Shown piece after piece: positions 1 to 64,000 of a DNA stretch of 64,000 bases. The notes beneath the pieces are model-generated. The model was not told where the DNA came from, made no database searches, and saw nothing but the letters and a program-made list of their open reading frames with translations. Both the position numbers and the translations under genes were made by a program. Source of the DNA: Fibrobacter sp. UWB11 (lineage in GTDB: Bacteria > Fibrobacterota > Fibrobacteria > Fibrobacterales > Fibrobacteraceae); NCBI RefSeq assembly GCF_900143015.1, contig NZ_FSRT01000001.1:62001-126000 (forward strand), read 5' to 3'. Numbering within the stretch: the first letter of the stretch is position 1; every line of letters begins with the position of its first letter.

Positions 1-2
1 TA

Positions 3-86
3 AGATTTTCTATAAATCATTTTACTAAAGATTGTGACTTTGTAGAATTGAAACATGCACTTGATTACATAAATAGCTGTTTGTAG
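3..86 (+). CDS. C-terminal fragment of a possible class V aminotransferase / cysteine desulfurase
   Basis: An open frame enters from the left edge and stops at TAG 84-86, giving 27 residues. The segment contains RFSINHFT followed by an acidic turn and a helix ending DYINSCL. That pattern resembles the C-terminus of class V PLP-dependent enzymes (cysteine desulfurases), where an R-[FI]-S strand is followed by a [TN]-x-[ED]-x-[ID]-D turn and a last helix. The helicase ATG lies 11 bases after the stop and its ribosome binding site overlaps the stop, so the two genes are almost certainly co-transcribed. The assignment rests on one short motif and could be wrong. The rest of the gene is outside the window. 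Confidence 0.4.
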   Translation, partial: RFSINHFTKDCDFVELKHALDYINSCL

Positions 87-97
87 GAGATTGTTCT

Positions 98-1828
98 ATG
101 AGTAACGAAATATTAAAAAAGCATCTAAGCGATTTAAAAATTGAGACCCTGAGGAAATTGCTTGGCGAAGATATTGTAGAATCATTACTCGAATGGGAAC
201 TAGGAACTATTACAAAAAGCAAGTACAGCGAAATACTTTGTTCTGTACATGGAGTTAAATTATTTAAAAACCCTGAATTTCGCTATCACATATTACTCAC
301 ATTAAGAGGCAAACAAGCTGATACAGAGATTCCGATTCTAAAAAAACTGGCAAAATCAAAGAAAGACGATAAAAATGAGATAATAAAAGACGTTGCAAAG
401 TGTAAATGGAATAAATCGGAATTATCAAAAGAAATTTTGGGTATTTTTGGCTACACATTGGAAGATGCTTTCCCACAAAAAGAAACTGATGAAAAAAGTA
501 TTGTTCAAGTAGATGCAAATGAAAGATTTTATGAATTACTTGATTATCAGTATGTTATAAAGCAAAGAGCTTTGACCAATTTGACAGATGGTGTGGAACT
601 AAAGAGATTCCTGATTCATATGCCCACAGGAACTGGTAAAACCAAAACTGCGATGCATATTATTTGCCATCATATAAATTTCAATTTGCGAAAAAAAGGA
701 CTTGTTTTATGGATTGCTAATACCGTAGAACTGTTAAGGCAAGCTGAAAGTACGTTTGAAGCGGTTTGGAGAAATCTCGGTGACGGCTCAATAAATGTAT
801 ATAAGCTTTGGGGAACAAACGAACCTTCGCTAGGCGATGAAACCTTAAATGGTTTTATGGTGTGCAGCATACAGAAGTTGTTGGCGCTAACAAAAAATTC
901 CCATGGAAAGAATTTGTTTAACAGAATAGTGAATGATGTTCGTCTTGTTGTATTTGACGAGGCACACAAGGCTTTTGCAAAAGAATGGTCTGATATTGTT
1001 GACCAGTTAATGATAAAAAAGAGAGGAATGCAAGACCGAGCACTTATAGGCTTAACAGCGACTCCTGGACGCACAACATCGATAAGTGGCGAAAATTCGG
1101 CTTTTGTCAACCAGTTTGGTTCTAATATTATTTCGATAGATACTGAAATTATTAATAGGATTAATTTGTCGGAACAAGACGCTGATAATGCAACGGCGGA
1201 AATGGATATTATAAAATATTTCCAGCAGCGAGGAGTTTTGTCAAAGATAAAGAAAGAAGAACTTGAGTATCCTGAATGTTTGACAGAAGAAGAAATGAAA
1301 GGCATCAGATTAGTCGCCACAGAATATGGCTATGATGATTTTTCAAAGGATGCACTAGAAATAATTGGAAAGAATAGGTTTAGAAATATTCGTATAATTG
1401 AAAGAATTAAAGAACTGAATCGAGACGATTTTCCCACAATTGTCTTTGCTTGTTCCTTGAGCCACGCTCAACTTCTTTCTTCTGCTTTGACTTTAGCTGG
1501 AGTGCCGAACGCTCTTGTGACGGGAAACATGGATGCGACGGATAGAAAAAACGCCATTGCGTACTTTAAAGACCGTAGTAATCCACTTAATGTCCTTATT
1601 AATTATGAAGTTTTAACTACAGGGTTTGACGCGACAAATATTAAGTGTGTTTTTATTACTCGGCCGACCAATTCTGTTGTATTGTATAGTCAGATGTTGG
1701 GAAGAGGCTTGCGAGGTCCTCAAATGGGCGGCAACGAAGAATGCTTGCTTATAGATGTTAAGGATAATTTGAAAAAGTATGACGAACATCTAGCTTTTTC
1801 TCATTTTAACAATTACTGGAATTATTAA
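98..1828 (+). CDS. DEAD/DEAH-box superfamily 2 helicase of a putative defence operon
   Basis: A 576-aa SF2 helicase-type ATPase. Walker A (MPTGTGKT, about residues 175-182), Walker B/DEAH (VVFDEAH, 284-290), motif III-like TATPGR (320-325) and a C-terminal helicase lobe ending in a motif VI-like QMLGRGLRG (near 535) are all visible. About 140 N-terminal residues precede the ATPase; they are helical and I do not recognise them. The start is fixed by TAGGAGA seven bases upstream, overlapping the stop of the preceding gene. It is followed 18 bases later by a GHKL ATPase and then a PLD nuclease in one operon, so it probably translocates on or remodels DNA within a restriction-like complex. No methylase or nuclease domain is fused. 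Base composition is AT-rich compared with the next region, which fits horizontal transfer. Confidence 0.85.
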   Translation: MSNEILKKHLSDLKIETLRKLLGEDIVESLLEWELGTITKSKYSEILCSVHGVKLFKNPEFRYHILLTLRGKQADTEIPILKKLAKSKKDDKNEIIKDVAKCKWNKSELSKEILGIFGYTLEDAFPQKETDEKSIVQVDANERFYELLDYQYVIKQRALTNLTDGVELKRFLIHMPTGTGKTKTAMHIICHHINFNLRKKGLVLWIANTVELLRQAESTFEAVWRNLGDGSINVYKLWGTNEPSLGDETLNGFMVCSIQKLLALTKNSHGKNLFNRIVNDVRLVVFDEAHKAFAKEWSDIVDQLMIKKRGMQDRALIGLTATPGRTTSISGENSAFVNQFGSNIISIDTEIINRINLSEQDADNATAEMDIIKYFQQRGVLSKIKKEELEYPECLTEEEMKGIRLVATEYGYDDFSKDALEIIGKNRFRNIRIIERIKELNRDDFPTIVFACSLSHAQLLSSALTLAGVPNALVTGNMDATDRKNAIAYFKDRSNPLNVLINYEVLTTGFDATNIKCVFITRPTNSVVLYSQMLGRGLRGPQMGGNEECLLIDVKDNLKKYDEHLAFSHFNNYWNY

Positions 1829-1846
1829 TTAAGGAGATAGATAATC

Positions 1847-3673
1847 ATGCCAAATGAAATTTTCGTTATAAGGTCTATGGCCGATGCGTTGCGCAACACT
1901 GGCTACAAGAATATTGAAAGCGCTATGGCTGAAATTGTGGATAATTCCATACAAGCAGAAGCGAAAAATGTTTTCATTGTCGTAAAGGAAACCGTCAATC
2001 CAAATTCAGGTCGAAAGAATGTAAGTGAAGTTGTTTTTATTGACAATGGAACTGGCATGACGGACTCCGAATTGGGGGGATGTTTGGCTTATGGTTATTC
2101 AAGTAGAACCGACCGAAGGGGAATGGGAAGATTTGGCGTGGGCTTGCCTCAGGCATCTATGCACGCCTGCCCCGCAGTGGATGTTTATTCATGGCAAAAT
2201 GGGTATGAAAACTGTAAAAAAGTATTTCTTGATGTAGAAAAAGTACGTGAAGGCGAACAGAAAAATATTCAGGACCCTGTCTTAGAAAGCGTTCCGCGCG
2301 AATATGAACGCTATTTAGAATACACCATATCAAGTACGAAAGAAAAGGTGTCTTTTAAGTCGCATGGAACTGTTGTTATTTGGAAAAATTGTGATAAAGT
2401 CGTTCCCAAAACCGTTGGTACACTTTTTGATAAGCTTTTGTTCACTTTAGGACAGAAATTTAGATATTTCATTCTCGAAGAATGTTGCTCTATTGTGCTC
2501 ATTGAGCACGACAATACAAGCAATTTAAAAAAGATTATGCCCAACGACCCGTTAATGTTGATGCCGAATAATCTTGTATTAGGAAATCCCGAAAAGCCGG
2601 GGACAATCGACACAAGTCACGCTAACAAGAAATATTGTGTTCCAGTTTTTGAGCCCTATCATAAGCCAGATACAAAAAATTTTGATGAATCGACAAATTC
2701 CATTAAATATCCAGTTAAATACATTGATGTAAAAACAGGAGAGGTTAAGGAATCATTTGTTTATATAAAATTCTCAATCGTAAAAGATGTTTTTTATGCG
2801 CAAGATGCGGTTGTTACGGACCCAGGAAGCACTGAAATTGGTAAACATGTAAAAAAACTCGAAGGAATTTCTGTTGTCAGAGCTAATCGTGAAATAGATT
2901 TTGGACAGTTTGATTTTTATGATAATGTTAATGAACCTACTCACCGTTGGTGGGGATGCGAAATAAGATTTAATCCAGAGCTAGACGAAGCGTTTGGCGT
3001 TGCAAACAACAAACAACATGTAGAACTTCATTATTTAGACCCTGATGATTATAAAGGAAAAGATAATGAAGTCAAACCTATGTGGCTACAACTTTATTCT
3101 ATAATTCATAATACTATTCGAGCAATGTTTGACAAGAATAAGGTGACGAGAAAAAATTCAAGGGTTAAACCTTCGACTAATCCGCCAGCTTCGCCTACAG
3201 AGACGATTATAAATAATGTTGAACAGAATAATGATAATGATTCTCAATCAAAGCAAGCCGCAGAGACGAAGCCCCTTGAAGAGCGAATTGAAGGCGCCAA
3301 ACAGGTTCTTGAAGAAAATGGCGTGAACAATCCAACAGATGAGGAAATTCGCTCTTATTTGAACAATTCCGTGAACATTTGTCATAAAGCAATGCGAAAT
3401 GCTCCCTTGTTTGACATGTCTTACGAATTGGGAACATGTTCTGTGTATATAAACATGGACCATCCTTTTTATAAAAACTATCTGGAAAAACCACTTCAGG
3501 AAGACCCTGATTTTCTCACGGCTTTTGAACTGTTTATAGCGTCACTTGCTAAAGTAATCGATGAAACTAATGTTTCTTATAAAGATTCCAATGATGATTT
3601 GATTGCTCGATGGAATGAACGCTTGAGAGCGTATATTTTTGAACAAATGCACTCGAATTTGACGGGAAAGTAA
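1847..3673 (+). CDS. GHKL-family ATPase (MORC/MutL/Hsp90-like), defence operon
   Basis: A 608-aa protein with an N-terminal Bergerat-fold ATP-binding domain. The N box has E29 and N33 (AEIVDNS), the G1 box is DNGTGM (66-71), and the G2 lid is GRFGVGL (94-100). There is no histidine-kinase phosphoacceptor domain. The domain is instead followed by a long unassigned region, a polar linker around 430-470 rich in N, E and Q, and a C-terminal alpha/beta segment. This layout resembles the prokaryotic MORC-like or MutL-like ATPases known from restriction-type operons. AAGGAGAT lies eight bases before the ATG. It sits between an SF2 helicase and a PLD nuclease, one base from the latter, so a joint complex is likely. 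An ATP-driven DNA clamp role is inference from the family. Confidence 0.8.
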   Translation: MPNEIFVIRSMADALRNTGYKNIESAMAEIVDNSIQAEAKNVFIVVKETVNPNSGRKNVSEVVFIDNGTGMTDSELGGCLAYGYSSRTDRRGMGRFGVGLPQASMHACPAVDVYSWQNGYENCKKVFLDVEKVREGEQKNIQDPVLESVPREYERYLEYTISSTKEKVSFKSHGTVVIWKNCDKVVPKTVGTLFDKLLFTLGQKFRYFILEECCSIVLIEHDNTSNLKKIMPNDPLMLMPNNLVLGNPEKPGTIDTSHANKKYCVPVFEPYHKPDTKNFDESTNSIKYPVKYIDVKTGEVKESFVYIKFSIVKDVFYAQDAVVTDPGSTEIGKHVKKLEGISVVRANREIDFGQFDFYDNVNEPTHRWWGCEIRFNPELDEAFGVANNKQHVELHYLDPDDYKGKDNEVKPMWLQLYSIIHNTIRAMFDKNKVTRKNSRVKPSTNPPASPTETIINNVEQNNDNDSQSKQAAETKPLEERIEGAKQVLEENGVNNPTDEEIRSYLNNSVNICHKAMRNAPLFDMSYELGTCSVYINMDHPFYKNYLEKPLQEDPDFLTAFELFIASLAKVIDETNVSYKDSNDDLIARWNERLRAYIFEQMHSNLTGK

Positions 3674-3674
3674 A

Positions 3675-4574
3675 TTGACTATACTTTTTAAAAATCAAAT
3701 AAAAGAGCGAGTACTTGAAGAACTTGAACAATGCGAAGACTCTTTGCAATTGGTGTCTGCTTTTTGCAAAGAGTCCGTTGTGAAGTTCTTAGATGATAAT
3801 TGTAGAATTGCTGTTCCCCAAAAGCGTTTGTTAGTTAGGTTTCGAAAAAGTGATTTGATTTCAAAGGCATCGGATTTGTCGTTGTATGATTATTGTATAG
3901 AGCACAATTGGGACTTGTATATCAATTTCAGTCTTCATGCGAAAATATTCATTTTCGATTCTCTTCGTTATGTCATAGGAAGCTCGAATTTAACGGGAAA
4001 GGGTTTTCTGTTTGATGAAGGTAATTATGAAGCAGCGACATTCGATTATTTAGATGATGATGACTGTCAGAGAATAAACAATTTGTTTGCTTCTTCGACA
4101 CTTATGACGCCAGAACTATATGAAAAAATGAAACAAGAAATGAACAGTGTAGAACCGAGCACAAAAATTGAAGGTGCGGGCTGGTCTGACGATATAAAGG
4201 AGCTTGTTAAAGATGAATTGTCTGTTTTGTTTGCGGAAGATTTTCCACCAACAGAAGATGTTCGCTCTTTATATCATCAACCTATTTCTTTTTTAAATCT
4301 GCAAACTAATCAAAGTCCTGACGATATTAAACAAGCTTTTTTAAACTCCAAATGTTTTTCTTGGCTAAAGAAGATTCTAAAAGAAAACAACTCTGAGATG
4401 TATTTTGGTGCTATAACGGCATGCTTACATGATGCATTGATAAATGAACCAAAGCCATACCGTCGAGATGTTAAAATATTACTCCAAAATCTTCTGAGCT
4501 GGATAAATTGTTTAAATATCAATGAAGTTAAAATTGACCGTCCTGGTTATTCACAACGGGTACGATTGATGTAA
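3675..4574 (+). CDS. Phospholipase D-type nuclease with a single HKD motif
   Basis: A 299-aa protein starting at TTG, one base after the stop of the GHKL gene, so translation is probably coupled. The HKD signature H88-x-K90-x4-D95 is followed by GSSN (102-105), as in single-motif PLD nucleases that work as dimers (Nuc, BfiI type). The C-terminal half, about residues 155-299, is unassigned. In the operon it is the obvious DNA-cleaving partner of the helicase and GHKL ATPase. It is the last gene, followed by a near-perfect terminator hairpin. A phospholipase role is unlikely because there is no signal peptide and the neighbours act on nucleic acid. Confidence 0.8.
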   Translation: MTILFKNQIKERVLEELEQCEDSLQLVSAFCKESVVKFLDDNCRIAVPQKRLLVRFRKSDLISKASDLSLYDYCIEHNWDLYINFSLHAKIFIFDSLRYVIGSSNLTGKGFLFDEGNYEAATFDYLDDDDCQRINNLFASSTLMTPELYEKMKQEMNSVEPSTKIEGAGWSDDIKELVKDELSVLFAEDFPPTEDVRSLYHQPISFLNLQTNQSPDDIKQAFLNSKCFSWLKKILKENNSEMYFGAITACLHDALINEPKPYRRDVKILLQNLLSWINCLNINEVKIDRPGYSQRVRLM

Positions 4575-4575
4575 G

Positions 4576-4617
4576 AATAAAGAAAAGCGAATTTGAACAA
4601 TTCGCTTTTTCTTTATT
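4576..4617 (+). terminator. Rho-independent terminator of the helicase-GHKL-PLD operon
   Basis: An 18/19-base stem (4576-4593 against 4599-4617) with loop TGAAC, beginning two bases after the PLD stop codon. The arms are nearly perfect complements and U-rich, so it may work on both strands. Confidence 0.85.
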
Positions 4618-5228
4618 GTCTTTTCTCAAGAATTACAACAGTCCAAAAATTCGTTCGAAATTCTGCATCTGTTCTCTCTTTTCGCCGTAAGAGATACAAA
4701 AATGGAGGCGCCTCACTTGACTGCCCCTGCAATTCGCAAGCACTCGCAGCCGTTCCCGTCGTTTCGCTTTTGTTCGCTGTGCAAAACGCTGCAAGCGCCT
4801 CCTTGCTTCGGGCCGTTAAAATGTCCGCCCGATGGCGCCGGAAAGCGTGCAGGACGCTGCACGTCCTTGCAGGGGGGGGGCTAAAGTTGCGAAAATCCGC
4901 ATTTTTCGAAAGTGTCACGAATTGACAGAATAATTTTTTATTTTTTCCGCTGTTCAAGTCGGGACGGAAAAAATCCCCTTCGATATCTATATCGCCCTCA
5001 AGCTCATTTCCTTTTTTCGTCGCGCTGTTGCGTGAGTTGAGTATGAGGTTTTTATATATCAATATCTCCACAATTACGGAGTGAGTCCTACTCATACTCC
5101 TACTGTTAATCATTCTCCTATTACTACTACTGATATAATAGGGTTGCAAGTTTTTGTCGCGACTTGAACCCGTTTGTTATGCCTGGGTTCAAGCGTTTGC
5201 AAATCGTTGCGACTTGCAAAAGTTCCCA
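4618..5228. other. Intergenic block, no supported gene; GC-rich insert and G9 tract
   Basis: About 610 bases with no convincing gene; the open frames lack ribosome binding sites and family resemblance. Bases 4690-4885 are much richer in G and C than the flanks and contain a run of nine G (4872-4880). Bases 5036-5103 hold an inverted repeat (GAGTATGAG and CTCATACTC) around a smaller CTCC/GGAG inversion. The stretch lies between the defence operon and the integrase-bearing element and may contain an element boundary or control region, but I could not find an attachment core. Confidence 0.4.
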
Positions 5229-5229
5229 C

Positions 5230-5252
5230 AAAAAAAGGCCCCGAACAGGGCC
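5230..5252 (-). terminator. Terminator of the XRE repressor gene
   Basis: Read on the minus strand, a GGCCC/GGGCC stem with a six-base loop is followed by seven or more T. It lies about 40 bases beyond the stop of the minus-strand repressor gene. Confidence 0.7.
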
Positions 5253-5292
5253 AAAGGACTGCTTATGCCTAAGCTAAAGGAACACGGGGAAA

Positions 5293-5616
5293 TTACCCTT
5301 GTTGGTCTTCAGAACTTTCATCTTTTAGACGCAGACTGCGAAGCCCGTTGCGTACGATTAGAGCGCATTCCTCGGGAGTCAGCACAACCTCGCCCCGAAA
5401 CTCCGCAGCGTGACGAGTCTTTATCGCCTCCCAAAGTTCAGGAGTGAAAAGCTCGTCGATTCCCATGCCGATTTCCAGTAGTTTCTGGCAAATGTCGTAG
5501 CTGGGAGTCGCCTTGCCTTTCTTCCAAGCGGTGACGCTTGAGGCGTTGAGTCCCAGTTCGTCGGCCAGGGTGCTGGCCGTTTTGTTTGTTCTGTCAAGGT
5601 ATTTTTCAACGTTCAT
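5293..5616 (-). CDS. XRE/Cro-CI family helix-turn-helix repressor
   Basis: A 107-aa DNA-binding protein. Residues 11-60 form a Cro/CI-type HTH: STLADELGLNASSVTAWKKG has the expected helix 2-turn-recognition helix pattern, followed by the conserved P-S-Y-D-x2-x-K-L-L-E-I-G segment. The short acidic C-terminus has no peptidase domain, so RecA-stimulated self-cleavage as in CI/LexA is not expected. It is transcribed away from the recT operon across an AT-rich region that contains a good sigma70-like promoter for the other side. This is the usual layout of a lysogeny or element repressor gene and its target operon. Confidence 0.8.
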   Translation of the reverse strand: MNVEKYLDRTNKTASTLADELGLNASSVTAWKKGKATPSYDICQKLLEIGMGIDELFTPELWEAIKTRHAAEFRGEVVLTPEECALIVRNGLRSLRLKDESSEDQQG

Positions 5617-5680
5617 GCCATAAATTTAATCAAAAATTGCATAGTATTCAATAATTTTTAAAATTTTTTTAAAAAATCCC

Positions 5681-5709
5681 TTGATTTTTTGCCTAGAATT
5701 GAATAGATT
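5681..5709 (+). promoter_or_regulatory. Candidate sigma70-type promoter of the early (recT) operon
   Basis: TTGATT (5681-5686) and TAGATT (5704-5709) are separated by 17 bases in the AT-rich gap between the divergent XRE repressor and the recT operon. Imperfect repeats of ATTCAATA / ATTGAATA nearby (5647-5711) are candidate repressor operators. The match is by eye only. Confidence 0.5.
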
Positions 5710-5739
5710 TTGAATGTAAGGCAAAAGAAATTGAAAAGT

Positions 5740-5922
5740 ATGCAAAAGAAAATAAACGGTACGCAAAAAATTTGGCAGGTCGGCATAACGGCACGGGCGA
5801 AGCAGGCCCTGGAGCAGCTGGCCAGCGAGAACAAGCGAAAGGGTTTCCCGGCGAGCCAGGGACTCATTGCCTCAACCTTGATACTTAGGGCTTTTGAACA
5901 TGGCGAATCCATATTGGGCTAA
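5740..5922 (+). CDS. Small basic protein, possible ribbon-helix-helix regulator
   Basis: A 60-aa frame starting at ATG 5740. The longer in-frame start at TTG 5710 would overlap the candidate -10 box and is unlikely. Residues 12-50 (WQVGITARAKQALEQLA, then a Ser-Gln-Gly turn and a second helix) look like a ribbon-helix-helix fold: a short strand and two helices. It overlaps the next gene and is the first gene of the recT operon, so an early regulatory role is plausible. I recognise no specific family. Confidence 0.5.
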   Translation: MQKKINGTQKIWQVGITARAKQALEQLASENKRKGFPASQGLIASTLILRAFEHGESILG

Positions 5923-6370
5923 GGTTTCGTTCAGTGACTTTATCAAGCACTTCCGAAAAATGACGGATGAACAGATTATCGCCGACGTGAGGGATTCGAT
6001 GGATGCACTTGAGGATGTTGACGGGACTGGCGACAGTTTCGGGGCGTTCATGGTGAAATGTTCCAGCGAGAGAATCCAGCAGCGCAGCGAGGTCAACAGG
6101 GCGAACGCCCTGGCTGGACACGAAAAACACGGACATGAGATTAGGAAAGTACAGCCGCCGCGATTGCCGACGACCGAGGAACTTTACGACTTCTGCGCGG
6201 AAAAGCACCTCGACGACGCGCTGGGACGCGAATGGCTGGAGATTACGCTTTCCAGGGGAGGGAAAACCCGTGAGGGCATGACGATTATGAACTGGAAAGG
6301 GGCGGTCACGAACTACGTGGCGGCAAGGCTAAAAACCCTGTCGAAGGGACAACAAATGAACAACTACTAA
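5900..6370 (+). CDS. Phage-type hypothetical protein upstream of recT
   Basis: A 156-aa protein starting at ATG 5900 and overlapping the previous gene by 23 bases. The central part has an N-R-A-N-A-L-A-G-H motif, then the pattern PTTEELYDFCAEKHLDDALGR, which recalls the C-terminal region of replication-initiation or replisome-organiser proteins of temperate phages (a short helix pair after a basic linker). No catalytic motif is visible. It lies 22 bases before recT. A role in replication or recombination is inferred from position only. Confidence 0.5.
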   Translation: MANPYWAKVSFSDFIKHFRKMTDEQIIADVRDSMDALEDVDGTGDSFGAFMVKCSSERIQQRSEVNRANALAGHEKHGHEIRKVQPPRLPTTEELYDFCAEKHLDDALGREWLEITLSRGGKTREGMTIMNWKGAVTNYVAARLKTLSKGQQMNNY

Positions 6371-6392
6371 CAACAAAGGGAAACCAACAACT

Positions 6393-7244
6393 ATGAATAA
6401 CGCAATAGCTACACAATCCAATCCGCAGCAGGTCAACGACGCCCTGCTGCTTGACTACCTCACCGCGACGACGCCGGGTCTCAACGACCACCAGGTCAAG
6501 CAGTTCCTCGCGGTTTCCATGGCGTTCGGGCTGAACCCGTGGAAGAAAGAAGTTTATGCCGTCACGTACAACAATCGCGACGGCGGAAAGACGATGAGCA
6601 TCGTCACGGGGTACGAAGTGTACCTCAAGCGTGCCGAAATGAACCCCAACTACGACGGCTACGAGACGGAATGGCGCGGCGAGTTCGTCAGGGGCAAGTC
6701 CACCAAGAGTGGCAAGAACGGCAACTACAGCGTGGATGCGCTGGTTCCCAAGGACGGGGACGTGAGCTGCATCTGCCGCGTTTTCCGCAAGGACAGGAAG
6801 GTTCCCGTCAAGTGCGAGGTGTTTTTCAGCGAGTACGACCAGGGCAATTCCATGTGGCAGAGCAAGCCCAGGGTCATGCTTGAGAAGGTCGCGATTGCGC
6901 GTGCGTTCCGCCTCGCTTTCCCCGTGGAGTTCGGCGGGATGCCCTATGAGAGCGCGGAGCTTTCGCCGGAACAGGGACTTGACCCTGAAAAGGAAATCAA
7001 GATTGAGGAAGCGGTGGAAAGGGCGGAAGCCCCGAAGCCGGAACAGCAGCCGCAGGAACACACGGGCGACCGCAAGGCGAAATTCATCGAGGTGTGCAAC
7101 AAGATGATTCCCGCCGCGATTAAGGACACGCTCAAGGCGTACAACTGCCGCAGTCTTGAAGAACTGGGCCTTGACCAGATTGACGGATTCTACCGCGAGG
7201 CGAAGCGCGTGGAGGCCGGAATGATGCAGGAGGTGGAGTTCTAA
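6393..7244 (+). CDS. recT: RecT/Bet-type single-strand annealing protein
   Basis: A 283-aa protein of the RecT/Redbeta group, which anneals complementary single-stranded DNA during phage-type homologous recombination. The family core is visible at about residues 25-185: a D-x-Q-V-K-Q-F-L helix, LNPWKKEVY, SIVTGYEVYLKRAE, and the later LEKVAIARAFRLAFP segment ending in GGMPYESAE. The acidic/proline-rich tail (200-230) leads to a small C-terminal helical part. The ribosome binding site is AAAGGGA. The stop overlaps the next start (TAATG). No exonuclease (RecE or lambda-exo type) is seen, so the cognate nuclease is either unrecognised or absent. Confidence 0.85.
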   Translation: MNNAIATQSNPQQVNDALLLDYLTATTPGLNDHQVKQFLAVSMAFGLNPWKKEVYAVTYNNRDGGKTMSIVTGYEVYLKRAEMNPNYDGYETEWRGEFVRGKSTKSGKNGNYSVDALVPKDGDVSCICRVFRKDRKVPVKCEVFFSEYDQGNSMWQSKPRVMLEKVAIARAFRLAFPVEFGGMPYESAELSPEQGLDPEKEIKIEEAVERAEAPKPEQQPQEHTGDRKAKFIEVCNKMIPAAIKDTLKAYNCRSLEELGLDQIDGFYREAKRVEAGMMQEVEF

Positions 7245-8239
7245 TGGAGGCGACGATGGAAACCGAAGAAGTGATGGAAGAAAAGAATCCCAACGCGCTC
7301 GTCCTTATCGACGAGGGAAAACAGTTCGCGGTCAAGACGGACTGCATGGACCCGGAGGCGCTTTTCCTGGACAAGAAGAACTTTGTCCCGATGCTCAACC
7401 AGGTCAAGAAGATTGCGCGTGGGCTGGTCGCGGACGTTCACACCGAGGAAGGGTTCAAGGCCCGCAAGGCGATGAACGCCAAGCTCGCGAAGCTCAAGAC
7501 CGCCATCGAGGACAGGGGCGCACAGGTCGCCAAGGAACTCAAGGCGAAGCCCAAGCGCGTCGATGAAACGCGTCGGCTTGTGAAGGAAACGCTCGAAATG
7601 CTCCAGAAGGAGGTCATGGCGCCCATCAGGGAAATCGAGGCTAGACAGCAGGAAATCGTGGAGATTTCCAACATTCCCGCGACGGCCATCGGCTGCAATT
7701 CCGAAGGGTGCAGGCAGGTGCTTGAGGCCATCGAAGCACATGTTCACGACGCCAAGTATTGGGACGAAAGCTACCAGGAAGCGATGGACGCCATCAACGA
7801 CGCGAGGCGCCAGGTCAACGGCATCCTCGCCAGCGCAGAGAAGCAGGAGGCGGAGAAAGCTGAACTGGAACGCTTGAGGGCGAGTCAGGCGGACTTTGAA
7901 AAGGCGGCGCGTGAAAAGGCGGAAGCCGAGAAACGCGAAACGGAAGAAAAACTGCGCAAGGCGCAAGAAGAAGCAGAAACGGCAAAACGCGAGGCGGAAG
8001 CGGCCAAGCGCGAAGCTGCGGAAGCACAGAAATTGACCAATGTCGATTTCGGGGAGGCTGATGCCAAGGCGACACGTGAGGCGATGCTTTTCCCGGACGA
8101 CGAACGCCAATACCGACGCATGGCGAATCGGGAAGCACTCGAAGACCTGATGAACTACGGACTTGACGAAGCCGCCGCGAAGCAGCTCGTTACGGACATA
8201 GTGCACGGGAAAGTGCGCCATGTGCGGTTTGTTTACTAA
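7244..8239 (+). CDS. Coiled-coil phage protein associated with RecT (DUF1351-like)
   Basis: A 331-aa protein whose start overlaps the recT stop by one base. Residues 60-120 have the pattern of RecT-linked phage proteins annotated as DUF1351: a TEEGFKARKAMNAKLAKLKTA helix, then K-x-K-P-K-x2-D-E-T-R-R. Residues 185-265 are a long charged coiled coil built from K/R-E-A-E repeats. A folded C-terminal helical domain (275-331) follows. The tight coupling with recT points to a recombination accessory function. The family call is from memory of the sequence pattern and is moderate. Confidence 0.55.
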   Translation: MEATMETEEVMEEKNPNALVLIDEGKQFAVKTDCMDPEALFLDKKNFVPMLNQVKKIARGLVADVHTEEGFKARKAMNAKLAKLKTAIEDRGAQVAKELKAKPKRVDETRRLVKETLEMLQKEVMAPIREIEARQQEIVEISNIPATAIGCNSEGCRQVLEAIEAHVHDAKYWDESYQEAMDAINDARRQVNGILASAEKQEAEKAELERLRASQADFEKAAREKAEAEKRETEEKLRKAQEEAETAKREAEAAKREAAEAQKLTNVDFGEADAKATREAMLFPDDERQYRRMANREALEDLMNYGLDEAAAKQLVTDIVHGKVRHVRFVY

Positions 8240-8362
8240 GAAAACTCGCAGCTTTTTCTAACCCAAGCTGCGGCGCTGCTGGTGCGCGAATCGCCAGCGT
8301 TCTTTCTTTGACTAAAAACAGTTAAGAAAATCAACAACCAATAACCATAAAGGAAAAAACAA
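8240..8362 (+). other. Structured leader between two element genes
   Basis: The 123-base gap holds an 8-base-pair hairpin (CGCAGCTT with AAGCTGCG around a ten-base loop) followed by a second GCTGG/CCAGC hairpin, then an A-rich leader with AAGGA before the next ATG. There is no T tract, so it looks more like an mRNA processing or attenuating structure than a terminator. Confidence 0.4.
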
Positions 8363-8629
8363 ATGACATACGAAGCAAGAGGAAGGTTCGAGGAAACCTT
8401 CGCAAATGTACCGGGCGTAACCGTTTCGGAACTCAAGATTACCTGCGACGACCATGCACACGTTCTGCGCTGGATGGCGGCTGTCGTAAAGGAATGTACG
8501 GGCGTCGCACTTGAGGAACGGATAAAGTTCAGCGTCTATGAAAAGATTGACGACGAACGCGTGAACTCGAAGGAGTATTTCGTTTACGAGGGAGGCGAGA
8601 ACGTCTCCTGGAACAAGGTGAAGATTTAG
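8363..8629 (+). CDS. Hypothetical protein of the integrated element
   Basis: An 88-aa soluble protein with a good ribosome binding site (AAGGA). It begins M-T-Y-E-A-R-G-R-F and alternates predicted strands and one helix (DDHAHVLRWMAAVVKECTG). No family is recognised. The following gap has a small hairpin (CTGCA-TGG-TGCAG). Its position downstream of recT suggests an early accessory gene. Confidence 0.5.
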   Translation: MTYEARGRFEETFANVPGVTVSELKITCDDHAHVLRWMAAVVKECTGVALEERIKFSVYEKIDDERVNSKEYFVYEGGENVSWNKVKI

Positions 8630-8677
8630 CCGACCGCTGCATGGTGCAGGCGGTGGCCTAGATGGATTGAATCGAAG

Positions 8678-8995
8678 ATGGACAGACTGGAAAAGGAACT
8701 TGAACAGATAATCGTGATGGAAGATGCAGGGCTTAGCCTACGCTCGCTCTGTCGCATTTATAAGGAAACCGTGCTGGACGATGAGTCCATGAAGGACATT
8801 CCGCTTGAGGCGAAGCAGTTCGCCGTTGCGGAGAGCCTTACCAAGGGCTACTGCGGGATAGCACGGAAGTTCGGGTTTAATGATGAAAAGTTCATGTCTG
8901 GACTCATGTCAAACTTTATGCTGCCACTTGTGGCCGCGCTGCATTATATCGTCACCAGGAATGGTGAAAGGAGTACCGATGAAGATAATCGCTGA
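8678..8995 (+). CDS. Hypothetical helical protein of the integrated element
   Basis: A 105-aa, mainly helical protein (LEKELEQIIVMEDAGLSLRSL, later a hydrophobic helix MSNFMLPLVAALHYIV). It overlaps the next gene by 17 bases, so the two are probably co-translated. No DNA-binding motif is obvious and I do not recognise a family. Confidence 0.5.
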   Translation: MDRLEKELEQIIVMEDAGLSLRSLCRIYKETVLDDESMKDIPLEAKQFAVAESLTKGYCGIARKFGFNDEKFMSGLMSNFMLPLVAALHYIVTRNGERSTDEDNR

Positions 8996-9245
8996 TGAAG
9001 AATTTCTCGACCGTACCGAGGCTGGGAATTTTATCGGGATGGCGACATCCACTTTCGACAAGCTGTTGGCAAAAAGCCGTCACGGCAAGTTGGTCTATCC
9101 GCTGGAGGTTTACCAGCCGGGTGGACGCGGCACTCCGATGTGGTTTAGCAAGTCCAGGTTGAAGGAATGGCTCAATAATGTCATTTCCAGCGGCGGCATC
9201 GCCGTTTGTGCGAGAAAGACGCACTTCACGATGGACGAATTTTAG
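8979..9245 (+). CDS. Excisionase-like small DNA-binding protein
   Basis: An 88-aa protein starting at ATG 8979, chosen because GAAAGGAG lies five bases upstream; an in-frame upstream start at 8880 would bury it in the previous gene. The order L-D-R-T-E-A-G-N-F-I-G-M-A-T-S-T-F-D-K, then a strand, R-G-T-P-M-W-F and S-K-S-R-L-K-E-W-L fits the winged helix-turn-helix of excisionase/AlpA-like proteins (helix, wing, 'F-x-x-S-x-L-x-x-W' helix). In an element with a tyrosine integrase this is the likely recombination directionality factor. It is followed by a terminator. Confidence 0.6.
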   Translation: MKIIADEEFLDRTEAGNFIGMATSTFDKLLAKSRHGKLVYPLEVYQPGGRGTPMWFSKSRLKEWLNNVISSGGIAVCARKTHFTMDEF

Positions 9246-9267
9246 GAAGATACCTCCTTGACGCACG

Positions 9268-9295
9268 AAGGCCCTGGCTCATGCCGGGGCCTTTT
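9268..9295 (+). terminator. Terminator after the excisionase-like gene
   Basis: An 11-base arm AAGGCCCTGGC with its near-complement around a TCAT loop, then TTTTCTATTTTT. It ends the early operon and rules out the TTG start at 9258 for the next gene. Confidence 0.75.
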
Positions 9296-9308
9296 CTATT
9301 TTTGGGTC

Positions 9309-9641
9309 ATGGTCGAGATTGAACACGCATTGAGAAACTACCTGGTGAATCCGAACGACTTGGATTTGGGTTTCGCGATGGCTGCTTTGGCTCGAAAGAC
9401 AAAAGCGCATTATCGCGAACTGGGAGGCAACCTAAAGAAGGAAGCTGTCACGCTCGGCAAGACCTTCGCAGTTGATTTGAAAATCGGCAAATGGCCCGAT
9501 GTTCTTGACGGAAAGTTTGAAGATAACTTTAAAACCAAGACTGTTTCGTTCTTGAAAAAGATAAACGGCGATGTGCATAAGGCTGCGGAGCTGATGCTAA
9601 AACAGTGCTTCGACACCGTTGAAAAGAATGTCAAACGGTGA
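9309..9641 (+). CDS. Hypothetical protein
   Basis: A 110-aa soluble, lysine-rich, mostly helical protein. The ATG at 9309 is used because an upstream TTG frame would run through the preceding terminator hairpin. No clear Shine-Dalgarno sequence is seen. There is no recognised domain. It stands alone between a terminator and a lipoprotein gene in the integrated element, so it may be cargo. Confidence 0.45.
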   Translation: MVEIEHALRNYLVNPNDLDLGFAMAALARKTKAHYRELGGNLKKEAVTLGKTFAVDLKIGKWPDVLDGKFEDNFKTKTVSFLKKINGDVHKAAELMLKQCFDTVEKNVKR

Positions 9642-9662
9642 TTTTTTGTAATTTATAAAGAA

Positions 9663-10190
9663 ATGAAAACAAACATTCTTTTTCCCATCCTCTTTGCAAT
9701 ATCTTTAGAACTTCTTGTCGGATGCAGTGATTCCGCATCCAGTTCGTCGGAAGAAAAGAATCCTACGCTATATACTTCGGTGGTTCTTGGAAAGTGTGCG
9801 GACGCTTCCTCATCCAGTTCGTCGGATATTGAGAAGATGATTTCGTCGTTAATTGTTGGTTATGGTGAACATTCAGCTGTTTATTTAGGCGATTGCAGAG
9901 GTTGCTTTGACTTGACTCTTTACGCTTTAGATTATTGTGACGTTTCCGCTGATGTAGCTTTAGATTTTGTAGATGATACTCTGTTTATTTCTTATGTAAA
10001 TGTGCAAGAGGCTTCCAAGTGCACCTGTTATTCCTCCCATGATTTCAAGGTTCCATCAGTGAATTATAGGTATGTCAAATTTAATGAACAAGTTTTTAAT
10101 GTTGTTGCATCGAACATAAGGGTTGTCTGCTCAAATATAGGGGAATATAAAGAAGGTTATTGCGTCGAGAACGGACCGACGCATTTATAG
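9663..10190 (+). CDS. Small secreted lipoprotein with serine-rich linkers
   Basis: A 175-aa protein with a lipoprotein signal peptide ending in the lipobox LVGC (Cys20 or 21), then two S-S-S-S stretches typical of Fibrobacter surface proteins. The mature part has about a dozen cysteines, including CRGC and CTC, which suggests disulphide bonds. No domain is recognised. It lies inside the integrated element next to the integrase and may be host-derived or exported cargo. Confidence 0.6.
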   Translation: MKTNILFPILFAISLELLVGCSDSASSSSEEKNPTLYTSVVLGKCADASSSSSSDIEKMISSLIVGYGEHSAVYLGDCRGCFDLTLYALDYCDVSADVALDFVDDTLFISYVNVQEASKCTCYSSHDFKVPSVNYRYVKFNEQVFNVVASNIRVVCSNIGEYKEGYCVENGPTHL

Positions 10191-10198
10191 CAAAATAA

Positions 10199-10222
10199 GC
10201 TCGCTTTCGCGAGCCTTTTTTA
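10199..10222. terminator. Terminator between the lipoprotein and integrase genes
   Basis: GCTCGC-TTTC-GCGAGC stem followed by CTTTTTTA on the plus strand. It lies between the convergent lipoprotein and integrase genes and touches the integrase stop codon, so it could serve both. Confidence 0.75.
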
Positions 10223-11251
10223 TTTCTTGTTGAGAGCCTTTTCCAGGTCATCTTGCAGCAGGTGACTGTAGGTGTCCAAAGTCTGGCGCACGTCTTCATG
10301 GCGCATCAACTGCTGAACGATTTTCGGGCCAACGCCTGAACGGATTAGGTTGGATGCGAACGAGTGGCGCCACTTGTGGTTCGTCGCGTCGTCGCTCTTA
10401 TATCCCGCGGCTTCCACTGCAATTCGCAGCGTTTCGTTGCACCTGTCCGCATGGTCGAAACGTGCTGTCGCGAACATGCCGTCTTTCAGCTTGCCGTAGC
10501 GTTTGATTTCCGCCTTGAGGCGGTCGCTAATAGGGAGGAACGCTTCCTTGTCGCCCTTGCCGACGACGCGCATCTTTCCGTCCTCTTGGATGCACGACGG
10601 CCCGAATCGGCAAGCCTCCGCATGACGTAGGCCAGCGAAGGCCATGACCGACCAGAACAGTCTAAATTCCGGGTCGGGCGCGTTGTCGAGAATCCTTTCA
10701 ATCTGTTCGGGAGTCCAGAACGCCTTGGCGCGTTTCGGAACCTTGGGGAACGCCACGTCGCGGAACGGGTTGTAGTCGCCCAGGTCGTAAATCTTAGCCG
10801 CCCACTGGCAGAACTGGCTTGTGCAGCGAACCATTTCGTGCTGGGACTTGGGAGCGTACCTTTCGGACAGCCACACCGCCCAGTTCGTCGCCTGTTCGGC
10901 ATCGAAGCGCATGAGCGTCTTGATGCCGTTTGCATCAAGCCATTCCTTGAATGTCTTGAGGCGGTACTTGTAAGCGAGGTGGGTCTTGGAGTCGTCGCCC
11001 TTGGACGCCGCGACGGAGTCCAGGAACTTCGGGAGCGCCTCGTCGAAGCCCCTGTCCTTCGGCATGAGCTTGCGGCGGATTTCCTCGGGCATGAACCTGG
11101 CCGCGTTCATCATGTTCAGCCATTCCTGTGCGTCGCTCTTGCGCTTGGTTTTAAGACTGATGTAGGAGAACTCGCCATCCTCCGCGATTCTCCCGTACCA
11201 TGTAAGGTTGCCGCGGTACTTGTACCGCTGCGATATGCTGTAGCTTTTCAT
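10220..11251 (-). CDS. Tyrosine-type site-specific integrase
   Basis: A 343-aa phage integrase. It has an N-terminal arm/AP2-like part (1-50), a SAM-like core-binding domain (about 70-160) and a C-terminal catalytic domain. The catalytic set is visible: R209 (AGLRHAE), a lysine in the beta-hairpin GKGDKEA (232/235), H292-x-x-R295, H318 (LMRHED) and nucleophile Y328 (DTYSHLL). It should cut and rejoin DNA between element and host attachment sites. It is transcribed away from the tRNA-like sequence at 11486-11533, with a 234-base gap holding phased CTCACA repeats. This is the normal integrase-next-to-att arrangement and marks the right end of the element. Confidence 0.9.
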   Translation of the reverse strand: MKSYSISQRYKYRGNLTWYGRIAEDGEFSYISLKTKRKSDAQEWLNMMNAARFMPEEIRRKLMPKDRGFDEALPKFLDSVAASKGDDSKTHLAYKYRLKTFKEWLDANGIKTLMRFDAEQATNWAVWLSERYAPKSQHEMVRCTSQFCQWAAKIYDLGDYNPFRDVAFPKVPKRAKAFWTPEQIERILDNAPDPEFRLFWSVMAFAGLRHAEACRFGPSCIQEDGKMRVVGKGDKEAFLPISDRLKAEIKRYGKLKDGMFATARFDHADRCNETLRIAVEAAGYKSDDATNHKWRHSFASNLIRSGVGPKIVQQLMRHEDVRQTLDTYSHLLQDDLEKALNKK

Positions 11252-11286
11252 ACAAACAAATCTACTAAAATTTGCCTAAAAGTCGG

Positions 11287-11314
11287 CTCACAAAAAGCTC
11301 ACAAATGTCTCACA
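11287..11314. repeat. Three CTCACA repeats phased at 11 bases
   Basis: CTCACA occurs at 11287, 11298 and 11309, exactly 11 bases apart, on one face of the helix, about 36 bases upstream of the integrase start. The position suggests arm-type integrase or accessory-protein binding sites or an autoregulatory operator. This is inference from spacing. Confidence 0.5.
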
Positions 11315-11424
11315 TCATACCCGATTTTTGGCGGTTTCTCCCGTCTTTCGGGAAAAACCATTACAAGCGACGGAGAACCGCGACAGACAGTCCAAATCGC
11401 GCCGGAAGCCTTGATTTTACTGAT

Positions 11425-11457
11425 GAAAAAGGCCCGGAGGCTTTTGCCTTCGGGCTT
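11425..11457 (-). terminator. Terminator downstream of glgA / tRNA-like sequence
   Basis: On the minus strand, an AAGCCCGAAGGC arm and its complement around an AAAA loop are followed by CCTTTTTC. It is placed to stop transcripts coming from the glycogen synthase gene and the tRNA-like segment. Confidence 0.75.
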
Positions 11458-11485
11458 CCAATGGAGTACTTTCTGAAAATTTTTC

Positions 11486-11533
11486 GGGGCTGGGTTGATA
11501 GTCCGCTGCTCTAACCGATTGAGCTAAAGCCCC
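11486..11533 (-). pseudogene. Truncated tRNA-like sequence, putative attachment-site remnant
   Basis: On the minus strand this reads like the 5' half of a tRNA: acceptor strand GGGGCTT, a D arm GCTC-AATCGGTTA-GAGC, then GCGGACT at the start of the anticodon arm. The anticodon 3' side, variable region and T arm are missing. The sequence jumps to ATCAACC and AGCCCC, and the last six bases can pair with the acceptor strand. At 48 nt it cannot be a normal tRNA. It is next to a tyrosine integrase, so recombination in the anticodon region or an internal deletion is likely. The glycogen synthase stop codon (11524-11526) lies within it. Confidence 0.6.
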
Positions 11534-12957
11534 AACTCACCCAAAGTTAGTAAATATTTTGAAATTGTCTTCGCCCATTCGTAATGGAACCCGCTGTAGG
11601 CGTTCACTACGCATTTGTCCCAATCGGCGACTTCCGTGTTGTACACATTGATGGCGTCTTTTATACGACGTAACATCTGGTGCGGTGCGTTTGCGTCGTC
11701 AACGAGGAATGCGTTTGCTTCGCCGGCGGTCTCGAGGGTGTAGTCGGTGAGCATGCTTGCTATGCCAACGTTTATTCCGGTGAGCGGGAGCGTACCGGCG
11801 GCCATGGCCTTGAGGATAATCGAGGCGGACGGCTCCTGCAGGTTCGCTGCGAATAAAATGTCAGAAGCGGCGAGCGTGTCGCGCAATTTTTCTCTGTTGT
11901 TCGCTTCTTCGGAGTCGAACTGGAGGACGCGGACGTAGTTGCTGTACTGGTGCGAAACTTCTTGGTAGTAGTTCCATTCGGGGTGTTCCGGCGAAATGCC
12001 CACGATAATAAGGGCATTCTGCTTTGCGATGTCCGAAAGGATTGTCGCAAGCGTCTCGGAGGCATTGCCCGATTCCATGTCCATGTGGCTGTAGATAATC
12101 AGTTTGTTCGAAAGATCCATGCCGAACTGGCGCCCGAGGCTCGCTTTCGCTCTGCGCTTTGCTTCTTTGATGGGGAGCTTTGCTTCGTCGTTAAAGTCCC
12201 AGAACTTGTAGTTCACGCCGAACTGGATACCGAGGAGTTTGTCTTTGTTGCGGTTGAGGAACCCGCTGAGCCCACCGGGGAGGTTCGTGTTAAGCATGGC
12301 GTCGCGGTAGCCCGACGACGGGAACAGCACTTTGTTGGCGTACAGAACGCCAGCCTTGAGGAGACTGACCTTGCCCCAGAATTCGTAGCCGTCCATGTTG
12401 AAGTCCTTGCGCGGGAGACCGATTTTTTCGATTTCGCTGGGCTGCACATGGAAGTCGTAGGTAATGTTATGGATGTTGAAGAAAAACGGGATGTTGTGGA
12501 ATGCCTCTTGATAGACGGTATGGCAGAGAGCGCCGACGAGTGCTCCGCCCCATTCGTGACCGAGGATGGCTTGGAACTGGATGTCGCTTTGTGCGCAGTA
12601 CGTGAGCACTGCCGAGGCGAACATGGCAAATCTCAGGTGGTTGTCGCTGTAGGGGAGGGAGTGCGGCGGACCATAAACATAGGGGCGCCCGAAATATTCT
12701 TCATTATATATATAGGTATGGAGCGGGTCTTCGTCGGAACGCCATACTTCGAACGGCTTGTTCTGCAACGCCTCGACGCCTTTAAAAACACAATGATACT
12801 TGTCGGAGTCTATAATATGATCTTTGTAGAACGGCGAACAGGTGACAACTTGAGATCCGGCATTGGCGAATGCGGATGTCATGCAGTTCACTGCGGTCGC
12901 GAGTGGACTTGGTACCTTCCAGTTCCCCGCTTCTGGAGTTACGACGAGTATATTCAT
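11524..12957 (-). CDS. glgA: Glycogen/starch synthase-like GT5 glycosyltransferase (divergent)
   Basis: A 477-aa GT-B enzyme of the GT5 type, which would extend alpha-1,4-glucan from ADP-glucose. It begins MNILVVTPEAG and has the GT5 landmarks GHEWGG, FNIHNITYDF, VSLLKAGVLYANKVLFPS and a C-terminal QEPSASIILKAMAAGTLPL corresponding to the usual E-P-C-G-L-x-Q block. Two things are odd: the N-terminal K-T-G-G-L substrate loop is replaced by W-K-V-P-S-P-L, and the acidic block lacks Cys-Gly. Activity or donor use may therefore differ. The 3' end runs into the tRNA-like remnant. A glycogen phosphorylase gene lies 40 kb away in the same window. Confidence 0.75.
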   Translation of the reverse strand: MNILVVTPEAGNWKVPSPLATAVNCMTSAFANAGSQVVTCSPFYKDHIIDSDKYHCVFKGVEALQNKPFEVWRSDEDPLHTYIYNEEYFGRPYVYGPPHSLPYSDNHLRFAMFASAVLTYCAQSDIQFQAILGHEWGGALVGALCHTVYQEAFHNIPFFFNIHNITYDFHVQPSEIEKIGLPRKDFNMDGYEFWGKVSLLKAGVLYANKVLFPSSGYRDAMLNTNLPGGLSGFLNRNKDKLLGIQFGVNYKFWDFNDEAKLPIKEAKRRAKASLGRQFGMDLSNKLIIYSHMDMESGNASETLATILSDIAKQNALIIVGISPEHPEWNYYQEVSHQYSNYVRVLQFDSEEANNREKLRDTLAASDILFAANLQEPSASIILKAMAAGTLPLTGINVGIASMLTDYTLETAGEANAFLVDDANAPHQMLRRIKDAINVYNTEVADWDKCVVNAYSGFHYEWAKTISKYLLTLGELGL

Positions 12958-13115
12958 TGCTTTTTATACACTCCAAATAAAAATTTACCTATAAAAATAG
13001 GTATGTATAAATTTATTTATTTAAATTTCAACTGAAAGGGTGAATTTCATTTTTTAACCTGATAAAGAGTCCTTTTCAATATTTTCTGTTAAAAACTTCA
13101 TCTGAAGGATACAAA

Positions 13116-14171
13116 ATGAAGAAAATTTTCATTGCTGCTTTGGCTACCGCCGTCGCCTTGACGATGACTGGCTGTAAGGGTACGAACGAAAAGCGCGGCG
13201 ACGAACACCTTAAGGAAGGCCGTTTCCGCAATGCAATCAACTCCTATCTTGAGGCTAAGAAGAAGGGCAAAATGTCCGATGAATTCTTTGACAATTTCAC
13301 CCTCGCTCTCGTACGTGCCGGTGATATGGAAGCCAAGAAGGATTTGAGCAGCGACCTCATCAACAACTATTTTGAAAAGGCTGCATCGAATATCGGCAAG
13401 GTCAAGGAAGACGCTACTGTCGAAGAATATGTCAAGACGCTCGGTGAAATCGGTAAGCGCCAGGCTGCACAGGAAGGCGTAGACTACGCAACGATCATCA
13501 ATGCATTTGCAAAGATCGACTCTGCAGAATCTGTCGCCAAGACCCGCCACATTGCAGAATCTGCCATCAAGAGCATCCGCGAAGAAACCGAAAAGCTTTA
13601 TGTTGCTCGTAATTTGCAGGAAGCTACTTCTGAAGAAGATCCGGTCGTGAGCGAATACTTGCTCCTCCGCATGGCTGAAATGGCTCCGAATAACGAACAG
13701 GTCAAGGCTGCTTTGAACAAGAGCCGCAAGGCCACTCGTGGTTACTTCCTCATCTTCGGCGAAAACGTTCCGGACTTGAGCGGTAAGCAGCGCGTGGACA
13801 AGTGGGGCTACGTGATGGCCATGCCGACAATCAAGATTACCAAGAACTCCCTCTCTGGCGAACTCCAGTTCTGGGCTTCTACGGGTAACAACACGGAACT
13901 TGATCCGTCCCTCATCAAGCTTGTTTCTACCGAAGGCAAGGAAGTCTCTGCCAAGGGCAATACGGGCTGGTGCGAAGCTGAAGTTCTCGTGGGCAAGAAG
14001 GGTGACGAAAAGATTGAAAAGAAGCAGAAGAAGTTCAAAGGCAAGGGCAAGTTGATGAACGAATTCCAGTGCTCTGTGAACGTAAGCTTCTCCTTCCCGG
14101 GCGGCTTTGTTCCGGACTACATCGAATACAAGGACCAGTACGGCATTGGTCGTAAGTACCTCGGTCACTAA
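13116..14171 (+). CDS. Lipoprotein with TPR-like helical region
   Basis: A 351-aa lipoprotein: signal peptide, then lipobox MTGC (Cys20). Residues 28-65 (GDEHLKEGRFRNAINSYLEA) look like a single TPR-type repeat, followed by helices to about 210. The C-terminal part is beta-rich and lysine-rich (KKGDEKIEKKQKKFKGKGK). GAAGGA lies seven bases before the ATG. It is monocistronic with its own terminator and diverges from glgA across an AT-rich gap. No specific function is recognised. Confidence 0.65.
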   Translation: MKKIFIAALATAVALTMTGCKGTNEKRGDEHLKEGRFRNAINSYLEAKKKGKMSDEFFDNFTLALVRAGDMEAKKDLSSDLINNYFEKAASNIGKVKEDATVEEYVKTLGEIGKRQAAQEGVDYATIINAFAKIDSAESVAKTRHIAESAIKSIREETEKLYVARNLQEATSEEDPVVSEYLLLRMAEMAPNNEQVKAALNKSRKATRGYFLIFGENVPDLSGKQRVDKWGYVMAMPTIKITKNSLSGELQFWASTGNNTELDPSLIKLVSTEGKEVSAKGNTGWCEAEVLVGKKGDEKIEKKQKKFKGKGKLMNEFQCSVNVSFSFPGGFVPDYIEYKDQYGIGRKYLGH

Positions 14172-14198
14172 TTCGTAACGGAATTAAAGAACTTTTAA

Positions 14199-14236
14199 GG
14201 GCTCGCCGCGGATGCGCGGCGGGTCTCTTTTTTTTG
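14199..14236 (+). terminator. Terminator of the TPR-like lipoprotein gene
   Basis: CGCCGCG-GATG-CGCGGCG stem followed by a T8 run (14229-14236). Confidence 0.8.
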
Positions 14237-14269
14237 TGCAGTGATAGGTTGTTGGTTATCTGAGAAGGT

Positions 14270-14375
14270 GATGCCGGCACCCCGGAACATGTCCGGGGCA
14301 GGCTCCGGCCGGCATGACAGTTGCAAAAAAAACTGTTATGTCTTTCTTGTCATCCTCGACCGAAGGGAGGGGATC
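14270..14375. repeat. Dispersed palindromic intergenic repeats
   Basis: Two neighbouring copies of the GTCAT-type palindromes seen in many gaps of this window: GATGCCGGCAC...GCCGGCATGAC (14270-14320), with an inner CCCCGGAACATGTCCGGGG hairpin, and GTCATCCTCGACC...GGGATCCAT (about 14350-14378). They fill the gap between two convergent transcription units. Confidence 0.6.
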
Positions 14376-14382
14376 CATACAA

Positions 14383-14411
14383 TAAAAAAATCCCCGGCCG
14401 CATTGCCGGGG
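14383..14411 (-). terminator. Terminator of the outer-membrane protein gene
   Basis: On the minus strand CCCCGGC-AATGCG-GCCGGGG is followed by ATTTTTTT, about 60 bases after the stop of the gene at 14474. Confidence 0.8.
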
Positions 14412-14473
14412 TACTAATTACAATCGTCTAATAGCTATTGACCAATAACCAATGACTATTGACTAACCACTGA

Positions 14474-15604
14474 TTAGAAATCGGCGTGTGCGCTCATACC
14501 GAGAGCAAACTTCGTCTTGCCGACGACCGGGTTCTTGTTCTTGCTGAAGTTGTAGCCGAACCAGAAGGTAACGTTCGTGTTTATCGTCGGGTAGAGGTAG
14601 AAGTTCATGCCGAGGAATTCGAATTCGTCCTTGCTGATTTCGGAATCCGGATCGTGGTATTCAAAGCTTACGCCCAAGGAGAACTTCTTCGTGATGTTGA
14701 AGCTCGGTTCGATGGCGAAGAGCATTTGATCTTCGGTAAAGATTTGCGGTGCAGCGGTGTAGCCTTCGCCTTTGTTAACGATAGCATAGAAGTAGTTGAG
14801 GCCCAAGTTGAAGATGCTGTAGTTCAAGCTCGGCTCCACAAGGAAGGAGTGAACGGCTTCGCCCTTGTACGGGTGGATGCCATAAGCGGCATAGACGCTA
14901 TAGTTGAGGGTTTCGAGGCTCTTGGAGTAGTCGAGTTCTGTACCGAAGAAGTAGGTGTAGCCACGACCGACTTCGGAACCGAATACCCAGTCCACGCTCG
15001 GGGTGATGGTCAAGTGTTCGTCCGGGCGGTTCAAGAGCTTAAGGGCGTAGGTACCGAACACGGCAATTGCTGCCTTGCTGTCATCGGTGGCGCCAATGTA
15101 GAACTTACCGTCGCCAAACTTGTTGTTGCCGACTTCAACACCGAAACCGCGGAGGCTCTGGTCGCGAGAGATTGCTGCATAGCGGCTCGGGTCACGCCAG
15201 AAATAGTAATTGAATGTACCTGCGTTGTAGGTCAAGTCACCGAATACAAGGCTTACGTCTTGGAAAGGCTTCCAGCGGAGTTCGACTCCATCAAAGTTGA
15301 AAGCGGTGTAGCGATCATTGTCGCTTGTGATTGCCGTAGAGCGGGCGAGACCGTGACGGATTTCAGCAGCGCCTTCGCCGTTTGTGATATTGCTCTTGGT
15401 GTTTGTGAAAACGGTAACGGAAACGTTTTCGTCGAGGTTTGCCGTCACAGACAAGTCGATGTCCTGGTTTGCGGCGTTAGTGGGGTCAAAATCCCTGTTG
15501 AAGTAGCTAGCGAAGTCAAAATCGACATTACCGTGGATTTCGATGTCGGCGGCCATGGCAAAACCGGTAGCGGCAAGGGCAATCGGCAAAATGAGTTTAC
15601 GCAT
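14474..15604 (-). CDS. Outer-membrane beta-barrel (porin-like) protein
   Basis: A 376-aa exported protein. The start is the ATG at 15604, preceded by GGAAGGA; longer frames upstream lack a ribosome binding site. The signal peptide is MRKLILPIALAATGFAMA, cut before ADIEIHGNVDFDF. The mature part is a run of amphipathic strands with alternating aromatic residues (for example LRWKPFQDVSLVFGDLTYN) and it ends in phenylalanine (HADF), the usual last residue for barrel insertion. It resembles porin or maltoporin-type proteins in general layout, but no substrate can be assigned. Confidence 0.7.
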   Translation of the reverse strand: MRKLILPIALAATGFAMAADIEIHGNVDFDFASYFNRDFDPTNAANQDIDLSVTANLDENVSVTVFTNTKSNITNGEGAAEIRHGLARSTAITSDNDRYTAFNFDGVELRWKPFQDVSLVFGDLTYNAGTFNYYFWRDPSRYAAISRDQSLRGFGVEVGNNKFGDGKFYIGATDDSKAAIAVFGTYALKLLNRPDEHLTITPSVDWVFGSEVGRGYTYFFGTELDYSKSLETLNYSVYAAYGIHPYKGEAVHSFLVEPSLNYSIFNLGLNYFYAIVNKGEGYTAAPQIFTEDQMLFAIEPSFNITKKFSLGVSFEYHDPDSEISKDEFEFLGMNFYLYPTINTNVTFWFGYNFSKNKNPVVGKTKFALGMSAHADF

Positions 15605-15768
15605 ACAATCCTTCCAAAAAAAGATTTGTTTGAATTTTACGTGCAAAAGATAGAAATATCTTTGATTTGAAACCAATGTTTTGTTCCTTGAAGCTCAAAA
15701 ATACGGTTATGCTTCGTCTTAGTGGCTTCAGTTTTGTAAATTTAGTAGCGTCTTTAAAAGAGGTGGAT

Positions 15769-16401
15769 ATGAAATTCTCCCCCCGTTTTTTTGTTCTTTT
15801 GTCGCTTGCCTTAGTGCAAGGTGTTTTTGCGTTGACCGCGGACCAGGTTTTAGACAAGTCCAAGGCTTGGTTCAAGTCGGGCAAGGCCTGGAGCCTCAAT
15901 TTTAGGGCGCAGATGTTTCAAGTGGATTCCCCGGATGTGAATACGCAATCGGGAACGCTTGTTGTCGCCGAAGGGGACAAGTTCAAGCTTGACCTTCTGG
16001 GAATCAAGTTTTACAGCGATGGCGAAAGCCTTTGGCAGTGGAATGTTGAACAAAAGCAAGTTCTTATAAAGGCTGTGGAAGACTTGTCGAGTTCGCTCCA
16101 TCCGTCGGAACTGTTGTTCAAATATCTGAACTGCAAGGCGCTCGAAATGAGCGAAGGCGAATTTGCCGGAAAAAAGCTTTGGGTGCTAAAACTCGACCCT
16201 GCAAAGTATGCGGGGCAGTTTACCAAGATGGAAGTTTGGCTATCGAAAACGGATTATTCGCCGGTGAGACTTTTTACGGAAGACCCGTCGGGTAATGCCA
16301 CGTGGTATGGCATTCTGGACATGAAGGTGGTCAAGAAAATTTCTAATGATGATTTCAAGTACAAGCCTGTTGCAGGTGTTGACGAAATCGATATGAGGTA
16401 A
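15769..16401 (+). CDS. lolA: LolA-type outer-membrane lipoprotein carrier
   Basis: A 210-aa periplasmic protein. The ATG at 15769 is preceded by AGAGGTGG and starts a signal peptide (MKFSPRFFVLLSLALVQGVFA). The LolA fold pattern is visible: a first helix with LDKSKAWFKSGKAWSLNFRA, strands with GTLVVAEGDKFKLDLLG, SDGESLWQWNVEQKQV, and a C-terminal FDVxK-like strand (YGILDMKVVKKI). LolA shuttles lipoproteins across the periplasm. It is the first gene of an operon with a beta-propeller/FlgD protein, a PorV-like protein and recF. This organism makes many lipoproteins, so the job is plausible. Confidence 0.75.
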   Translation: MKFSPRFFVLLSLALVQGVFALTADQVLDKSKAWFKSGKAWSLNFRAQMFQVDSPDVNTQSGTLVVAEGDKFKLDLLGIKFYSDGESLWQWNVEQKQVLIKAVEDLSSSLHPSELLFKYLNCKALEMSEGEFAGKKLWVLKLDPAKYAGQFTKMEVWLSKTDYSPVRLFTEDPSGNATWYGILDMKVVKKISNDDFKYKPVAGVDEIDMR

Positions 16402-16403
16402 TC

Positions 16404-18044
16404 GTGAAATTGGGCAAAATGAAATCAGTCGTCGCGAGTCTCTTTGTCGGGGGCGCCTTGTGCGGGAACGCCTTGGCGGGCGAAACGCTGTTCAGCAACT
16501 ATGTGTATGCGGTTGCCCCGGCAGGCGAATATGGAAAGTTGTGGGCTTTTTCGCGTGACAATTCTTATAGCGGTGTAACGCTTTTGAATTTTACTGTTTC
16601 GGATAAAGGTTCTATTGTAACTGAAAAACCGCAGCAGGAAAAGGTCTCGGATACATTGACTGCCGTGCAGGATGGAATTTTCGAAGATGATCTTGCCGAG
16701 CGCAGGCGTATTCCTGCGGTGTATGCGGGCTCAAAGCTTGGTCTTTTGCTCCCGATGGTTGCGATGAACAATGAAGACCGCTACTTGCAACCGGCAGGTT
16801 ATTTCTCTATACGCGACTTGAGAAATATTGTTGAATATCCGGTCGATGTCCCGTCTGCAGCGGATGCTCTGGAAAAGCCGATGCAGTACGCGATGAGTGG
16901 CTTTGCATACGATTCAACGAAGCAGCGTTTGTGGATTGCTCGTGGTGCCTTGGGCGTGATGGTTCACGACATGTCCGGAAAAAACGGTGCAAAAGATACG
17001 ACGTTTGTCCTGAATGCAACGTCGGGTGAACTTGAGGAATTCAAGAAAGATTCTGAACTGGATTTGAAAAAGAATCCTGAAATTTTCGATGTGCGTCTGC
17101 ACCCCAAGACGGGCGATCTTTGGCTTGCAACGGCTCAGGGCGTTTGGGTCAAGTCTTCGAGCGGTTTAAAGAACGTTTCGGAATCGTTGAAATCGTCCCG
17201 TGTGACGGGCCTTTGGATGGGTGGTGAACCGCTCCAGATTATTGCCGAGACAAACTTTAAAAAGGATGACAACATCAATGGCGGGCTTTGGCGCCTGTAT
17301 GGCGAAAAGGCAAAAGATTTTTCAAAGGTGGATTTCTTGGATACCGCAGGCAAGGTGCAAAAGAAAGATATCTATGATGAATCGGATTACACCGTAGGCG
17401 ATGTTGCGTTTATCGGAAAGACCGCTTTTGTGCTTGTCCGTGCCGTTGGCAGTAGAATGATTAGCGGGTTCCTCAAGCTGGATTCGCTTGGTGCGCATGC
17501 TTGGGAACAGGATGATGATGGCAAAAATCAATGGCTGTACGGATACGAAACGGGAGCGACCGACCGCAAGATGACGATTATGTCGATGTGTACGTTCCCG
17601 CTTTCGAAAAACCGCGTGGGGCTTGCGATTGCGACTGAAGGTAATGGTGTCTCGGTCTCGGCGGATTCTGGAAAAACTTGGAGTGTCATTTTGAATCGCG
17701 CAAAGCTGGACAATAACTTGGGCTCTGTTCGCATGGTGCCTTCGGTGATTGCTCCGGGTGACGGTGACAGCGATGTATCGCTGGTTTCGTACAAAGTAGG
17801 CCGCGAATCTAAAGTGACGATTGAAGTGTTCAGTTACGATATGCGCAAGGTGCGTACGATTGTGAAAGACGCGGTGCGCAATGCGGACCCTTCAAGAAGC
17901 TCGAACCCGAAAGAAGATTTTTGGGATGGTCGTGACGATCACGGCAAGGATTGTACGATGGGTGTTTACTACGTCAGGGTAAAGGATAACCATGGTCATA
18001 TTGGCTGGGGCAAGGTGATGACGCTTGGAGGTAACTTCAGATGA
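16404..18044 (+). CDS. Secreted beta-propeller protein with C-terminal FlgD-Ig-like domain
   Basis: A 546-aa exported protein starting at GTG 16404, two bases after lolA, with a signal peptide ending ALA-G. The middle (about 60-440) has repeated W/F-containing blade-like motifs (LWIARGALGVMVHD, LWLATAQGVWVKS, KTWSVILN) typical of two-component-regulator or sortilin-like propellers. Residues 465-545 form a FlgD-Ig-type domain: VTIEVFSYDMRKVR, WDGRDDHGKDC, GVYYVRV. Such C-terminal domains occur on surface or type IX-exported proteins. Its stop overlaps the start of a PorV-like gene (ATGA), so the two probably work together at the outer membrane. Confidence 0.7.
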   Translation: MKLGKMKSVVASLFVGGALCGNALAGETLFSNYVYAVAPAGEYGKLWAFSRDNSYSGVTLLNFTVSDKGSIVTEKPQQEKVSDTLTAVQDGIFEDDLAERRRIPAVYAGSKLGLLLPMVAMNNEDRYLQPAGYFSIRDLRNIVEYPVDVPSAADALEKPMQYAMSGFAYDSTKQRLWIARGALGVMVHDMSGKNGAKDTTFVLNATSGELEEFKKDSELDLKKNPEIFDVRLHPKTGDLWLATAQGVWVKSSSGLKNVSESLKSSRVTGLWMGGEPLQIIAETNFKKDDNINGGLWRLYGEKAKDFSKVDFLDTAGKVQKKDIYDESDYTVGDVAFIGKTAFVLVRAVGSRMISGFLKLDSLGAHAWEQDDDGKNQWLYGYETGATDRKMTIMSMCTFPLSKNRVGLAIATEGNGVSVSADSGKTWSVILNRAKLDNNLGSVRMVPSVIAPGDGDSDVSLVSYKVGRESKVTIEVFSYDMRKVRTIVKDAVRNADPSRSSNPKEDFWDGRDDHGKDCTMGVYYVRVKDNHGHIGWGKVMTLGGNFR

Positions 18045-19084
18045 TTAAAATGAAGAATCTTGTAGTTGCTGCTTTGGCCGTTTGTTCGTTGGCGTCTTCT
18101 GCATTTGCTGGGCCATTTACAAAGAAGTCTGAACTTGGCGGTTTTGATGGTTTTGTCGAACGTATGGGCGCTGGCGTCCGTGAAATGGGTCGTGGTAACA
18201 CGGGCTCTGCCGATACGGCATCGATGCCAGGTGCTTACTGGAACCCGGCATTGCTTGGCTTCCGTGAAAATCTTGGCTTTACGATAAATTTTGAAAAGCG
18301 TGACTTGGACCGCTTGGGCGGTTCCTTGGGTGTCGAAGGTAAGGTCGGAAAGCGCATGGGCGTGGGCTTTGCGATGCTTTATCGCGGCGATACGGATTTC
18401 AAGGTTATTGATAATGATGACCAGACTTTGGGCGAGGCAGAACCGTTCTTTACGATGTTCTACTTGGGCTTTGCTTTCCGTGCAACTCGTCAGGATGCAT
18501 TTGGCCTTTCACTTTCGATGAGCTACGATAATTTGGATATTGCCGAATTTTACGATGGCGTTGAAGAATCGTTCCGCAGTCCGGTGACCATCAATTTGAG
18601 CTGGTTCCGCCAGTGGAATCGCAAGTGGTCTTCGTCCGTGGTAATCCGCAATTTAAGCTTCAGTAAGAATTTGTCTGCAAAATGGACGAAAAACCCGAGC
18701 AAGGACAATTCGCTTGCCTCGACAGAAGGCGTGCGCCCGAAGGTGTTGCAAATTGGGCTTGGTTATCGTTCGCAAATTATGGGCAAACCGGTTTATGCCT
18801 GGATGGAAGCAATCGATTATCAGGTGGCCGATACGCTTTTGGCGTTTGACCCGCAGCTCCATGTTTGGACGGGTCGCGTAGGCTTTGAATGTGAAATTAT
18901 TCCAAATGCTACACTTCGCGTGGGTATGGATGATTTGGACTGGATGTTTGGTGCCGGTTACAAGTTCGATATCCACATTGGCCGCAAGAAATATCCGATT
19001 GAAGTGAACTATGCGTTCCTTTACGAAACTCGCGCGGGTATCTGGACTCCGTTTACCCTTGGTTTGAGGGGATACCTTCCTTGA
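18041..19084 (+). CDS. PorV/PorQ-like outer-membrane protein
   Basis: A 347-aa protein with a signal peptide (MKNLVVAALAVCSLASSAFA) and the N-terminal signature GAGVREMGRGNTGSADTASM then YWNPALLG, as in PorV/UPF0164-type barrels, which carry 'R-x-x-G-x-G-x-x-x-x-x-x-D-x-x-x-x-x-W-N-P-A'. The rest is amphipathic strands. It overlaps both neighbours by four bases. In Bacteroidetes PorV and PorQ shuttle type IX cargo, and the partner FlgD-Ig protein upstream fits that idea, but a role here is inference. Fatty-acid transporter-like proteins share the motif and are an alternative. Confidence 0.65.
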   Translation: MIKMKNLVVAALAVCSLASSAFAGPFTKKSELGGFDGFVERMGAGVREMGRGNTGSADTASMPGAYWNPALLGFRENLGFTINFEKRDLDRLGGSLGVEGKVGKRMGVGFAMLYRGDTDFKVIDNDDQTLGEAEPFFTMFYLGFAFRATRQDAFGLSLSMSYDNLDIAEFYDGVEESFRSPVTINLSWFRQWNRKWSSSVVIRNLSFSKNLSAKWTKNPSKDNSLASTEGVRPKVLQIGLGYRSQIMGKPVYAWMEAIDYQVADTLLAFDPQLHVWTGRVGFECEIIPNATLRVGMDDLDWMFGAGYKFDIHIGRKKYPIEVNYAFLYETRAGIWTPFTLGLRGYLP

Positions 19085-20352
19085 TTTCTAAGGTGTTCAT
19101 TTCGAAGGTGCGCAGTCTGGAATCGATGGACTGCAACTTCGATGCTGGCATAAATGTAATTTGTGGGCCTAATGGTTGCGGCAAGACGACGATTTTGGAA
19201 TCGATTCACTTGCTGGCTCAAGGCTTTTCGTTCCGGTCGCGAGACTTGCGCGAACTTATCACGTGGAAAAATAATGAACTGATTTTGCGTGGCGAGTTTG
19301 AAGATGAAGGTCGTTCGAGAACGCGCGCATTGCGTGTTCACTCGCGAGGGAGTGAAGTGCGTGAAAACGGCGAATCGCTAAAGTCTCCGACAGCGTTTTT
19401 TGGAACATGTCCGGCAGTGATTATGCAGCCTTCGGATATTGAACTTTTGCGCGGCGGGCCGGATGTGCGCAGGCATTGGCTCGATGAAATTCTCTGTTAC
19501 CGTTCATCGGCAAATGCGCAAGTGTTGCGCCGCTATAAGCGCGTGTTGCAACAACGTAATAAGTGGCTCAAGGAGTTTAAGCAAAACGGTGCTGCTGTTG
19601 GTGGCGAGGATTTGTTCCGCGTTTTGACGCAACAACTGATTGATCTTGGCGCTAAACTTTGGGCGGCGCGCATTATGCTCTCCAAAGAAGTTTCCGAGAT
19701 TATTACGCGGTATTACCGCAAACTTTCGGGCGGTGTGGATGAAATCACTTGTGCGTACAAGAGTTCGATTCTCAAGTCGCTAGATGCGCTTGATGTTGCG
19801 GATTCAATGACGGACGAGATGATGGATGAAATCCCGGCGGATGCGACGAGCGCTGATGCGGGATTGCAGAATGCTGCTGAAAGCGGTGTTGGAATTGCTT
19901 GCGGGGAATGCGCGGAATGTTCTGGAAATGTCGCCGAGGATGATGCCGATGGCTCAGATGATGCGCCTAGTGAAGAAATGCTGCGTAATGCGTTTTCGCG
20001 TAAGCTTGCGGACTTGGAATTCGTGGAACGCTTGCAGGGCATGACGATGGCTGGCCCGCATCGTGATGATTTGGCTCTTTGCGCTTCGGGTTACGAGATG
20101 CGTTCTGTCGGATCGCAAGGGCAGTGCCGCTCGGCTGCGGTTGCCATGCGCTTTGCCGCGGTAGATGTGGCTTCGCGCTACCTGACAAAACCGATTTTGC
20201 TGTTGGACGATATCTTTGCAGAGCTTGACGTAAACCGCCGTGATGCGGTGGCATCGCTCATTCGCGAAAAACAATGCCAGGTGGTGATTGCTACGCCGCA
20301 GGCGGAAGATCTGCCGTTTAAAGCGGATGCAATGTTTGAGTTGAAAATTTAA
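19081..20352 (+). CDS. recF: DNA replication and repair protein RecF
   Basis: A 423-aa SMC-like ATPase that loads RecA at gaps through RecFOR. Walker A is GPNGCGKTT (29-37), the family motif RDLRELI is followed by a conserved C-P-A-V-I-M-Q-P-S-D-I-E-L block, GPHRDDL is near 325, and the Walker B region LLLDDIFAELD is near 380. TTG start overlaps the upstream stop. It is about 60 residues longer than usual because of an acidic, Ala/Cys-rich insertion at about 240-300 (DEMMDEIPADATSADAG...). It sits in an outer-membrane operon rather than beside dnaA/dnaN. Confidence 0.9.
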   Translation: MISKVFISKVRSLESMDCNFDAGINVICGPNGCGKTTILESIHLLAQGFSFRSRDLRELITWKNNELILRGEFEDEGRSRTRALRVHSRGSEVRENGESLKSPTAFFGTCPAVIMQPSDIELLRGGPDVRRHWLDEILCYRSSANAQVLRRYKRVLQQRNKWLKEFKQNGAAVGGEDLFRVLTQQLIDLGAKLWAARIMLSKEVSEIITRYYRKLSGGVDEITCAYKSSILKSLDALDVADSMTDEMMDEIPADATSADAGLQNAAESGVGIACGECAECSGNVAEDDADGSDDAPSEEMLRNAFSRKLADLEFVERLQGMTMAGPHRDDLALCASGYEMRSVGSQGQCRSAAVAMRFAAVDVASRYLTKPILLLDDIFAELDVNRRDAVASLIREKQCQVVIATPQAEDLPFKADAMFELKI

Positions 20353-20360
20353 ATCTTTAT

Positions 20361-20426
20361 GTCATTCCCGCGAAAGCGGGAATCTCCTTTCAAGAAGGTG
20401 ATGCCCGCTCGGAGGCGGGCATGACA
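20361..20426. repeat. Palindromic intergenic repeats (GTCAT type)
   Basis: Two back-to-back copies: GTCATTCCCGC-GAAA-GCGGGAAT and GATGCCCGC-TCGGA-GGCGGGCATGAC. They are the same family as copies at 14270, 24423, 24504, 31813 and 33318. Confidence 0.7.
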
Positions 20427-20434
20427 ATACAAAA

Positions 20435-20462
20435 AAACGCGCAACTGGGTTGCGCGTTTTTT
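20435..20462 (+). terminator. Terminator of the lolA-recF operon
   Basis: ACGCGCAA-CTGGG-TTGCGCGT with a T6 tail. Confidence 0.85.
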
Positions 20463-20480
20463 GCATCGGGGCGTTACGGC

Positions 20481-20655
20481 CTTTGACCACTTAGTGCTTT
20501 AGCACTTATGTGGGCATGGCCACCTTTAGGTGGTGTGGCCCCGCTAGAGAGGATGATGGAAGACTTGCTCTGGACCCGTTCGACTTCGTGCTTTGCACTT
20601 CGCTCAGGGTGACACAAGAGCAAGGCTGCAATCAGGGGGCGACTGCCCCCTCAGT
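20481..20655. repeat. Hairpin-rich intergenic element
   Basis: About 175 bases without a gene. A nested hairpin, outer CCAC/GTGG with inner AGTGC-TTTA-GCACT (20487-20513), is followed by CCACC-TTTA-GGTGG (20521-20534) and further on by GGGGGC-GACT-GCCCCC (about 20636-20651). The first part matches a second copy at 48201-48240 with compensating changes in the stem. Confidence 0.55.
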
Positions 20656-20706
20656 AAACAAAGACTTTTACGATTGCATTTCTGTCTTCTGTCTACTTCC
20701 TACCGC

Positions 20707-21156
20707 CTACTTATTCTTCAAGAGGTCGCGAATTTCGGTGAGGAGCTTTTCTTCGGCGCTCGGTGCCGGAGGTGCTGCCGGAGCTGCGGCTGCTTCTTCA
20801 GCTTTCTTCTTGCGCATGTTCTGCATAAAGCCGAGGAACTTCTTCATCATGAGGAACACGGCGAATGCGACAATGAGGAAGTTGAGGACTTCACCGATGA
20901 ACGTGCCGTACGGAATGGCGATGCCTTCGGAGGTTGTGTAAACGAGGGTCTTGATTCCTTCGCCGGCGTTCTGGCCACCGCACTTTGCAATGACTGCTGT
21001 GACGAGCGGCATTACGATGTCGTTCACGAAAGAGTTGACGATTTTACCGAAGGCGGCACCGATGATGATACCGATGGCCATGTCGACGATGTTGCCTTTG
21101 AAAGCGAATGCTTTGAATTCTTCAATGAGTGAAGCTGCTTTGTTTTTCAGACCCAT
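20707..21156 (-). CDS. mscL: Large-conductance mechanosensitive channel MscL
   Basis: A 149-aa inner-membrane channel that opens under membrane tension to release solutes on osmotic downshock. The family N-terminus is clear (FKAFAFKGNIVDMAIGIIIGAAFGKIV, TM1 about 15-45), then a periplasmic loop with GQNAGEG, and TM2 (GTFIGEVLNFLIVAFAVFLMMK, about 82-105). The cytoplasmic helix carries an Ala/Pro linker (AAAAPAAPPAPSAEE) before the bundle LLTEIRDLLKNK. Length is normal. AAGGAGAA precedes the ATG. It is divergent from the exporter gene at 21244. Confidence 0.95.
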   Translation of the reverse strand: MGLKNKAASLIEEFKAFAFKGNIVDMAIGIIIGAAFGKIVNSFVNDIVMPLVTAVIAKCGGQNAGEGIKTLVYTTSEGIAIPYGTFIGEVLNFLIVAFAVFLMMKKFLGFMQNMRKKKAEEAAAAPAAPPAPSAEEKLLTEIRDLLKNK

Positions 21157-21243
21157 TTTAATTCTCCTTGTTGGGTTGTTTTATGTTTAAATAATTAGAA
21201 AAACCTTTGAAGTTTGGCATGCAATTTTTAAATTTGGCGCGCT

Positions 21244-22113
21244 ATGTCATGGTTATTATTGGCTTTTGCCTCCGCTGTATTTCTCGGTTTTTACGATTTA
21301 GCCAAGAAAAAATCTGTTCAAGATAACGCTGTCCGACCGGTTCTGTTGCTTTGTAGCGTTTTTTATGCGCTGCTGATGCTGCCGGTGCTTTTGACGGGAC
21401 ATTGCGAGCCGCTGACTTTGCATGACCATCTGTTTTTGATGGTGAAGTCGGTGATTGTCGGCGGAAGTTGGCTTTTCACGTATAGCGCGATAGCCCACAT
21501 GCCTCTCAGTATTTCGACGACGATTCGTGCGCTTGCTCCTTTGTTTACAATCATGATTGCGGTGGGATTCTTGGGCGAACGTCCGCAGGTGATGCAATGG
21601 GTTGGTATTGCTGTTTGCATTTGTTCGTATATCGGGCTTAGCCTTGCCGGGCGCAAGGAGATGGGGCACTTCTTTAGCAACGGCTGGGTGGTGGCGATGG
21701 TCCTCGGGACGATTCTTGCAGCTTGCAGTGGAATTTATGACAAGTTGATTTTGCAACGCATGAACTTTGAACCTTTGACGGTGCAGGTTTGGTTCAGCAT
21801 TTACATGTGCGTAGTGCAGTTCTTGACGACAATGTTTACATGGTACCCGACTCGTAAGAAAACGACTCCGTTCCAGTTCCGTTGGTCTTTCTTGGCGGTG
21901 GCGGTCCTTTTGATTGTGGCGGATCGTTGTTATTTTTTAGCTGTAAGCGATTCGAGTGCGTTGATTTCTATCATTACAGTGCTGCGTCGTTCGAGTGTGT
22001 TCATCAGTTTCTTGGCGGGAATTCTTATATTCAAGGAACGCAAGAGCAAAACGAAGTTTTTTGCGATGTTGGGCGTGGTGATTGGACTTTGCCTGATTTC
22101 GCTAGGGCGTTAG
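21244..22113 (+). CDS. EamA/DMT-family transporter
   Basis: A 289-aa inner-membrane protein with about ten hydrophobic helices in two five-helix halves. The first half carries the EamA-type segment PLSISTTIRALAPLFTIMIAV-GFLGERP and the second RSSVFISFLAGILIFKER, the repeated motif of the drug/metabolite transporter superfamily. Substrate cannot be told; amino-acid or metabolite efflux are usual for the family. No strong Shine-Dalgarno sequence is visible. The coaE gene follows within 25 bases, so they are probably one transcript. Confidence 0.8.
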   Translation: MSWLLLAFASAVFLGFYDLAKKKSVQDNAVRPVLLLCSVFYALLMLPVLLTGHCEPLTLHDHLFLMVKSVIVGGSWLFTYSAIAHMPLSISTTIRALAPLFTIMIAVGFLGERPQVMQWVGIAVCICSYIGLSLAGRKEMGHFFSNGWVVAMVLGTILAACSGIYDKLILQRMNFEPLTVQVWFSIYMCVVQFLTTMFTWYPTRKKTTPFQFRWSFLAVAVLLIVADRCYFLAVSDSSALISIITVLRRSSVFISFLAGILIFKERKSKTKFFAMLGVVIGLCLISLGR

Positions 22114-22138
22114 CGCTGGTGCAAAAGGCGGGGGCGGT

Positions 22139-22750
22139 ATGCTAAAGATTGGAATTACGGGTTCTATTGGTGCGGGCAAATCCTTTGTAGGGAATTTGCT
22201 ACGTGCTCGTAATTTTCTGGTGCTTGATGCCGACCGCAAGGTTCATGAACTTTATAGGGATTGTGCGGAACTCCGTGCAGAAATGGCAGCGTTCTTTGGC
22301 GAAGCATGTTTAACGCCGACAGGTGTGAATAGTGCGCTGATTGCGGATCGCATTTTTGCGGATGCGTCTGCTCGCGAAAAATTAGAACAGATAGTTTATC
22401 CGTATTTGACTCGCTCGGTTGCAGAATTTTTCGCAGGGGATGCTGTGGGCGTTTCTAATGAGAATGCTGCGGACAAGTGCCGTTTTGTAGAGGCTGCGCT
22501 TTTTTCACGCGCTCCATCGCTTGTTGAAATGCTGGATGAAATCTGGATTGTCGATGCACCCGAAAGCGTTCGATTGCAACGCCTTGTCGCTCGTGGACTT
22601 AGCGAGAATGATGCTACTCGACGTATTGAAAATCAGCGTGGCGCCTGCGCACCGGAACTGTTCCCAGGCAAGCGGATTCGTGCAATTACGAACGATGGGG
22701 ACCGTTTGCGCGTGGAATCGCAACTGGATAAGTTGATGGAGGTTTTATAA
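22139..22750 (+). CDS. coaE: Dephospho-CoA kinase
   Basis: A 203-aa P-loop kinase that phosphorylates dephospho-CoA in the last step of CoA synthesis. The P-loop is GITGSIGAGKS (4-14), then LDADRKVHELY, the Y-P-Y-L substrate-binding segment (IVYPYL), a P-x-x-x-E/VEAALFSRAP region, and the IVDAPESVRLQRLVARGLSENDATRRI lid. Length is normal. The stop overlaps the next start (TAATG). Confidence 0.9.
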   Translation: MLKIGITGSIGAGKSFVGNLLRARNFLVLDADRKVHELYRDCAELRAEMAAFFGEACLTPTGVNSALIADRIFADASAREKLEQIVYPYLTRSVAEFFAGDAVGVSNENAADKCRFVEAALFSRAPSLVEMLDEIWIVDAPESVRLQRLVARGLSENDATRRIENQRGACAPELFPGKRIRAITNDGDRLRVESQLDKLMEVL

Positions 22751-23073
22751 TGATGCCTTATATTCACCAATTTGCAAGTTTTTTGCGTGTCCACCTGACC
22801 TCTATTTCTGTGGGGTTGGTGGCAACGCTTCTTATTCTTTACGGCTCTTACATTAACGATTATTTCAAACGGATTACAAAAAGCTTACCTTTTGTAGTTC
22901 GCTTTGCGTTATTTGTTGTTCTTTGCAGCGTGGGTTACGCTTTTGCGAGTTCGCAACTGGTTCGGCTTTTAAGGCTTGGCTTGCGCCAACTTTCGGATTT
23001 TCCGCTGATTTGCGTTGTTATCGGCAGTTTTGTGCTCTTGGCGTTCCTTGCAAAAAGAGAAAAAGATATTTAG
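22750..23073 (+). CDS. DUF3392-type small inner-membrane protein
   Basis: A 107-aa protein with three hydrophobic segments. The N-terminus (QFASFLRVHLTSISVGLVATLLILYGSYINDYFK) has the pattern of DUF3392 proteins: R-x-H-L-x-x-I-S, a helix, then Y-G-x-x-I-N. It is translationally coupled to coaE by overlapping TAATG. Function is unknown. Confidence 0.65.
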   Translation: MMPYIHQFASFLRVHLTSISVGLVATLLILYGSYINDYFKRITKSLPFVVRFALFVVLCSVGYAFASSQLVRLLRLGLRQLSDFPLICVVIGSFVLLAFLAKREKDI

Positions 23074-23204
23074 GCTGCTTGTTTGTGTAGTGGTATGATT
23101 TATATCACTATGTAAAAAAGTATAAAATGATGTTTTTCTTACATCTGAGCGGTACCCTTTTTAAAAATCTATCTTAAGAATCAGAAAAACAGAAGGGTAT
23201 TACT

Positions 23205-23288
23205 ATGCAGAAAGAAGATATCATTGTATTAAGGCAAGTCGTGATCTTTTCTTTAATAGCCATTGTTCTTGGCTTTGTTTACGGCTAG
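23205..23288 (+). CDS. 27-aa predicted single-span membrane microprotein
   Basis: A short frame with AGAAGGGT nine bases before ATG. It has a charged head (MQKEDIIVLRQ) and one hydrophobic helix (VVIFSLIAIVLGFVYG), and is followed within 30 bases by a strong terminator. The gene has its own leader of about 130 bases after DUF3392. The context (ribosome site, hydrophobic profile, terminator) supports a real small membrane protein, but at this length chance cannot be excluded. Confidence 0.5.
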   Translation: MQKEDIIVLRQVVIFSLIAIVLGFVYG

Positions 23289-23317
23289 TATAAAAAAATT
23301 GGTGTAATATGGTGTAA

Positions 23318-23352
23318 AGCTGGTGCGGTATTTACTGCGCCGGCTTTTTTTG
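23318..23352 (+). terminator. Terminator after the microprotein
   Basis: AGCTGGTGCGG-TATTTA-CTGCGCCGGCT stem (with G-U pairs) and a T7 tail. Confidence 0.8.
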
Positions 23353-23409
23353 TATGCAAAAGATGTTATATTGTTCTTTGCTTGTAAAAGTTTAAAAAGG
23401 GATTGAATA

Positions 23410-24420
23410 ATGCCAGCCGAAATTAAAATTCTTGAAAGAGCTGAAATGTATCTGAGAAAGCTTTCTTGCGGAGTGAATCCTCTGACTGAGGAATCCTTGC
23501 CAGAAGGGGACGCATGCCGACAGGACCGTATTAGCAAGTGCCTGACTTATGTGGCCGATTATTTAAAGCAAAAAGTGATGCCTGTTATGGAACGTCAAGA
23601 AAAGGCTAAGGCTCCGAAACCGCCGAAAATCTTGAAACCGCGCATGGTTCGTGATGCGGCTGATAAAGAACTTGTCTTTACTCCTGAAATGTTGTCTAAG
23701 TTTGAAGTCTCGGAAGAACCGGTATCTGTTTCGGGCATTGTTCGTCGCTTGAATTTCTTAATTCCGCAGGAGAGCGGAATGATGCCGCTTGTTTATGCGG
23801 ATGTTGCCGAAGTGCTTTCGAAAGAGGGCATCCTTTTGAAACAAGAAGGCGATAAGGGTAAAGATTTGAATTTGCCGACTCCGCATGGCGAAGAACTAGG
23901 ATTTGCAAAGGTGGAAGCCGATATTCGTGGACATCATTCGATTTACACGAAATGTAATGTGGATGCACAGAAGTTTATTTTAAATAATATTGACAAATGT
24001 GTTGCTCAGGCAAATGAACGTTTGGCAAAGCGCAGGGAAAGTGCTGAACTTGGTGAAACGGGTCGCGTTGGCAAAGAAAAGTTCCATGTTACAGATGAAC
24101 AAATCAAGAATTATCCAGCAGATGAAGCTCCGGTGCCGGTAAGCGAAATTGCAAGGCGCTTGAATGATTTGCTCCCGCAAGATTCCAACGTCGAAAAGAT
24201 TTACTTCAAGACGATTCGCGATTGGTTTGTGTCGCAGAATTATCTCGAAGAAAAGAAGAATGCGCTTGGAAAGATTTTCTTTGTGCCGACAGAAACGGGC
24301 TCGCAGAATGGTATTGTGACGGAATCTCGCGTGGGCAAGAACGGTGAAAACTATGACGCGGTCTTGTACAATGGTGTCGCGCAGAAGCTCGTGCTCGACC
24401 ACGTGAACGAACTCGCGTAA
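23410..24420 (+). CDS. Protein with an internally duplicated winged-helix-like domain
   Basis: A 336-aa soluble protein. Residues 1-60 form a helical domain (ILERAEMYLRKLSCGVNPLTEESLPEG) of a type common in Bacteroidetes/Fibrobacteres hypotheticals. Two copies of a roughly 100-residue unit follow: copy 1 (about 95-200) has PVSVSGIVRRLNFLIP and copy 2 (about 230-336) has PVPVSEIARRLNDLLP, each followed by a helix, a Y-L-E/I-L-L segment and a strand pair ending in Q-K-[FL]-[IV]-L-[ND]. The pattern looks like paired winged-helix modules. AAAAAGGG precedes the ATG. DNA-related activity is a guess. Confidence 0.6.
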   Translation: MPAEIKILERAEMYLRKLSCGVNPLTEESLPEGDACRQDRISKCLTYVADYLKQKVMPVMERQEKAKAPKPPKILKPRMVRDAADKELVFTPEMLSKFEVSEEPVSVSGIVRRLNFLIPQESGMMPLVYADVAEVLSKEGILLKQEGDKGKDLNLPTPHGEELGFAKVEADIRGHHSIYTKCNVDAQKFILNNIDKCVAQANERLAKRRESAELGETGRVGKEKFHVTDEQIKNYPADEAPVPVSEIARRLNDLLPQDSNVEKIYFKTIRDWFVSQNYLEEKKNALGKIFFVPTETGSQNGIVTESRVGKNGENYDAVLYNGVAQKLVLDHVNELA

Positions 24421-24422
24421 TT

Positions 24423-24530
24423 AGTCATCCTGGAGCCGAAGGCGATAGGATCCATAATATGAAAAGCACCGTCCCTGCTTATTGCAAGGATGGCGTTTTT
24501 TTTGTCATGCCTGCCTTGTGCCGGCATCAC
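24423..24530. repeat. Palindromic repeats flanking a terminator-like hairpin
   Basis: GTCATCCTGGAGCCG...AGGATCCAT (24424-24457) and GTCATGCCTGCC-TTGT-GCCGGCAT (24504-24528) flank CACCGTCCCTGC/GCAAGGATGGCG followed by T8, a probable terminator at 24468-24503. Confidence 0.6.
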
Positions 24531-24555
24531 CATTCACGTCTCGAAATACAGATAT

Positions 24556-27477
24556 TTACCTGAGTCTGCGGAGCCCTCTGGGCATAGGAACTTCCTTACC
24601 ATCCTCGCCGAGCAAGTAGATGTTGTCGAGGCTGATGAATCCTTTGCCGCTATGGCGGGCGCGGAATGCGAAGTTCTTGATTTTAGTCGGGTCGAGCTGC
24701 GGGATTGTCTTGCCCCAACCTTCTTGTTGCATGTTTTCCCAGATGAGTGTGTCGCGAGTCCAGTTGCCATGCGTGTTCTTGAGACGGATCATGAATTCAT
24801 CATAGTCTTCGACTTGGCTTGACATGATTTGCAGTTCGATATAGCCTTGTGGATTGTTGTGTGTTGTTGCATAATCGAAAACGATGCCGACAGATTTTTT
24901 GACTTCTTCCGGAATGGCATAGTATGCACCGGAGTAGTTCGGCCAGCCAAGCTCAGGAGGCTGCTCCACGATAAAATCGTGACGGATATAACCACCGAGT
25001 GGCGGATTGCCGTTGATGATTTTTGCATCCATGGATGTGGCGTTGTCGCCATTGACGACCGGGAACCACGATACGTTGTCTAAACCGTTATCGAAGTTCT
25101 GCATTACGCTTGTGGTGCGGTAAGCGCCGCGGACGCGGAACGGAACTTTGAAGGTTGCTTTCTTTTTGTTCTTGCCGATAAGCGTAATCTTGAGTTCTTG
25201 AGCTTCCTTGATAACTTTATCTGTGACAGGAATTTTGACATGGAAACTTTCGATAGAAGAATTCCACTTGCCATCGTCCGGCGTAGCATGAATTGTGAGC
25301 GGTTTCTTTTCCCATTTGTCAATTTGAATGTCGGCTCCTGCGAGTTCCCCGCCATCTTGTACAGCAGTCACGAAGAGGTCGAGCGTATCGCCTGCGGTCA
25401 TGACCTTCTTTTCGAGCGCTATGGCGAGCACTTCGGGGGCGTTGTTTGCCTGTGCAGGCGGGTTCATGCGGACGACAACTGTTCCGAACGGAGGAATTTC
25501 GATGTCGGTGTTTTTGCCTTCGAGACGGCGACCGCTCGGGCCCATTTTCGGATATGGGTATGCGTTTCTTTGATCGCCAATCCACTTGAATTGATCTTCG
25601 CCGAATACGTCAATTTCGGTGCGTACGCCGTTTGTTTTTTTCTTATCGCTCTTGCGATTGATTTGCACGACTTGCTTGCTGTCGGTCAAATTTATAAGGA
25701 GTGTGTTGCAGTTATTGCCTTTGCAAATGGCGTAAGGAACGACATCTGCGGTAGTGCTCTTGACAGGAACCACTGCGTAGCCGTTTTCGAGGAATCGTTT
25801 GAATGCCATGTAGACACCGAAATATTCTGCGGTTGGCTCAAGGCTTGCCCAGCGGTTCCATGAACCTTCTTTCAAAAGTGCGGTCATGCTGATGGTACCC
25901 CATGTGTGGTCAGGACCTTCAAATACGTTGCCGAAGGCGTCCCACGGGAGCGCTTGGAAGCGGTCGCCAAAGCGGACGGCGTACTGTGCGAAAATGTTTG
26001 CTATGCCGGCAGCTTGCGGGTAGTCCATCCAAATTTGAGAACCCTGTACGGAGGTGCTGAATTCCGAGAGAAACACGCGACGCTTACCTTCGAGGTAGCG
26101 GTTCATCCAGGCGTTGAGTGTGTCAGCGTTCCATGCGACATCAAGGCTCGCCTTGAGCATGTCCTTTGCGTTCAAGTTTTCGGGGGCCCAGTACGGATAA
26201 GTGTGCAAGTCGACAACATCGAGATAGCGTTTGCCATCGGCTTTTTCAGCATCGCCAACGATGCGTAAGAATTCCGCCATCCAGTATTTGCCATCGTTGA
26301 GGCCTGCGCCTTTCTGTAACATTTTATGTGTGCTGAATAGCGGACCATGCAAGATGATACTTGGATCAACAGCCTTCATGGCACGAGCGTATTCGATAAA
26401 GCGGGCTGCATATTGCCTTGCCGAAAGTGGACCGGATTCTTCCCATTCGCCGTCAAGTTCGTTACCGATTTGCCATTGCTTGATGTTGTATTTTTTGACT
26501 TTATTTGCGTACTTGACCCAAGCGGCTGCTTCTTTGGACGTGCCTGTGCCTGCGTTAACGCAAATCACAGCTTGTGCTTTTTGACCGTTCACCAATTTCG
26601 GAAGCTGGTTGATGTAGGTCATGAATTCTTCGAAATGCCACTTGATATTAGTCCAGTCGGTGCGCGGCTTATCGCCGTTGCGGGTGGACATGGCAAAGAA
26701 CTTGTAATCATTCCCGGCGAGTAAATCGTCAGAACCGCTGTAGAGCTTCATTTCACGAATTTGCACGCCCTTAGACGGCAAGTCGGTTGTCTTGAACTTT
26801 ACGGCAACGTAACGTGCTCGCGTTGTTGGAAATTTGTACTTGGTTTGGTTACCCGTAACCTTGACGGTGCCCCATCTCTTCAACTTGTTTTCTGCATGCT
26901 GATGAACGCCCGGATAATCGGCATAGTCTTCGGTCCAGTACGAGAAATCAAAAGATTTCGGGCGGAGATTGCCCCAGTCGATGACGATGGAATCGAGGTC
27001 TTTCTTTTCAGGGAACTCGATGACAATCCAAGGCGGATCTTTCGGGTCGAGGATTTCTCCCCACCACATGGTTTCCATGTTGTTGTCGGCAAGGTGGCTG
27101 CGACGAATGAATCCGTAGTTGTCCTTGGTAGTGCCACGGTAAATTGTTTCTCCTAAAAATCCCGGAGCCCAGCTTTCTTCGCTTGGCGTCCAAAGACCAG
27201 TGCTGTCGTATTTGCCGGCACCGTTCCAATGGTAGTCATTGCTCAAGCTCCCGTTCGGGAAACGGAAAATCGTGTAGCCGCCATCGACGAGGGCTGGGGT
27301 CATGTCGTAATAGCGGGAGGGCGGGTTCCAGATGGCAAGATCTGCGCCCATCATGTTCTGCTTGTTTATGACGATACCGGGATGGGTGTCGTCAATTTCG
27401 ATGACGTTTTGAGCAGCAAGCGCAGAAGTCGCTGAAATCGCGAATGCCGTGCTGCACAAAAATTTTTTGAATTTCAT
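24556..27477 (-). CDS. cel51A: Secreted GH51 glycoside hydrolase with CBM11-like C-terminus (endoglucanase F/Cel51A-like)
   Basis: A 973-aa exported enzyme, signal peptide to about residue 21. The clan-A barrel carries the acid/base WQIGNE (E340) and nucleophile VFLSEFS (E472), as in GH51. A discoidin/F5-8C-like module (about 126-247: NNMETMWWGE, PPWIVIEFPE, LDSIVIDWG, ARYVAVKF) is inserted between the first strand and the rest of the barrel. Residues 560-670 form a C-terminal beta domain, about 685-790 an Ig-like part, and 800-965 a jelly roll resembling CBM11 (NFDNGLDNVSWFPV ... ISLDNIYLLGEDG). It ends in RGLRRLR. The layout recalls F. succinogenes endoglucanase F. Arabinofuranosidase activity is the alternative for GH51. 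Confidence 0.65.
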   Translation of the reverse strand: MKFKKFLCSTAFAISATSALAAQNVIEIDDTHPGIVINKQNMMGADLAIWNPPSRYYDMTPALVDGGYTIFRFPNGSLSNDYHWNGAGKYDSTGLWTPSEESWAPGFLGETIYRGTTKDNYGFIRRSHLADNNMETMWWGEILDPKDPPWIVIEFPEKKDLDSIVIDWGNLRPKSFDFSYWTEDYADYPGVHQHAENKLKRWGTVKVTGNQTKYKFPTTRARYVAVKFKTTDLPSKGVQIREMKLYSGSDDLLAGNDYKFFAMSTRNGDKPRTDWTNIKWHFEEFMTYINQLPKLVNGQKAQAVICVNAGTGTSKEAAAWVKYANKVKKYNIKQWQIGNELDGEWEESGPLSARQYAARFIEYARAMKAVDPSIILHGPLFSTHKMLQKGAGLNDGKYWMAEFLRIVGDAEKADGKRYLDVVDLHTYPYWAPENLNAKDMLKASLDVAWNADTLNAWMNRYLEGKRRVFLSEFSTSVQGSQIWMDYPQAAGIANIFAQYAVRFGDRFQALPWDAFGNVFEGPDHTWGTISMTALLKEGSWNRWASLEPTAEYFGVYMAFKRFLENGYAVVPVKSTTADVVPYAICKGNNCNTLLINLTDSKQVVQINRKSDKKKTNGVRTEIDVFGEDQFKWIGDQRNAYPYPKMGPSGRRLEGKNTDIEIPPFGTVVVRMNPPAQANNAPEVLAIALEKKVMTAGDTLDLFVTAVQDGGELAGADIQIDKWEKKPLTIHATPDDGKWNSSIESFHVKIPVTDKVIKEAQELKITLIGKNKKKATFKVPFRVRGAYRTTSVMQNFDNGLDNVSWFPVVNGDNATSMDAKIINGNPPLGGYIRHDFIVEQPPELGWPNYSGAYYAIPEEVKKSVGIVFDYATTHNNPQGYIELQIMSSQVEDYDEFMIRLKNTHGNWTRDTLIWENMQQEGWGKTIPQLDPTKIKNFAFRARHSGKGFISLDNIYLLGEDGKEVPMPRGLRRLR

Positions 27478-27517
27478 AAGACCTCCTCGAATATGGGGTA
27501 GGGTTCGTCGTAAAAAT

Positions 27518-28108
27518 TTACTGAATTTCTAGCTTGCTAAAAGTTTCGTAATGATCTGCGGTATAGTAAATAATACAGTCGCTTTGATAGACGAGACGCT
27601 TGGTGCCGCGATTTTTGGCGGAGTATTCAACATCGGCTTCGTGATAAGAGCCTTCTGGCAAGGTCGCATGATAGTTGCTTGCGTTTGAAGCGTAATTGCT
27701 GAATTTGTCGCCACCAATCATCACACCGATGGTTGTCCACGGGTTGAAATTCCACTTTTCGAAAGTCTTGCCTGTTTTCGATTCGTAAAGTTTTTGACCC
27801 TCGTTTTTGCCCACGTAATTGCTTGGCAGCTTGTCGAACTTGCACAAGTACGCGGCAACGGAATCACGTGTGGTGTATTTGCCGGATTCTTGAACGGCTT
27901 TAAGGATAGAAGTGAAATAGTCTGCTTGGTTAAACGCATCTTGTGCACAAATGATATTTCCGCACTCATCGTGTGAATATTTATAACACTGTATATTGTC
28001 GTAAGATACTTCTTTGCAGTTGTCCTCTGGTGCAGACGTTGTGCAGGCAGTTGCAAAGACAGAAATTGCAACTGTGATGTATAGCTTGAAAAATTTCTTT
28101 AGATTCAT
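27518..28108 (-). CDS. Lipoprotein of unknown function
   Basis: A 196-aa lipoprotein: signal peptide, lipobox ATAC (Cys22). The mature protein has six more cysteines, tyrosine-rich stretches and a C-terminal CIIYYTADHYETFSKLEIQ. No domain is recognised. It lies 40 bases upstream of the GH51 gene on the same strand with little gap, so it may be co-transcribed with it and act in the same envelope. Confidence 0.55.
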   Translation of the reverse strand: MNLKKFFKLYITVAISVFATACTTSAPEDNCKEVSYDNIQCYKYSHDECGNIICAQDAFNQADYFTSILKAVQESGKYTTRDSVAAYLCKFDKLPSNYVGKNEGQKLYESKTGKTFEKWNFNPWTTIGVMIGGDKFSNYASNASNYHATLPEGSYHEADVEYSAKNRGTKRLVYQSDCIIYYTADHYETFSKLEIQ

Positions 28109-28167
28109 GTTTTAAAATGTAATAAAAGCGGTTTTGCAACACGGACTTCGTGCAACCTCGAATAGCG

Positions 28168-29196
28168 TCAAGGCCTGATTCTGATGTTGGTTCTTCTTGA
28201 CAAGACTTTTTTATTGACAATGTACAGTAAGTATGCTGCAAAAAATGAAATGAGCATGGTGAGAATATTCGAAGAATCCTTGTCGAGAAAGTCTATAAAA
28301 TTAAAAAATAATTTGTATATAAATATGTGGCACAAATACAATTCTAATGACATTAGCCCAAAGACCGTAAATATTTTATCAATAGTTTTGAATTTGTCGA
28401 AAAATTTTGCAAGGAGAATGCAAAAAACAGGCGTTATGATAATGTAGGGGAGGTAGGCGAGGGAACAAGTTTGCAATGCGTAGAAAAAATAGGTCTGAAA
28501 TATAAATAAAATAATTGTTGCGATGAATGTTGCGGCCAATCCTATAGTTTTTAATTTTTTAGTGAGTCTTATATTACATCCGTCCTTTGCCCAGTGACCA
28601 AAAATAGCGCCTATGAAAAATATCGGGATTCTTGCGTAAGTCAATATAATGAATCCCCCGTAGTTCTTGTTGTTGTAGCAAAGAATACAAGTTAAGGCGT
28701 AGATTAACATTAAAGAAAATCCTGCTCCGATAAAATAGAACGATGCTTTGAACCCGTATTTTTTGAATAGCTTGAAGTAAACAGGGAATATTGCGTATAG
28801 GAACACTATGCAAGAAATAAACCACGATTCGTCACGATACCCAATCCAATAGCCCAGTGTCGTTGCCTTGCATATCAATTGGTAAATGGCCCTAGTGCTA
28901 AAATCCATTTGCGCCAAAAAGACAACGCCAATCACAACCCAAAATTCTGGAAGAATACGGAAAAACCTGCTCTTGTAATATTTCTTTAAATCAAAATTTT
29001 TTCTAGATAGGGAATAGTATAGACCGAAACCGGATAAAAATAAAAAAATGTCCACGCCGCCATAACCCACGGACCTGATAAAATCAATGACTGTTAAATC
29101 TGTGGGGACTCGCAAATGAAACAGCATAATCCATAATATGGCAAAGCCCATTATGGCACTTCTGTGTTTTGATATTAATTGAAGTATACTGTTCAC
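28168..29196 (-). CDS. Acyltransferase family 3 membrane protein
   Basis: A 342-aa integral membrane protein with about ten hydrophobic helices. The N-terminus has the family pattern MGFAILWIMLFHLRV with the H-x-R-like catalytic region (F-H-L-R), then GYGGVDIFLFLSGFGLYYSL and a YYKSRFFRILPEFW segment, as in O-acetyltransferases acting on surface polysaccharide or lipid. Base composition is AT-rich compared with its neighbours, suggesting transfer. No sugar locus is nearby, so the acceptor is unknown. Confidence 0.8.
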   Translation of the reverse strand: MNSILQLISKHRSAIMGFAILWIMLFHLRVPTDLTVIDFIRSVGYGGVDIFLFLSGFGLYYSLSRKNFDLKKYYKSRFFRILPEFWVVIGVVFLAQMDFSTRAIYQLICKATTLGYWIGYRDESWFISCIVFLYAIFPVYFKLFKKYGFKASFYFIGAGFSLMLIYALTCILCYNNKNYGGFIILTYARIPIFFIGAIFGHWAKDGCNIRLTKKLKTIGLAATFIATIILFIFQTYFFYALQTCSLAYLPYIIITPVFCILLAKFFDKFKTIDKIFTVFGLMSLELYLCHIFIYKLFFNFIDFLDKDSSNILTMLISFFAAYLLYIVNKKVLSRRTNIRIRP

Positions 29197-29303
29197 TTTA
29201 TTAATATACTCGTTTTTATGAAATAATGATATCAGTTCTTTTGTGAAAAGTGTAAATAATCTATATTCATGGTATGTTTAACGCTTGTCAAGCAGGTTCT
29301 CGG

Positions 29304-29549
29304 ATGGAAGAAATTTTCAATACTAAAGGCACGTGTGCCACGACGATTCAATTTACGCGCGATGGCGATAAAATCCGCAATATCCGTTTTACGGGCGGTT
29401 GCAATGGAAACCTCAAGGCGATTGCAAAGCTTTGCGAAGGCATGACCGCCGAAGACATTGCTGCTAAATTGCTCGGTAATACATGCGGTGGCAAGCCTAC
29501 ATCTTGCGCCGACCAGCTTGCTAAAGCCGTTCTCGGTCGAGAACCATAA
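29304..29549 (+). CDS. TSCPD-domain protein (TIGR03905-like)
   Basis: An 81-aa protein from ATG 29304 (MEEIFNTKGTC); an in-frame upstream ATG at 29274 would add ten residues. Motifs TKGTCATTI, FTGGCNGNLKAIAKL and CGGKPTSCADQLA fit the TSCPD family found at the end of some ribonucleotide reductases and as stand-alone proteins. The four conserved cysteines suggest metal binding. Role as a stand-alone protein is unknown. It is divergent from the acyltransferase gene. Confidence 0.75.
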   Translation: MEEIFNTKGTCATTIQFTRDGDKIRNIRFTGGCNGNLKAIAKLCEGMTAEDIAAKLLGNTCGGKPTSCADQLAKAVLGREP

Positions 29550-29583
29550 TCTGCCAGTTGGTGGTTTTGCTCGCGTTGGCTCA

Positions 29584-30024
29584 ATGAAACGATGTCGCCA
29601 AAAACGTACCCCTATGAACCGCTCGCAGATGATGCAGGCGGTTCATTCCGAAGATACAAAGCCGGAAATTTTGGTACGCCGCGCACTTTTCAAGGCTGGT
29701 TTTCGCTACAAATTGCATCGGCATGATTTGCCGGGTTCGCCAGATTTGTTTATTCTAAAATATGGTGTGGTTGTGTTTGTAAACGGGTGCTTTTGGCACC
29801 AGCATGGTTGCAAATTTACGAGCCGCCCTAAGAGCAATCCTGAATTTTGGAATGCAAAATTTGACAACAATATCGTTCGTGATATCAAGACGAATTGGGA
29901 ACTTTCGTTACAGGGCTATCGCGTGGCGACTGTTTGGGAATGTTCTATCAAATACGATTTTGACCGTTCCATAGAGCGCCTCAAGGCGTTTATTGAAAGC
30001 GACGAAGAAACGATTGAGATTTAA
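29584..30024 (+). CDS. vsr: Very short patch repair endonuclease Vsr
   Basis: A 146-aa T:G-mismatch endonuclease of the Vsr type. Landmarks are MMQAVHSEDTKPEILVRRALF, YKLHRHDLPGSPDLFILKYG (catalytic Asp in the P-D strand), VVFVNGCFWHQHGC (zinc-binding His/Cys), and the C-terminal VATVWECSIK. Starts at 29584 or 29614 are both possible; the second is closer to the usual family N-terminus. Normally vsr sits beside a cytosine methylase gene. None is present here, so it is an orphan. Confidence 0.9.
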   Translation: MKRCRQKRTPMNRSQMMQAVHSEDTKPEILVRRALFKAGFRYKLHRHDLPGSPDLFILKYGVVVFVNGCFWHQHGCKFTSRPKSNPEFWNAKFDNNIVRDIKTNWELSLQGYRVATVWECSIKYDFDRSIERLKAFIESDEETIEI

Positions 30025-30148
30025 AACGTCAAAAAAATGCATTTTTTTGACAAATTTTGGCGTTTAAAACAATACAACAAAAAAAACTTTGCATAGAACC
30101 AATTGGGATTAGTTGCCTATATCTTTGTTTATAACAAAGAGGAGTACT

Positions 30149-31696
30149 ATGAGGAGTTCAAAGATCATTTCGTTCATGACCGTTTTCGGTCTAAGTGCAT
30201 TCGTGTATGCAGCGAATGCCAACACCCCAACCCAATTCTTCGACAAGGATGGAGCCTATTATGGCCCGGATTGCGATGAGACCAATTACAAGGGCGCTTA
30301 TTACACAGGCGATTACACAAGCCCTTTCAAGACGGTCCTAGGCAAAACCGATGAAGATATACAAAAGAAGTTGGACCAATTGTGGAATCACTACTTCGGG
30401 GGACAAGCGGATAAAACAGTTTATTACGAAGACCGCGACGGTGGCTACATCGTCGATATCAACAACAACGATATTCGTTCCGAAGGTATGTCGTACGGTA
30501 TGATGATTGCGGTGCAGACAAACCATAAAGATGAATTCAAAAAACTTTGGAATTGGGCCAAAAGTCATTTGTGGCACGATCCCGCCAGAGGTGGCAACGG
30601 CTATTTCTCTTGGCAAGCGAATCGTGATGGTTCTACACGTGATCAGGGAAATGCGCCCGATGGCGAAATCTATTTTATGATGTCGCTTTTGTTTGCTGCA
30701 AACCGTTGGGACAATGCTGACTACATGAAGGACGCGCAAACAATTTTGAAAGCTTGTTGGAAAGGCAATGGCAATTCTTTGTATAGCGAACAGTCCTATA
30801 TTGCTACGTTCCAGCCAACTGATGGCAACAACACTTGGGGCGATGCTTCTTACAGTTTGCCGGCATTCGTTGATTTGTTTAGCCGTTGGTCTGATACCAA
30901 TAAGGATAAGTGGCTGAAGGCAACAAAGGCTACGCGAGACCACATTTACAATTCCGCAAACTCTAAATCGGGATTGTGCACCGATTACAGCAACTTTGAC
31001 GGAACGCCGCATTATGCGTTTGGCAATAATTCGAAGCGATATTCGTTCGATGCCATTCGCTGCCCCATGAATTATGGCATGGATTACTATTTGTTCGGTG
31101 CGGATGCAGAACGTCAAACGAAAATTGCGAAGCTCATTACAGATTTCTTTGAAAAGGATGATTACAGACATGGCCATTTTGAATGGGACGGCTCTGATCC
31201 GACAGGTGCATTCACGATTGGGCAGGCTGGTGCAAATGCCGTGGCGACTTACGCCTTGCTCGACGTACCCGAATATAAGGATTTGGTCAAGAAGGTATTG
31301 CAGAAGGCATGGGATGCAAAGCCCATCGTAGGCAACGAACGTTACTATGACGGTTTGGTGCATTACCTGGCTATGCTCCATTTGACGGGAAACTTCAAGA
31401 TTTGGAAACCCAAGCCAAAGAATGTCAAGGAAAAAACAGAACCCGCGGGTGAATACAATGGCGCTACGTATAAAGAAGGCGATACCATTGACGCATTCGA
31501 AGATTGTGAACTTTACAAGATTACGTTTGTCAAGGGCGCTGAAGAGAAAAAGGATTCTACGGATGCTTTGAAAAGCTTGGACTTGCGTGTGGGACAATTC
31601 AAGATGGAACGTAATTACAACCTCAAGGGTTGCAAGGTCAATAGTGAAAAGGCTGCTCGTGGTGCTTACTACGGAAGGATTGTTCCGGTAAAGTAA
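30149..31696 (+). CDS. Secreted GH8 glycoside hydrolase, reducing-end exo-oligoxylanase type
   Basis: A 515-aa exported enzyme. ATG 30149 is preceded by AAAGAGGAG and starts a signal peptide ending near VYAANA. The GH8 (alpha/alpha)6 fold is marked by DIRSEGMSYGMMIAVQ (general acid E112) and NAPDGEIYFMMSLLFAANRW (D171). The latter, with D-G-E instead of D-A-D, matches the subgroup of reducing-end xylose-releasing exo-oligoxylanases rather than chitosanase or cellulase types. Residues 425-515 form a small C-terminal beta domain with two cysteines ending GRIVPVK, like the basic tails of Fibrobacter exported hydrolases. It is monocistronic. Confidence 0.8.
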   Translation: MRSSKIISFMTVFGLSAFVYAANANTPTQFFDKDGAYYGPDCDETNYKGAYYTGDYTSPFKTVLGKTDEDIQKKLDQLWNHYFGGQADKTVYYEDRDGGYIVDINNNDIRSEGMSYGMMIAVQTNHKDEFKKLWNWAKSHLWHDPARGGNGYFSWQANRDGSTRDQGNAPDGEIYFMMSLLFAANRWDNADYMKDAQTILKACWKGNGNSLYSEQSYIATFQPTDGNNTWGDASYSLPAFVDLFSRWSDTNKDKWLKATKATRDHIYNSANSKSGLCTDYSNFDGTPHYAFGNNSKRYSFDAIRCPMNYGMDYYLFGADAERQTKIAKLITDFFEKDDYRHGHFEWDGSDPTGAFTIGQAGANAVATYALLDVPEYKDLVKKVLQKAWDAKPIVGNERYYDGLVHYLAMLHLTGNFKIWKPKPKNVKEKTEPAGEYNGATYKEGDTIDAFEDCELYKITFVKGAEEKKDSTDALKSLDLRVGQFKMERNYNLKGCKVNSEKAARGAYYGRIVPVK

Positions 31697-31870
31697 ATGT
31701 ATCGGTGAACTGCGCGCAAAGCAAAGGAAATGTGCGCTGTGCAAGGGAAATGCGCATAGAGCAGGTTTCTGACTGTCGCCCCGGCCCGAGTTTGCCTCGA
31801 ACATTTTAATTAGTCATCCTCGCGTAGGCGAGGATCTTTTCTTTTATAAAAAGAACTATCTTTTTTAAAA
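31697..31870. repeat. Intergenic gap with GTCAT-type palindrome
   Basis: No gene. GTCATCCTCGC-GTAG-GCGAGGAT lies at 31813-31836 and is followed by TCTTTTCTTTT, so it may also terminate the GH8 transcript. An imperfect TGCGC-rich repeat lies at 31711-31760. Confidence 0.55.
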
Positions 31871-31882
31871 AAGGAGATAGTT

Positions 31883-32344
31883 GTGCAAGTAAGTTACACT
31901 GAATGGGTATGTCCTGAATGTAAAACAAAGAATCGTGAATCCTGCAACACTTGGATGTACGGCAGTCCGATTCGCGAGTGCAAGGCCTGCCGTAGCGAAT
32001 ACCTGGACAGGCGATTCCGCGAAGTAGCGATAGACGGTTTCGATCCGCGCAGCAACAATGCTAAAATCTATGTGAAGGGAGCCCTTATTCTCTTGGCTAT
32101 AGCCCTTGTTTGCGGCGTGCTGACTTATTTTCAGTATAACGGTGGATATTACTCCATGAAGGTCGTTGTCGCGGGAGCGGCGAGTGCTCTGGTTGCCATT
32201 GCCTGTGGAATCAACGCTTTGCGCATTAAGCTCGGATTCCAGAACAAGGACAATGACAAGTACATGGCGGAATCCAAGGCCCGCCTGAGTGACCCGCAGT
32301 ATGTCGAAAAATTGCGGAAGTACGGGTACAGGGTTCAAAAATAG
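31883..32344 (+). CDS. Zinc-ribbon protein with two membrane spans
   Basis: A 153-aa protein starting at GTG 31883 with AAGGAGA upstream. A treble-clef-like zinc ribbon, C-x2-C (WVCPECKTKN) and C-x2-C (RECKACRSEY), occupies residues 9-42. Two hydrophobic helices follow (about 66-84 and 93-111) and then a charged tail. No family is recognised. The gene lies eight bases before the BASS transporter. Confidence 0.6.
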   Translation: MQVSYTEWVCPECKTKNRESCNTWMYGSPIRECKACRSEYLDRRFREVAIDGFDPRSNNAKIYVKGALILLAIALVCGVLTYFQYNGGYYSMKVVVAGAASALVAIACGINALRIKLGFQNKDNDKYMAESKARLSDPQYVEKLRKYGYRVQK

Positions 32345-32352
32345 GTGTAGCG

Positions 32353-33285
32353 ATGCGCTTTCTTGAAAAAATCAGTGAATTTGTGGGTAAGTGGATGGCC
32401 GTTGTTGTGCTTGTGATTGCGGCTCTTTCGCTGTTCATTCCGAAATCGACATTATGGATTGAGCTCTCGTGGGTGAATTACCTGCTGATGGTTGTGATGT
32501 TTGGCATGGGGCTTACACTCAAGTTGAGCGACTTTGCTCTGGTGTTTATGCGACCCAAAGAAATTACGATTGGATGTGCGGCGCAGTTTATCGTGATGCC
32601 GGTGCTCGCGTTTCTACTTTCCAAGATTTTTGGCCTTGATGCAGCGCTGATGGCGGGTGTGGTTCTCGTAGGCACGTGCCCGGGAGGCACTTCGAGTAAC
32701 GTTATCACTTACCTTTCAAAAGGCGACGTGGCACTCTCTGTGGGTATGACAAGCGTGAATACGCTGCTCGCTCCCGTGCTGACTCCGGCAATTACCTATT
32801 TACTGCTCCGCACGACGGTGAACGTCGATGTGATGGCAATGTTCCTTTCCATCGTGAAGGTCGTCATCGTGCCGATTGCGTTAGGGTTTGTTATCAACAA
32901 ATTCTTTGGCAAATGGACGGCGCGGGCGATTAAAGTTTTGCCGCTCGTTTCCGTGGTTGCCATCGCGATGATTGTTGCGGCCGTCGTTTCGCATAACGCT
33001 GCGAAGATTCTTTCGACCGGTTTTATCGTGTTCGCGGTGGTGATTTTGCACAACCTGCTCGGTTACGGCTGCGGCTTTGGCCTTGGAAAATTGCTGAAAT
33101 TCTCGACGCCCAAGACAAAAGCGCTCTCCATTGAAATCGGCATGCAGAATTCAGGGCTTGCCACAAGCCTTGCGGCGACTGCGTTCTCGGGCCTTGCCAT
33201 GGCTACAGTCCCCGGTGCCATATTCTCTGTATGGCACAATATCTCCGGCGCAATCCTCGCGAACGTTTATCGTAGAAAAGAATAA
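32353..33285 (+). CDS. BASS-family (bile acid:sodium symporter-like) transporter
   Basis: A 310-aa inner-membrane protein with nine or ten helices. Family motifs are MFGMGLTLKLSDF, VGTCPGGTSSNVITYLSKGDVALSV (the crossover region with the G-G-x-x-S-N motif) and EIGMQNSGLATSLA. In bacteria such proteins move pantoate/pantothenate precursors, keto acids or bile acids. The substrate here cannot be told. Confidence 0.85.
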   Translation: MRFLEKISEFVGKWMAVVVLVIAALSLFIPKSTLWIELSWVNYLLMVVMFGMGLTLKLSDFALVFMRPKEITIGCAAQFIVMPVLAFLLSKIFGLDAALMAGVVLVGTCPGGTSSNVITYLSKGDVALSVGMTSVNTLLAPVLTPAITYLLLRTTVNVDVMAMFLSIVKVVIVPIALGFVINKFFGKWTARAIKVLPLVSVVAIAMIVAAVVSHNAAKILSTGFIVFAVVILHNLLGYGCGFGLGKLLKFSTPKTKALSIEIGMQNSGLATSLAATAFSGLAMATVPGAIFSVWHNISGAILANVYRRKE

Positions 33286-33317
33286 AAACTCGGTAGAGTT
33301 AAACGTTACGTCCCTCT

Positions 33318-33350
33318 GTCATGCCCGCCTTGAGCGGGCATCTCCCTTTT
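33318..33350. repeat. GTCAT-type palindrome / bidirectional terminator
   Basis: GTCATGCCCGC-CTTGA-GCGGGCAT followed by CTCCCTTTTA, between two convergent genes. Confidence 0.65.
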
Positions 33351-33376
33351 ATGACTAAAAGTTAAAAAGTTTAAAA

Positions 33377-34111
33377 TTACTTCTTCTTTGCAGATAACTT
33401 CTTGAATTCGGCTCGTGCCTTTTTCATATCGGCAAGGAAAGTCTCGTCGTTGTGCAAACTTGCAAACGCTCCTGAAACAAGAACCTTGGAGGCATCAACA
33501 TCGCTTTGCCAGTGGAATCCAGCAATCACGCGGCTTTGTCCCCATTCATAAGCGTACTTCAACAACGCATCTTGTGCAGCGGGGTTCACCTCGATCAAGA
33601 GCAACGCCATTGACCAGGCGCGAACGGTATGTCCCGACGGGTAGGAGCCATTCGTTCTCAGCCGCTCTTCTTCGGCAGGGACAAGAGTCGATTCGTTGAA
33701 GCGGTCATAGGGGCGGCGCCTCATGTAATGCCTCTTGGGCAGGCTCCCCACCTGCTTAAGCGTCCGGATTCCGCGTTCGAGCATGTTCATGATGGCGGGC
33801 GTCTTCTTTGCCGAAATTTCCATGCCAAAAGGTTCGCTGAACATCTTGGCCATGTCCTCGATCGTTTCTACCGCCTGTGCCACGGCCAGGGCGGCACGTG
33901 CGGAATCCGCTCGCATCGCTTTGCCCCACATGTATTGCGAGATGTCGTACATGAACTGGACGGACGTTGTTTCGGGCGGTGCTGGGTAGAAGTTGAGTGC
34001 GTTCGGGAGCGCGTCTGCCTTGACGTATGGCTTTGCGTCTGCCGCAAAACTGCAAAGAGTTGCTCCGCAAATGGCAAGAGCGAAAACAGATTTTTGGAGA
34101 AGTGTAATCAT
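33377..34111 (-). CDS. Secreted PAP2-type (class A) acid phosphatase
   Basis: A 244-aa exported phosphatase; signal peptide to about residue 24. The three PAP2 motifs are present: K-x6-R-P (KRHYMRRRP), P-S-G-H (YPSGHT) and S-R-x5-H-x3-D (SRVIAGFHWQSD), with the two catalytic histidines in the second and third. The layout and the leader motif resemble PhoN-like non-specific acid phosphatases, which release phosphate from organic esters in the periplasm. It is monocistronic. Confidence 0.85.
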   Translation of the reverse strand: MITLLQKSVFALAICGATLCSFAADAKPYVKADALPNALNFYPAPPETTSVQFMYDISQYMWGKAMRADSARAALAVAQAVETIEDMAKMFSEPFGMEISAKKTPAIMNMLERGIRTLKQVGSLPKRHYMRRRPYDRFNESTLVPAEEERLRTNGSYPSGHTVRAWSMALLLIEVNPAAQDALLKYAYEWGQSRVIAGFHWQSDVDASKVLVSGAFASLHNDETFLADMKKARAEFKKLSAKKK

Positions 34112-34170
34112 ATTTTAAAGATATATTTTTAAAACGCGTGCGGATTTTTTTTGCCGCTGGGAACGCTTGA

Positions 34171-34662
34171 CTATCGGTCTCCGTAAAAAAGCTGCGTGTT
34201 GCGATGCCATGCTACTTTACGATAAGCAGGCTCCAACAGCGAATCGTTTTCGTTCATAAAGAACGTGTGCTTTTTCGTGCACATGGACACCAATTGCACG
34301 CAATAACGCGCAGTCGCTTCTGTGTGGTGCTTTCTGTGGAAGCACGAAAGCGTAAGCAAGTGGTCGTTTTCCATCGCTTTTTCAACAGCGCCACGATAAA
34401 TGCGGGGGAGGCTGCACCCGCGAATCCAGACCGCAAACGCTCCGTTCGCAAGCGCGATATCTAAAATGCGACGCTCCGCATCCGAATGGAACGTGCCCAC
34501 AAGACATTGATGATATCGTCCCATTTCTGTGGCCCATTGCTCCAGTCGATAATCATCTGCGTCAAAATCTCTCGACGCGAAAACACCGATTTTCGTTTCT
34601 GGCCCATACCACAAGCGTTTTGCCCCTGCTGTGTTGATGCCGATAAGTTTGATTCTGTTCAT
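34171..34662 (-). CDS. DprA/SMF-like Rossmann-fold protein
   Basis: A 163-aa protein. TKIGVFASRDFDADDY, then a helix with WATEMGRYHQCLVGTFHSDAERRILDIAL, then FAVWIRGCSLPRI, follows the strand-helix order of the DprA/SMF fold ('vafiGSR', 'vvSGg..G.d..ah..al', 'vlarGl'). The usual G-G-A-R-G is replaced by G-T-F-H-S, a variation seen in small DprA-like proteins of Bacteroidetes. It lacks the DprA C-terminal wing. Nucleotide or single-strand DNA binding is inferred. Confidence 0.5.
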   Translation of the reverse strand: MNRIKLIGINTAGAKRLWYGPETKIGVFASRDFDADDYRLEQWATEMGRYHQCLVGTFHSDAERRILDIALANGAFAVWIRGCSLPRIYRGAVEKAMENDHLLTLSCFHRKHHTEATARYCVQLVSMCTKKHTFFMNENDSLLEPAYRKVAWHRNTQLFYGDR

Positions 34663-34855
34663 GTTTTTGCTCCCTTAAAAAATAAAGACCGCCCCGCTTG
34701 CGCGGACTGCGATCTAATAACATCACCTTTTCTGGTGCTAAACGTAATATACAATTAAAATTTGAGAAAAACAAGTGCTGCAATTTTTTGCAAAACTGTG
34801 TGCGAATTTGCGACGCCTCTTGCGCATGCTGTTTGACTTTTGTATGTTATGCCAT

Positions 34856-35689
34856 ATGAAGTTTAAGCTCGTTTTGAAAATTGCTATACCTATTTTGCTT
34901 ATTTTGATTGCAGGAACACTTTTCTTTCTGTACTATAGCAATCGTATTCCTGAAAATGCTTTGGTGTATTATCGCATTAAAGATCACAAGGGCGAAATTT
35001 CAGTATGGCGTGCTTCTAACTGCAAGATAAAAGGGAATGAATTTCAGTGCCATGCAGAACTGTGTCCCGATGATAAATTTAAAGGTTATCCACTTTCGCG
35101 GAAATATAAACCGGACACAAATACGTATCAAGATACGGCCTACATAAATTTAAATTTTGGTCTGTTTAAGAAAACGAGTTATATCCCTCGTCCTGTATAT
35201 GCAAAATTTGACACCGCTTATTTTAAAAAACAATTTGCCTCGGTAAAGGAAGCTTTCCCTTGTTCTCATTCAAAAAAGTTTTCGTCTCCTTATGAGTTGA
35301 CTGCCATTGATTTGCCTAGAGGCGTGACTTTTTATGAACCGGGAAAGAAAAAAGACTCCAAAAAATCTGCAAAGTCAAAAGAAAAAATCGAACGCAAAGA
35401 TTCCTTAAGCACGAATATCAAGACGGAGTCTGTAATACATTCTGTTTCTATTTCATGTCCTGTGATGCGTATGCATTCGTTTCCGCACTATACGTGTTAT
35501 TGCGGCAATTATCCAACTTATTGCGGAAATCCTAAATACACGAATATGCCAGCACTTCCAGAATCTCATTTTTATGCGATGGACGTATTGTCTTTGAAGG
35601 ATAGCTCTTTCACTTGGAAATTGATATACAAGACTCCGTACAGCAAAGCCGATACGCTAGTGGTTACAACGATAGTCAAAAGAGAGTGA
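34856..35689 (+). CDS. Hypothetical single-span membrane protein
   Basis: A 277-aa protein from ATG 34856 (MKFKLVLKIAIP...); upstream in-frame starts lack support. One N-terminal transmembrane helix or uncleaved signal (7-30) is followed by a periplasmic part with paired cysteines (NCKIKGNEFQCHAELC, YTCYCGNYPTYCGN) and a Lys/Ser-rich linker (about 175-200). No family is recognised. It is followed directly by another exported protein gene (35701). Confidence 0.5.
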   Translation: MKFKLVLKIAIPILLILIAGTLFFLYYSNRIPENALVYYRIKDHKGEISVWRASNCKIKGNEFQCHAELCPDDKFKGYPLSRKYKPDTNTYQDTAYINLNFGLFKKTSYIPRPVYAKFDTAYFKKQFASVKEAFPCSHSKKFSSPYELTAIDLPRGVTFYEPGKKKDSKKSAKSKEKIERKDSLSTNIKTESVIHSVSISCPVMRMHSFPHYTCYCGNYPTYCGNPKYTNMPALPESHFYAMDVLSLKDSSFTWKLIYKTPYSKADTLVVTTIVKRE

Positions 35690-35700
35690 TGTTAAATTGT

Positions 35701-36642
35701 ATGAAACAGTTTGTTTTTATTTGGCTATTTGTTTTGCTTTTGCCGTTCTATGTGGCTGCAAAAGAACTTACCGCAATTGGGTTTGTGGAAGATAAAAAGG
35801 CTTTTGATCTTGATGGAAATTATATCCGTTTGGCGTTTGTCCGGACTGATAAAGGGTGGTTTCCATCGTGTGATTTTTCTGAAGGCGATGATGCAGGTGG
35901 AATTTTTAAAAATATAAAGTCCTGTTCGCATAAAATCATGAAGCAATCATGGCAAGTGATAAATGCCGACGGAAACCGCGTAGAGGCGGGAACGTTGGAG
36001 TTTATGCGCCGCACATGGCGTGAAATTGGACTTGCAAAAAGTTCGCGTTCAATAGAAAATGAAATTCAATTTGATTCTTTAAATCGTTCCCTAGAAACAT
36101 GGAAGGAAAATGGAAAAAGGATGCTCCCATTACTGGCGATCCCGCTTGGAACGAATGTTGAAAAAATAGAACCCATTGCAATGAACAGTTCTGCTGAACA
36201 AAAAATAAAGGATAAACTTGTAAAGCAGTACTTTAGAAAGAAACGGACTATTTGCAAATGTGATTATAACGAAAATCTTATCTCTGAAAGAGATGCCAAG
36301 TCAAGCGATGTCGTTATCAAACCGTTAGTAGGGTATAAGGATAACGTATCTTTTTATGAGGTACTTATCCCGGACACTTCTGGTTGCGGCATCTTGGATG
36401 ACGGAATGGAATTGATGGCTGTAAAGAATGGCAAAGTTGTAAATCTTACGGAATCATCTGGAATGGCTGATGACCGCCCGACTACAACTGCAATGACCCT
36501 ATTCAATAGATATGTCATTTCAACGAAAAAAATGCAAGATACCGTATATGTGTTCTTTGCTGGTGGCTATAATTTGGACGGCTACGTTCTGCTGGATTCT
36601 GAATTGAACGTGCGCGGAATTAGCACGTGGAATTATCATTAA
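35701..36642 (+). CDS. Exported hypothetical protein
   Basis: A 313-aa protein with a signal peptide (MKQFVFIWLFVLLLPFYVAA). An alternative start at 35689 overlaps the previous stop; both keep the signal. Mature part has six cysteines and alternating strands, with repeated W-F-P-S-C-D and Y-V-F-F-A-G-G-Y-N-L-D-G motifs. No family is recognised. It is probably co-expressed with the single-span protein upstream. Confidence 0.5.
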   Translation: MKQFVFIWLFVLLLPFYVAAKELTAIGFVEDKKAFDLDGNYIRLAFVRTDKGWFPSCDFSEGDDAGGIFKNIKSCSHKIMKQSWQVINADGNRVEAGTLEFMRRTWREIGLAKSSRSIENEIQFDSLNRSLETWKENGKRMLPLLAIPLGTNVEKIEPIAMNSSAEQKIKDKLVKQYFRKKRTICKCDYNENLISERDAKSSDVVIKPLVGYKDNVSFYEVLIPDTSGCGILDDGMELMAVKNGKVVNLTESSGMADDRPTTTAMTLFNRYVISTKKMQDTVYVFFAGGYNLDGYVLLDSELNVRGISTWNYH

Positions 36643-36652
36643 GAGAAAAAAT

Positions 36653-37057
36653 ATGAGCATTACTTATAAAAACACTCACGAATTCACTGAACAGGATTTA
36701 AAAGACCTGTTCCTTTCCGTTGAATGGTCATCGGGACATTTCCCCGATAAGCTCGTGGTCGCGATGAAGAATTTCAAAACCGTCATTTCGGCTTGGGACG
36801 GCGAAACGCTCGTCGGCATGATTTGCGCTATGGACGACGGCATCATGAACGCCTACGTGCATTACCTGCTCGTGCGCCCCGAATACCAGGGCCAAAGCAT
36901 CGGCAAGGAACTCGTGGAACGTGTCAAGGAAATCTACAAGAACTACCTGCGCGTAGTCGTGGTCGCCTACAACGAAGAACTCGCCTTCTATGAGCATTGC
37001 GGTTTCAAGAAAGCCGACGACGCAAGCCCTATGTTCATTACCAGCTTGTGGACGTAG
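36653..37057 (+). CDS. GNAT-family N-acetyltransferase
   Basis: A 134-aa acetyltransferase. The acetyl-CoA loop is visible in LLVRPEYQGQSIGKELVERVKEIY (motif A, R/Q-x-x-G-x-G/A with Q-G-Q-S-I-G), preceded by strand VGMICAMDDG and followed by FYEHCGFKKADDASPM (motif B). The layout is that of small GNATs acting on amines or antibiotics. The gene lies ten bases after 36642 on the same strand. Substrate unknown. Confidence 0.85.
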   Translation: MSITYKNTHEFTEQDLKDLFLSVEWSSGHFPDKLVVAMKNFKTVISAWDGETLVGMICAMDDGIMNAYVHYLLVRPEYQGQSIGKELVERVKEIYKNYLRVVVVAYNEELAFYEHCGFKKADDASPMFITSLWT

Positions 37058-37067
37058 GTGGAAAAAC

Positions 37068-37102
37068 GTCATTGCGAGGAACCGTAGGTGACGCGGCGAT
37101 CT
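37068..37102. repeat. Dispersed GTCATTGCGAGG-type repeat
   Basis: GTCATTGCGAGGAACCGTAGG followed by GCGGCGATCT, a partial palindrome of a type found in many bacteria. An inverted relative lies at 42197-42221. Confidence 0.5.
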
Positions 37103-37124
37103 ATGGATTAAAAAAGGAGAAAAT

Positions 37125-37757
37125 ATGCCATTTGATTTTAAAAAAGAATTCAAGGAATTTTATCTGCCGAAGAACAAACCGGAAATCGTCACGGTGCCGA
37201 AAGCGAACTTTATTACTGTTCGCGGCAAGGGTGACCCGAATGAAGAAGGTGGTGCTTATCAGCGTGCTTTGAACGTACTTTATGCGGTTGCATACACTCT
37301 TAAAATGAGTTACAAGACGGACTATAAAATCGAAGGCTTCTTTGAATATGTCGTTCCGCCGCTGGAAGGTTTCTGGTGGCAAGACGGAGTCGATGGTGTT
37401 AATTACTCCGACAAGTCTTCGTTCAATTGGATTTCTGCAATTCGCCTGCCAGATTTTGTAACGCAAAAAGATTTTGATTGGGCTGTAGAAACAGCAGCGA
37501 AAAAGAAAAAACTTGATTGCTTGCTCGCAAAATTTGAAACTATAGACGAAGGTCTGTGTGTACAAATGATGCATCTCGGTTCTTATGATGATGAACCCGC
37601 TAGCGTAAAGCTCATGGATGATTTTATTGCGAAAAATGGCTACGTGAACGACATAAATGGCGACCGCCTTCATCATGAAATTTATCTTTCCGATCCGCGA
37701 AAAACTGCGCCAGAAAAGTGGAAAACTGTGATTCGTCACCCGATCAAGAAGGTGTAA
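37125..37757 (+). CDS. GyrI-like small-molecule-binding protein
   Basis: A 210-aa protein of the GyrI-like/AraC-effector-binding type (COG4832-like). The family opening is EFYLPKNKPEIVTVPKANFITVRGKGDPN, then AYQRALNVLYAVAYTLKMSYK, EGFFEYVVPPLEGFWW, and the late MHLGSYDDEPASVKLM and HHEIYLSDPRKTAPEKWKTVIRHP. No DNA-binding domain is attached, so it may bind or hydrolyse a small molecule. AAAAAGGAGAA precedes the ATG. A DUF3781 gene follows after two bases. Confidence 0.8.
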   Translation: MPFDFKKEFKEFYLPKNKPEIVTVPKANFITVRGKGDPNEEGGAYQRALNVLYAVAYTLKMSYKTDYKIEGFFEYVVPPLEGFWWQDGVDGVNYSDKSSFNWISAIRLPDFVTQKDFDWAVETAAKKKKLDCLLAKFETIDEGLCVQMMHLGSYDDEPASVKLMDDFIAKNGYVNDINGDRLHHEIYLSDPRKTAPEKWKTVIRHPIKKV

Positions 37758-37759
37758 AA

Positions 37760-38005
37760 ATGGACGACAAAAAGATTCTGCTCGACAATATCGAAAAAGT
37801 CCACACGACCGAAATGGGCGTGGACCGCATCAAGCGTAATCTAAAGCTTGGTGATGTCGATGTTGTGGAATTTTGCAAAGGCAAAATTCTGGACAGCCGT
37901 TGCGATATCTACAAGCAGGGCAAAAACTGGTACTGCGAAATTGACGGTATCAAGATAACCGTAAACTCGTTCAGCTATACGATTATTACAGCCCATAAGG
38001 TGTAA
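37760..38005 (+). CDS. DUF3781 protein
   Basis: An 81-aa protein. ATG 37760 lies two bases after the GyrI-like stop. The family pattern is LLDNIEKVHTTEMGVDRIKRNL, then VEFCKGKILD and KNWYCEIDGIKITVNSFSYTIITAHKV, close to DUF3781. Function is unknown. The pairing with a GyrI-like protein suggests a shared role. Confidence 0.8.
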   Translation: MDDKKILLDNIEKVHTTEMGVDRIKRNLKLGDVDVVEFCKGKILDSRCDIYKQGKNWYCEIDGIKITVNSFSYTIITAHKV

Positions 38006-38006
38006 A

Positions 38007-39671
38007 ATGAAAAGATTCGCGTTGCTTGGAGTGATTGCTTTTGCAGCTGTTGGGATCGTTGCTTGTGGTGACGATGGAAATGGTGCTGCACCTGTGGGTG
38101 GCGAAAATAGTTCGTCATCTGTCGCGGAATCTTCGGCGGCAATGTCCTCATCGGTGGTTGCGAATTCGAGCAGTTCGGTAACGCTATATTCGTCCGCAGA
38201 AATCTCGTCGAGTACATCTGTCGATACGCTCAGAATCACATACGCTCTCAAACCTTTTGATGGGCCTCTTGCCAACCCACATAAGGGCTTCACAGTCCCG
38301 ACGGAAGGTACATGGGTTTTTGTCCCTGAATTTGAATATGGCCCTTACGGTTCCTTGAACAATAGGGCTTGGGACTTGGTTACTTACGGATCCGGTTACC
38401 AAAAGTGGAATAAATTAAATCCAGCCAAAGGTGTTTACGATTGGACGGAACTAGACAAGTTGTTGGATGCGCTCGCGGAACATAATATGGGCTACGCCTT
38501 GCGTGTGCTTCCGTATTCGCCGTCCTTTGTCAAGGGCAATGACACGCCTGAAGAAGATTACGACTGGACTCCGAAATTTGTTTATGAATCGGGTGCGAAG
38601 AAAATTACCGCCACTGTGCAGTGGAACGGCTACCGCGCCACAGTTCCCGTTTGGGACGATCCGGTTTATTTGCAGGCAGCAAAAGATTTTGGAACTGCCT
38701 TGGCGAAAAAGTACGATGGCGATCCGCGAATCGAATACATCGACATCCGCTCCTTTGGCGAGTGGGGCGAATGGCACGCCTCGCACCTGAACGGCAGCGA
38801 AATGCCTTCGGAAGCGGTTCAAATAGAAATGCTGGACCATTATGCTTCCGTTTTCAAAAAGACCTTGCTGGTCTTGCCATCAAGTGGGATGGGGAATGTC
38901 TATACGCATGCGCTTTGCCTCGGCATCACCAAGCGCGATGATGGATTCATCAGCATTCTCGGTAGGCCCGATTCGTTGGTGCGTGCTTATGAGGCCAACT
39001 TGCCGACCATCGCCGAGAATCAAGCCGGTTACGCCACCATGCTCAACAACAATGACATCATTCCTGGTGGGTATCTCAAGTGGACGCCGCAGCGTTGGGT
39101 GGATGCCATCACGACGGCTCATTTGACCTATTATGTGCTAGATCAGGATAGCGACGAAGGCTACAAATTCTACAAGGAAAACAAGGCCCTCGCCGATTCC
39201 ATGAGCAAAGTAATCGGGTATAATTTTAGGGTCGTGAGCGCAGAACTTGTGAATGTTACGGGGGCTGCAGGGATCGCCGCTGTAAATGCCGCGAATGCTT
39301 CTGTTGCAAGTACTGCCGCGACGAGCACGCTGAACATAACTGTAAAAAATACAGGCGTGGCTCCATGCTTCTTTGATGTGTACCTAGTTGCGGAATTTGT
39401 CGATAGTACAGGAACTGCATTGGCACAGCTCGGAAAAACGTTGCGCATTCCTAAGGGAACCTTTAAGGATGGAATGTCGCAGAAATTTTCGTTCTCCGGC
39501 AACCTCCCTGCTGATGGTACGGCGTCATCGGATGCGTCTGCGCAAACCACCATTCGCATCGCGCTTTCCCTCTACGAAAGTGAAGATGCCTTTAAGAACG
39601 GCAAGAATCCCACCGTTCGTTTCGACAACGACGGCCTTTTGCAGAATGCCAAATTGCTGCTGAAAGAGTGA
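38007..39671 (+). CDS. Lipoprotein with poly-Ser linker and DUF4832-type glycosidase-like barrel
   Basis: A 554-aa lipoprotein: signal peptide, lipobox VACG (Cys20), then a Ser-rich linker (35-75). The catalytic-like part starts with NPHKGF and includes GSGYQKWNKLNPAKGVYDWTELDK and YIDIRSFGEWGEWH, a TIM-barrel region seen N-terminal to DUF4832, with a candidate acid residue in GEWGEWH. The DUF4832-type beta domain follows (about 400-554: NITVKNTGVAPCFFDVYLVAEF). It is probably a surface polysaccharide-processing enzyme. Substrate unknown. Confidence 0.7.
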   Translation: MKRFALLGVIAFAAVGIVACGDDGNGAAPVGGENSSSSVAESSAAMSSSVVANSSSSVTLYSSAEISSSTSVDTLRITYALKPFDGPLANPHKGFTVPTEGTWVFVPEFEYGPYGSLNNRAWDLVTYGSGYQKWNKLNPAKGVYDWTELDKLLDALAEHNMGYALRVLPYSPSFVKGNDTPEEDYDWTPKFVYESGAKKITATVQWNGYRATVPVWDDPVYLQAAKDFGTALAKKYDGDPRIEYIDIRSFGEWGEWHASHLNGSEMPSEAVQIEMLDHYASVFKKTLLVLPSSGMGNVYTHALCLGITKRDDGFISILGRPDSLVRAYEANLPTIAENQAGYATMLNNNDIIPGGYLKWTPQRWVDAITTAHLTYYVLDQDSDEGYKFYKENKALADSMSKVIGYNFRVVSAELVNVTGAAGIAAVNAANASVASTAATSTLNITVKNTGVAPCFFDVYLVAEFVDSTGTALAQLGKTLRIPKGTFKDGMSQKFSFSGNLPADGTASSDASAQTTIRIALSLYESEDAFKNGKNPTVRFDNDGLLQNAKLLLKE

Positions 39672-39676
39672 TGTTC

Positions 39677-39697
39677 AAGGTCACAATTTGTGACCTT
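39677..39697. repeat. 21-base perfect palindrome (GGTCACAA type)
   Basis: AAGGTCACAA-T-TTGTGACCTT between the 3' ends of the DUF4832 and ORF6N genes. It closely matches palindromes inside the ORF6N coding sequence (40416, 40626) and may also act as a terminator hairpin. Confidence 0.8.
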
Positions 39698-40415
39698 AAA
39701 GTTTTAGGAAAGAACAACATTCATCATCTTAGATTTGCTAAAATCATGGGAATTAGCGTCTTGGGGGCATCCATCTTGCTAAAGGCAAAGCATTGTTTAC
39801 CCAAGTCCTTCAGTGAAGCACCGATGAGATAAAGATCCTTGTTGTCGATAATCAAAAAGCGGTCGTGCATCTTTTGGGTATAGTCCATAGATGCTGTCGG
39901 ATACTGCTTATTGAACTGTTCAACATCAGCCTGCCGTAATTCCGCTTTCGGGTGCGTATAAATCTTGACCGAGACATTCTTTTGCTTTACAGACAATCTC
40001 TCCAAAACAGATAAATCTACATATCCGTCAATAAGGACGATTTCTTTTTTTTGCCGTCTTGATGATGTTCTGGAAGAATGCGTAAGCATCGAAAATTTGT
40101 CCCTTGAAGAAAACGCCTTCCTTCGCCTTTTGAGGTGACGAATCCAACACATGGAATATCTTCGAAAAGTTTTCGTCAATCTTCCTGAATTTAGTTTCAT
40201 GCTCCAAAAATTTCGCATCGACCTTATTTTCTACCGCATCCAGGCGACTTGCAATTGCGATGTTCCTATGCAAATAATGGCGCATCTGGACAAAGGCATT
40301 CATAATTTCAATGCTGACCTTAATCGCCTTTTCGCTACGAAGAACCGCCGAAAGCATGGCAACGCCCTGTTCCGTAAAGGCATAAGGGGCATAACGTAAT
40401 CCTTTTTGGTCTGAT

Positions 40416-40442
40416 TTGGAGGTCGCAAATTGCGACCTCCAA
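40416..40442. repeat. 27-base perfect palindrome inside ORF6N gene
   Basis: TTGGAGGTCGCAA-A-TTGCGACCTCCAA, two perfect 13-base arms, coding WRSQFATSK on the minus strand. Confidence 0.9.
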
Positions 40443-40625
40443 TGCGCGAACTCCTCGTTATCCAATTGGAACATAAACATTTCAGGAAATCTTTCGCTAT
40501 TTCGATTTACCTGTTCTTTCAAGCGCTTCGTTTCCACGCCATACAACTCCGCAATGTCTCGGTCAATCATTACTTGAACATCGCGAATAACCACAATTTT
40601 GCTCGCAATTTGCGAATTGGCCAAT

Positions 40626-40652
40626 TTGGAGGTCGCAAATTGTGACCTCCAA
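40626..40652. repeat. 27-base near-perfect palindrome inside ORF6N gene
   Basis: TTGGAGGTCGCAA-A-TTGTGACCTCCAA with a single arm mismatch, 210 bases (70 codons) from the first copy and in the same reading frame, near the N-terminus. Confidence 0.9.
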
Positions 40653-40687
40653 ACGGTTTCAGATTGGACAATATTCTTTTTCATTTT

Positions 40688-40861
40688 TTATCCTCTCGGA
40701 TAGCGCAATTTCGTTCCACACTTAGGGCAACGCAGAACAAGTTCCTTAAGCCTTTTGATTTCGGCATCCTTTTCTTCCAGCACCTTGGCAAAATCTCCGA
40801 TAGCGTTTTGCCCGCCCAAATTCGGCCCGCCATTAAATTTTCCGAAAACATCTTCAAACAT
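40688..40861 (-). CDS. 57-aa zinc-ribbon-like protein, partner of ORF6N
   Basis: A short gene directly upstream of the ORF6N gene (three bases between stop and start). AAGGAGTAATC precedes the ATG. The protein has a Gly/Asn-rich start (MFEDVFGKFNGGPNLGG), a helix (AKVLEEKDAEIKRLKELV) and a C-terminal half zinc knuckle C-P-K-C-G. The single C-x2-C suggests dimeric or partial metal binding. It is probably co-expressed with the ORF6N protein. Confidence 0.65.
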   Translation of the reverse strand: MFEDVFGKFNGGPNLGGQNAIGDFAKVLEEKDAEIKRLKELVLRCPKCGTKLRYPRG

Positions 40862-41016
40862 GATTACTCCTTATAAATTTTGGTTAAACATCGCCATTGG
40901 GCGACATTTTGACAGGCCGTTGCGATTACGCTAAAAAACAGCGCACAACATGCCCTTGCTTATTTGTTATGTATTGAAAATTTCCACGCCCTGCGCGGAA
41001 TGGGATGATCTTGCAA

Positions 41017-41163
41017 TCCTGTTGGCGGGGGCTTTCCCCGGCGTTACCTGGCACCCGCCTTGGCGAGCGCTCTCGAGTAGGTCATGTTCCTACCAGCTAT
41101 CCAACAGGACCATCAAGAAAGTTGATGGGCCCCGCCGCGAATGCACGTACGGACCCAAAGGTC
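41017..41163. ncRNA. Candidate structured RNA (strand uncertain)
   Basis: A GC-rich block in an otherwise AT-rich, gene-free gap (40862-41268) folds into nested stems: TCCTGTTGG (41017-41025) with CCAACAGGA (41101-41109); CGGGG (41026-41030) with CCCCG (41036-41040), or alternatively GGCGGG (41024-41029) with CCCGCC (41054-41059); GTAGG/CCTAC (41077-41081, 41089-41093); CCATCAA/TTGATGG (41110-41116, 41122-41128); GACC/GGTC (41152-41155, 41160-41163). On the minus strand GGTGCCAGGTAACGCC recalls the P12 region of RNase P RNA, but the other conserved RNase P segments are absent. No open frame here has support. Confidence 0.45.
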
Positions 41164-41268
41164 TATGTCGACTGTCACGAGGATTATCGAATATCAGCTA
41201 CAATATATACAAATAGATTGTCGAAGTCAAGGGCTTCTAATTTACTGAATCTCTAATGGTCTGCGGCT

Positions 41269-41979
41269 TTACCCTGAGCCAAATAGACCTAGTTGAACAA
41301 AGAACCTGTATTTGAAATCTTCGGCGAAGTTCTTTTCGAAACGGATTCCCGTGTCCAGAAAATATCCCGTTGTTCCTCTAGAGGGTTTCATTGAAAATCG
41401 TAAACTTAAATCGTTCGTGTAGGTGAAGCTTCGCATATGGAAACCTTCTTGAATCACATGCGTTGTAAAATGGTTTTGGTCGTTAATACCAAGCCATGAA
41501 CCCGGTACAAGGGGGATGTAAACCATTCCGCACCAGATAAAGAGTGGTGCCAAAACCAAAATGCCAGGGCCTTCTGATTCTGAACCTGTTATTTTGTTTG
41601 CGATAGCGTCAATTCCATTGAAAAGAAACCATATACTCGCGGCAAACAAAGCGTCGTCGGATGCTCCGATATCGTCAACCCTTAAATGGAGCGGGTCATA
41701 TCCAATATGGATTCTGTACCCATCCGTAATATTGATTGGTAAAACGTCAAGAAAAGTAAAAATGGAAAAGTCAAATACATCAGGTGTCGCGTAGCTGGCA
41801 CTAAAGCCTAAGGCTCTAGGCATGTATTCTTCATTATGATGCTCAAGCATCCTATCCAATTGTTCTTCTTCTGACAGGCCTTTCTTTTCTTGGGCCATGA
41901 CGTTGCTGCAAATACAAAGGACGATAATGCCTGCAATTCGCAGCAAAAATCGTTGAGTTTGTATGTGAAGTACTGCCAT
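41269..41979 (-). CDS. Exported hypothetical protein
   Basis: A 236-aa protein with an N-terminal signal or anchor (FLLRIAGIIVLCICSNVMA) and a mature part with alternating aromatic strands (RFSMKPSRGTTGYFLDTGIRFEKNF, FKYRFFVQLGLFGSG), suggesting a small outer-membrane barrel or an envelope protein. One hydrophobic stretch (GILVLAPLFIWCGMVYIPLVPG) could span a membrane. No family is recognised. It is monocistronic. Confidence 0.5.
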   Translation of the reverse strand: MAVLHIQTQRFLLRIAGIIVLCICSNVMAQEKKGLSEEEQLDRMLEHHNEEYMPRALGFSASYATPDVFDFSIFTFLDVLPINITDGYRIHIGYDPLHLRVDDIGASDDALFAASIWFLFNGIDAIANKITGSESEGPGILVLAPLFIWCGMVYIPLVPGSWLGINDQNHFTTHVIQEGFHMRSFTYTNDLSLRFSMKPSRGTTGYFLDTGIRFEKNFAEDFKYRFFVQLGLFGSG

Positions 41980-41989
41980 GCATTTAAAT

Positions 41990-42225
41990 ATAACAATGGA
42001 GTTGGAGTCTTAGGGGTGTCCCCTAGGCGAAGGGGTTGCGGAAAACGCCGAAGGCGGTTGAAGCGTGGGGACAACTGTCCAAGGCGAGAGTCGCGACAGG
42101 TTGCTTGCAAACTGGCATGACCGAGCCGAACAGTTGGGGATTGAGCGCAGCGAAAGACCAAGGCTTTCCCCTCCTTTTTTGTATGGATTGCTTCGTCATT
42201 TCATTCCTCGCAATGACGTTTTTCG
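41990..42225. repeat. Repeat-rich intergenic segment upstream of thrS
   Basis: No gene. It contains AGGGG-TGT-CCCCT (about 42012-42024), a GGACA-AC-TGTCC hairpin (about 42069-42081) and, at about 42197-42221, GTCATTTCATTCCTCGCAATGAC. It looks like a composite of dispersed repeats. The remaining bases to 42367 hold only the thrS leader; no T-box features are seen. Confidence 0.45.
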
Positions 42226-42367
42226 GGTCAATTTTCGATTACATTTCCTAACCACTAATCACCAACCACTAGCCACACTTATAGTCTTTTTCTATCTTAC
42301 GCCTCACCGCCAGATGTCGTATTTCTGGGGAACCGGGCGAGAACCGCCCATGAAAAAGGAAATTATT

Positions 42368-44305
42368 ATGTCTCAAATCGAACTCACCTTCCCCGATGGC
42401 TCCGTACGTTCCGTAGCATCGGGCACCACCGGCCTCGAAATTGCAAAGGGCATTTCCGAAGGTCTTGCACGCAAGGCGCTTGGCGTCAAACTCGGCGATA
42501 AGGTCCTCGACCTCACGCGCCCGCTCACCGAGAGCGGCACCATCAAGATTATCACGCCGAGCAACGACGACCCGGATGCACTTTACCTGCTCCGCCACAG
42601 CTGCAGCCACGTGCTTGCCGAAGCCATCTGCGACCTGTTCCCGGGCACCAAGCTCGCCTACGGTCCGGCTATCGAAAAGGGTTTCTACTACGATTTGATG
42701 ACACCGACCCCGATCCAGCAGTCGGATTTCGAGCGCATCGAAAAGCGCATGAAGGAAATCATCAAGGAAGACCGTCCGTTCGTGCGTTGCGAAGTCAGCG
42801 CAGAAGATGGCCTGAAGCGCACCGAAGGCGACAAGTACAAGACCGATAACGCCCAGCGCGCACTCGCCCGCGAAGGTAGCGATGGTACGCTCAGCTTCTA
42901 TGTGACTGGCGAACCGGGCAAGAACTTTGAAGACCTCTGCGCCGGTCCTCATGTGCCTTCTACTGGCAAGCTCAAGAATTTCAAGGTGCTCTCCATGTCT
43001 GGTGCATACTGGCATGGCGACCAGAACAGCGACCAGCTGACCCGCGTGTACGGTACTTGCTTTGCTGACAAGGAAGGTCTCGAAACTTATTTGAAGTTCC
43101 TCGAAGAAGCCGAAAAGCGCGACCACCGCAAGATTGGTAAGGAAATGGACCTCTACCACATTGAAGACCATTCTCCGGGCATGGTGTTCTGGCACCCGAA
43201 GGGCACCAAGATGGTGAACGCCCTTAAGGACTACATCCGCGGAAAGATTGACCGTCGTGGCTACCTCGAAGTGATCACGCCGGAAATCGTGAACAAGACT
43301 TTGTGGATCAAGTCCGGCCACGCCGACAAGTACAACGAGAACATGTTCAAGACGCTCGCTGGCGACGTGGAAATGGCTGTGAAGCCGATGAACTGCCCCT
43401 GCCACATCCAGATTTTCAACACGGGTCTGCGCAGCTGGCGTGACCTGCCTATGCGCCTCGCCGAATTCGGTAAGTGCCACCGTTACGAACCTGCCGGTAC
43501 CATGCACGGCCTGATGCGCGTGCGCGGCTTTGTGCAGGACGACGCCCACATCTTCTGTACCGAAGACCAGATTGCAAGCGAAGTGGCCGACTTCTGCGCC
43601 CTCGTCAAGGAAATCTACCACGACTTCGGTTTCGACGATATCGTGGTGAAGTTCTCCACCCGCCCGGAAAAGCGCGTGGGTTCTGACGAAATTTGGGACA
43701 AGGCTGAAGCCGCCCTCGCCGAAGCGACGAAGCTCGCTGGCCTCGACTATATTTTGAACCCGGGCGAAGGCGCCTTCTACGGCCCGAAGCTCGAATTCAC
43801 GCTGAAGGACTCCCTCGGACGTGACTGGCAGTGCGGTACCATCCAGGTTGACTTCAACCTCCCGCAGCGTCTCGGTGCCGAGTATGTCGGCAAGGACAAC
43901 CAGAAGCATATTCCGGTGATGTTGCACCGCGCCGCCGTGGGTTCCATCGAACGCTTCCTCGGCATTTTGATCGAAGAATTCATGGGTGATTTCCCGCTGT
44001 GGCTCGCTCCGGTTCAGGCCCGCGTGCTCCCGATTTCCGAGAAGTTCGTTGACTACGCGAAGCAGGTCGAGAAGGAACTCGTGAACGCCGGCGTCCGCGT
44101 GGAAGTGGATGAGTCGAATGAGAAACTCGGCTACAAGATCCGCCAGTGCGAACTCCAGAAGATTCCGTACAAGATTATTGTAGGTGAAAAGGAACAGGCA
44201 GAAGGTCTCATCGCTGTCAACAAGAGAAAGGAAGGTGACAAGGGTCAGATGACTGTCGCCCAGTTCCTCGAAATGACCGCAGATGACAGAAAAGTCGTTC
44301 GCTAG
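42368..44305 (+). CDS. thrS: Threonyl-tRNA synthetase
   Basis: A 645-aa class II synthetase that charges tRNA-Thr. ATG 42368 (MSQIELTFPDGS) is preferred because AAAAAGGAA lies nine bases upstream; ATG 42350 and longer frames are less likely. Domains in order: TGS (1-62), the editing/SAD domain with H-S-C-S-H (RHSCSHVLAEA), the catalytic core with MNCPCH-IQIF (zinc-binding Cys), the motif 2 RLAEFGKCHRYEPAGTMHGLMRVRGF and motif 3 HRAAVGSIERFLGILIE, and the anticodon-binding domain (about 540-645). Codon use is very GC-rich, typical of a highly expressed gene. Confidence 0.95.
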   Translation: MSQIELTFPDGSVRSVASGTTGLEIAKGISEGLARKALGVKLGDKVLDLTRPLTESGTIKIITPSNDDPDALYLLRHSCSHVLAEAICDLFPGTKLAYGPAIEKGFYYDLMTPTPIQQSDFERIEKRMKEIIKEDRPFVRCEVSAEDGLKRTEGDKYKTDNAQRALAREGSDGTLSFYVTGEPGKNFEDLCAGPHVPSTGKLKNFKVLSMSGAYWHGDQNSDQLTRVYGTCFADKEGLETYLKFLEEAEKRDHRKIGKEMDLYHIEDHSPGMVFWHPKGTKMVNALKDYIRGKIDRRGYLEVITPEIVNKTLWIKSGHADKYNENMFKTLAGDVEMAVKPMNCPCHIQIFNTGLRSWRDLPMRLAEFGKCHRYEPAGTMHGLMRVRGFVQDDAHIFCTEDQIASEVADFCALVKEIYHDFGFDDIVVKFSTRPEKRVGSDEIWDKAEAALAEATKLAGLDYILNPGEGAFYGPKLEFTLKDSLGRDWQCGTIQVDFNLPQRLGAEYVGKDNQKHIPVMLHRAAVGSIERFLGILIEEFMGDFPLWLAPVQARVLPISEKFVDYAKQVEKELVNAGVRVEVDESNEKLGYKIRQCELQKIPYKIIVGEKEQAEGLIAVNKRKEGDKGQMTVAQFLEMTADDRKVVR

Positions 44306-44327
44306 TCAATAACCGAAAAACATTCGC

Positions 44328-44362
44328 AAACGTAGGTTCCTTTGAGCCTACGTTTTTTTTAT
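44328..44362 (+). terminator. thrS terminator
   Basis: AAACGTAGGTTC with GAGCCTACGTTT around a short loop and a T8 tail. Confidence 0.85.
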
Positions 44363-44419
44363 GCCGTTTTTCTGTAAAATTGACATGCGCCTGTACGAAG
44401 ATAATTGACCGGCATTCCC

Positions 44420-47128
44420 TTATTTCAAATCAATTTTAAGCGCTTTTATGAGCGAATCTAAACGATTTGTGAGTTTTTTAGCTCCCGTGTCCGAAAGATG
44501 GTCGCAGTTGAGGGCGTCAATGTCTTCGTAATCGTGATTTCCCATCTTGTTTTCGTCCATCAATTTAAAGTTCGAGTATTTTTCTTCGTACTTTTGAATT
44601 TTTTCAATCATTTCCTTCGCGACTGAGCGACGGAGCCCATATCGCCCGAATGCCCCTGTTTCCTTGTAGCCGGGGGATTGCGGGAAGATGACTCCGATGA
44701 TGAAAATATTATGTTCTTTGGCTTCTTGGATGAATGCTTCCACTTCTTCGAGCAACATGTCGGTGGGGTGCTTATTTGCAATGTCCATGTATGTGGAGTC
44801 CACGTAAATGGGGCTTCCTTGCCATCCTTCGCCGGGGCCTTCGACATGGCCAAGCATCTCTTGTTCCGTTTCTCTGATTTCGCTGTTTTCGCCGTAGGAA
44901 TCGCGTGTGAGTTCGTATAAGCCTTTGGGGTATCCTTCGGGCCAGAATTTGTGAGATTCATCGTAAACGAATCCGGGAGAGTGAACAAAAATGAGATCCC
45001 AGAAACTGGGCATTTCGTAATGACGCCAAAATAAAATGTCTAGGTCAAGCGAGATAACCGCAACTTTGAATTTGGGTAAAAGGTTGGCTCCATATCCAAA
45101 GAAAATTCTTCTTGCAACGGACAAGTCTACTGCGGCATTGGACATGTTGATTGAGAAGATATTTTTGTTCTTGTTTAAAATGATCGGGTTGATGCCTGCC
45201 CATGGTCTAGAGGAACCCGAAATTAAAACATTGATGGAATCGCGGTGCTTGTAAAGTAATTCCAAATCGTAGCGGGTCATTGTTGTGCTCATGTCGCCTG
45301 AGTAGGGGCAGTTGAGCTCGTATTGCCCGGCACTGTCAACGTCCAATGATGTTTCGAAATTCTGGAGTTTGCCAATCCAAAAATCTGGATGCCACAGTTC
45401 CGTGCCGTTTGCAATTTCTGTAATGCTGGAATCGTTTGTATTTACCAGGACAATTTTAGGATGTTCGCCGTTTATGTTTGTGAGTGTTGCAACTGCAAGA
45501 TTTTCGCTGTTGTGTACCCATTCTGTATGGTCGAATGTGTAGCCTTTCGGTGCAGGAATCATCTTTATAAGTTTGCCTGTGCTATCGGCAATCAATAACT
45601 GTTCGTGGGTAGTGTACTTGTGCCCCGAGAATTCCTTTCCGGTGTTTCCGCCAAAGTCCAAGAATAAAGTCTGCTTTGTCAATTCAGAGAAGGAGGCGTT
45701 GCACGCTTGTTCTTTGTTGTACCAAATTTCGTTCTTGTCGTTGATATGTGCACGGAGCAATCTTGCTCCCGAGACGGCGAACTTTTCGTCGGTGCTGATG
45801 CCTCCATTGAATGTTCCGTCAAGAATTTTTCTTGGCTTTCCGAATTTTCCGCCAGCAAAAGGAACACTCCATGTAGCTTCTTTTTTCCATGCCGTTTCAT
45901 CGGAATTATTTTCGGTGCTTGACACATAAACGATTTCGGTGTCGGCTCCGACTACGCGCCAGCGCGGAATTGCAGCGCTTTCTACATCGAGCTTGATTTT
46001 GTCGGCTTCAATGGAATCGAGTCGTTGAACGTAAAGCGAGGAATTTCCAGAAATACCCTCGTACTTTGTTGAAAATGCAACAAGGTTCCCGTTGGGCGAA
46101 AGCGTGGGATGGTAGGCGTCAACCGAGTCTTCGATTTCTTTGACAGTGGGCGTTCCGTTTGCAAAATTGACAAAAGCAATGTTTCCTGTTTCGTCATTGC
46201 GGAAAACGAGTTTGTTCTGGTATGTTTTCGTCGATTTTTTCAGCAATGCAGATGTCGTGAGAACATTGATGGGTGATGCTGTGGCAATGCCCTTGGCGTT
46301 CATCCAAACTGCGTCAGGAATTTTTCCGAAGGCGAGTCTGAATCCAACATAGTTGGCCTTGGTTGATGAAGTGACTGTATAAACATCTCCGCGGTTGTCA
46401 AGTAACGTTGCCGCGGCTTCATTTCGGTAGCTGCCGCCTTTTACGACGCGCTCTCCGACATTTCCACCATCCGGTGCTCCTGCATAGTTTGTAATAGTTG
46501 TGTCGTGGAGAACACCCATCCAGTCGTTTACCCATTCCATTGCGTTCCCAGCAAGGTCGCAAAAATCGCTTTGGGATTCTGCTGTACAGGGTTTATGTAA
46601 TTTGTAATCAGAATTATCTGCGTTCCAGCCTTTTTGCGGAACCCAATTTTTTGAGGCAACTAAAGTCCACTCGGCTTCGGTCGGAAGTCTGTAAGCGTCA
46701 TTTTGGGCATTGAATGTATAACCCGCTAAATCGGTGCAATGTCCTTCAGAATCAAAAGTTGCCGCGGTGTAGCTGTAGGCTGTGTCCAGTTTATCGTTTT
46801 TGCTTTTTTCGTTGGCAAAAAGTACTGCGTCGAAAAATGTCACGTTGGTTACAGGCAATTCGGGATTGTCGCATTTTATTTTCTTGATGAACTTTGTGAA
46901 ATCACCACAAGTGACTTCGTGCTTGTCAAGAGAAAAATCGTATGTGAATTTAACAGTCTGTTTTGGACCCATCTTGACCGATGCGTTCGTTGCGTTTACG
47001 CGCATCATTCCGGCGTGGTTGTTGTCGCTGCGTATGGAAAATTCGTTAGAATTGCTCGAAGATGTTCCACTGTCGGAACAGCAGACCAATAGACTTGCGA
47101 CAAAAAACAACACAGACTGTTTTTTCAT
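44420..47128 (-). CDS. TIGR02171-family lipoprotein: SUMF1-like, propeller and SGNH-like domains
   Basis: A 902-aa lipoprotein (lipobox around Cys16-17, VCCS). Residues 40-270 resemble a formylglycine-generating/SUMF1-like domain (FSLDKHEVTCGDFTKFI, YRLPTEAEWTLVASKN, DLAGNAMEWVNDW, VVKGGSYR, YVGFRLAF). About 300-590 is a TolB/WD-like propeller (YHPTLSPNGNLVAFSTK). About 610-895 looks like an SGNH-type domain: VLISGSSRPWAGINP, then CDHLSDTGAKKL with the block V Asp-His. This is the F. succinogenes paralogous family TIGR02171, for which no function is known. Whether the C-terminal domain is active is inference. Confidence 0.8.
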   Translation of the reverse strand: MKKQSVLFFVASLLVCCSDSGTSSSNSNEFSIRSDNNHAGMMRVNATNASVKMGPKQTVKFTYDFSLDKHEVTCGDFTKFIKKIKCDNPELPVTNVTFFDAVLFANEKSKNDKLDTAYSYTAATFDSEGHCTDLAGYTFNAQNDAYRLPTEAEWTLVASKNWVPQKGWNADNSDYKLHKPCTAESQSDFCDLAGNAMEWVNDWMGVLHDTTITNYAGAPDGGNVGERVVKGGSYRNEAAATLLDNRGDVYTVTSSTKANYVGFRLAFGKIPDAVWMNAKGIATASPINVLTTSALLKKSTKTYQNKLVFRNDETGNIAFVNFANGTPTVKEIEDSVDAYHPTLSPNGNLVAFSTKYEGISGNSSLYVQRLDSIEADKIKLDVESAAIPRWRVVGADTEIVYVSSTENNSDETAWKKEATWSVPFAGGKFGKPRKILDGTFNGGISTDEKFAVSGARLLRAHINDKNEIWYNKEQACNASFSELTKQTLFLDFGGNTGKEFSGHKYTTHEQLLIADSTGKLIKMIPAPKGYTFDHTEWVHNSENLAVATLTNINGEHPKIVLVNTNDSSITEIANGTELWHPDFWIGKLQNFETSLDVDSAGQYELNCPYSGDMSTTMTRYDLELLYKHRDSINVLISGSSRPWAGINPIILNKNKNIFSINMSNAAVDLSVARRIFFGYGANLLPKFKVAVISLDLDILFWRHYEMPSFWDLIFVHSPGFVYDESHKFWPEGYPKGLYELTRDSYGENSEIRETEQEMLGHVEGPGEGWQGSPIYVDSTYMDIANKHPTDMLLEEVEAFIQEAKEHNIFIIGVIFPQSPGYKETGAFGRYGLRRSVAKEMIEKIQKYEEKYSNFKLMDENKMGNHDYEDIDALNCDHLSDTGAKKLTNRLDSLIKALKIDLK

Positions 47129-47182
47129 AAAACCGAATCCTGATCTAAAGGGTTATATAAAAATACAAATTTTGAACAGGTC

Positions 47183-47212
47183 AAAAAAGCCGGGAAGCTT
47201 TATGCACCCGGC
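47183..47212 (-). terminator. Rubredoxin terminator
   Basis: On the minus strand GCCGGG/CCCGGC around a 12-base loop is followed by TTTTTTG. Confidence 0.75.
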
Positions 47213-47235
47213 GCATCAACAAGTGAAACTTTCAA

Positions 47236-47397
47236 TTATCCTTCTTTTGCGAATTCTTCTTTGCCGACACCGCAAATGGGGCAAACCCAATCTTCCGGTA
47301 AATCTTCGAAGGCGGTACCTGGTGCTACTCCGTTATCGGGGTCACCAACTGCAGGGTCATAAACGTAACCGCAAGTTTCGCATTTGTATTTGGCCAT
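47236..47397 (-). CDS. Rubredoxin
   Basis: A 53-aa small iron protein. The two knuckles are [10 protein letters not shown] (Cys6, Cys9) and C-P-I-C-G-V-G-K (Cys39, Cys42), binding one Fe(Cys)4 centre; the middle has the conserved P-G-T[10 protein letters not shown]. Length is typical. AAGGAGAAAATC precedes the ATG. Rubredoxins carry single electrons, often to superoxide or peroxide reductases in anaerobes. No partner gene is adjacent. Confidence 0.95.
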
Positions 47398-47475
47398 GAT
47401 TTTCTCCTTGCTTTATAGTGCTTTTTTTAAACTATATAAATAAAAGAGAGAACGTTAGATTTTTATATTTTTTTT

Positions 47476-48159
47476 GTGCTTGAAACGACTCGAATTTACA
47501 TTGCCGATATTTCTGTATTGAAGGGTGCTTCCGTTTTTGAAAGTTTTTTGAAAAAAGTTCCTGAATATCGTCAAAAAAAGGCAATGTCCTTTAAATTTGA
47601 AAAAGGTAAAACGCAGTCGCTGGGCGTTGGAATTTTACTCAAAATGGCTTGTGAAGAATCTGGTTTTGCAGGTGCTGATGAGCATATTGTGTATGGCGAA
47701 AACGGAAAGCCTTTTTTCGCTGATTTCCCGGATGTGCATTTTAATTTGTCTCATTCAGGTGAACGCGTGATGTGCGTTATTTCGCCTTTTGAGGTGGGCT
47801 GCGATGTCGAAATTATAAAGGGCGACCGTGGCCGCCTTGCCGAACGCTTCTTTAAGCCTGAAGAATCAGCTTGGATCAAACATTTCGAGACGCTTGAGGC
47901 GCAATCCGGGGCGTTTTACAGGTTGTGGACTCTTAAAGAATGTTATATGAAAGTAACGGGACGAGGCATGTCCCTTATGCCGGACATGTTTGCATTGCGT
48001 ATGGATGAAAACGAGAATGTTTCGCTATTTCACGATGGCGTGCGTCCGGAATATGCGTTCCGAGAAATCGACTTGCATGACGGCTACCGTTATGCTTGTT
48101 GCATAAAGAACAATGGCAAAGACGCTCCGCAAGAAGTGAAGCGTGTAGATTTGTTTTAA
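47476..48159 (+). CDS. 4'-phosphopantetheinyl transferase (Sfp type)
   Basis: A 227-aa protein from GTG 47476. Family motifs are VHFNLSHSGERVMC, VGCDVEIIK (Mg-binding D-x-E), and the W-x-x-K-E-x-x-x-K pattern WTLKECYMKVTGRG. It would transfer phosphopantetheine from CoA to acyl or peptidyl carrier proteins. No Shine-Dalgarno sequence is obvious and the leader is T-rich. No carrier-protein cluster is nearby, so it probably serves fatty-acid or polyketide genes elsewhere. Confidence 0.85.
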   Translation: MLETTRIYIADISVLKGASVFESFLKKVPEYRQKKAMSFKFEKGKTQSLGVGILLKMACEESGFAGADEHIVYGENGKPFFADFPDVHFNLSHSGERVMCVISPFEVGCDVEIIKGDRGRLAERFFKPEESAWIKHFETLEAQSGAFYRLWTLKECYMKVTGRGMSLMPDMFALRMDENENVSLFHDGVRPEYAFREIDLHDGYRYACCIKNNGKDAPQEVKRVDLF

Positions 48160-48176
48160 AACGATTTCTCTTGCTC

Positions 48177-48265
48177 AGTCATCCCGGACACCGTTCTCTT
48201 TGACTACTTGCAGCTTTGCTGCTTAGTAGTCATGATCCGCGAATGGGGACGGGATCGCCTTTTTC
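48177..48265. repeat. Intergenic hairpin repeat (second copy)
   Basis: GTCATCCCGGACACCG begins a repeat that contains a nested hairpin: GACTACT (48202-48208), GCAGC-TTT-GCTGC, AGTAGTC (48225-48231), then ATGATCCGCG...GGGATCGCC. It corresponds to the element at 20481-20540 with compensating stem changes. Confidence 0.6.
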
Positions 48266-48286
48266 CTATTGTCTACTTTCTTCCGT

Positions 48287-49354
48287 TTACTGGCTAACTC
48301 TTATATAATCGACGAGCATTTCGTTCGGGAATTGTGAATCGTCTACTTCAAAGCCGGGCCAGTTGCCTGCTACGGCAACGTTCAGCAAAAAGAAAAATGG
48401 CTTGTGGAATTCTTCGGTGTCGCCCTCGTTGCCCTCGATTAGAATCTCATGGTACATGAAATCATCGACGAACATGCGAATGTATTTCTCGTCCCACGTG
48501 AATTTATATGTGTGGAACTGCGTAATGTCAAGTTCGAATTTCTGATCGCGGTAGTTGCCGGTGTTGTTTCCGTAGGTTGCGTATTCGGCACCGTTTGCCC
48601 AGTGGTTGGTGCCGTAGATTTTGTTTTCACGGTTGACCGCTTCAATGATGTCGATTTCACCGCAGGCGGGCCATCCGACGGTGTCGAAGTTTTCGCCGAG
48701 CATCCAAAATGCGGGCCAGATTCCCTTGCCGGTTGGGAGCGCAATGCGGGCTTCTACAGTACCATATTTGAATGCAAACTTGCCTTTGGTAAGCATGCGT
48801 GCGGAGGTGTATTTTTGACCTTCGTAGTCTTCTTTTTGCGCGCGGATGTGCAAGACACCGTCCTTGACATAGGCGTTTTCCTTGCGGTCGGTGTAGTATT
48901 CCCATTCATTATTGCCCCAGCCGCTTGCTCCCGTGCCGATGTCGAATGTCCATTTGGTGGGGTCAATGGATTCACCATCGAATTCATCGTTCCAGAGGTA
49001 TTGTGCAGTGGGCTCCGCACTGCTTGAAGATACCGCTTCCGCGCTGCTTGAGGAACTCGTCATGGCGGGCTTTGCCCCGCCTTCTGTGCTGCTAGACGAA
49101 GCTGTTTCAATGCTACTTGATGATTGAATAGCTATGCTGCTTGAGGAAACCGTTTTGGAACTGCTGGAGGATTGGATTATCGTGCTGCTTGATGATGTTG
49201 CGGAACTTTCGATGGCGTTTTCACTAGAGCTTGTTTCTGCGGGAATCGGTGGTTCGCAGATTTTGTCCCCAGAACATGCGGACAAAGCGGCAATTCCTAA
49301 TAGGGCGATTCCCGTTGCAATACTTTTGCGAATTACTTTGTACTTATATGCCAT
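48287..49354 (-). CDS. GH16 beta-glucanase lipoprotein with poly-Ser linker
   Basis: A 355-aa lipoprotein: signal peptide, lipobox LSAC (Cys27), then a linker to about residue 116 made of repeated S-S-S-S-S. The GH16 sandwich (118-355) has WNDEFDGESIDPTKWT, WPAFWMLGENFDTVGWPACGEIDIIE (catalytic E233, D235, E238), HTYKFTWDEKYIRMFVDD and LNVAVAGNWPGF. It resembles laminarinase or mixed-linkage glucanases. Surface-anchored beta-glucan hydrolysis is likely. AAGGGG precedes the ATG. Confidence 0.85.
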   Translation of the reverse strand: MAYKYKVIRKSIATGIALLGIAALSACSGDKICEPPIPAETSSSENAIESSATSSSSTIIQSSSSSKTVSSSSIAIQSSSSIETASSSSTEGGAKPAMTSSSSSAEAVSSSSAEPTAQYLWNDEFDGESIDPTKWTFDIGTGASGWGNNEWEYYTDRKENAYVKDGVLHIRAQKEDYEGQKYTSARMLTKGKFAFKYGTVEARIALPTGKGIWPAFWMLGENFDTVGWPACGEIDIIEAVNRENKIYGTNHWANGAEYATYGNNTGNYRDQKFELDITQFHTYKFTWDEKYIRMFVDDFMYHEILIEGNEGDTEEFHKPFFFLLNVAVAGNWPGFEVDDSQFPNEMLVDYIRVSQ

Positions 49355-49374
49355 AAAACCAACCCCTTACTTTT

Positions 49375-49878
49375 TTACTTTGCGTCCGGATCTTCCGGGT
49401 GGACACGTGCGATTACGCCAACCGTTGCTCGCGTTGCCTTGACCAAGTCTGTCGGCGCTACTTTCAACTGCAGACCACGTTCGCCTGCGCTTACGTAAAT
49501 GTACGGGAACTGCATCGCTGTTTCGTGAATGAAAATGGGGAAGTTCTTCTTGAGCCCGAGCGGGCTGCAGCCGCCACGAATGTAACCTGTCAACGGGGTC
49601 AAATCCTTGAGCGGAACGGTGTCGATTTTTTTGTTGCCGCTCACCTTGGCAGCCCCCTTCAAATCGACTTCGAGATTGCCCGGCACAACGCAAATAAGAT
49701 AACCTATCTTGTCGCCATGCACAAGAATCGTTTTGAAAACCTGGTTGATATCTTCGCCCAAACTATCGGCCACATGCTGTGCTCCAAGGTCATTTTCGTC
49801 AACCTTGTATGGGATTAGTTCGTATTGAATCTTCTGTCTGTCCAAAATGCGTGCGGCGTTAGTCTTTTTGATTTCCAT
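49375..49878 (-). CDS. ybaK: YbaK/EbsC-type Cys-tRNA(Pro) deacylase
   Basis: A 167-aa protein. MEIKKTNAARILDRQKIQYELIPY is the family N-terminus, followed by AQHVADSLG, VFKTILV, the conserved K-x-x-G near KVSGNKKIDTV and GYIRGGCSPLGLKKNFP, and ISAGERGLQL-type strand VSAGERGLQLKVAP. It clears mischarged cysteine from tRNA-Pro. It is 20 bases upstream of the GH16 gene on the same strand; the link is probably positional. Confidence 0.9.
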   Translation of the reverse strand: MEIKKTNAARILDRQKIQYELIPYKVDENDLGAQHVADSLGEDINQVFKTILVHGDKIGYLICVVPGNLEVDLKGAAKVSGNKKIDTVPLKDLTPLTGYIRGGCSPLGLKKNFPIFIHETAMQFPYIYVSAGERGLQLKVAPTDLVKATRATVGVIARVHPEDPDAK

Positions 49879-50021
49879 AAATTCCTCAATAGCGGGTATT
49901 TTACCCTTGAATATTCCATTTTCAAATATAAATCTTTGGAGTGACCGGTTGCAATAGTCCTTAGTGAAAGCTAAATTAAAATAGTATGGTTGTATAGTAT
50001 TTGGTGTAGAAGGAGTATTCT

Positions 50022-50891
50022 ATGGACGTGATGAAGATTGACTATGACTTGTTCAAGAAAATCTTGAAAGAGATTCCGTCGAATATTTTCTTCAAGGACA
50101 CCGAATGCCGTTACGTTTTTTCGACGCATTACTGGCGCCACCTTCAAGGAGCCGAGGATCCGTCGTGGGATATTGCCGGTAAGACTGACCTGGAAATCCG
50201 TAAAGATAAAGAAAATGCGAAACTCGCGATGGAACAGGATCGCGAAATCCTTCGCACGGGCAAAGGTACGCAGTACGTCATTGAAATTAATCAAGATGGC
50301 GTGACGGAATTTTTGGAACTTATTAAGAATCCGGTTCGCGATGACGATGGCAATATTATTGGTATTGTCGGTCTTATCAACAACGTAACCGAAAAAGTTT
50401 TGCTTGAAAAAAAACTTGAGATGTATGCCCACACTGACATGCTCACGGGCTTGTACAATCGAAATTATTTCGAAGAATGGGTTTCAAATTCTGTCAAGCC
50501 TGAAATGTGCCCTATGTGCGTAATTTCAGCGGATTGCGATGGCTTAAAGAGTACGAACGATTCGTATGGTCACGTTATTGGTGATGAACTGATTCGTTTG
50601 ACTGCATCGCTGTTCCGTGTGGTGCTCCCGGAAAAGGCAGTGATGTTCCGCGTGGGTGGTGACGAGTTTTTCCTTGTGCTTCCGAATACGACGCAAGAGG
50701 AATGTAAAAAGTATATCGATAACATGAATGAAGTTTCTCGTGCGCTGCTCTTGAAGGGTAAGCCAATTTGTGTTTCGTTTGGCTCTTGTGAAATCCAGTC
50801 ACCATCGCTTAGCTTTATGCAAGCTATGGAAATTGCGGATAAGCGAATGTACATGGAAAAAAGTACGAAGAAAGCTGAACAGAAAGAGTAA
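50022..50891 (+). CDS. PAS-GGDEF diguanylate cyclase
   Basis: A 289-aa protein: a PAS sensor (about 13-125, IPSNIFFKDTECRYVFST ... IGIVGLINNVTEK), a short signalling helix (KKLEMYAHTDMLTGLYNR), and a GGDEF domain with the intact RVGGDEF at 212-216. It should make cyclic di-GMP. No R-x-x-D inhibitory site is seen five residues upstream of the GGDEF, so feedback inhibition by product is not expected. There is no transmembrane segment, so it senses a cytoplasmic signal. AGAAGGAG precedes the ATG. Confidence 0.9.
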   Translation: MDVMKIDYDLFKKILKEIPSNIFFKDTECRYVFSTHYWRHLQGAEDPSWDIAGKTDLEIRKDKENAKLAMEQDREILRTGKGTQYVIEINQDGVTEFLELIKNPVRDDDGNIIGIVGLINNVTEKVLLEKKLEMYAHTDMLTGLYNRNYFEEWVSNSVKPEMCPMCVISADCDGLKSTNDSYGHVIGDELIRLTASLFRVVLPEKAVMFRVGGDEFFLVLPNTTQEECKKYIDNMNEVSRALLLKGKPICVSFGSCEIQSPSLSFMQAMEIADKRMYMEKSTKKAEQKE

Positions 50892-50916
50892 TTGACGTTT
50901 GAACGATAGAAATTCC

Positions 50917-51894
50917 ATGAAAAAAGAATACAAGGCGGTGCTATTTGGTAATGGCACCATGGGCGAACGCCATCGCAAGTTTTTTGAATATTCCGGTGTA
51001 CGTTTTTTAAGAATTTTTGATTTGGACGATTTGGATAGCGCCGGCAACGTGCGTACTTCGCTCGTTGATGAATTTATTTCGAATGAAAAAATTGATTTTG
51101 CCGTGATTGCGTCTCCGGCGACAACTCATTACCTGTATGCAAAGCTTTGCCTTGAGCGGAAAATTTCGGTGTTCGTGGAAAAACCGCTTGCAACGCTTGG
51201 CGAACAAGCGCAAGAGCTCGCGGATTTGGCTATCCGCAATAATGTGATTTTGTTTGTAGCGCAGTCGGAATGTTTTAATCCAGTGTTTTTGAACTTCCGA
51301 AAGCATTTTATGGCGGAACACGGTGACGTTAAGAATGCCACCCGCAATTTCCGAGATGAAGTACGCTTGAATGAATGCGCTGAATTGAATAAGTGCGCGA
51401 ATTCGTCGTTCCGTTTGGAATTCCGCCGCGAACACAAGTATTCTGCGCGTTGCCGCGATGTGAACGTGGCGCTCGATTTGCTAGTGCATGACCTAAGCCT
51501 TTGCCTTTCGATGTTCCACTATGATGATTTGAAAGTGGAAAAGTTCACGATTTCAAAAAATGAAGACCGTGCGCAAATGCAAATAAGCATTGTAAATGGT
51601 GCGCATGCTGGGGCTGAACTCGACTTTATTGTAGACCGCAATAGCGATATTGATGTGCGGACGATCTCTGTGGAATTTGCAAGAGGAGATGGTGGCCCGG
51701 CTTGCGATTACTCGGTGAGTCTTGCGCCGCATAACGAAAATGGCGAAGTTATTCATATCTCGGATTCGCTCGAAAATGAGCACAAATTCTTTTTGAAACT
51801 GATGGCTGGAGCCTGCTCTGAATGGGGTAGGCGTGCCGCGCAAAGCGCTGCGAACGCCGTCAAGCTCGCGACAATTTCTACAGCGTCATCCTAA
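50917..51894 (+). CDS. Gfo/Idh/MocA-family oxidoreductase
   Basis: A 325-aa protein from ATG 50917 (MKKEYKAVLFGNG); the TTG at 50899 is in frame but unsupported. The Rossmann fold is marked by LFGNGTMGERH, then FAVIASPATTHYLYAKLCLERKISVFVEKPL with the conserved E-K-P of the family, and a C-terminal alpha/beta substrate domain. NAD-dependent oxidation of a sugar or similar molecule is likely; substrate unknown. It is 25 bases after the cyclase gene. Confidence 0.8.
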   Translation: MKKEYKAVLFGNGTMGERHRKFFEYSGVRFLRIFDLDDLDSAGNVRTSLVDEFISNEKIDFAVIASPATTHYLYAKLCLERKISVFVEKPLATLGEQAQELADLAIRNNVILFVAQSECFNPVFLNFRKHFMAEHGDVKNATRNFRDEVRLNECAELNKCANSSFRLEFRREHKYSARCRDVNVALDLLVHDLSLCLSMFHYDDLKVEKFTISKNEDRAQMQISIVNGAHAGAELDFIVDRNSDIDVRTISVEFARGDGGPACDYSVSLAPHNENGEVIHISDSLENEHKFFLKLMAGACSEWGRRAAQSAANAVKLATISTASS

Positions 51895-51898
51895 ACGA

Positions 51899-51925
51899 AA
51901 AAAGTCCGCGACTTTCATCGCGGAC
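51899..51925 (-). terminator. glgP terminator
   Basis: On the minus strand GTCCGCGA-TGAAAG-TCGCGGAC followed by TTTTTT. It lies between two convergent genes. Confidence 0.8.
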
Positions 51926-51952
51926 TCCCTTATATCCTTAACTGGATCCAGA

Positions 51953-54427
51953 TTACAGCTTAATGCTGCACGGCTTGGCATTCCAGATTTCTTCAGCGTA
52001 CTGCTTGATGGTACGGTCTGAGCTGAACTTGCCCATGCGAGCGACGTTGAGGATTGCCATTTCTGCCCAGTGTTTCTTGTCCTGGTAAGCTTCAGCAACC
52101 TTCTTCTGCATATCCACATAGCTGCGGAAGTCTGCGCAGAGCATGTACGGGTCATGCGAGAGCAACTTTTCTGCAATGTGCTTGAAGGTTTCCGGATGAT
52201 CCGGGCTGAAGAAGCCAGAAGCGATGAGGTCGATTACGCGGCGGAGATCGTCGTCATGTTCGTAGAAGTCGCGCGGACGGTAACCCTTAGCGAGGAGGTC
52301 CGTCACTTCTTCAACGGTGAGACCGAAGATGAAGATGTTGTCGTCACCGACTTCTTCCTTCATTTCCACGTTAGCGCCGTCGAGCGTACCGATGGTGAGA
52401 GCGCCGTTCAAAGCAAACTTCATGTTACCCGTACCCGAAGCTTCGGTACCGGCGGTAGAAATCTGTTCGGAGAGGTCTGCAGCCGGAATGATCTTTTCGG
52501 CGAAGGACACGCGGTAGTTTTCGAGGAACACCATCTTGAGCTTGCCCTTGCATGCCGGATCAGCGTCGATGATAGAAGCCACAGCGTTAGCAAGACGGAT
52601 AATCTGCTTAGCCATCCAGTAACCTGGAGCGGACTTACCACCAATCATGATGGTACGCGGCATGATTTCCTTGCCGTCCTTCACCTGGATGTAAAGGTGG
52701 ATGGCATGGAGAATGTTCAAGAGCTGGCGCTTGTATTCATGAATACGCTTGACCTGCACATCGAAGAACGTGTTCGTGTCGACATCGACATTCTGCGTTG
52801 CCTTGAGGTACTTGGCGAGGCGTTCCTTGTTCTGCTTCTTGACTTCCATGAATTTCTTCTGGAAATCGGCGTCCTTGGCGAACTTCTCGAGCTTCTTCAG
52901 ATCGTCCAAATCCTTGACCCAGGATTCACCAATCTTAGAAGTGATGAGTTCGGACATAGCCGGGTTAGCCTTGCGGACCCAACGACGCGGCGTCACGCCG
53001 TTTGTCTTGTTGTTGAACTTTTCAGGCCACAGTTCGTAGAAGTCCTTGAAGAGCGTCGTCTTCAAAAGGTCGGAGTGGAGAGCTGCCACGCCGTTCACGG
53101 CAAACGAACCCACGATGGAGAGGTATGCCATGCGGACCATCTTGCAGCCGCCTTCTTCGATAAGGCTCATGCGAGCGAGACGGTTGTTGTCGCCAGGCCA
53201 CTTCATGGAAACCATGCGGAGGAAACGAGCGTTGATTTCGTAAATGATCTGGAGATGACGCGGCAAGAGCTTTTCGAACAAGCTGACCGGCCACTTTTCA
53301 AGAGCTTCCGGCATGAGCGTGTGGTTCGTATAAGCGAACGTGTGCGTCACGATGTCCCAAGCTTCGTCCCATTCGAGGTTTTCGATGTCGAGGAGGATGC
53401 GCATCATTTCGGCGATAGAGATTGCCGGGTGCGTATCGTTCAACTGGATGGCGACCTTTTCCGGGAAGAGCTTCCAGTCGTTGTTGTGGAGCTTCTTGAA
53501 GCGCTTGATGATGTCCTGCAAAGAAGCAGAGCAGAGGAAGTACTGCTGCTTGAGGCGCAGTTCCTTACCGTTCATGGAGGAGTCGTTCGGGTACAGAACC
53601 TTCGAAATCGTTTCAGAAAGTTCCATGTCCTGCACAGCGGCGATGTAGTCGCCGTTGTTGAAATAGCTGAGGCCGAAATCGTCGGCGGACTTCGCGCTCC
53701 AGAGGCGGAGGTTGTTCACCGTATTGTTCTTGTAACCCGGAATCGGTGTGTCGTAGGGGAGGGCAAGCACGTAGTCCTTCGTTTCCCAGCGGTTGCGGAG
53801 ACGACCGTTTTCGTCCATCCAGCTCACCACGTAACCGTAGAACGGAACCTTGATGGCGTTTGCCGGGCGGGCGATTTCCCACGGGTTCGGAAGGCGCAGC
53901 CAGTTGTCCGGCTGTTCTTCCTGTTCACCGTTCACAATCTTCTGGCTGAACATACCGTATTCGTAACGGATGCCCATACCCGTTGCCGGGAGTTCGAGCG
54001 TTGCCATTGAGTCGAGGAAGCAAGCAGCCAAGCGACCCAAGCCACCGTTGCCGAGACCCGCATCCACTTCCTGTTCGCGGAGTTCTTCGAGCGTCATGCC
54101 GATTTCGTCGAGGGCTTCCGTCACGGCGCTTTCGACGTCGAGGTTCAACACGGAGTTGCCGAGCGTACGGCCAATCAAAAATTCGAGAGAGAGGTAATAG
54201 ACGCGCTTGACGTCTTTTTCGTAATAGGTGTTCTGCGTCTTGATCCAACGGTCAACAAGACGGTCACGCACGGCGTAAGCCACAGCGAGGAACTTTTCGT
54301 GGTCCGTCACCGTGTATTTGCTGCGGGCGAGCGTGTGGTGGATGTGGTCGGTAAATGCCTTGCGGAAGGCTTCCGCGTCGGTACCGAGCACTGTAATGTC
54401 ACTTGCGTTCTTGGTAGTTTTAGCCAT
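51953..54427 (-). CDS. glgP: Glycogen/alpha-glucan phosphorylase
   Basis: An 824-aa GT35 enzyme that releases glucose 1-phosphate from glycogen. Visible landmarks: the N-terminal YYLSLEFLIGRTLGNS and GLGNGGLGRLAACF, NDTHPAISIAEMMR, TNGVTPRRWV, and the PLP-binding EASGTGNMKFALNGALTIGTLDGANVEM with the catalytic lysine. Length is normal for bacterial MalP/GlgP. It is highly GC-biased, as expected for an abundant enzyme. The divergent glgA-like gene in this window suggests intracellular glycogen storage. Confidence 0.95.
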   Translation of the reverse strand: MAKTTKNASDITVLGTDAEAFRKAFTDHIHHTLARSKYTVTDHEKFLAVAYAVRDRLVDRWIKTQNTYYEKDVKRVYYLSLEFLIGRTLGNSVLNLDVESAVTEALDEIGMTLEELREQEVDAGLGNGGLGRLAACFLDSMATLELPATGMGIRYEYGMFSQKIVNGEQEEQPDNWLRLPNPWEIARPANAIKVPFYGYVVSWMDENGRLRNRWETKDYVLALPYDTPIPGYKNNTVNNLRLWSAKSADDFGLSYFNNGDYIAAVQDMELSETISKVLYPNDSSMNGKELRLKQQYFLCSASLQDIIKRFKKLHNNDWKLFPEKVAIQLNDTHPAISIAEMMRILLDIENLEWDEAWDIVTHTFAYTNHTLMPEALEKWPVSLFEKLLPRHLQIIYEINARFLRMVSMKWPGDNNRLARMSLIEEGGCKMVRMAYLSIVGSFAVNGVAALHSDLLKTTLFKDFYELWPEKFNNKTNGVTPRRWVRKANPAMSELITSKIGESWVKDLDDLKKLEKFAKDADFQKKFMEVKKQNKERLAKYLKATQNVDVDTNTFFDVQVKRIHEYKRQLLNILHAIHLYIQVKDGKEIMPRTIMIGGKSAPGYWMAKQIIRLANAVASIIDADPACKGKLKMVFLENYRVSFAEKIIPAADLSEQISTAGTEASGTGNMKFALNGALTIGTLDGANVEMKEEVGDDNIFIFGLTVEEVTDLLAKGYRPRDFYEHDDDLRRVIDLIASGFFSPDHPETFKHIAEKLLSHDPYMLCADFRSYVDMQKKVAEAYQDKKHWAEMAILNVARMGKFSSDRTIKQYAEEIWNAKPCSIKL

Positions 54428-54554
54428 AAATCTAACCTGCCTGGTATTGTTTATTCAATCCAAGAAAAAGTTTAGAAATTTTTACGAGATTTGCAATACG
54501 TTAATTCTGTAAACCACAGTTGTAAGCCTTTTCAGGATATGTAAAGGATGTGGG

Positions 54555-55574
54555 CTATCTATGGTAATATGTGCTGTGGAGGAAGTATGAAAATTCGTTT
54601 AGGCGATTGCGGAGCGAAATTGGCTTGATGACTGTAGCACTGTCTGCATACGAAAGTACCCAGCGGTATAGTAATTCGTTCGCTTCGACCTTCATCGTGA
54701 CACGTAATTGTCCGTTCTTCAGCTCCTCGACTTTCATGGAGCGGTGGAAAGGCTTTTCATCAAGGTAGAATTTGGCGCTTGGGTCGAAAATGATTTCGAC
54801 ATCTTCTGCTTTCGGGTCTTGTGTGCCTAAAATGGCGGAGCCGAGCGTGACACGCTTGCGGAGCGTTTCAATAACTTTTGGATTTTCCTGGAATGTTTCT
54901 TTGGTGAGTTCGATGCTCTTGATGCGACGGAACTTGAGAACGTACGTCTTACCCGGATTGCTTTGCGATTCGCAGCCGATGTAAATCTCGTTTTGATAAA
55001 TGATAATCATCAGCGGAATGCGCACTTTCTTTTCCACTTTTTCAGGAGTGGCGTATTCCACCAGAATTTTACGGTGATCGTGAATGGCTCGCAAAATGGT
55101 CTTGAGTTTGTCGCTCGCGTCTTCCTCGAAATTTGGTGGCGTTCCCATAAAGAGAATTTTTGTATTCAGGGCGTCGGAAACTTGCTGGAGCGCCTTTCGT
55201 TCGCTTGCTGGCAGAGTCTTGTTGATCTTTTCAAGCAATGCAAAAATCAGTTCGCTTGTCGCGGGGTAGATGTTGGCAATGCGCTGCAAGAATACGAAAT
55301 GCAGCATCGTGTTTTCAAAATTCGGGAACAGCAGGCGGTCAGCCGTCTTGATGGCGGACTGATAGGCGAATGAACGCCCTTTGCCGTGCGTTTGTATGTA
55401 CGCTCCGTTGTTCATGGACACGAGAAAGCTCATATCGCGTTGCACATTGCGGCGTTCTCCCTCTGGAATCTGCAACACTTCCATCAAATTACTGATGGAA
55501 TAGCTCTTGTCCGGATTCGAAATCAAGTGTGCAAAAAGTTGAACAGTGCGTTCCCCACGAGTTTTCTCTGCCAT
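54555..55574 (-). CDS. WYL-domain transcriptional regulator
   Basis: A 339-aa protein. Residues 1-60 form an HTH of the DeoR type (ERTVQLFAHLISNPDKSYSISNLMEVL), followed by a WYL-like domain (about 165-245: HRKILVEYATPEKVEKKVRIPLMIIIYQNEIYIGCES) and a C-terminal WCX-like part (300-339). It shares an operon with RhuM: the ribosome binding site AGAGG overlaps the RhuM stop. WYL regulators often control phage-defence and DNA-damage genes, so it may regulate the RhuM gene or its neighbours. Confidence 0.75.
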   Translation of the reverse strand: MAEKTRGERTVQLFAHLISNPDKSYSISNLMEVLQIPEGERRNVQRDMSFLVSMNNGAYIQTHGKGRSFAYQSAIKTADRLLFPNFENTMLHFVFLQRIANIYPATSELIFALLEKINKTLPASERKALQQVSDALNTKILFMGTPPNFEEDASDKLKTILRAIHDHRKILVEYATPEKVEKKVRIPLMIIIYQNEIYIGCESQSNPGKTYVLKFRRIKSIELTKETFQENPKVIETLRKRVTLGSAILGTQDPKAEDVEIIFDPSAKFYLDEKPFHRSMKVEELKNGQLRVTMKVEANELLYRWVLSYADSATVIKPISLRNRLNEFSYFLHSTYYHR

Positions 55575-55583
55575 AATAAACCT

Positions 55584-56582
55584 CTAAATTTTGTTTGACA
55601 GCTTCTTCGTCTCTTGCAAGAACAGATCGAAATCGCTTTTCAAATTAGCCAATTCCTTTTGGCGGAAAAGCTTGTATTCATGTTCCGCCTTCACCATAGC
55701 TTCGTCGTGGCTTATTTTGCCTTTGCCTTCCAAAATTTTCCGCTGGCTCATGATGATTTGATTGTCGAGAGCTTTAACCCAGTCCTGCATTTTCATGGGC
55801 TTTTCATCCAAGGCTTGCAATTCGGCGAAATCAAGGAATTGCGATACCATCAGATTCAAACGCTGGAGTTCTTTTTCCGAAAGGTAGTTTTTTGCGATTT
55901 TTACATCGTCTTCTGTGATGTAGTCGCCCCTGAAATTTGTCATGCCAACGAATGGTTTCTCGCTGTCAACTCGCTCGTAGATAAGCTCTGCTGCGGTATG
56001 TTCGTGAACTGCGTAATGCAGTTTGTTTTGAACGGTAGCAAAGAATTCCTTCGTAATTTTTTTGCGGGGATCGTAGTCGATGGACGTTGCGTAGATGTCC
56101 GTGACTTGCTGATAGAAATTCCGTTCCGATGAACGAATATCGCGTATTCGCTGCAAAAGTTCCTTGAAATAGCGGTTCCGGCCATTTTTAAGCCTTTCAT
56201 CGTCAAGGGAGAACCCCTTCTGGATGAATTCATGCAACCTTGCTGTGGCCCACCGTCTGAACCTTGTGGCGACAGGGGATTGGACACGATAGCCGATGGC
56301 GATGATGACATCGAGGTTGTAATGAGCGATCTTTCGATGAACCTGTCGTTTCCCCTCTTGTTGAACTAACAAGAAATCCTTGTGAGTTGCCTCCTTGGGC
56401 AGTTCCTCGTCCTTGTATATGTTGTCAATGTGCAGGCTTATATTTTGCTGAGAGGTTTCATACAGCTCGGCTAGCTGAACCTGTGTCACCCATACATCTT
56501 CGTCGGCAAAACGCACGGAAATATCTGTATTGCCGTCTTTGTCGTGGTAAAGCAGAAAAGTGTTTTCTAATTCGTTTTTCAT
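55584..56582 (-). CDS. rhuM: RhuM-family protein
   Basis: A 332-aa protein from ATG 56582 (MKNELENTFLLYH). The RhuM/virulence-protein pattern is clear: WVTQVQLAELYETSQQNISLHIDNIYKDEEL, then IAHYNLDVIIAIGYRVQSPVATRFRRWATARLHEFIQKGF, followed by a long helical C-terminus. RhuM proteins are common in defence islands and mobile DNA and bear a KilA-N-like N-terminal DNA-binding domain. Their molecular role is unknown. Confidence 0.85.
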   Translation of the reverse strand: MKNELENTFLLYHDKDGNTDISVRFADEDVWVTQVQLAELYETSQQNISLHIDNIYKDEELPKEATHKDFLLVQQEGKRQVHRKIAHYNLDVIIAIGYRVQSPVATRFRRWATARLHEFIQKGFSLDDERLKNGRNRYFKELLQRIRDIRSSERNFYQQVTDIYATSIDYDPRKKITKEFFATVQNKLHYAVHEHTAAELIYERVDSEKPFVGMTNFRGDYITEDDVKIAKNYLSEKELQRLNLMVSQFLDFAELQALDEKPMKMQDWVKALDNQIIMSQRKILEGKGKISHDEAMVKAEHEYKLFRQKELANLKSDFDLFLQETKKLSNKI

Positions 56583-56656
56583 ACTGCACAAATATATACT
56601 GTAATGTTTGGCTCTGTCAAGTCGATCCGTGTAATTTTTATAAAACTGCGTAAACG

Positions 56657-56882
56657 TTAGGTCACAAAATCAATTAAGTCCAAATACATCATACGAGTTT
56701 TAAGAGATTGACATTCATCAATGTGGAAAGCTTCTTTTTCCCAAAAGTTGCTTGGAATAGAGATAGGCGTCATTCTTGAAAAATTCGTCTAAATCGCTAT
56801 CGCCACATTGGAACGAAGAAAGGTCTGTTTTACTATCGATGGGGTAGATTGTGCAATCAGATGCTAAAAGGATTCTTTCCAT
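56657..56882 (-). pseudogene. GNAT acetyltransferase relic with internal deletion
   Basis: Read on the minus strand, a 54-aa frame from ATG 56882 carries the N-terminal phrase FQCGDSDLDEFFKNDAYLYSKQLLGKR, typical of GNAT proteins, then ends at TGA 56718-56720. In another frame the next bases code for a C-terminal tail (DECQSLKTRMMYLDLIDFV) like the end of the same protein family. The middle of the domain (acetyl-CoA loop) is missing. Just upstream a frame ending NFAQIDEMVARTHSYQEA could be the C-terminus of a former partner gene. Confidence 0.6.
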
Positions 56883-57211
56883 TATGAGCCTCTTGATAAG
56901 AATGGGTACGAGCGACCATTTCGTCGATTTGGGCGAAATTCAAGAGCCATAACTCCTCCACAATTTAGATTTATTTAGAGTTATAGTCAACATCGGTTAT
57001 TTCTCCTTCCCCCGCGGACACGCAAAAACAGCGAGGCTTTAAAAACTATAAAATGCTCGTATGAGCACTGGAAAATATAAATCCGTAAATAGCGGTTGTC
57101 AAGAGCCGCGAGAAAAAATTTCCCTATACTTAAATTACGACATTATTTGTCGCAGTAAAATAGTATTTTTAGCGAATAACAATTTTACGGGAAAAACATA
57201 AAAGAGGCTTT
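56883..57211. other. Gap between GNAT relic and the HNH island
   Basis: About 330 bases with no gene. The segment is AT-rich except for a short GC-rich patch near 57013-57035 and holds the leader of the gene at 57212 (AAAAGAGG seven bases upstream). The minus-strand part next to the relic may be the remains of its upstream partner. Confidence 0.45.
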
Positions 57212-57871
57212 ATGAGAGGGCATTACATCTATCAATTGGCGGCGACAATCCTGCCGAACGGCTTAGGGCACGATACTGTCGTTCACGACTTGGGTGTTTT
57301 TACATCACTTCGCACCGCTGAAAAAATTATGCGCGAGTATGTTACGGAAGGCGACTTCTATTGCCCCGTCTACAGTTTTTCCATTATGTTCCTCCCGGTG
57401 AACGATGATTTGGAATATGAGTCCGAACGCCAAATCAATATCTATTCGCCTGCGGGTGAATTACAAATTTCGGAATTCAACATGATTTCTTGCAATGGCG
57501 CTTGGAGTAACCGATTGAATATTGACATCAGAGCCATCATTGATATTGGACCGTTTAAAAAGCCGTATTTTGTTCTGTACAATCATTGGCGTCGTGGGCT
57601 TGCGACCAAGTGCGCCCGCATTTCTTTTTTGGAGCCTAAATACGAACTGGGTGCATCGTACAATAAATCGGTTTGGTTCCTGGATGAAAATGAGAAAAAG
57701 ATGCTCGTCAAGTTTTTGAAATCGGGGAAACATTTTGGTTTTGAACCAAAACCATCAAATAATTGGCGGTGTGCCATTGGAGCTTTCAACAACGAAGTCC
57801 AATGCGATGACGAAAGTCGCTTTTTACCTTATGACCTCCCGATTCCCGACTACACAAAATTGGAGCCATGA
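57212..57871 (+). CDS. Unknown protein in HNH island
   Basis: A 219-aa soluble protein with alternating strands and helices, rich in aromatic residues (HYIYQLAATILPNG, FYCPVYSFSIMFLPVNDD). It has no recognised motif. The stop overlaps the start of the next gene (ATGATG), so they are co-translated. It is the first gene of the plus-strand set that leads to two HNH endonucleases. Confidence 0.5.
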   Translation: MRGHYIYQLAATILPNGLGHDTVVHDLGVFTSLRTAEKIMREYVTEGDFYCPVYSFSIMFLPVNDDLEYESERQINIYSPAGELQISEFNMISCNGAWSNRLNIDIRAIIDIGPFKKPYFVLYNHWRRGLATKCARISFLEPKYELGASYNKSVWFLDENEKKMLVKFLKSGKHFGFEPKPSNNWRCAIGAFNNEVQCDDESRFLPYDLPIPDYTKLEP

Positions 57872-58542
57872 TGATTAGAATTTTATCGTGTCCCCCGCGG
57901 TGGGATATCCTCGAAAAATTTTATCGCGTTTTTGATAAAGGCCGCAAACGCGGCTGCGTAGAACAATGGCAAAAAGAAATGCCTAAAAGTCTGTTGGAAC
58001 GGGAAATGTTCGAAACTAAAATCCACATCGAATTCCTGAACGACCGTCGAGAAAAATTGAATAAGGAATTCCGCTGGACATTCGCAAACATGAAAAAGCT
58101 AATCACGATTGATCAGCGCATTCGTGAACTCAATAACGAAATCAACCGCACCTTCAACGCCACGAAAAAGGACATCGCTGGGCTTGTCGCGCAAAAACAC
58201 GAGTGGTATAAAGAATACGAACTCGAAGCCGAAATTTGTCCCGCAAACGATTGGAGCATCGCCGGTGAAAACGAATACATCAGCGATTTGCTTTTCTGGT
58301 ATGTCAATTGGGATGCCATCAACATTCTTGCAAATACAAACGAAGACCATCACGAACGCCACAAAGCATACAACGTTCCTGCCTGGAAACAAATGATGCT
58401 TATAGACAAGTTTGTCGAAAGCGGTGTCACTTGGGAACTCGATGCTTTGCTCTATGATACCGATGCAAGCCTTTACAGTTTCAAGGACATCGTCCGATTC
58501 CGCCCAGAGCAATTTGAAGTGCGGTATAAGTTGAGTTTTTAA
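57868..58542 (+). CDS. Unknown coiled-coil protein in HNH island
   Basis: A 224-aa protein with a long charged helical region (about 40-115, EFLNDRREKLNKEFRWTF ... KKDIAGLVAQKHEWYKEYELEAE) and an alpha/beta C-terminal part. No family is recognised. It overlaps the preceding gene by four bases and precedes the first HNH gene by 24 bases. It could be a structural or immunity partner. Confidence 0.5.
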   Translation: MMIRILSCPPRWDILEKFYRVFDKGRKRGCVEQWQKEMPKSLLEREMFETKIHIEFLNDRREKLNKEFRWTFANMKKLITIDQRIRELNNEINRTFNATKKDIAGLVAQKHEWYKEYELEAEICPANDWSIAGENEYISDLLFWYVNWDAINILANTNEDHHERHKAYNVPAWKQMMLIDKFVESGVTWELDALLYDTDASLYSFKDIVRFRPEQFEVRYKLSF

Positions 58543-58566
58543 CATTAAAATGGAGGCTGCTTCATT

Positions 58567-59622
58567 ATGAAAAAGGCTAGAAGATTGCTTGATGAATTTT
58601 TGGAAAAAAACAAGAATTTATTTAAACAGCATGATTTGGAAATTGATGCTGATGAAATACATGATGGTCTGCCTCAAAATGCTTATGCATTTGTTGATGT
58701 CTATGAAAGGCACGATGAGGATAAAAATGGGTGGAAGGTGCGCCCTTTTCCAGAACCTATCGGTTTAAGATTTGGATGTTATGCGGCTGCAAATAATGGG
58801 CGGGGATGCTTTTTCCTTTCGTTCTTTATCCCGATGGCGCTTGTTGGGCGGATTCCCGAGAAAATGGTTGACTTGATTATCCCGCATAATCCGGACAGAT
58901 GGATTGAGAAAAAATGGAATGGAACAGATTCTATTTTGATTAAACCAGAGCATTTTCGGCAATTGACTCTTGAAACGATTGGAGTTAGTTTTGAAGGATT
59001 GAACTATGATGAAAGCCAAGAAATTGAATCAGATGATGTTCAAAAAATGATTGTTGAGAAAACCGCTCAGTTAGAAAATGGAACATCGTGGTTTTATTCC
59101 TATTTCTTTGACAAGAACGATGCAGAATGTGTTTTTGAAGAGTTCTTTGATGACATTATGCCGATTTTCAAAAGTGAAAAAGTAGATTGGCTTGAATGTG
59201 TTGCCGAAATCCAGGCTCGTCGCGGTCAAGGACTTTTTCGCCGTCAGATGATGAAATATTGGGAAAATAAATGTGCGTTTACGGGATGCGATAATCCTGA
59301 ATTGTTGGTGGCTTGCCATGCAAAGCCTTGTGCTGCGTGTGAAAATATCGAGCAACGAATGAGTCCATATAACGGATTCTTATTAAGGGCTGATATAGCT
59401 TATTTGTTTAATAAAGGACTCATTACTTTTCTTGATTGTGGTCTTATAATTATTTCTAAAAAGCTAAACGACGAGGACCAAAAAGCCTTTGGGCTTTATA
59501 GCGATATGTCTATTCGGAAACTTGATGAAAAACATCGTGAATTTTTGCATTACCATCAAAAGTATGTTTGGCAAGATCGTGATAGGGGAGAACTGATTTT
59601 GAAGATGAAAGCGTATCTGTGA
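58567..59622 (+). CDS. HNH endonuclease (HNH_2-like), first copy
   Basis: A 351-aa protein. N-terminal about 200 residues are unassigned. Residues 217-330 carry an HNH_2-like domain: RGQGLFRRQMMKYWENKCAFTGCDNPELLVACHAKPC, PYNGFLLRADIAYLFNKGLITF and the tail EKHREFLHYHQ. The catalytic His (C-H-A-K-P) is retained; the second Asp of the D-x-x-x-x-F-D motif reads N (LFNKG) while the first is kept. A relative follows at 59708. It may cut DNA or RNA as a defence effector. Confidence 0.75.
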   Translation: MKKARRLLDEFLEKNKNLFKQHDLEIDADEIHDGLPQNAYAFVDVYERHDEDKNGWKVRPFPEPIGLRFGCYAAANNGRGCFFLSFFIPMALVGRIPEKMVDLIIPHNPDRWIEKKWNGTDSILIKPEHFRQLTLETIGVSFEGLNYDESQEIESDDVQKMIVEKTAQLENGTSWFYSYFFDKNDAECVFEEFFDDIMPIFKSEKVDWLECVAEIQARRGQGLFRRQMMKYWENKCAFTGCDNPELLVACHAKPCAACENIEQRMSPYNGFLLRADIAYLFNKGLITFLDCGLIIISKKLNDEDQKAFGLYSDMSIRKLDEKHREFLHYHQKYVWQDRDRGELILKMKAYL

Positions 59623-59707
59623 TTCTATGTTGGAATAAGAATTACTGAATTTTGGAGGGAAATGAGTATAGATTTATAAAGATAATGATTTCAAAAGGAA
59701 ATGAACT

Positions 59708-60607
59708 ATGAAAATAGATGATGCAAAAAAAATCCTATGGAGCTTTTATCATCGGAATATTGGAGATTCCTCTCCTGTGGTTACAGTATCCGGACGTGGA
59801 TATCGATATTTTATAACATTAGCCAAATCAGAGGATAATGTTGCAATTGAATTGTGGTGCGAAAATGACTGCTTTGATGATAATAAAGGCATGTTCCTTT
59901 GCATTTCTCTTGGATATGAAAATGAAAAAATGTTCGAAACGGATTTTCCAGACAAGCGAAATTTTGAACGAACGCAAAATGATGTTTACACCCTACATAA
60001 AGTTCCTAATTATAATGATATCGCGTTGCAAAAAGCGGAACATCCCTATTATTATGCCTCTCTCTACATTGATCCTGATAATGAATTAGAATCATTACAA
60101 AAATTTTTTGAAAATAGCCGAATAAAAGCTATTATTGAAAAGCATAATATAATCTTCAGTGACGATTGTGGTAAAAGTGCTACGGAACGAATACAACAGA
60201 TCTTAGCCCGTGTTGGACAAGGTGTGTATCGAGAAAATCTTGAAAAACTGTGGGATAGCGCCTGCGCGGTAACCGGTTGTCGTATTAGAGATGTCTTAAG
60301 AGCTAGCCATGCCAAACCATGGAAAGACTGTAAAGATAAAGATGAAGAACAACGCCTTGATGGACACAATGGCTTACTTCTTTCAGCCAATTACGACGCC
60401 TTGTTTGATAAAGGCTTGATTGCTTTTTCATCACTTCAAGATGGTTGGAAAATAATGATATCATCCAAAGTCGAAACAGCGCAACTTTTGAAGTTGGGAA
60501 TTGATGCTGAGGTATGTTTAAATCCTCCAAAAGGATTAAAAGAAAAGGATAAAATTGAAATAGAAAGTTTTCTTCGGTATCATCGAGAGCGTGTTTATAA
60601 GAAATAG
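59708..60607 (+). CDS. HNH endonuclease (HNH_2-like), second copy
   Basis: A 299-aa protein with a different N-terminal domain (about 1-150) and the same HNH_2 type nuclease at 165-285: RVGQGVYRENLEKLWDSACAVTGC, LRASHAKPWKDCKD, HNGLLLSANYDALFDKGLIAF, FLRYHRERVY. All metal-site residues look canonical. The tandem pair suggests duplication of the nuclease and exchange of the recognition domain. A leader of about 85 AT-rich bases separates it from the first copy. Confidence 0.8.
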   Translation: MKIDDAKKILWSFYHRNIGDSSPVVTVSGRGYRYFITLAKSEDNVAIELWCENDCFDDNKGMFLCISLGYENEKMFETDFPDKRNFERTQNDVYTLHKVPNYNDIALQKAEHPYYYASLYIDPDNELESLQKFFENSRIKAIIEKHNIIFSDDCGKSATERIQQILARVGQGVYRENLEKLWDSACAVTGCRIRDVLRASHAKPWKDCKDKDEEQRLDGHNGLLLSANYDALFDKGLIAFSSLQDGWKIMISSKVETAQLLKLGIDAEVCLNPPKGLKEKDKIEIESFLRYHRERVYKK

Positions 60608-60715
60608 ACTGTATTAGGTTGTTTTATTAAAAAGTTGCCTGTCAAATGGGTGACTGTTTTGTAAAATAGTCTTGTTTTTGCTAATTATAATTGATTTGTA
60701 TATGAAAAATTAAGT

Positions 60716-61573
60716 TTATCCTAATAATTCCTTTAATTTTTTTATTCTCGATTTTTTAATATTTTTAAGTATTTTTTCTTTATCCTCTATTTTACCATGA
60801 TGTAATAGTCGATGGCATGTAGGGCACAATGCGCAAGCATTTTCGAGCATGTCAAGTCCACCTTCGCTCAATGGCGTGATGTGATGCACCTCTAAAAAAA
60901 TAGATTCGTCTGATCTCTTAAAGACTTTTGTTTCTTTTCCGTATTCTAAACATTCTGCACCACAACCTTGACAAACTCCATTTGCAAGCCATAGAGCGTC
61001 CGCAACAACTTGTGGATCGCGAACGAAATAAGATATTAACTTTGTAGGTTTAATTGATTGCTTTTCAATTTTCCCATAATTGCGTAAATCAATATGAGTT
61101 CGATTCTTGTTTAGAAGGACGACCTCTTGGTATAATTTATCTTCTTCTTGTTTTAATGTTGGAAATATGCTGATGTCTGTTTCCCAAAACTTATGCTCTT
61201 TATTATAAATTTCGCCAGTTGAACCAAATGATTTTTCAAAAAAATTGTGTAATCGATCTTCCATATGCTTGCTTACACAACATTCTAATTTCAATATTTT
61301 GGATATGGCATAATTTGTGGCGCCACCTTGTTTGTTGTTTGCTTTCTTATGCTTATCTGGAGTTGTATTCTTGTAGCCAATAAAACGACTTGGTATAAAT
61401 CTATCTTTACCATCAAATTTGTAGAAAACATAGCTAGTTCCCCTAACAATTATATCACGGATATATTTGTCATGCATATCTAATAATAATTCGATTTTTT
61501 TTAAATTTATTATCAAATCTTCTTTAGACTCAATTAATTCAAGTCTATTCGTATTTTGCTTTGAAAAATCCAT
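60716..61573 (-). CDS. McrA-type HNH endonuclease, third nuclease
   Basis: A 285-aa protein with a McrA-like C-terminus (about 200-270): SYFVRDPQVVADALWLANGVCQGCG, FLEVHHITPLSEGG, CALCPTCHRLLHHG, giving H-H and C-x2-C zinc and metal sites. The N-terminal 190 residues are lysine-rich and unassigned, perhaps the recognition part. It is convergent with the second HNH gene. A restriction role on modified DNA is the family precedent, not shown here. Confidence 0.8.
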   Translation of the reverse strand: MDFSKQNTNRLELIESKEDLIINLKKIELLLDMHDKYIRDIIVRGTSYVFYKFDGKDRFIPSRFIGYKNTTPDKHKKANNKQGGATNYAISKILKLECCVSKHMEDRLHNFFEKSFGSTGEIYNKEHKFWETDISIFPTLKQEEDKLYQEVVLLNKNRTHIDLRNYGKIEKQSIKPTKLISYFVRDPQVVADALWLANGVCQGCGAECLEYGKETKVFKRSDESIFLEVHHITPLSEGGLDMLENACALCPTCHRLLHHGKIEDKEKILKNIKKSRIKKLKELLG

Positions 61574-61721
61574 ATTTGGATCCCCTTGAAAAAGGATATT
61601 CTTTTTTTGAAAAATATATTATTTATTTGCAAAAAATATTATTAGTTCCAATTAATACGATTATATCTGTCGCGTAGAGAATGTATTTTGAAGTGGTTCT
61701 TAGCCATCGACAACCTACTCT

Positions 61722-62462
61722 ATGCAAAAAACATCCCCTAAATTCTCCAAATCAAAATTCGAAGCTTGCTGTAACTTCTGGCAGCCGCTTGTCAAGAAAA
61801 TTTATGCCCAAAATGCTGATGTGATTTTTCTGCATAGAAGGGATGTTCTTGCTGCTTTAAAACGCTTGCAAAAGGCGAAGCCTGATTACGGCTTTGAAAT
61901 TTCTTATAAGCAAGAATCAAAGGGGTATCGAGATTGCGATAAGTCGCAAGTTATTTGCTTGCGCAAGTCTTTGGGTGGTGCAGCTTCAATTGAATTCCTG
62001 GTAGATTGTGATGCTAAGTATTTGAGCATCCGATTTTGTCATATTGACGCAGGGAATTTTAATGTTCCGTATGAACGCTGCTGGTGTAATCTTGATGCGA
62101 CTCTTGAAAACCTCGTAAAATTCGTTGATGAATTTCCGAACTATAACGAGCAATCGTCAAGAATCATAATGGAAATCGAAAAAGAGCAGAAACTGCAAGA
62201 AATCACCCAGAACACAATTCGAGCGACGGTTTCGAACATTATGAATTCAACAAAACATCAATGGAAATTGTTCGAAACGGAAAACTCTTTTTCGCTGGAT
62301 GTCGCTTTCGATAAAGGTTATACCATTCAAATGTCATTTGATATTCAAAACTATCTTGAGAGAATTCCGGCGTTGCAAAATGTTCTGGAGCAAACGGAAA
62401 ACTTCTTAAAAGAAATTCCGTTCCCAATATCTATTAAGGCTCTTGACAAGAGTCGTTTTTGA
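61722..62462 (+). CDS. Unknown protein between HNH genes and ORF6N
   Basis: A 246-aa soluble protein, Lys/Phe-rich, with WQPLVKKIYAQNADVIFLHRRDVL near the start and a helical linker at about 148-175. No catalytic motif or family is recognised. It is 64 bases before the ORF6N gene on the same strand and may share its transcript. Confidence 0.5.
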   Translation: MQKTSPKFSKSKFEACCNFWQPLVKKIYAQNADVIFLHRRDVLAALKRLQKAKPDYGFEISYKQESKGYRDCDKSQVICLRKSLGGAASIEFLVDCDAKYLSIRFCHIDAGNFNVPYERCWCNLDATLENLVKFVDEFPNYNEQSSRIIMEIEKEQKLQEITQNTIRATVSNIMNSTKHQWKLFETENSFSLDVAFDKGYTIQMSFDIQNYLERIPALQNVLEQTENFLKEIPFPISIKALDKSRF

Positions 62463-62526
62463 ATTTATATTGTTGGTGAACAAATGTGTAATCCTGTCTT
62501 TTTTGCTTGTAGATGGGAAGGAGTAA

Positions 62527-63507
62527 ATGATGAAAAATGATGTCCCGGCAGTTGCCAAGTCTGAATTTTCCCTGATAGACGAAAATATGCTTAAATCGCG
62601 AATCTACACGATTCGTGGGCTCAAAGTCATGCTTGATGCTGACTTGGCGGAGATTTATGGGTATAGTACGAAGGCTTTTAATCAACAGATTAAGAATAAT
62701 ATCGAAAAATTCGATGAAGATTTTCGCTTTCAGCTGGATTCTGAGGAAATTGAAGGCTTATCGAGGTCAAAATTTTTGACCTCGATGCAAATTAAAGGTG
62801 TAAAGGGAGGACGTTCTTACGCTCCCTACGCTTTTACCGAGCAAGGCATTTATATGCTTATGACTGTTCTCAAGGGCGAACGGGCTACGGCGCAAAGCAA
62901 GGCGCTTATCCGGCTTTTCAAGCAGATGAAGGACTATATCATTGCTGAAAATCGGAATTTGTTGAGTAACGAAGGCCTTGTACAAATAGCCATGCAAACG
63001 GAACGGAATACTAAGGATATTGCCGTCATTCAGTCCGACCTTCAGAAGGTCATGGAAAATTTCGTTGATCCTTCCACCTACAAGCATTTCTTGATTCTGA
63101 ATGGAAAAAAGTTGGAAGCGGATGTTGCTTATACGCAAATTTATGGCATGGCAAAGAAATCCATCGCCATTATTGACGATTATGTTGGCGTGAAAACGCT
63201 CGATCTTTTGCGAGGAATTGCCAAGGGTGTTTCTGTGACAATTTATAGCGATGAACAAGGATTTGAATCGCTGACAGATCAAATTAAGAATGATTTCTCG
63301 GCGGCTCGCCCTGATGTAAAGCTCTTCACGGGTCGGACAAGGGGTAAAATCCATGACCGCTATATTTTTCTGGATTACGGTTTAAAAGGTGAAAAGCTTT
63401 TTCACTGTGGTGCTTCATCTAAAGATGCTGGTAACAAAATTACTACCATCATGCAGATTGAGAATACAGAAATTTACCACATATTGATGGATAAATTAAA
63501 AAGATAA
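62527..63507 (+). CDS. ORF6N-domain protein with PLD-like C-terminus (intact copy)
   Basis: A 326-aa protein. The ORF6N part (about 15-150) has IYTIRGLKVMLDADLAEIYGYSTKAFNQQIKNN, FRFQL and YAPYAFTEQGIYMLMTVL. The C-terminal part (about 215-326) is PLD-like: IAIIDDYVGVKTLDLL ... KIHDRYIFLDYG ... FHCGASSKDAGNK, with an H-D-R pattern instead of H-x-K. It is the intact relative of the broken gene at 39724. A perfect 25-base palindrome lies in its coding sequence (62761-62785). AAGGAG is upstream of the ATG. Confidence 0.85.
   Translation: MMKNDVPAVAKSEFSLIDENMLKSRIYTIRGLKVMLDADLAEIYGYSTKAFNQQIKNNIEKFDEDFRFQLDSEEIEGLSRSKFLTSMQIKGVKGGRSYAPYAFTEQGIYMLMTVLKGERATAQSKALIRLFKQMKDYIIAENRNLLSNEGLVQIAMQTERNTKDIAVIQSDLQKVMENFVDPSTYKHFLILNGKKLEADVAYTQIYGMAKKSIAIIDDYVGVKTLDLLRGIAKGVSVTIYSDEQGFESLTDQIKNDFSAARPDVKLFTGRTRGKIHDRYIFLDYGLKGEKLFHCGASSKDAGNKITTIMQIENTEIYHILMDKLKR
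62761..62785. repeat. 25-base perfect palindrome inside ORF6N gene 2
   Basis: TCGAGGTCAAAA-T-TTTTGACCTCGA, two perfect 12-base arms, coding SRSKFLTS at the same protein position as WRSQFATSK in the other ORF6N gene. Confidence 0.9.
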
Positions 63508-63509
63508 CA

Positions 63510-63917
63510 TCACCCTCTTATCACAATAAAAGTTTTACCCATTTGTTTTATGCGCTTGAGGTTTTCGGCGGTGCCTTTGCTTTTCCCATCCCAAATCATA
63601 AGAGCTTGGTCACAATCTTTTGCCATTTGAATGTCTTTCACATAGTGAAAGTTGCTGTCGGAGAGTCCTTTGGCTGCTTCGATACAAGAGTGGATTTTGG
63701 CGGATGATGTGAAATTATTTCTTGGTGAGACTCCGCTACAATAAATGGTTACATTGCTGAAACCCTTGGATTCAATGTATTGCTGTACGACGGCATCAAC
63801 GCCGTAGCAATCACCAATAAGAATTTCATCGTTATTCTCGATGAATTGATCGATGAATACTATTGCCAAGTCGGGCAACTTTGAAATGGACTTTGAACCG
63901 GATATAAATATTTTCAT
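63510..63917 (-). CDS. SLOG-domain protein (YspA/DUF2493-like)
   Basis: A 135-aa single-domain protein. MKIFISGSKSI and EILIGDCYGVDAVVQQYI correspond to the first strand and the G-x-x-G-[VA]-D nucleotide-binding loop of SLOG/DprA-like folds, and DQALMIWDGKSKGTAENLKRIKQMGK matches the second substrate loop (S-x-G-T). SLOG proteins bind or process nucleotides and often accompany defence effectors. It is convergent with the ORF6N gene. Confidence 0.65.
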   Translation of the reverse strand: MKIFISGSKSISKLPDLAIVFIDQFIENNDEILIGDCYGVDAVVQQYIESKGFSNVTIYCSGVSPRNNFTSSAKIHSCIEAAKGLSDSNFHYVKDIQMAKDCDQALMIWDGKSKGTAENLKRIKQMGKTFIVIRG

Positions 63918-64000
63918 AGTGCCTCTTTATAGAATGGTTGATTTTATCAGCTCTAGCAGGTTAAATCCGTTTTTTGAAAAATAGTGGTCTTGCCCGTGGA

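Follow-up and report, generated by a model that had tools for sequence, protein, structure and literature searches.

The SspABCD proteins set a phosphorothioate (PT) on one strand of the DNA at a short motif; of the effectors that work with this mark, SspFGH damages DNA that lacks PT and is toxic where the mark is missing, and SspE requires PT (PMC8092258). It has been established experimentally that SspE and SspFGH can share one SspBCD module (PMC8092258), and a 2025 review gives the PT effectors as DndFGH, SspFGH, SspE and PbeABCD (PMC12707154), to which DndI (PMC11662687) and BREX-4 can be added as further PT-linked effectors. In a 2021 survey ~84% of 2,678 sspBCD loci had neither of SspE and SspFGH (computed from PMC8092258). 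Iyer et al. 2008 predicted restriction operons that consist of a MORC protein, a helicase and a nuclease, the last sometimes of the HKD type, and that often include methylases (PMC2292703).

The locus described here, from Fibrobacter sp. UWB11, is judged from its sequence to be very probably a seven-gene PT defence operon, in which sspD-B-C-A is followed by an effector trio of helicase, GHKL ATPase and PLD-family nuclease that is not described in the resources searched. The window, that is the whole stretch of 64,000 nucleotides that was analysed, corresponds to G000:C1:62001-126000, and a window position is the position in L009 minus 18000. The left edge of the window cuts the operon, with bases 1-86 being the 3' end of the cysteine desulfurase gene; the operon begins 7.3 kb before the window, and window coordinates cover only three of its seven genes. 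A preliminary description of the window had seen a three-gene operon, possibly an undescribed defence system, and had advised extending the contig leftwards; this extension revealed four more operon genes (sspD/brxP-like, sspB, sspC and sspA-like), and the upstream DNA shows the trio to be the effector half of an SspABCD-type PT operon. The features are as follows:

L009:10721-12445, + strand, sspD/brxP-like PAPS reductase (PADLOC BrxP 7e-80, SspD 2e-11; Pfam PAPS_reduct)
L009:12450-13325, + strand, sspB, DUF4007 (PADLOC SspB 2e-54; Pfam DUF4007)
L009:13331-16951, + strand, sspC ATPase (PADLOC SspC 9e-131)
L009:16956-18086 (ends at window 86), + strand, sspA/dndA-like cysteine desulfurase, probable ATG start (PADLOC SspA 3e-36; Pfam Aminotran_5)
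window 98..1828, + strand, SF2 helicase/translocase of the RadD/ResIII type, 576 aa (Pfam ResIII 2e-21, DEAD 5e-17, Helicase_C)
window 1847..3673, + strand, MORC-like GHKL ATPase with an S5-like domain, 608 aa (Pfam HATPase_c_3 6e-23)
window 3675..4574, + strand, single-HKD PLD-family nuclease, 299 aa, TTG start (Pfam PLDc_2 7e-8)
window 4582..4610, + strand, terminator-like hairpin of 12 pairs with a T-rich tail, end of the operon

The four upstream genes share the strand of the trio and are at most 11 bases apart, and the desulfurase gene ends 11 bases ahead of the helicase gene. All the parts of an Ssp module are recognised, namely SspB, SspC, an SspD-type reductase and an in-operon SspA cysteine desulfurase; the reductase carries a C-terminal 4Fe-4S domain, an Fe-S type of SspD that is common to BrxP of BREX-4 (PMC12839542). 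By their predicted products these genes are a PT DNA-modification module of the SspABCD type.

The three adjacent window genes with intact motifs, spacings of 18 and one bases and a terminator, as first reported, were all confirmed by ORFs, Pfam, homolog alignments and the hairpin at 4582-4610; the 18 bases separate the helicase and GHKL genes, the single base the GHKL and PLD genes. The helicase has a Walker A motif MPTGTGKT (175-182), DEAH (287-290) and a motif VI QMxGRGLRG, the GHKL protein the Bergerat-fold N box E29IVDN33 and G boxes D66NGTGM71 and G92MGRFGVGLP, and the PLD protein an HKD core of H88/K90/D95 plus S103/N105. Barring variable positions in between, these catalytic motifs are invariant in 7-8 diverged homologs (34-57% identity to the window proteins) and the trio are therefore genes under selection; homolog alignment also backs the TTG start of the PLD gene. 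The segment GISVVRANREI (GHKL 340-350) fits the MORC S5 motif GhXhhpXXRhl (PMC2292703) at 10 of 11 positions, with E replacing one hydrophobic residue.

Among solved structures RadD (6jde) is the closest to the helicase (2e-26), and a profile search puts MORC2 and MORC4 at the top for the GHKL protein (MORC2 match 9e-5), whose model, of only moderate confidence (pLDDT 71), is closest by fold to SMCHD1, MutL and MORC and too uncertain for a reading of the C-terminal domain, which is of unknown fold. The PLD model (pLDDT 83) has a PLD fold (Zucchini, NucT, Nuc) across ~150-180 residues with a low TM-score, and a profile search of solved structures puts chain 7clg first for this protein; we take this putative helicase (helicase-PLD) to be SauUSI, which cuts modified DNA. 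The idea of a defence-type operon with a MORC-like ATPase, a helicase and a nuclease, already put forward for the window, is supported.

When GTDB genomes were scanned for the GHKL protein, seven loci were obtained, from Coriobacteriaceae, Lachnospiraceae, Oscillospiraceae, Ruminococcus, Treponema saccharophilum, Anaerostipes and Lachnospira multipara. As far as the loci are preserved the order D-B-C-A-helicase-GHKL-PLD is kept in all seven, on one strand and with gaps mostly <25 bases. Two are decayed copies or assembly errors: L004 has a broken GHKL frame and a 923-base gap between C and A, and in L005 D is interrupted, C and the helicase are truncated and A was not found. SspB is single-copy and within the operon in seven of the eight genomes, the L005 genome having extra matches elsewhere. 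The trio system is rare and mobile; its GHKL gene was found with high score in 1 of 168 genomes of the window's phylum, the source genome only, and among 391 genomes from the class to which Lachnospira belongs one has it, the copy already found (DUF4007 is present in 6), and searches of a phage collection and of viral contigs gave no GHKL ortholog.

More distant homologs are found on plasmids. In a tblastn search of 72,556 plasmids the GHKL protein matched 47 records, of which 30 were listed, and 14 among the matches listed are orthologs (H1-H12, H15, H18; 26-46% identity over 62-99% of the protein), picked by length, identity and gene context, with context helping in the choice of H18. Their hosts are Cyanobacteriota, Bacteroidota, Alphaproteobacteria and Treponema, and the trio spans six named phyla (Bacillota, Actinomycetota, Spirochaetota, Bacteroidota, Cyanobacteriota and Pseudomonadota). 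SspC is present on 14/14 ortholog records among the matches listed, ~11 kb or less from the trio where positions were compared, and was detected on 0/16 of the other GHKL records among the matches listed, which are paralogs (checked against the SspC plasmid matches). The Fisher p of 7e-9 for this linkage (14/14 vs 0/16, among the matches listed) is a guide only, since two Trichormus records are near-duplicates and context was used for H18. With HMMs made from the eight loci, a helicase was found near in 12/12 opened ortholog loci (GHKL score >=165) and PLD in 10/12; by the same check neither was near the paralogous GHKL gene in any of the 7 opened loci (score <140). The opened neighbourhoods of paralogs were Druantia and Dcm-Vsr-HNH, among other contexts. 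The Ssp genes of L037 are found ~6 kb past the trio. Of the plasmid records in which SspC was found, about one in five (14 of about 70) has the trio alongside. That the genes belong together, as the preliminary description had supposed, is borne out by their being kept together in 7/7 relatives and 10/12 opened plasmid loci, with PLD replaced in the other two.

Trees of the modification genes (D+B+C) and of the effector genes (H+G+P) reject each other, with AU p of 1e-5 and 6e-5. Neither the helicase nor the GHKL tree rejects the other (AU p 0.34-0.39), and between the PLD tree and each of these two the rejection is mutual. The modification module of L003, for example, is close to L007/L008 but its effector is near L002 and the window, and in L005 the modification module is close to that of L004 and the GHKL to that of L007. 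Where PLD is replaced, its slot (L034:9028-10107 and L048:13759-14838) is held by an unrelated 359-aa protein with no Pfam match, the first 96 residues of which match PADLOC 'Effector, Endonuclease' in the L034 copy (the scan covered L034 only); a D..D..QVK pattern in both copies is suggestive of a PD-(D/E)XK-like protein and makes it a candidate nuclease. From the agreement and rejection of the trees, together with the replacement of PLD, it follows that helicase and GHKL form a constant core, and that the nuclease and the modification module are exchangeable. The trio adjoins an SspE-like gene in Hymenobacter (L030) and is beside SspFGH in Agrobacterium (L034), as is expected for a third effector.

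Several other arrangements were seen at Ssp loci. In L040:1836-4061 and L043:1103-3271 SspDBCA is followed by a single HKD-SF2 helicase fusion with an architecture like that of PbeA (checked by Pfam in L040); it corresponds to the window's helicase and PLD in fused form, and in L043 an ABC-type ATPase comes next. Another gene pair, a 637-675 aa unknown and a protein of ~780 aa that has two HATPase domains (with a trace of HEF_HK in the first), is found beside SspBCD in L063:16133-20387 (A. baumannii VB1190) and L065:13151-17529 (Polaromonas), and could be a candidate effector for the A. baumannii Ssp loci without SspE (PMC12421847). Proteins with a DndB/DGQHR domain or named 'DNA phosphorothioation-associated putative methyltransferase' stand beside Ssp genes in L031:5857-8163, L032:6016-8352, L035:12695-13948, L062:10369-12396 and L066:7334-9448, five PT loci that mix Dnd and Ssp parts.

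How the operon compares with described systems can now be set out. SspABCD-SspFGH (PMC8092258) is alike in its Ssp-type PT module, its three-gene effector and its modular logic, but SspF has a Walker A motif, no domain is recognised in SspG and SspH has an FtsK/SpoIIIE-like end. That the trio is SspFGH, as three genes after sspABCD might be, is ruled out by domain content and by zero PADLOC matches to SspF, SspG or SspH; the same library finds the true SspFGH in L034 with scores up to 2282 bits. SspABCD-SspE has the same modification module, however SspE is a single DUF262-type GTPase-nuclease unrelated to the trio, and DUF262-DUF1524 was not found in the three window proteins by Pfam or PADLOC. 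PbeABCD with Dnd (PMC10853773) likewise ties an HKD nuclease and an SF2 helicase to PT, and the window helicase has a weak similarity to PbeA (2e-15, PADLOC), but PbeA is fused, and the system has a CxC ABC-ATPase, DndE as cognate and no GHKL; in the window HKD and SF2 are separate genes and there is no ABC ATPase among the seven operon genes, which excludes PbeABCD. BREX type 4 (PMC12839542) shares a BrxP-like Fe-S PAPS reductase, DUF4007, a BrxC/SspC-type ATPase and a cysteine desulfurase, and was rejected as there is no PglZ or BrxL among the seven genes, phage genes flank them and the effector is the trio. DISARM (DrmA, DrmB/DUF1998, methylase) was rejected with only a weak likeness of PLD to DrmC (3e-6), and so was MZA; the N-terminal ~180 aa of GHKL resemble MzaB, but with 63 bits against a cut-off of 850 and no other Mza gene in the operon. 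The predicted MORC/paraMORC operons of Iyer 2008 (PMC2292703) are alike in having a GHKL-S5 ATPase, an SF2 helicase and a nuclease, HKD included; in the available passages they commonly have DNA methylases and PT genes are unmentioned, whereas the partner in the window is a PT module.

No model that specifically names the trio is present in PADLOC 2.0 or NCBIfam, and no description of helicase-GHKL-PLD with Ssp was found in the literature searched, which consisted of published open-access papers. The preliminary description had found neither a methylase nor a fit to DISARM, Mokosh or Zorya; the trio indeed matches no named effector module and is unmatched in PADLOC, but the operon does have a PT module and this modification half matches Ssp. 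The modification half is therefore known, and the trio is provisionally novel as a PT effector.

The operon is found inside a myophage-type prophage. To its left, on the opposite strand, are a head protease, major head protein, tail sheath and more phage genes, with terminase and portal genes beyond these tail and head genes, and its right-hand neighbours are RecT, an integrase and a gene that by eye is XRE-like. The operon is probably foreign cargo of the phage because its GC is 36-40% vs 56-59% for the adjacent structural genes. A 13-bp core AGTCCGCTGCTCT occurs at G000:C1:19786 and at window 11500, inside split tRNA-Met halves; the joined flanks give tRNA-Met(CAT), neither junction holds a tRNA, and the uninterrupted tRNA-Met site is present in at least 8 same-genus genomes. 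This core fits better as att than an 18-bp repeat at window 11287 and G000:C1:19837. The inserted stretch is ~53.7 kb (G000:C1:19786-73512; window 1-11512; L057, L054 and L009), and as its leftmost ~8 kb contains non-phage genes and an intron-split tRNA, which in related genomes is remote from the empty site, the left end of the phage can be placed only approximately.

In this leftmost part, at L057:10197-10532 (G000:C1:22197-22532), two tRNA halves are ~240 bases apart, the intervening bases having a weak match to the full Group I intron model (19.5 bits, below gathering), and such split tRNA pairs recur in many same-genus genomes. Elsewhere in the prophage region L054:6555-9914 (minus strand; G000:C1:34555-37914) has FolE-, QueE-, QueC-like, TGT/DpdA-like and ParB-like genes (by eye only), possibly a 7-deazaguanine DNA modification set beside the PT system. 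Just outside the prophage, window 14486-20352 has five consecutive + strand ORFs (394, 244, 546, 347 and 423 aa), the first four without a PHROG match and those of 394, 546 and 347 aa without a Pfam match; the 423-aa ORF has an SMC/RecN N-terminal domain, and the five may be a further defence operon.

In the mechanism that we propose, the cysteine desulfurase and PAPS reductase would mobilise sulfur and SspB/SspC would put PT marks at a short motif in host DNA. The helicase and MORC-type ATPase, which co-evolve, would together be an ATP-gated clamp and motor that is loaded on DNA and travels along it, the ATPase holding the DNA and the helicase moving or remodelling it; this core would license an interchangeable nuclease, here PLD, to cut non-self DNA. 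The non-self signal would most likely be the absence of the PT mark, as for SspFGH and DndFGH, and analogy inclines us to the view that the trio attacks unmarked DNA, with PT as the self mark. The reverse may be imagined, with PT marks switching the trio on in a type IV-like manner, so that it would damage phage DNA or arrest replication. The closest solved relative of PLD would fit this, being the helicase-PLD 7clg, taken to be SauUSI, a cutter of modified DNA. SspE also acts thus with the same modification module (PMC8092258), but SspFGH and DndFGH, PT effectors that likewise consist of three genes, act against unmarked DNA, and a motor with a nuclease resembles ATP-dependent restriction enzymes, and we think PT sensing unlikely, if still deserving of attention.

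It would seem improbable that the trio is an independent defence system which hitch-hikes in defence islands with Ssp genes and has no functional coupling to them; the incongruent module trees point that way, as does the frequent decoupling of restriction and modification modules in Dnd (PMC10853773), but close relatives have a same-strand operon with short spacings, 14/14 remote plasmid orthologs are SspC-linked (among the matches listed) and paralogous GHKL genes are not, and partners have been exchanged yet the linkage is kept, which argues for coupling. A role outside defence, in PT-coupled DNA repair or gene regulation, is more doubtful still and we consider it very improbable: the helicase core is closest to RadD, a repair helicase, the ATPase has a MutL-like fold and regulatory roles have been proposed for PT marks (PMC11931770), however the patchy spread on plasmids and a prophage, the swapping of the nuclease and the co-location with SspE and SspFGH speak against it.

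Returning to the trio as an effector against unmarked DNA, the operon as prophage cargo would probably shield the lysogen, and hence the prophage, from competing phages. With about a fifth of the SspC plasmid records found carrying it, the trio could make up a substantial share of the missing PT effector side, and it puts a MORC-type ATPase into a PT system that is open to tests in laboratory E. coli, a host in which SspBCD modules were expressed before. It is about as likely as not that PT-dependent restriction has here a class of its own, in which a bacterial MORC-type clamp with a helicase would read backbone sulfur and license an exchangeable nuclease (PLD or another fold). If this is true, part of the sspBCD loci without a known effector would be accounted for, and there would be a bacterial model for the action of MORC proteins on marked DNA.
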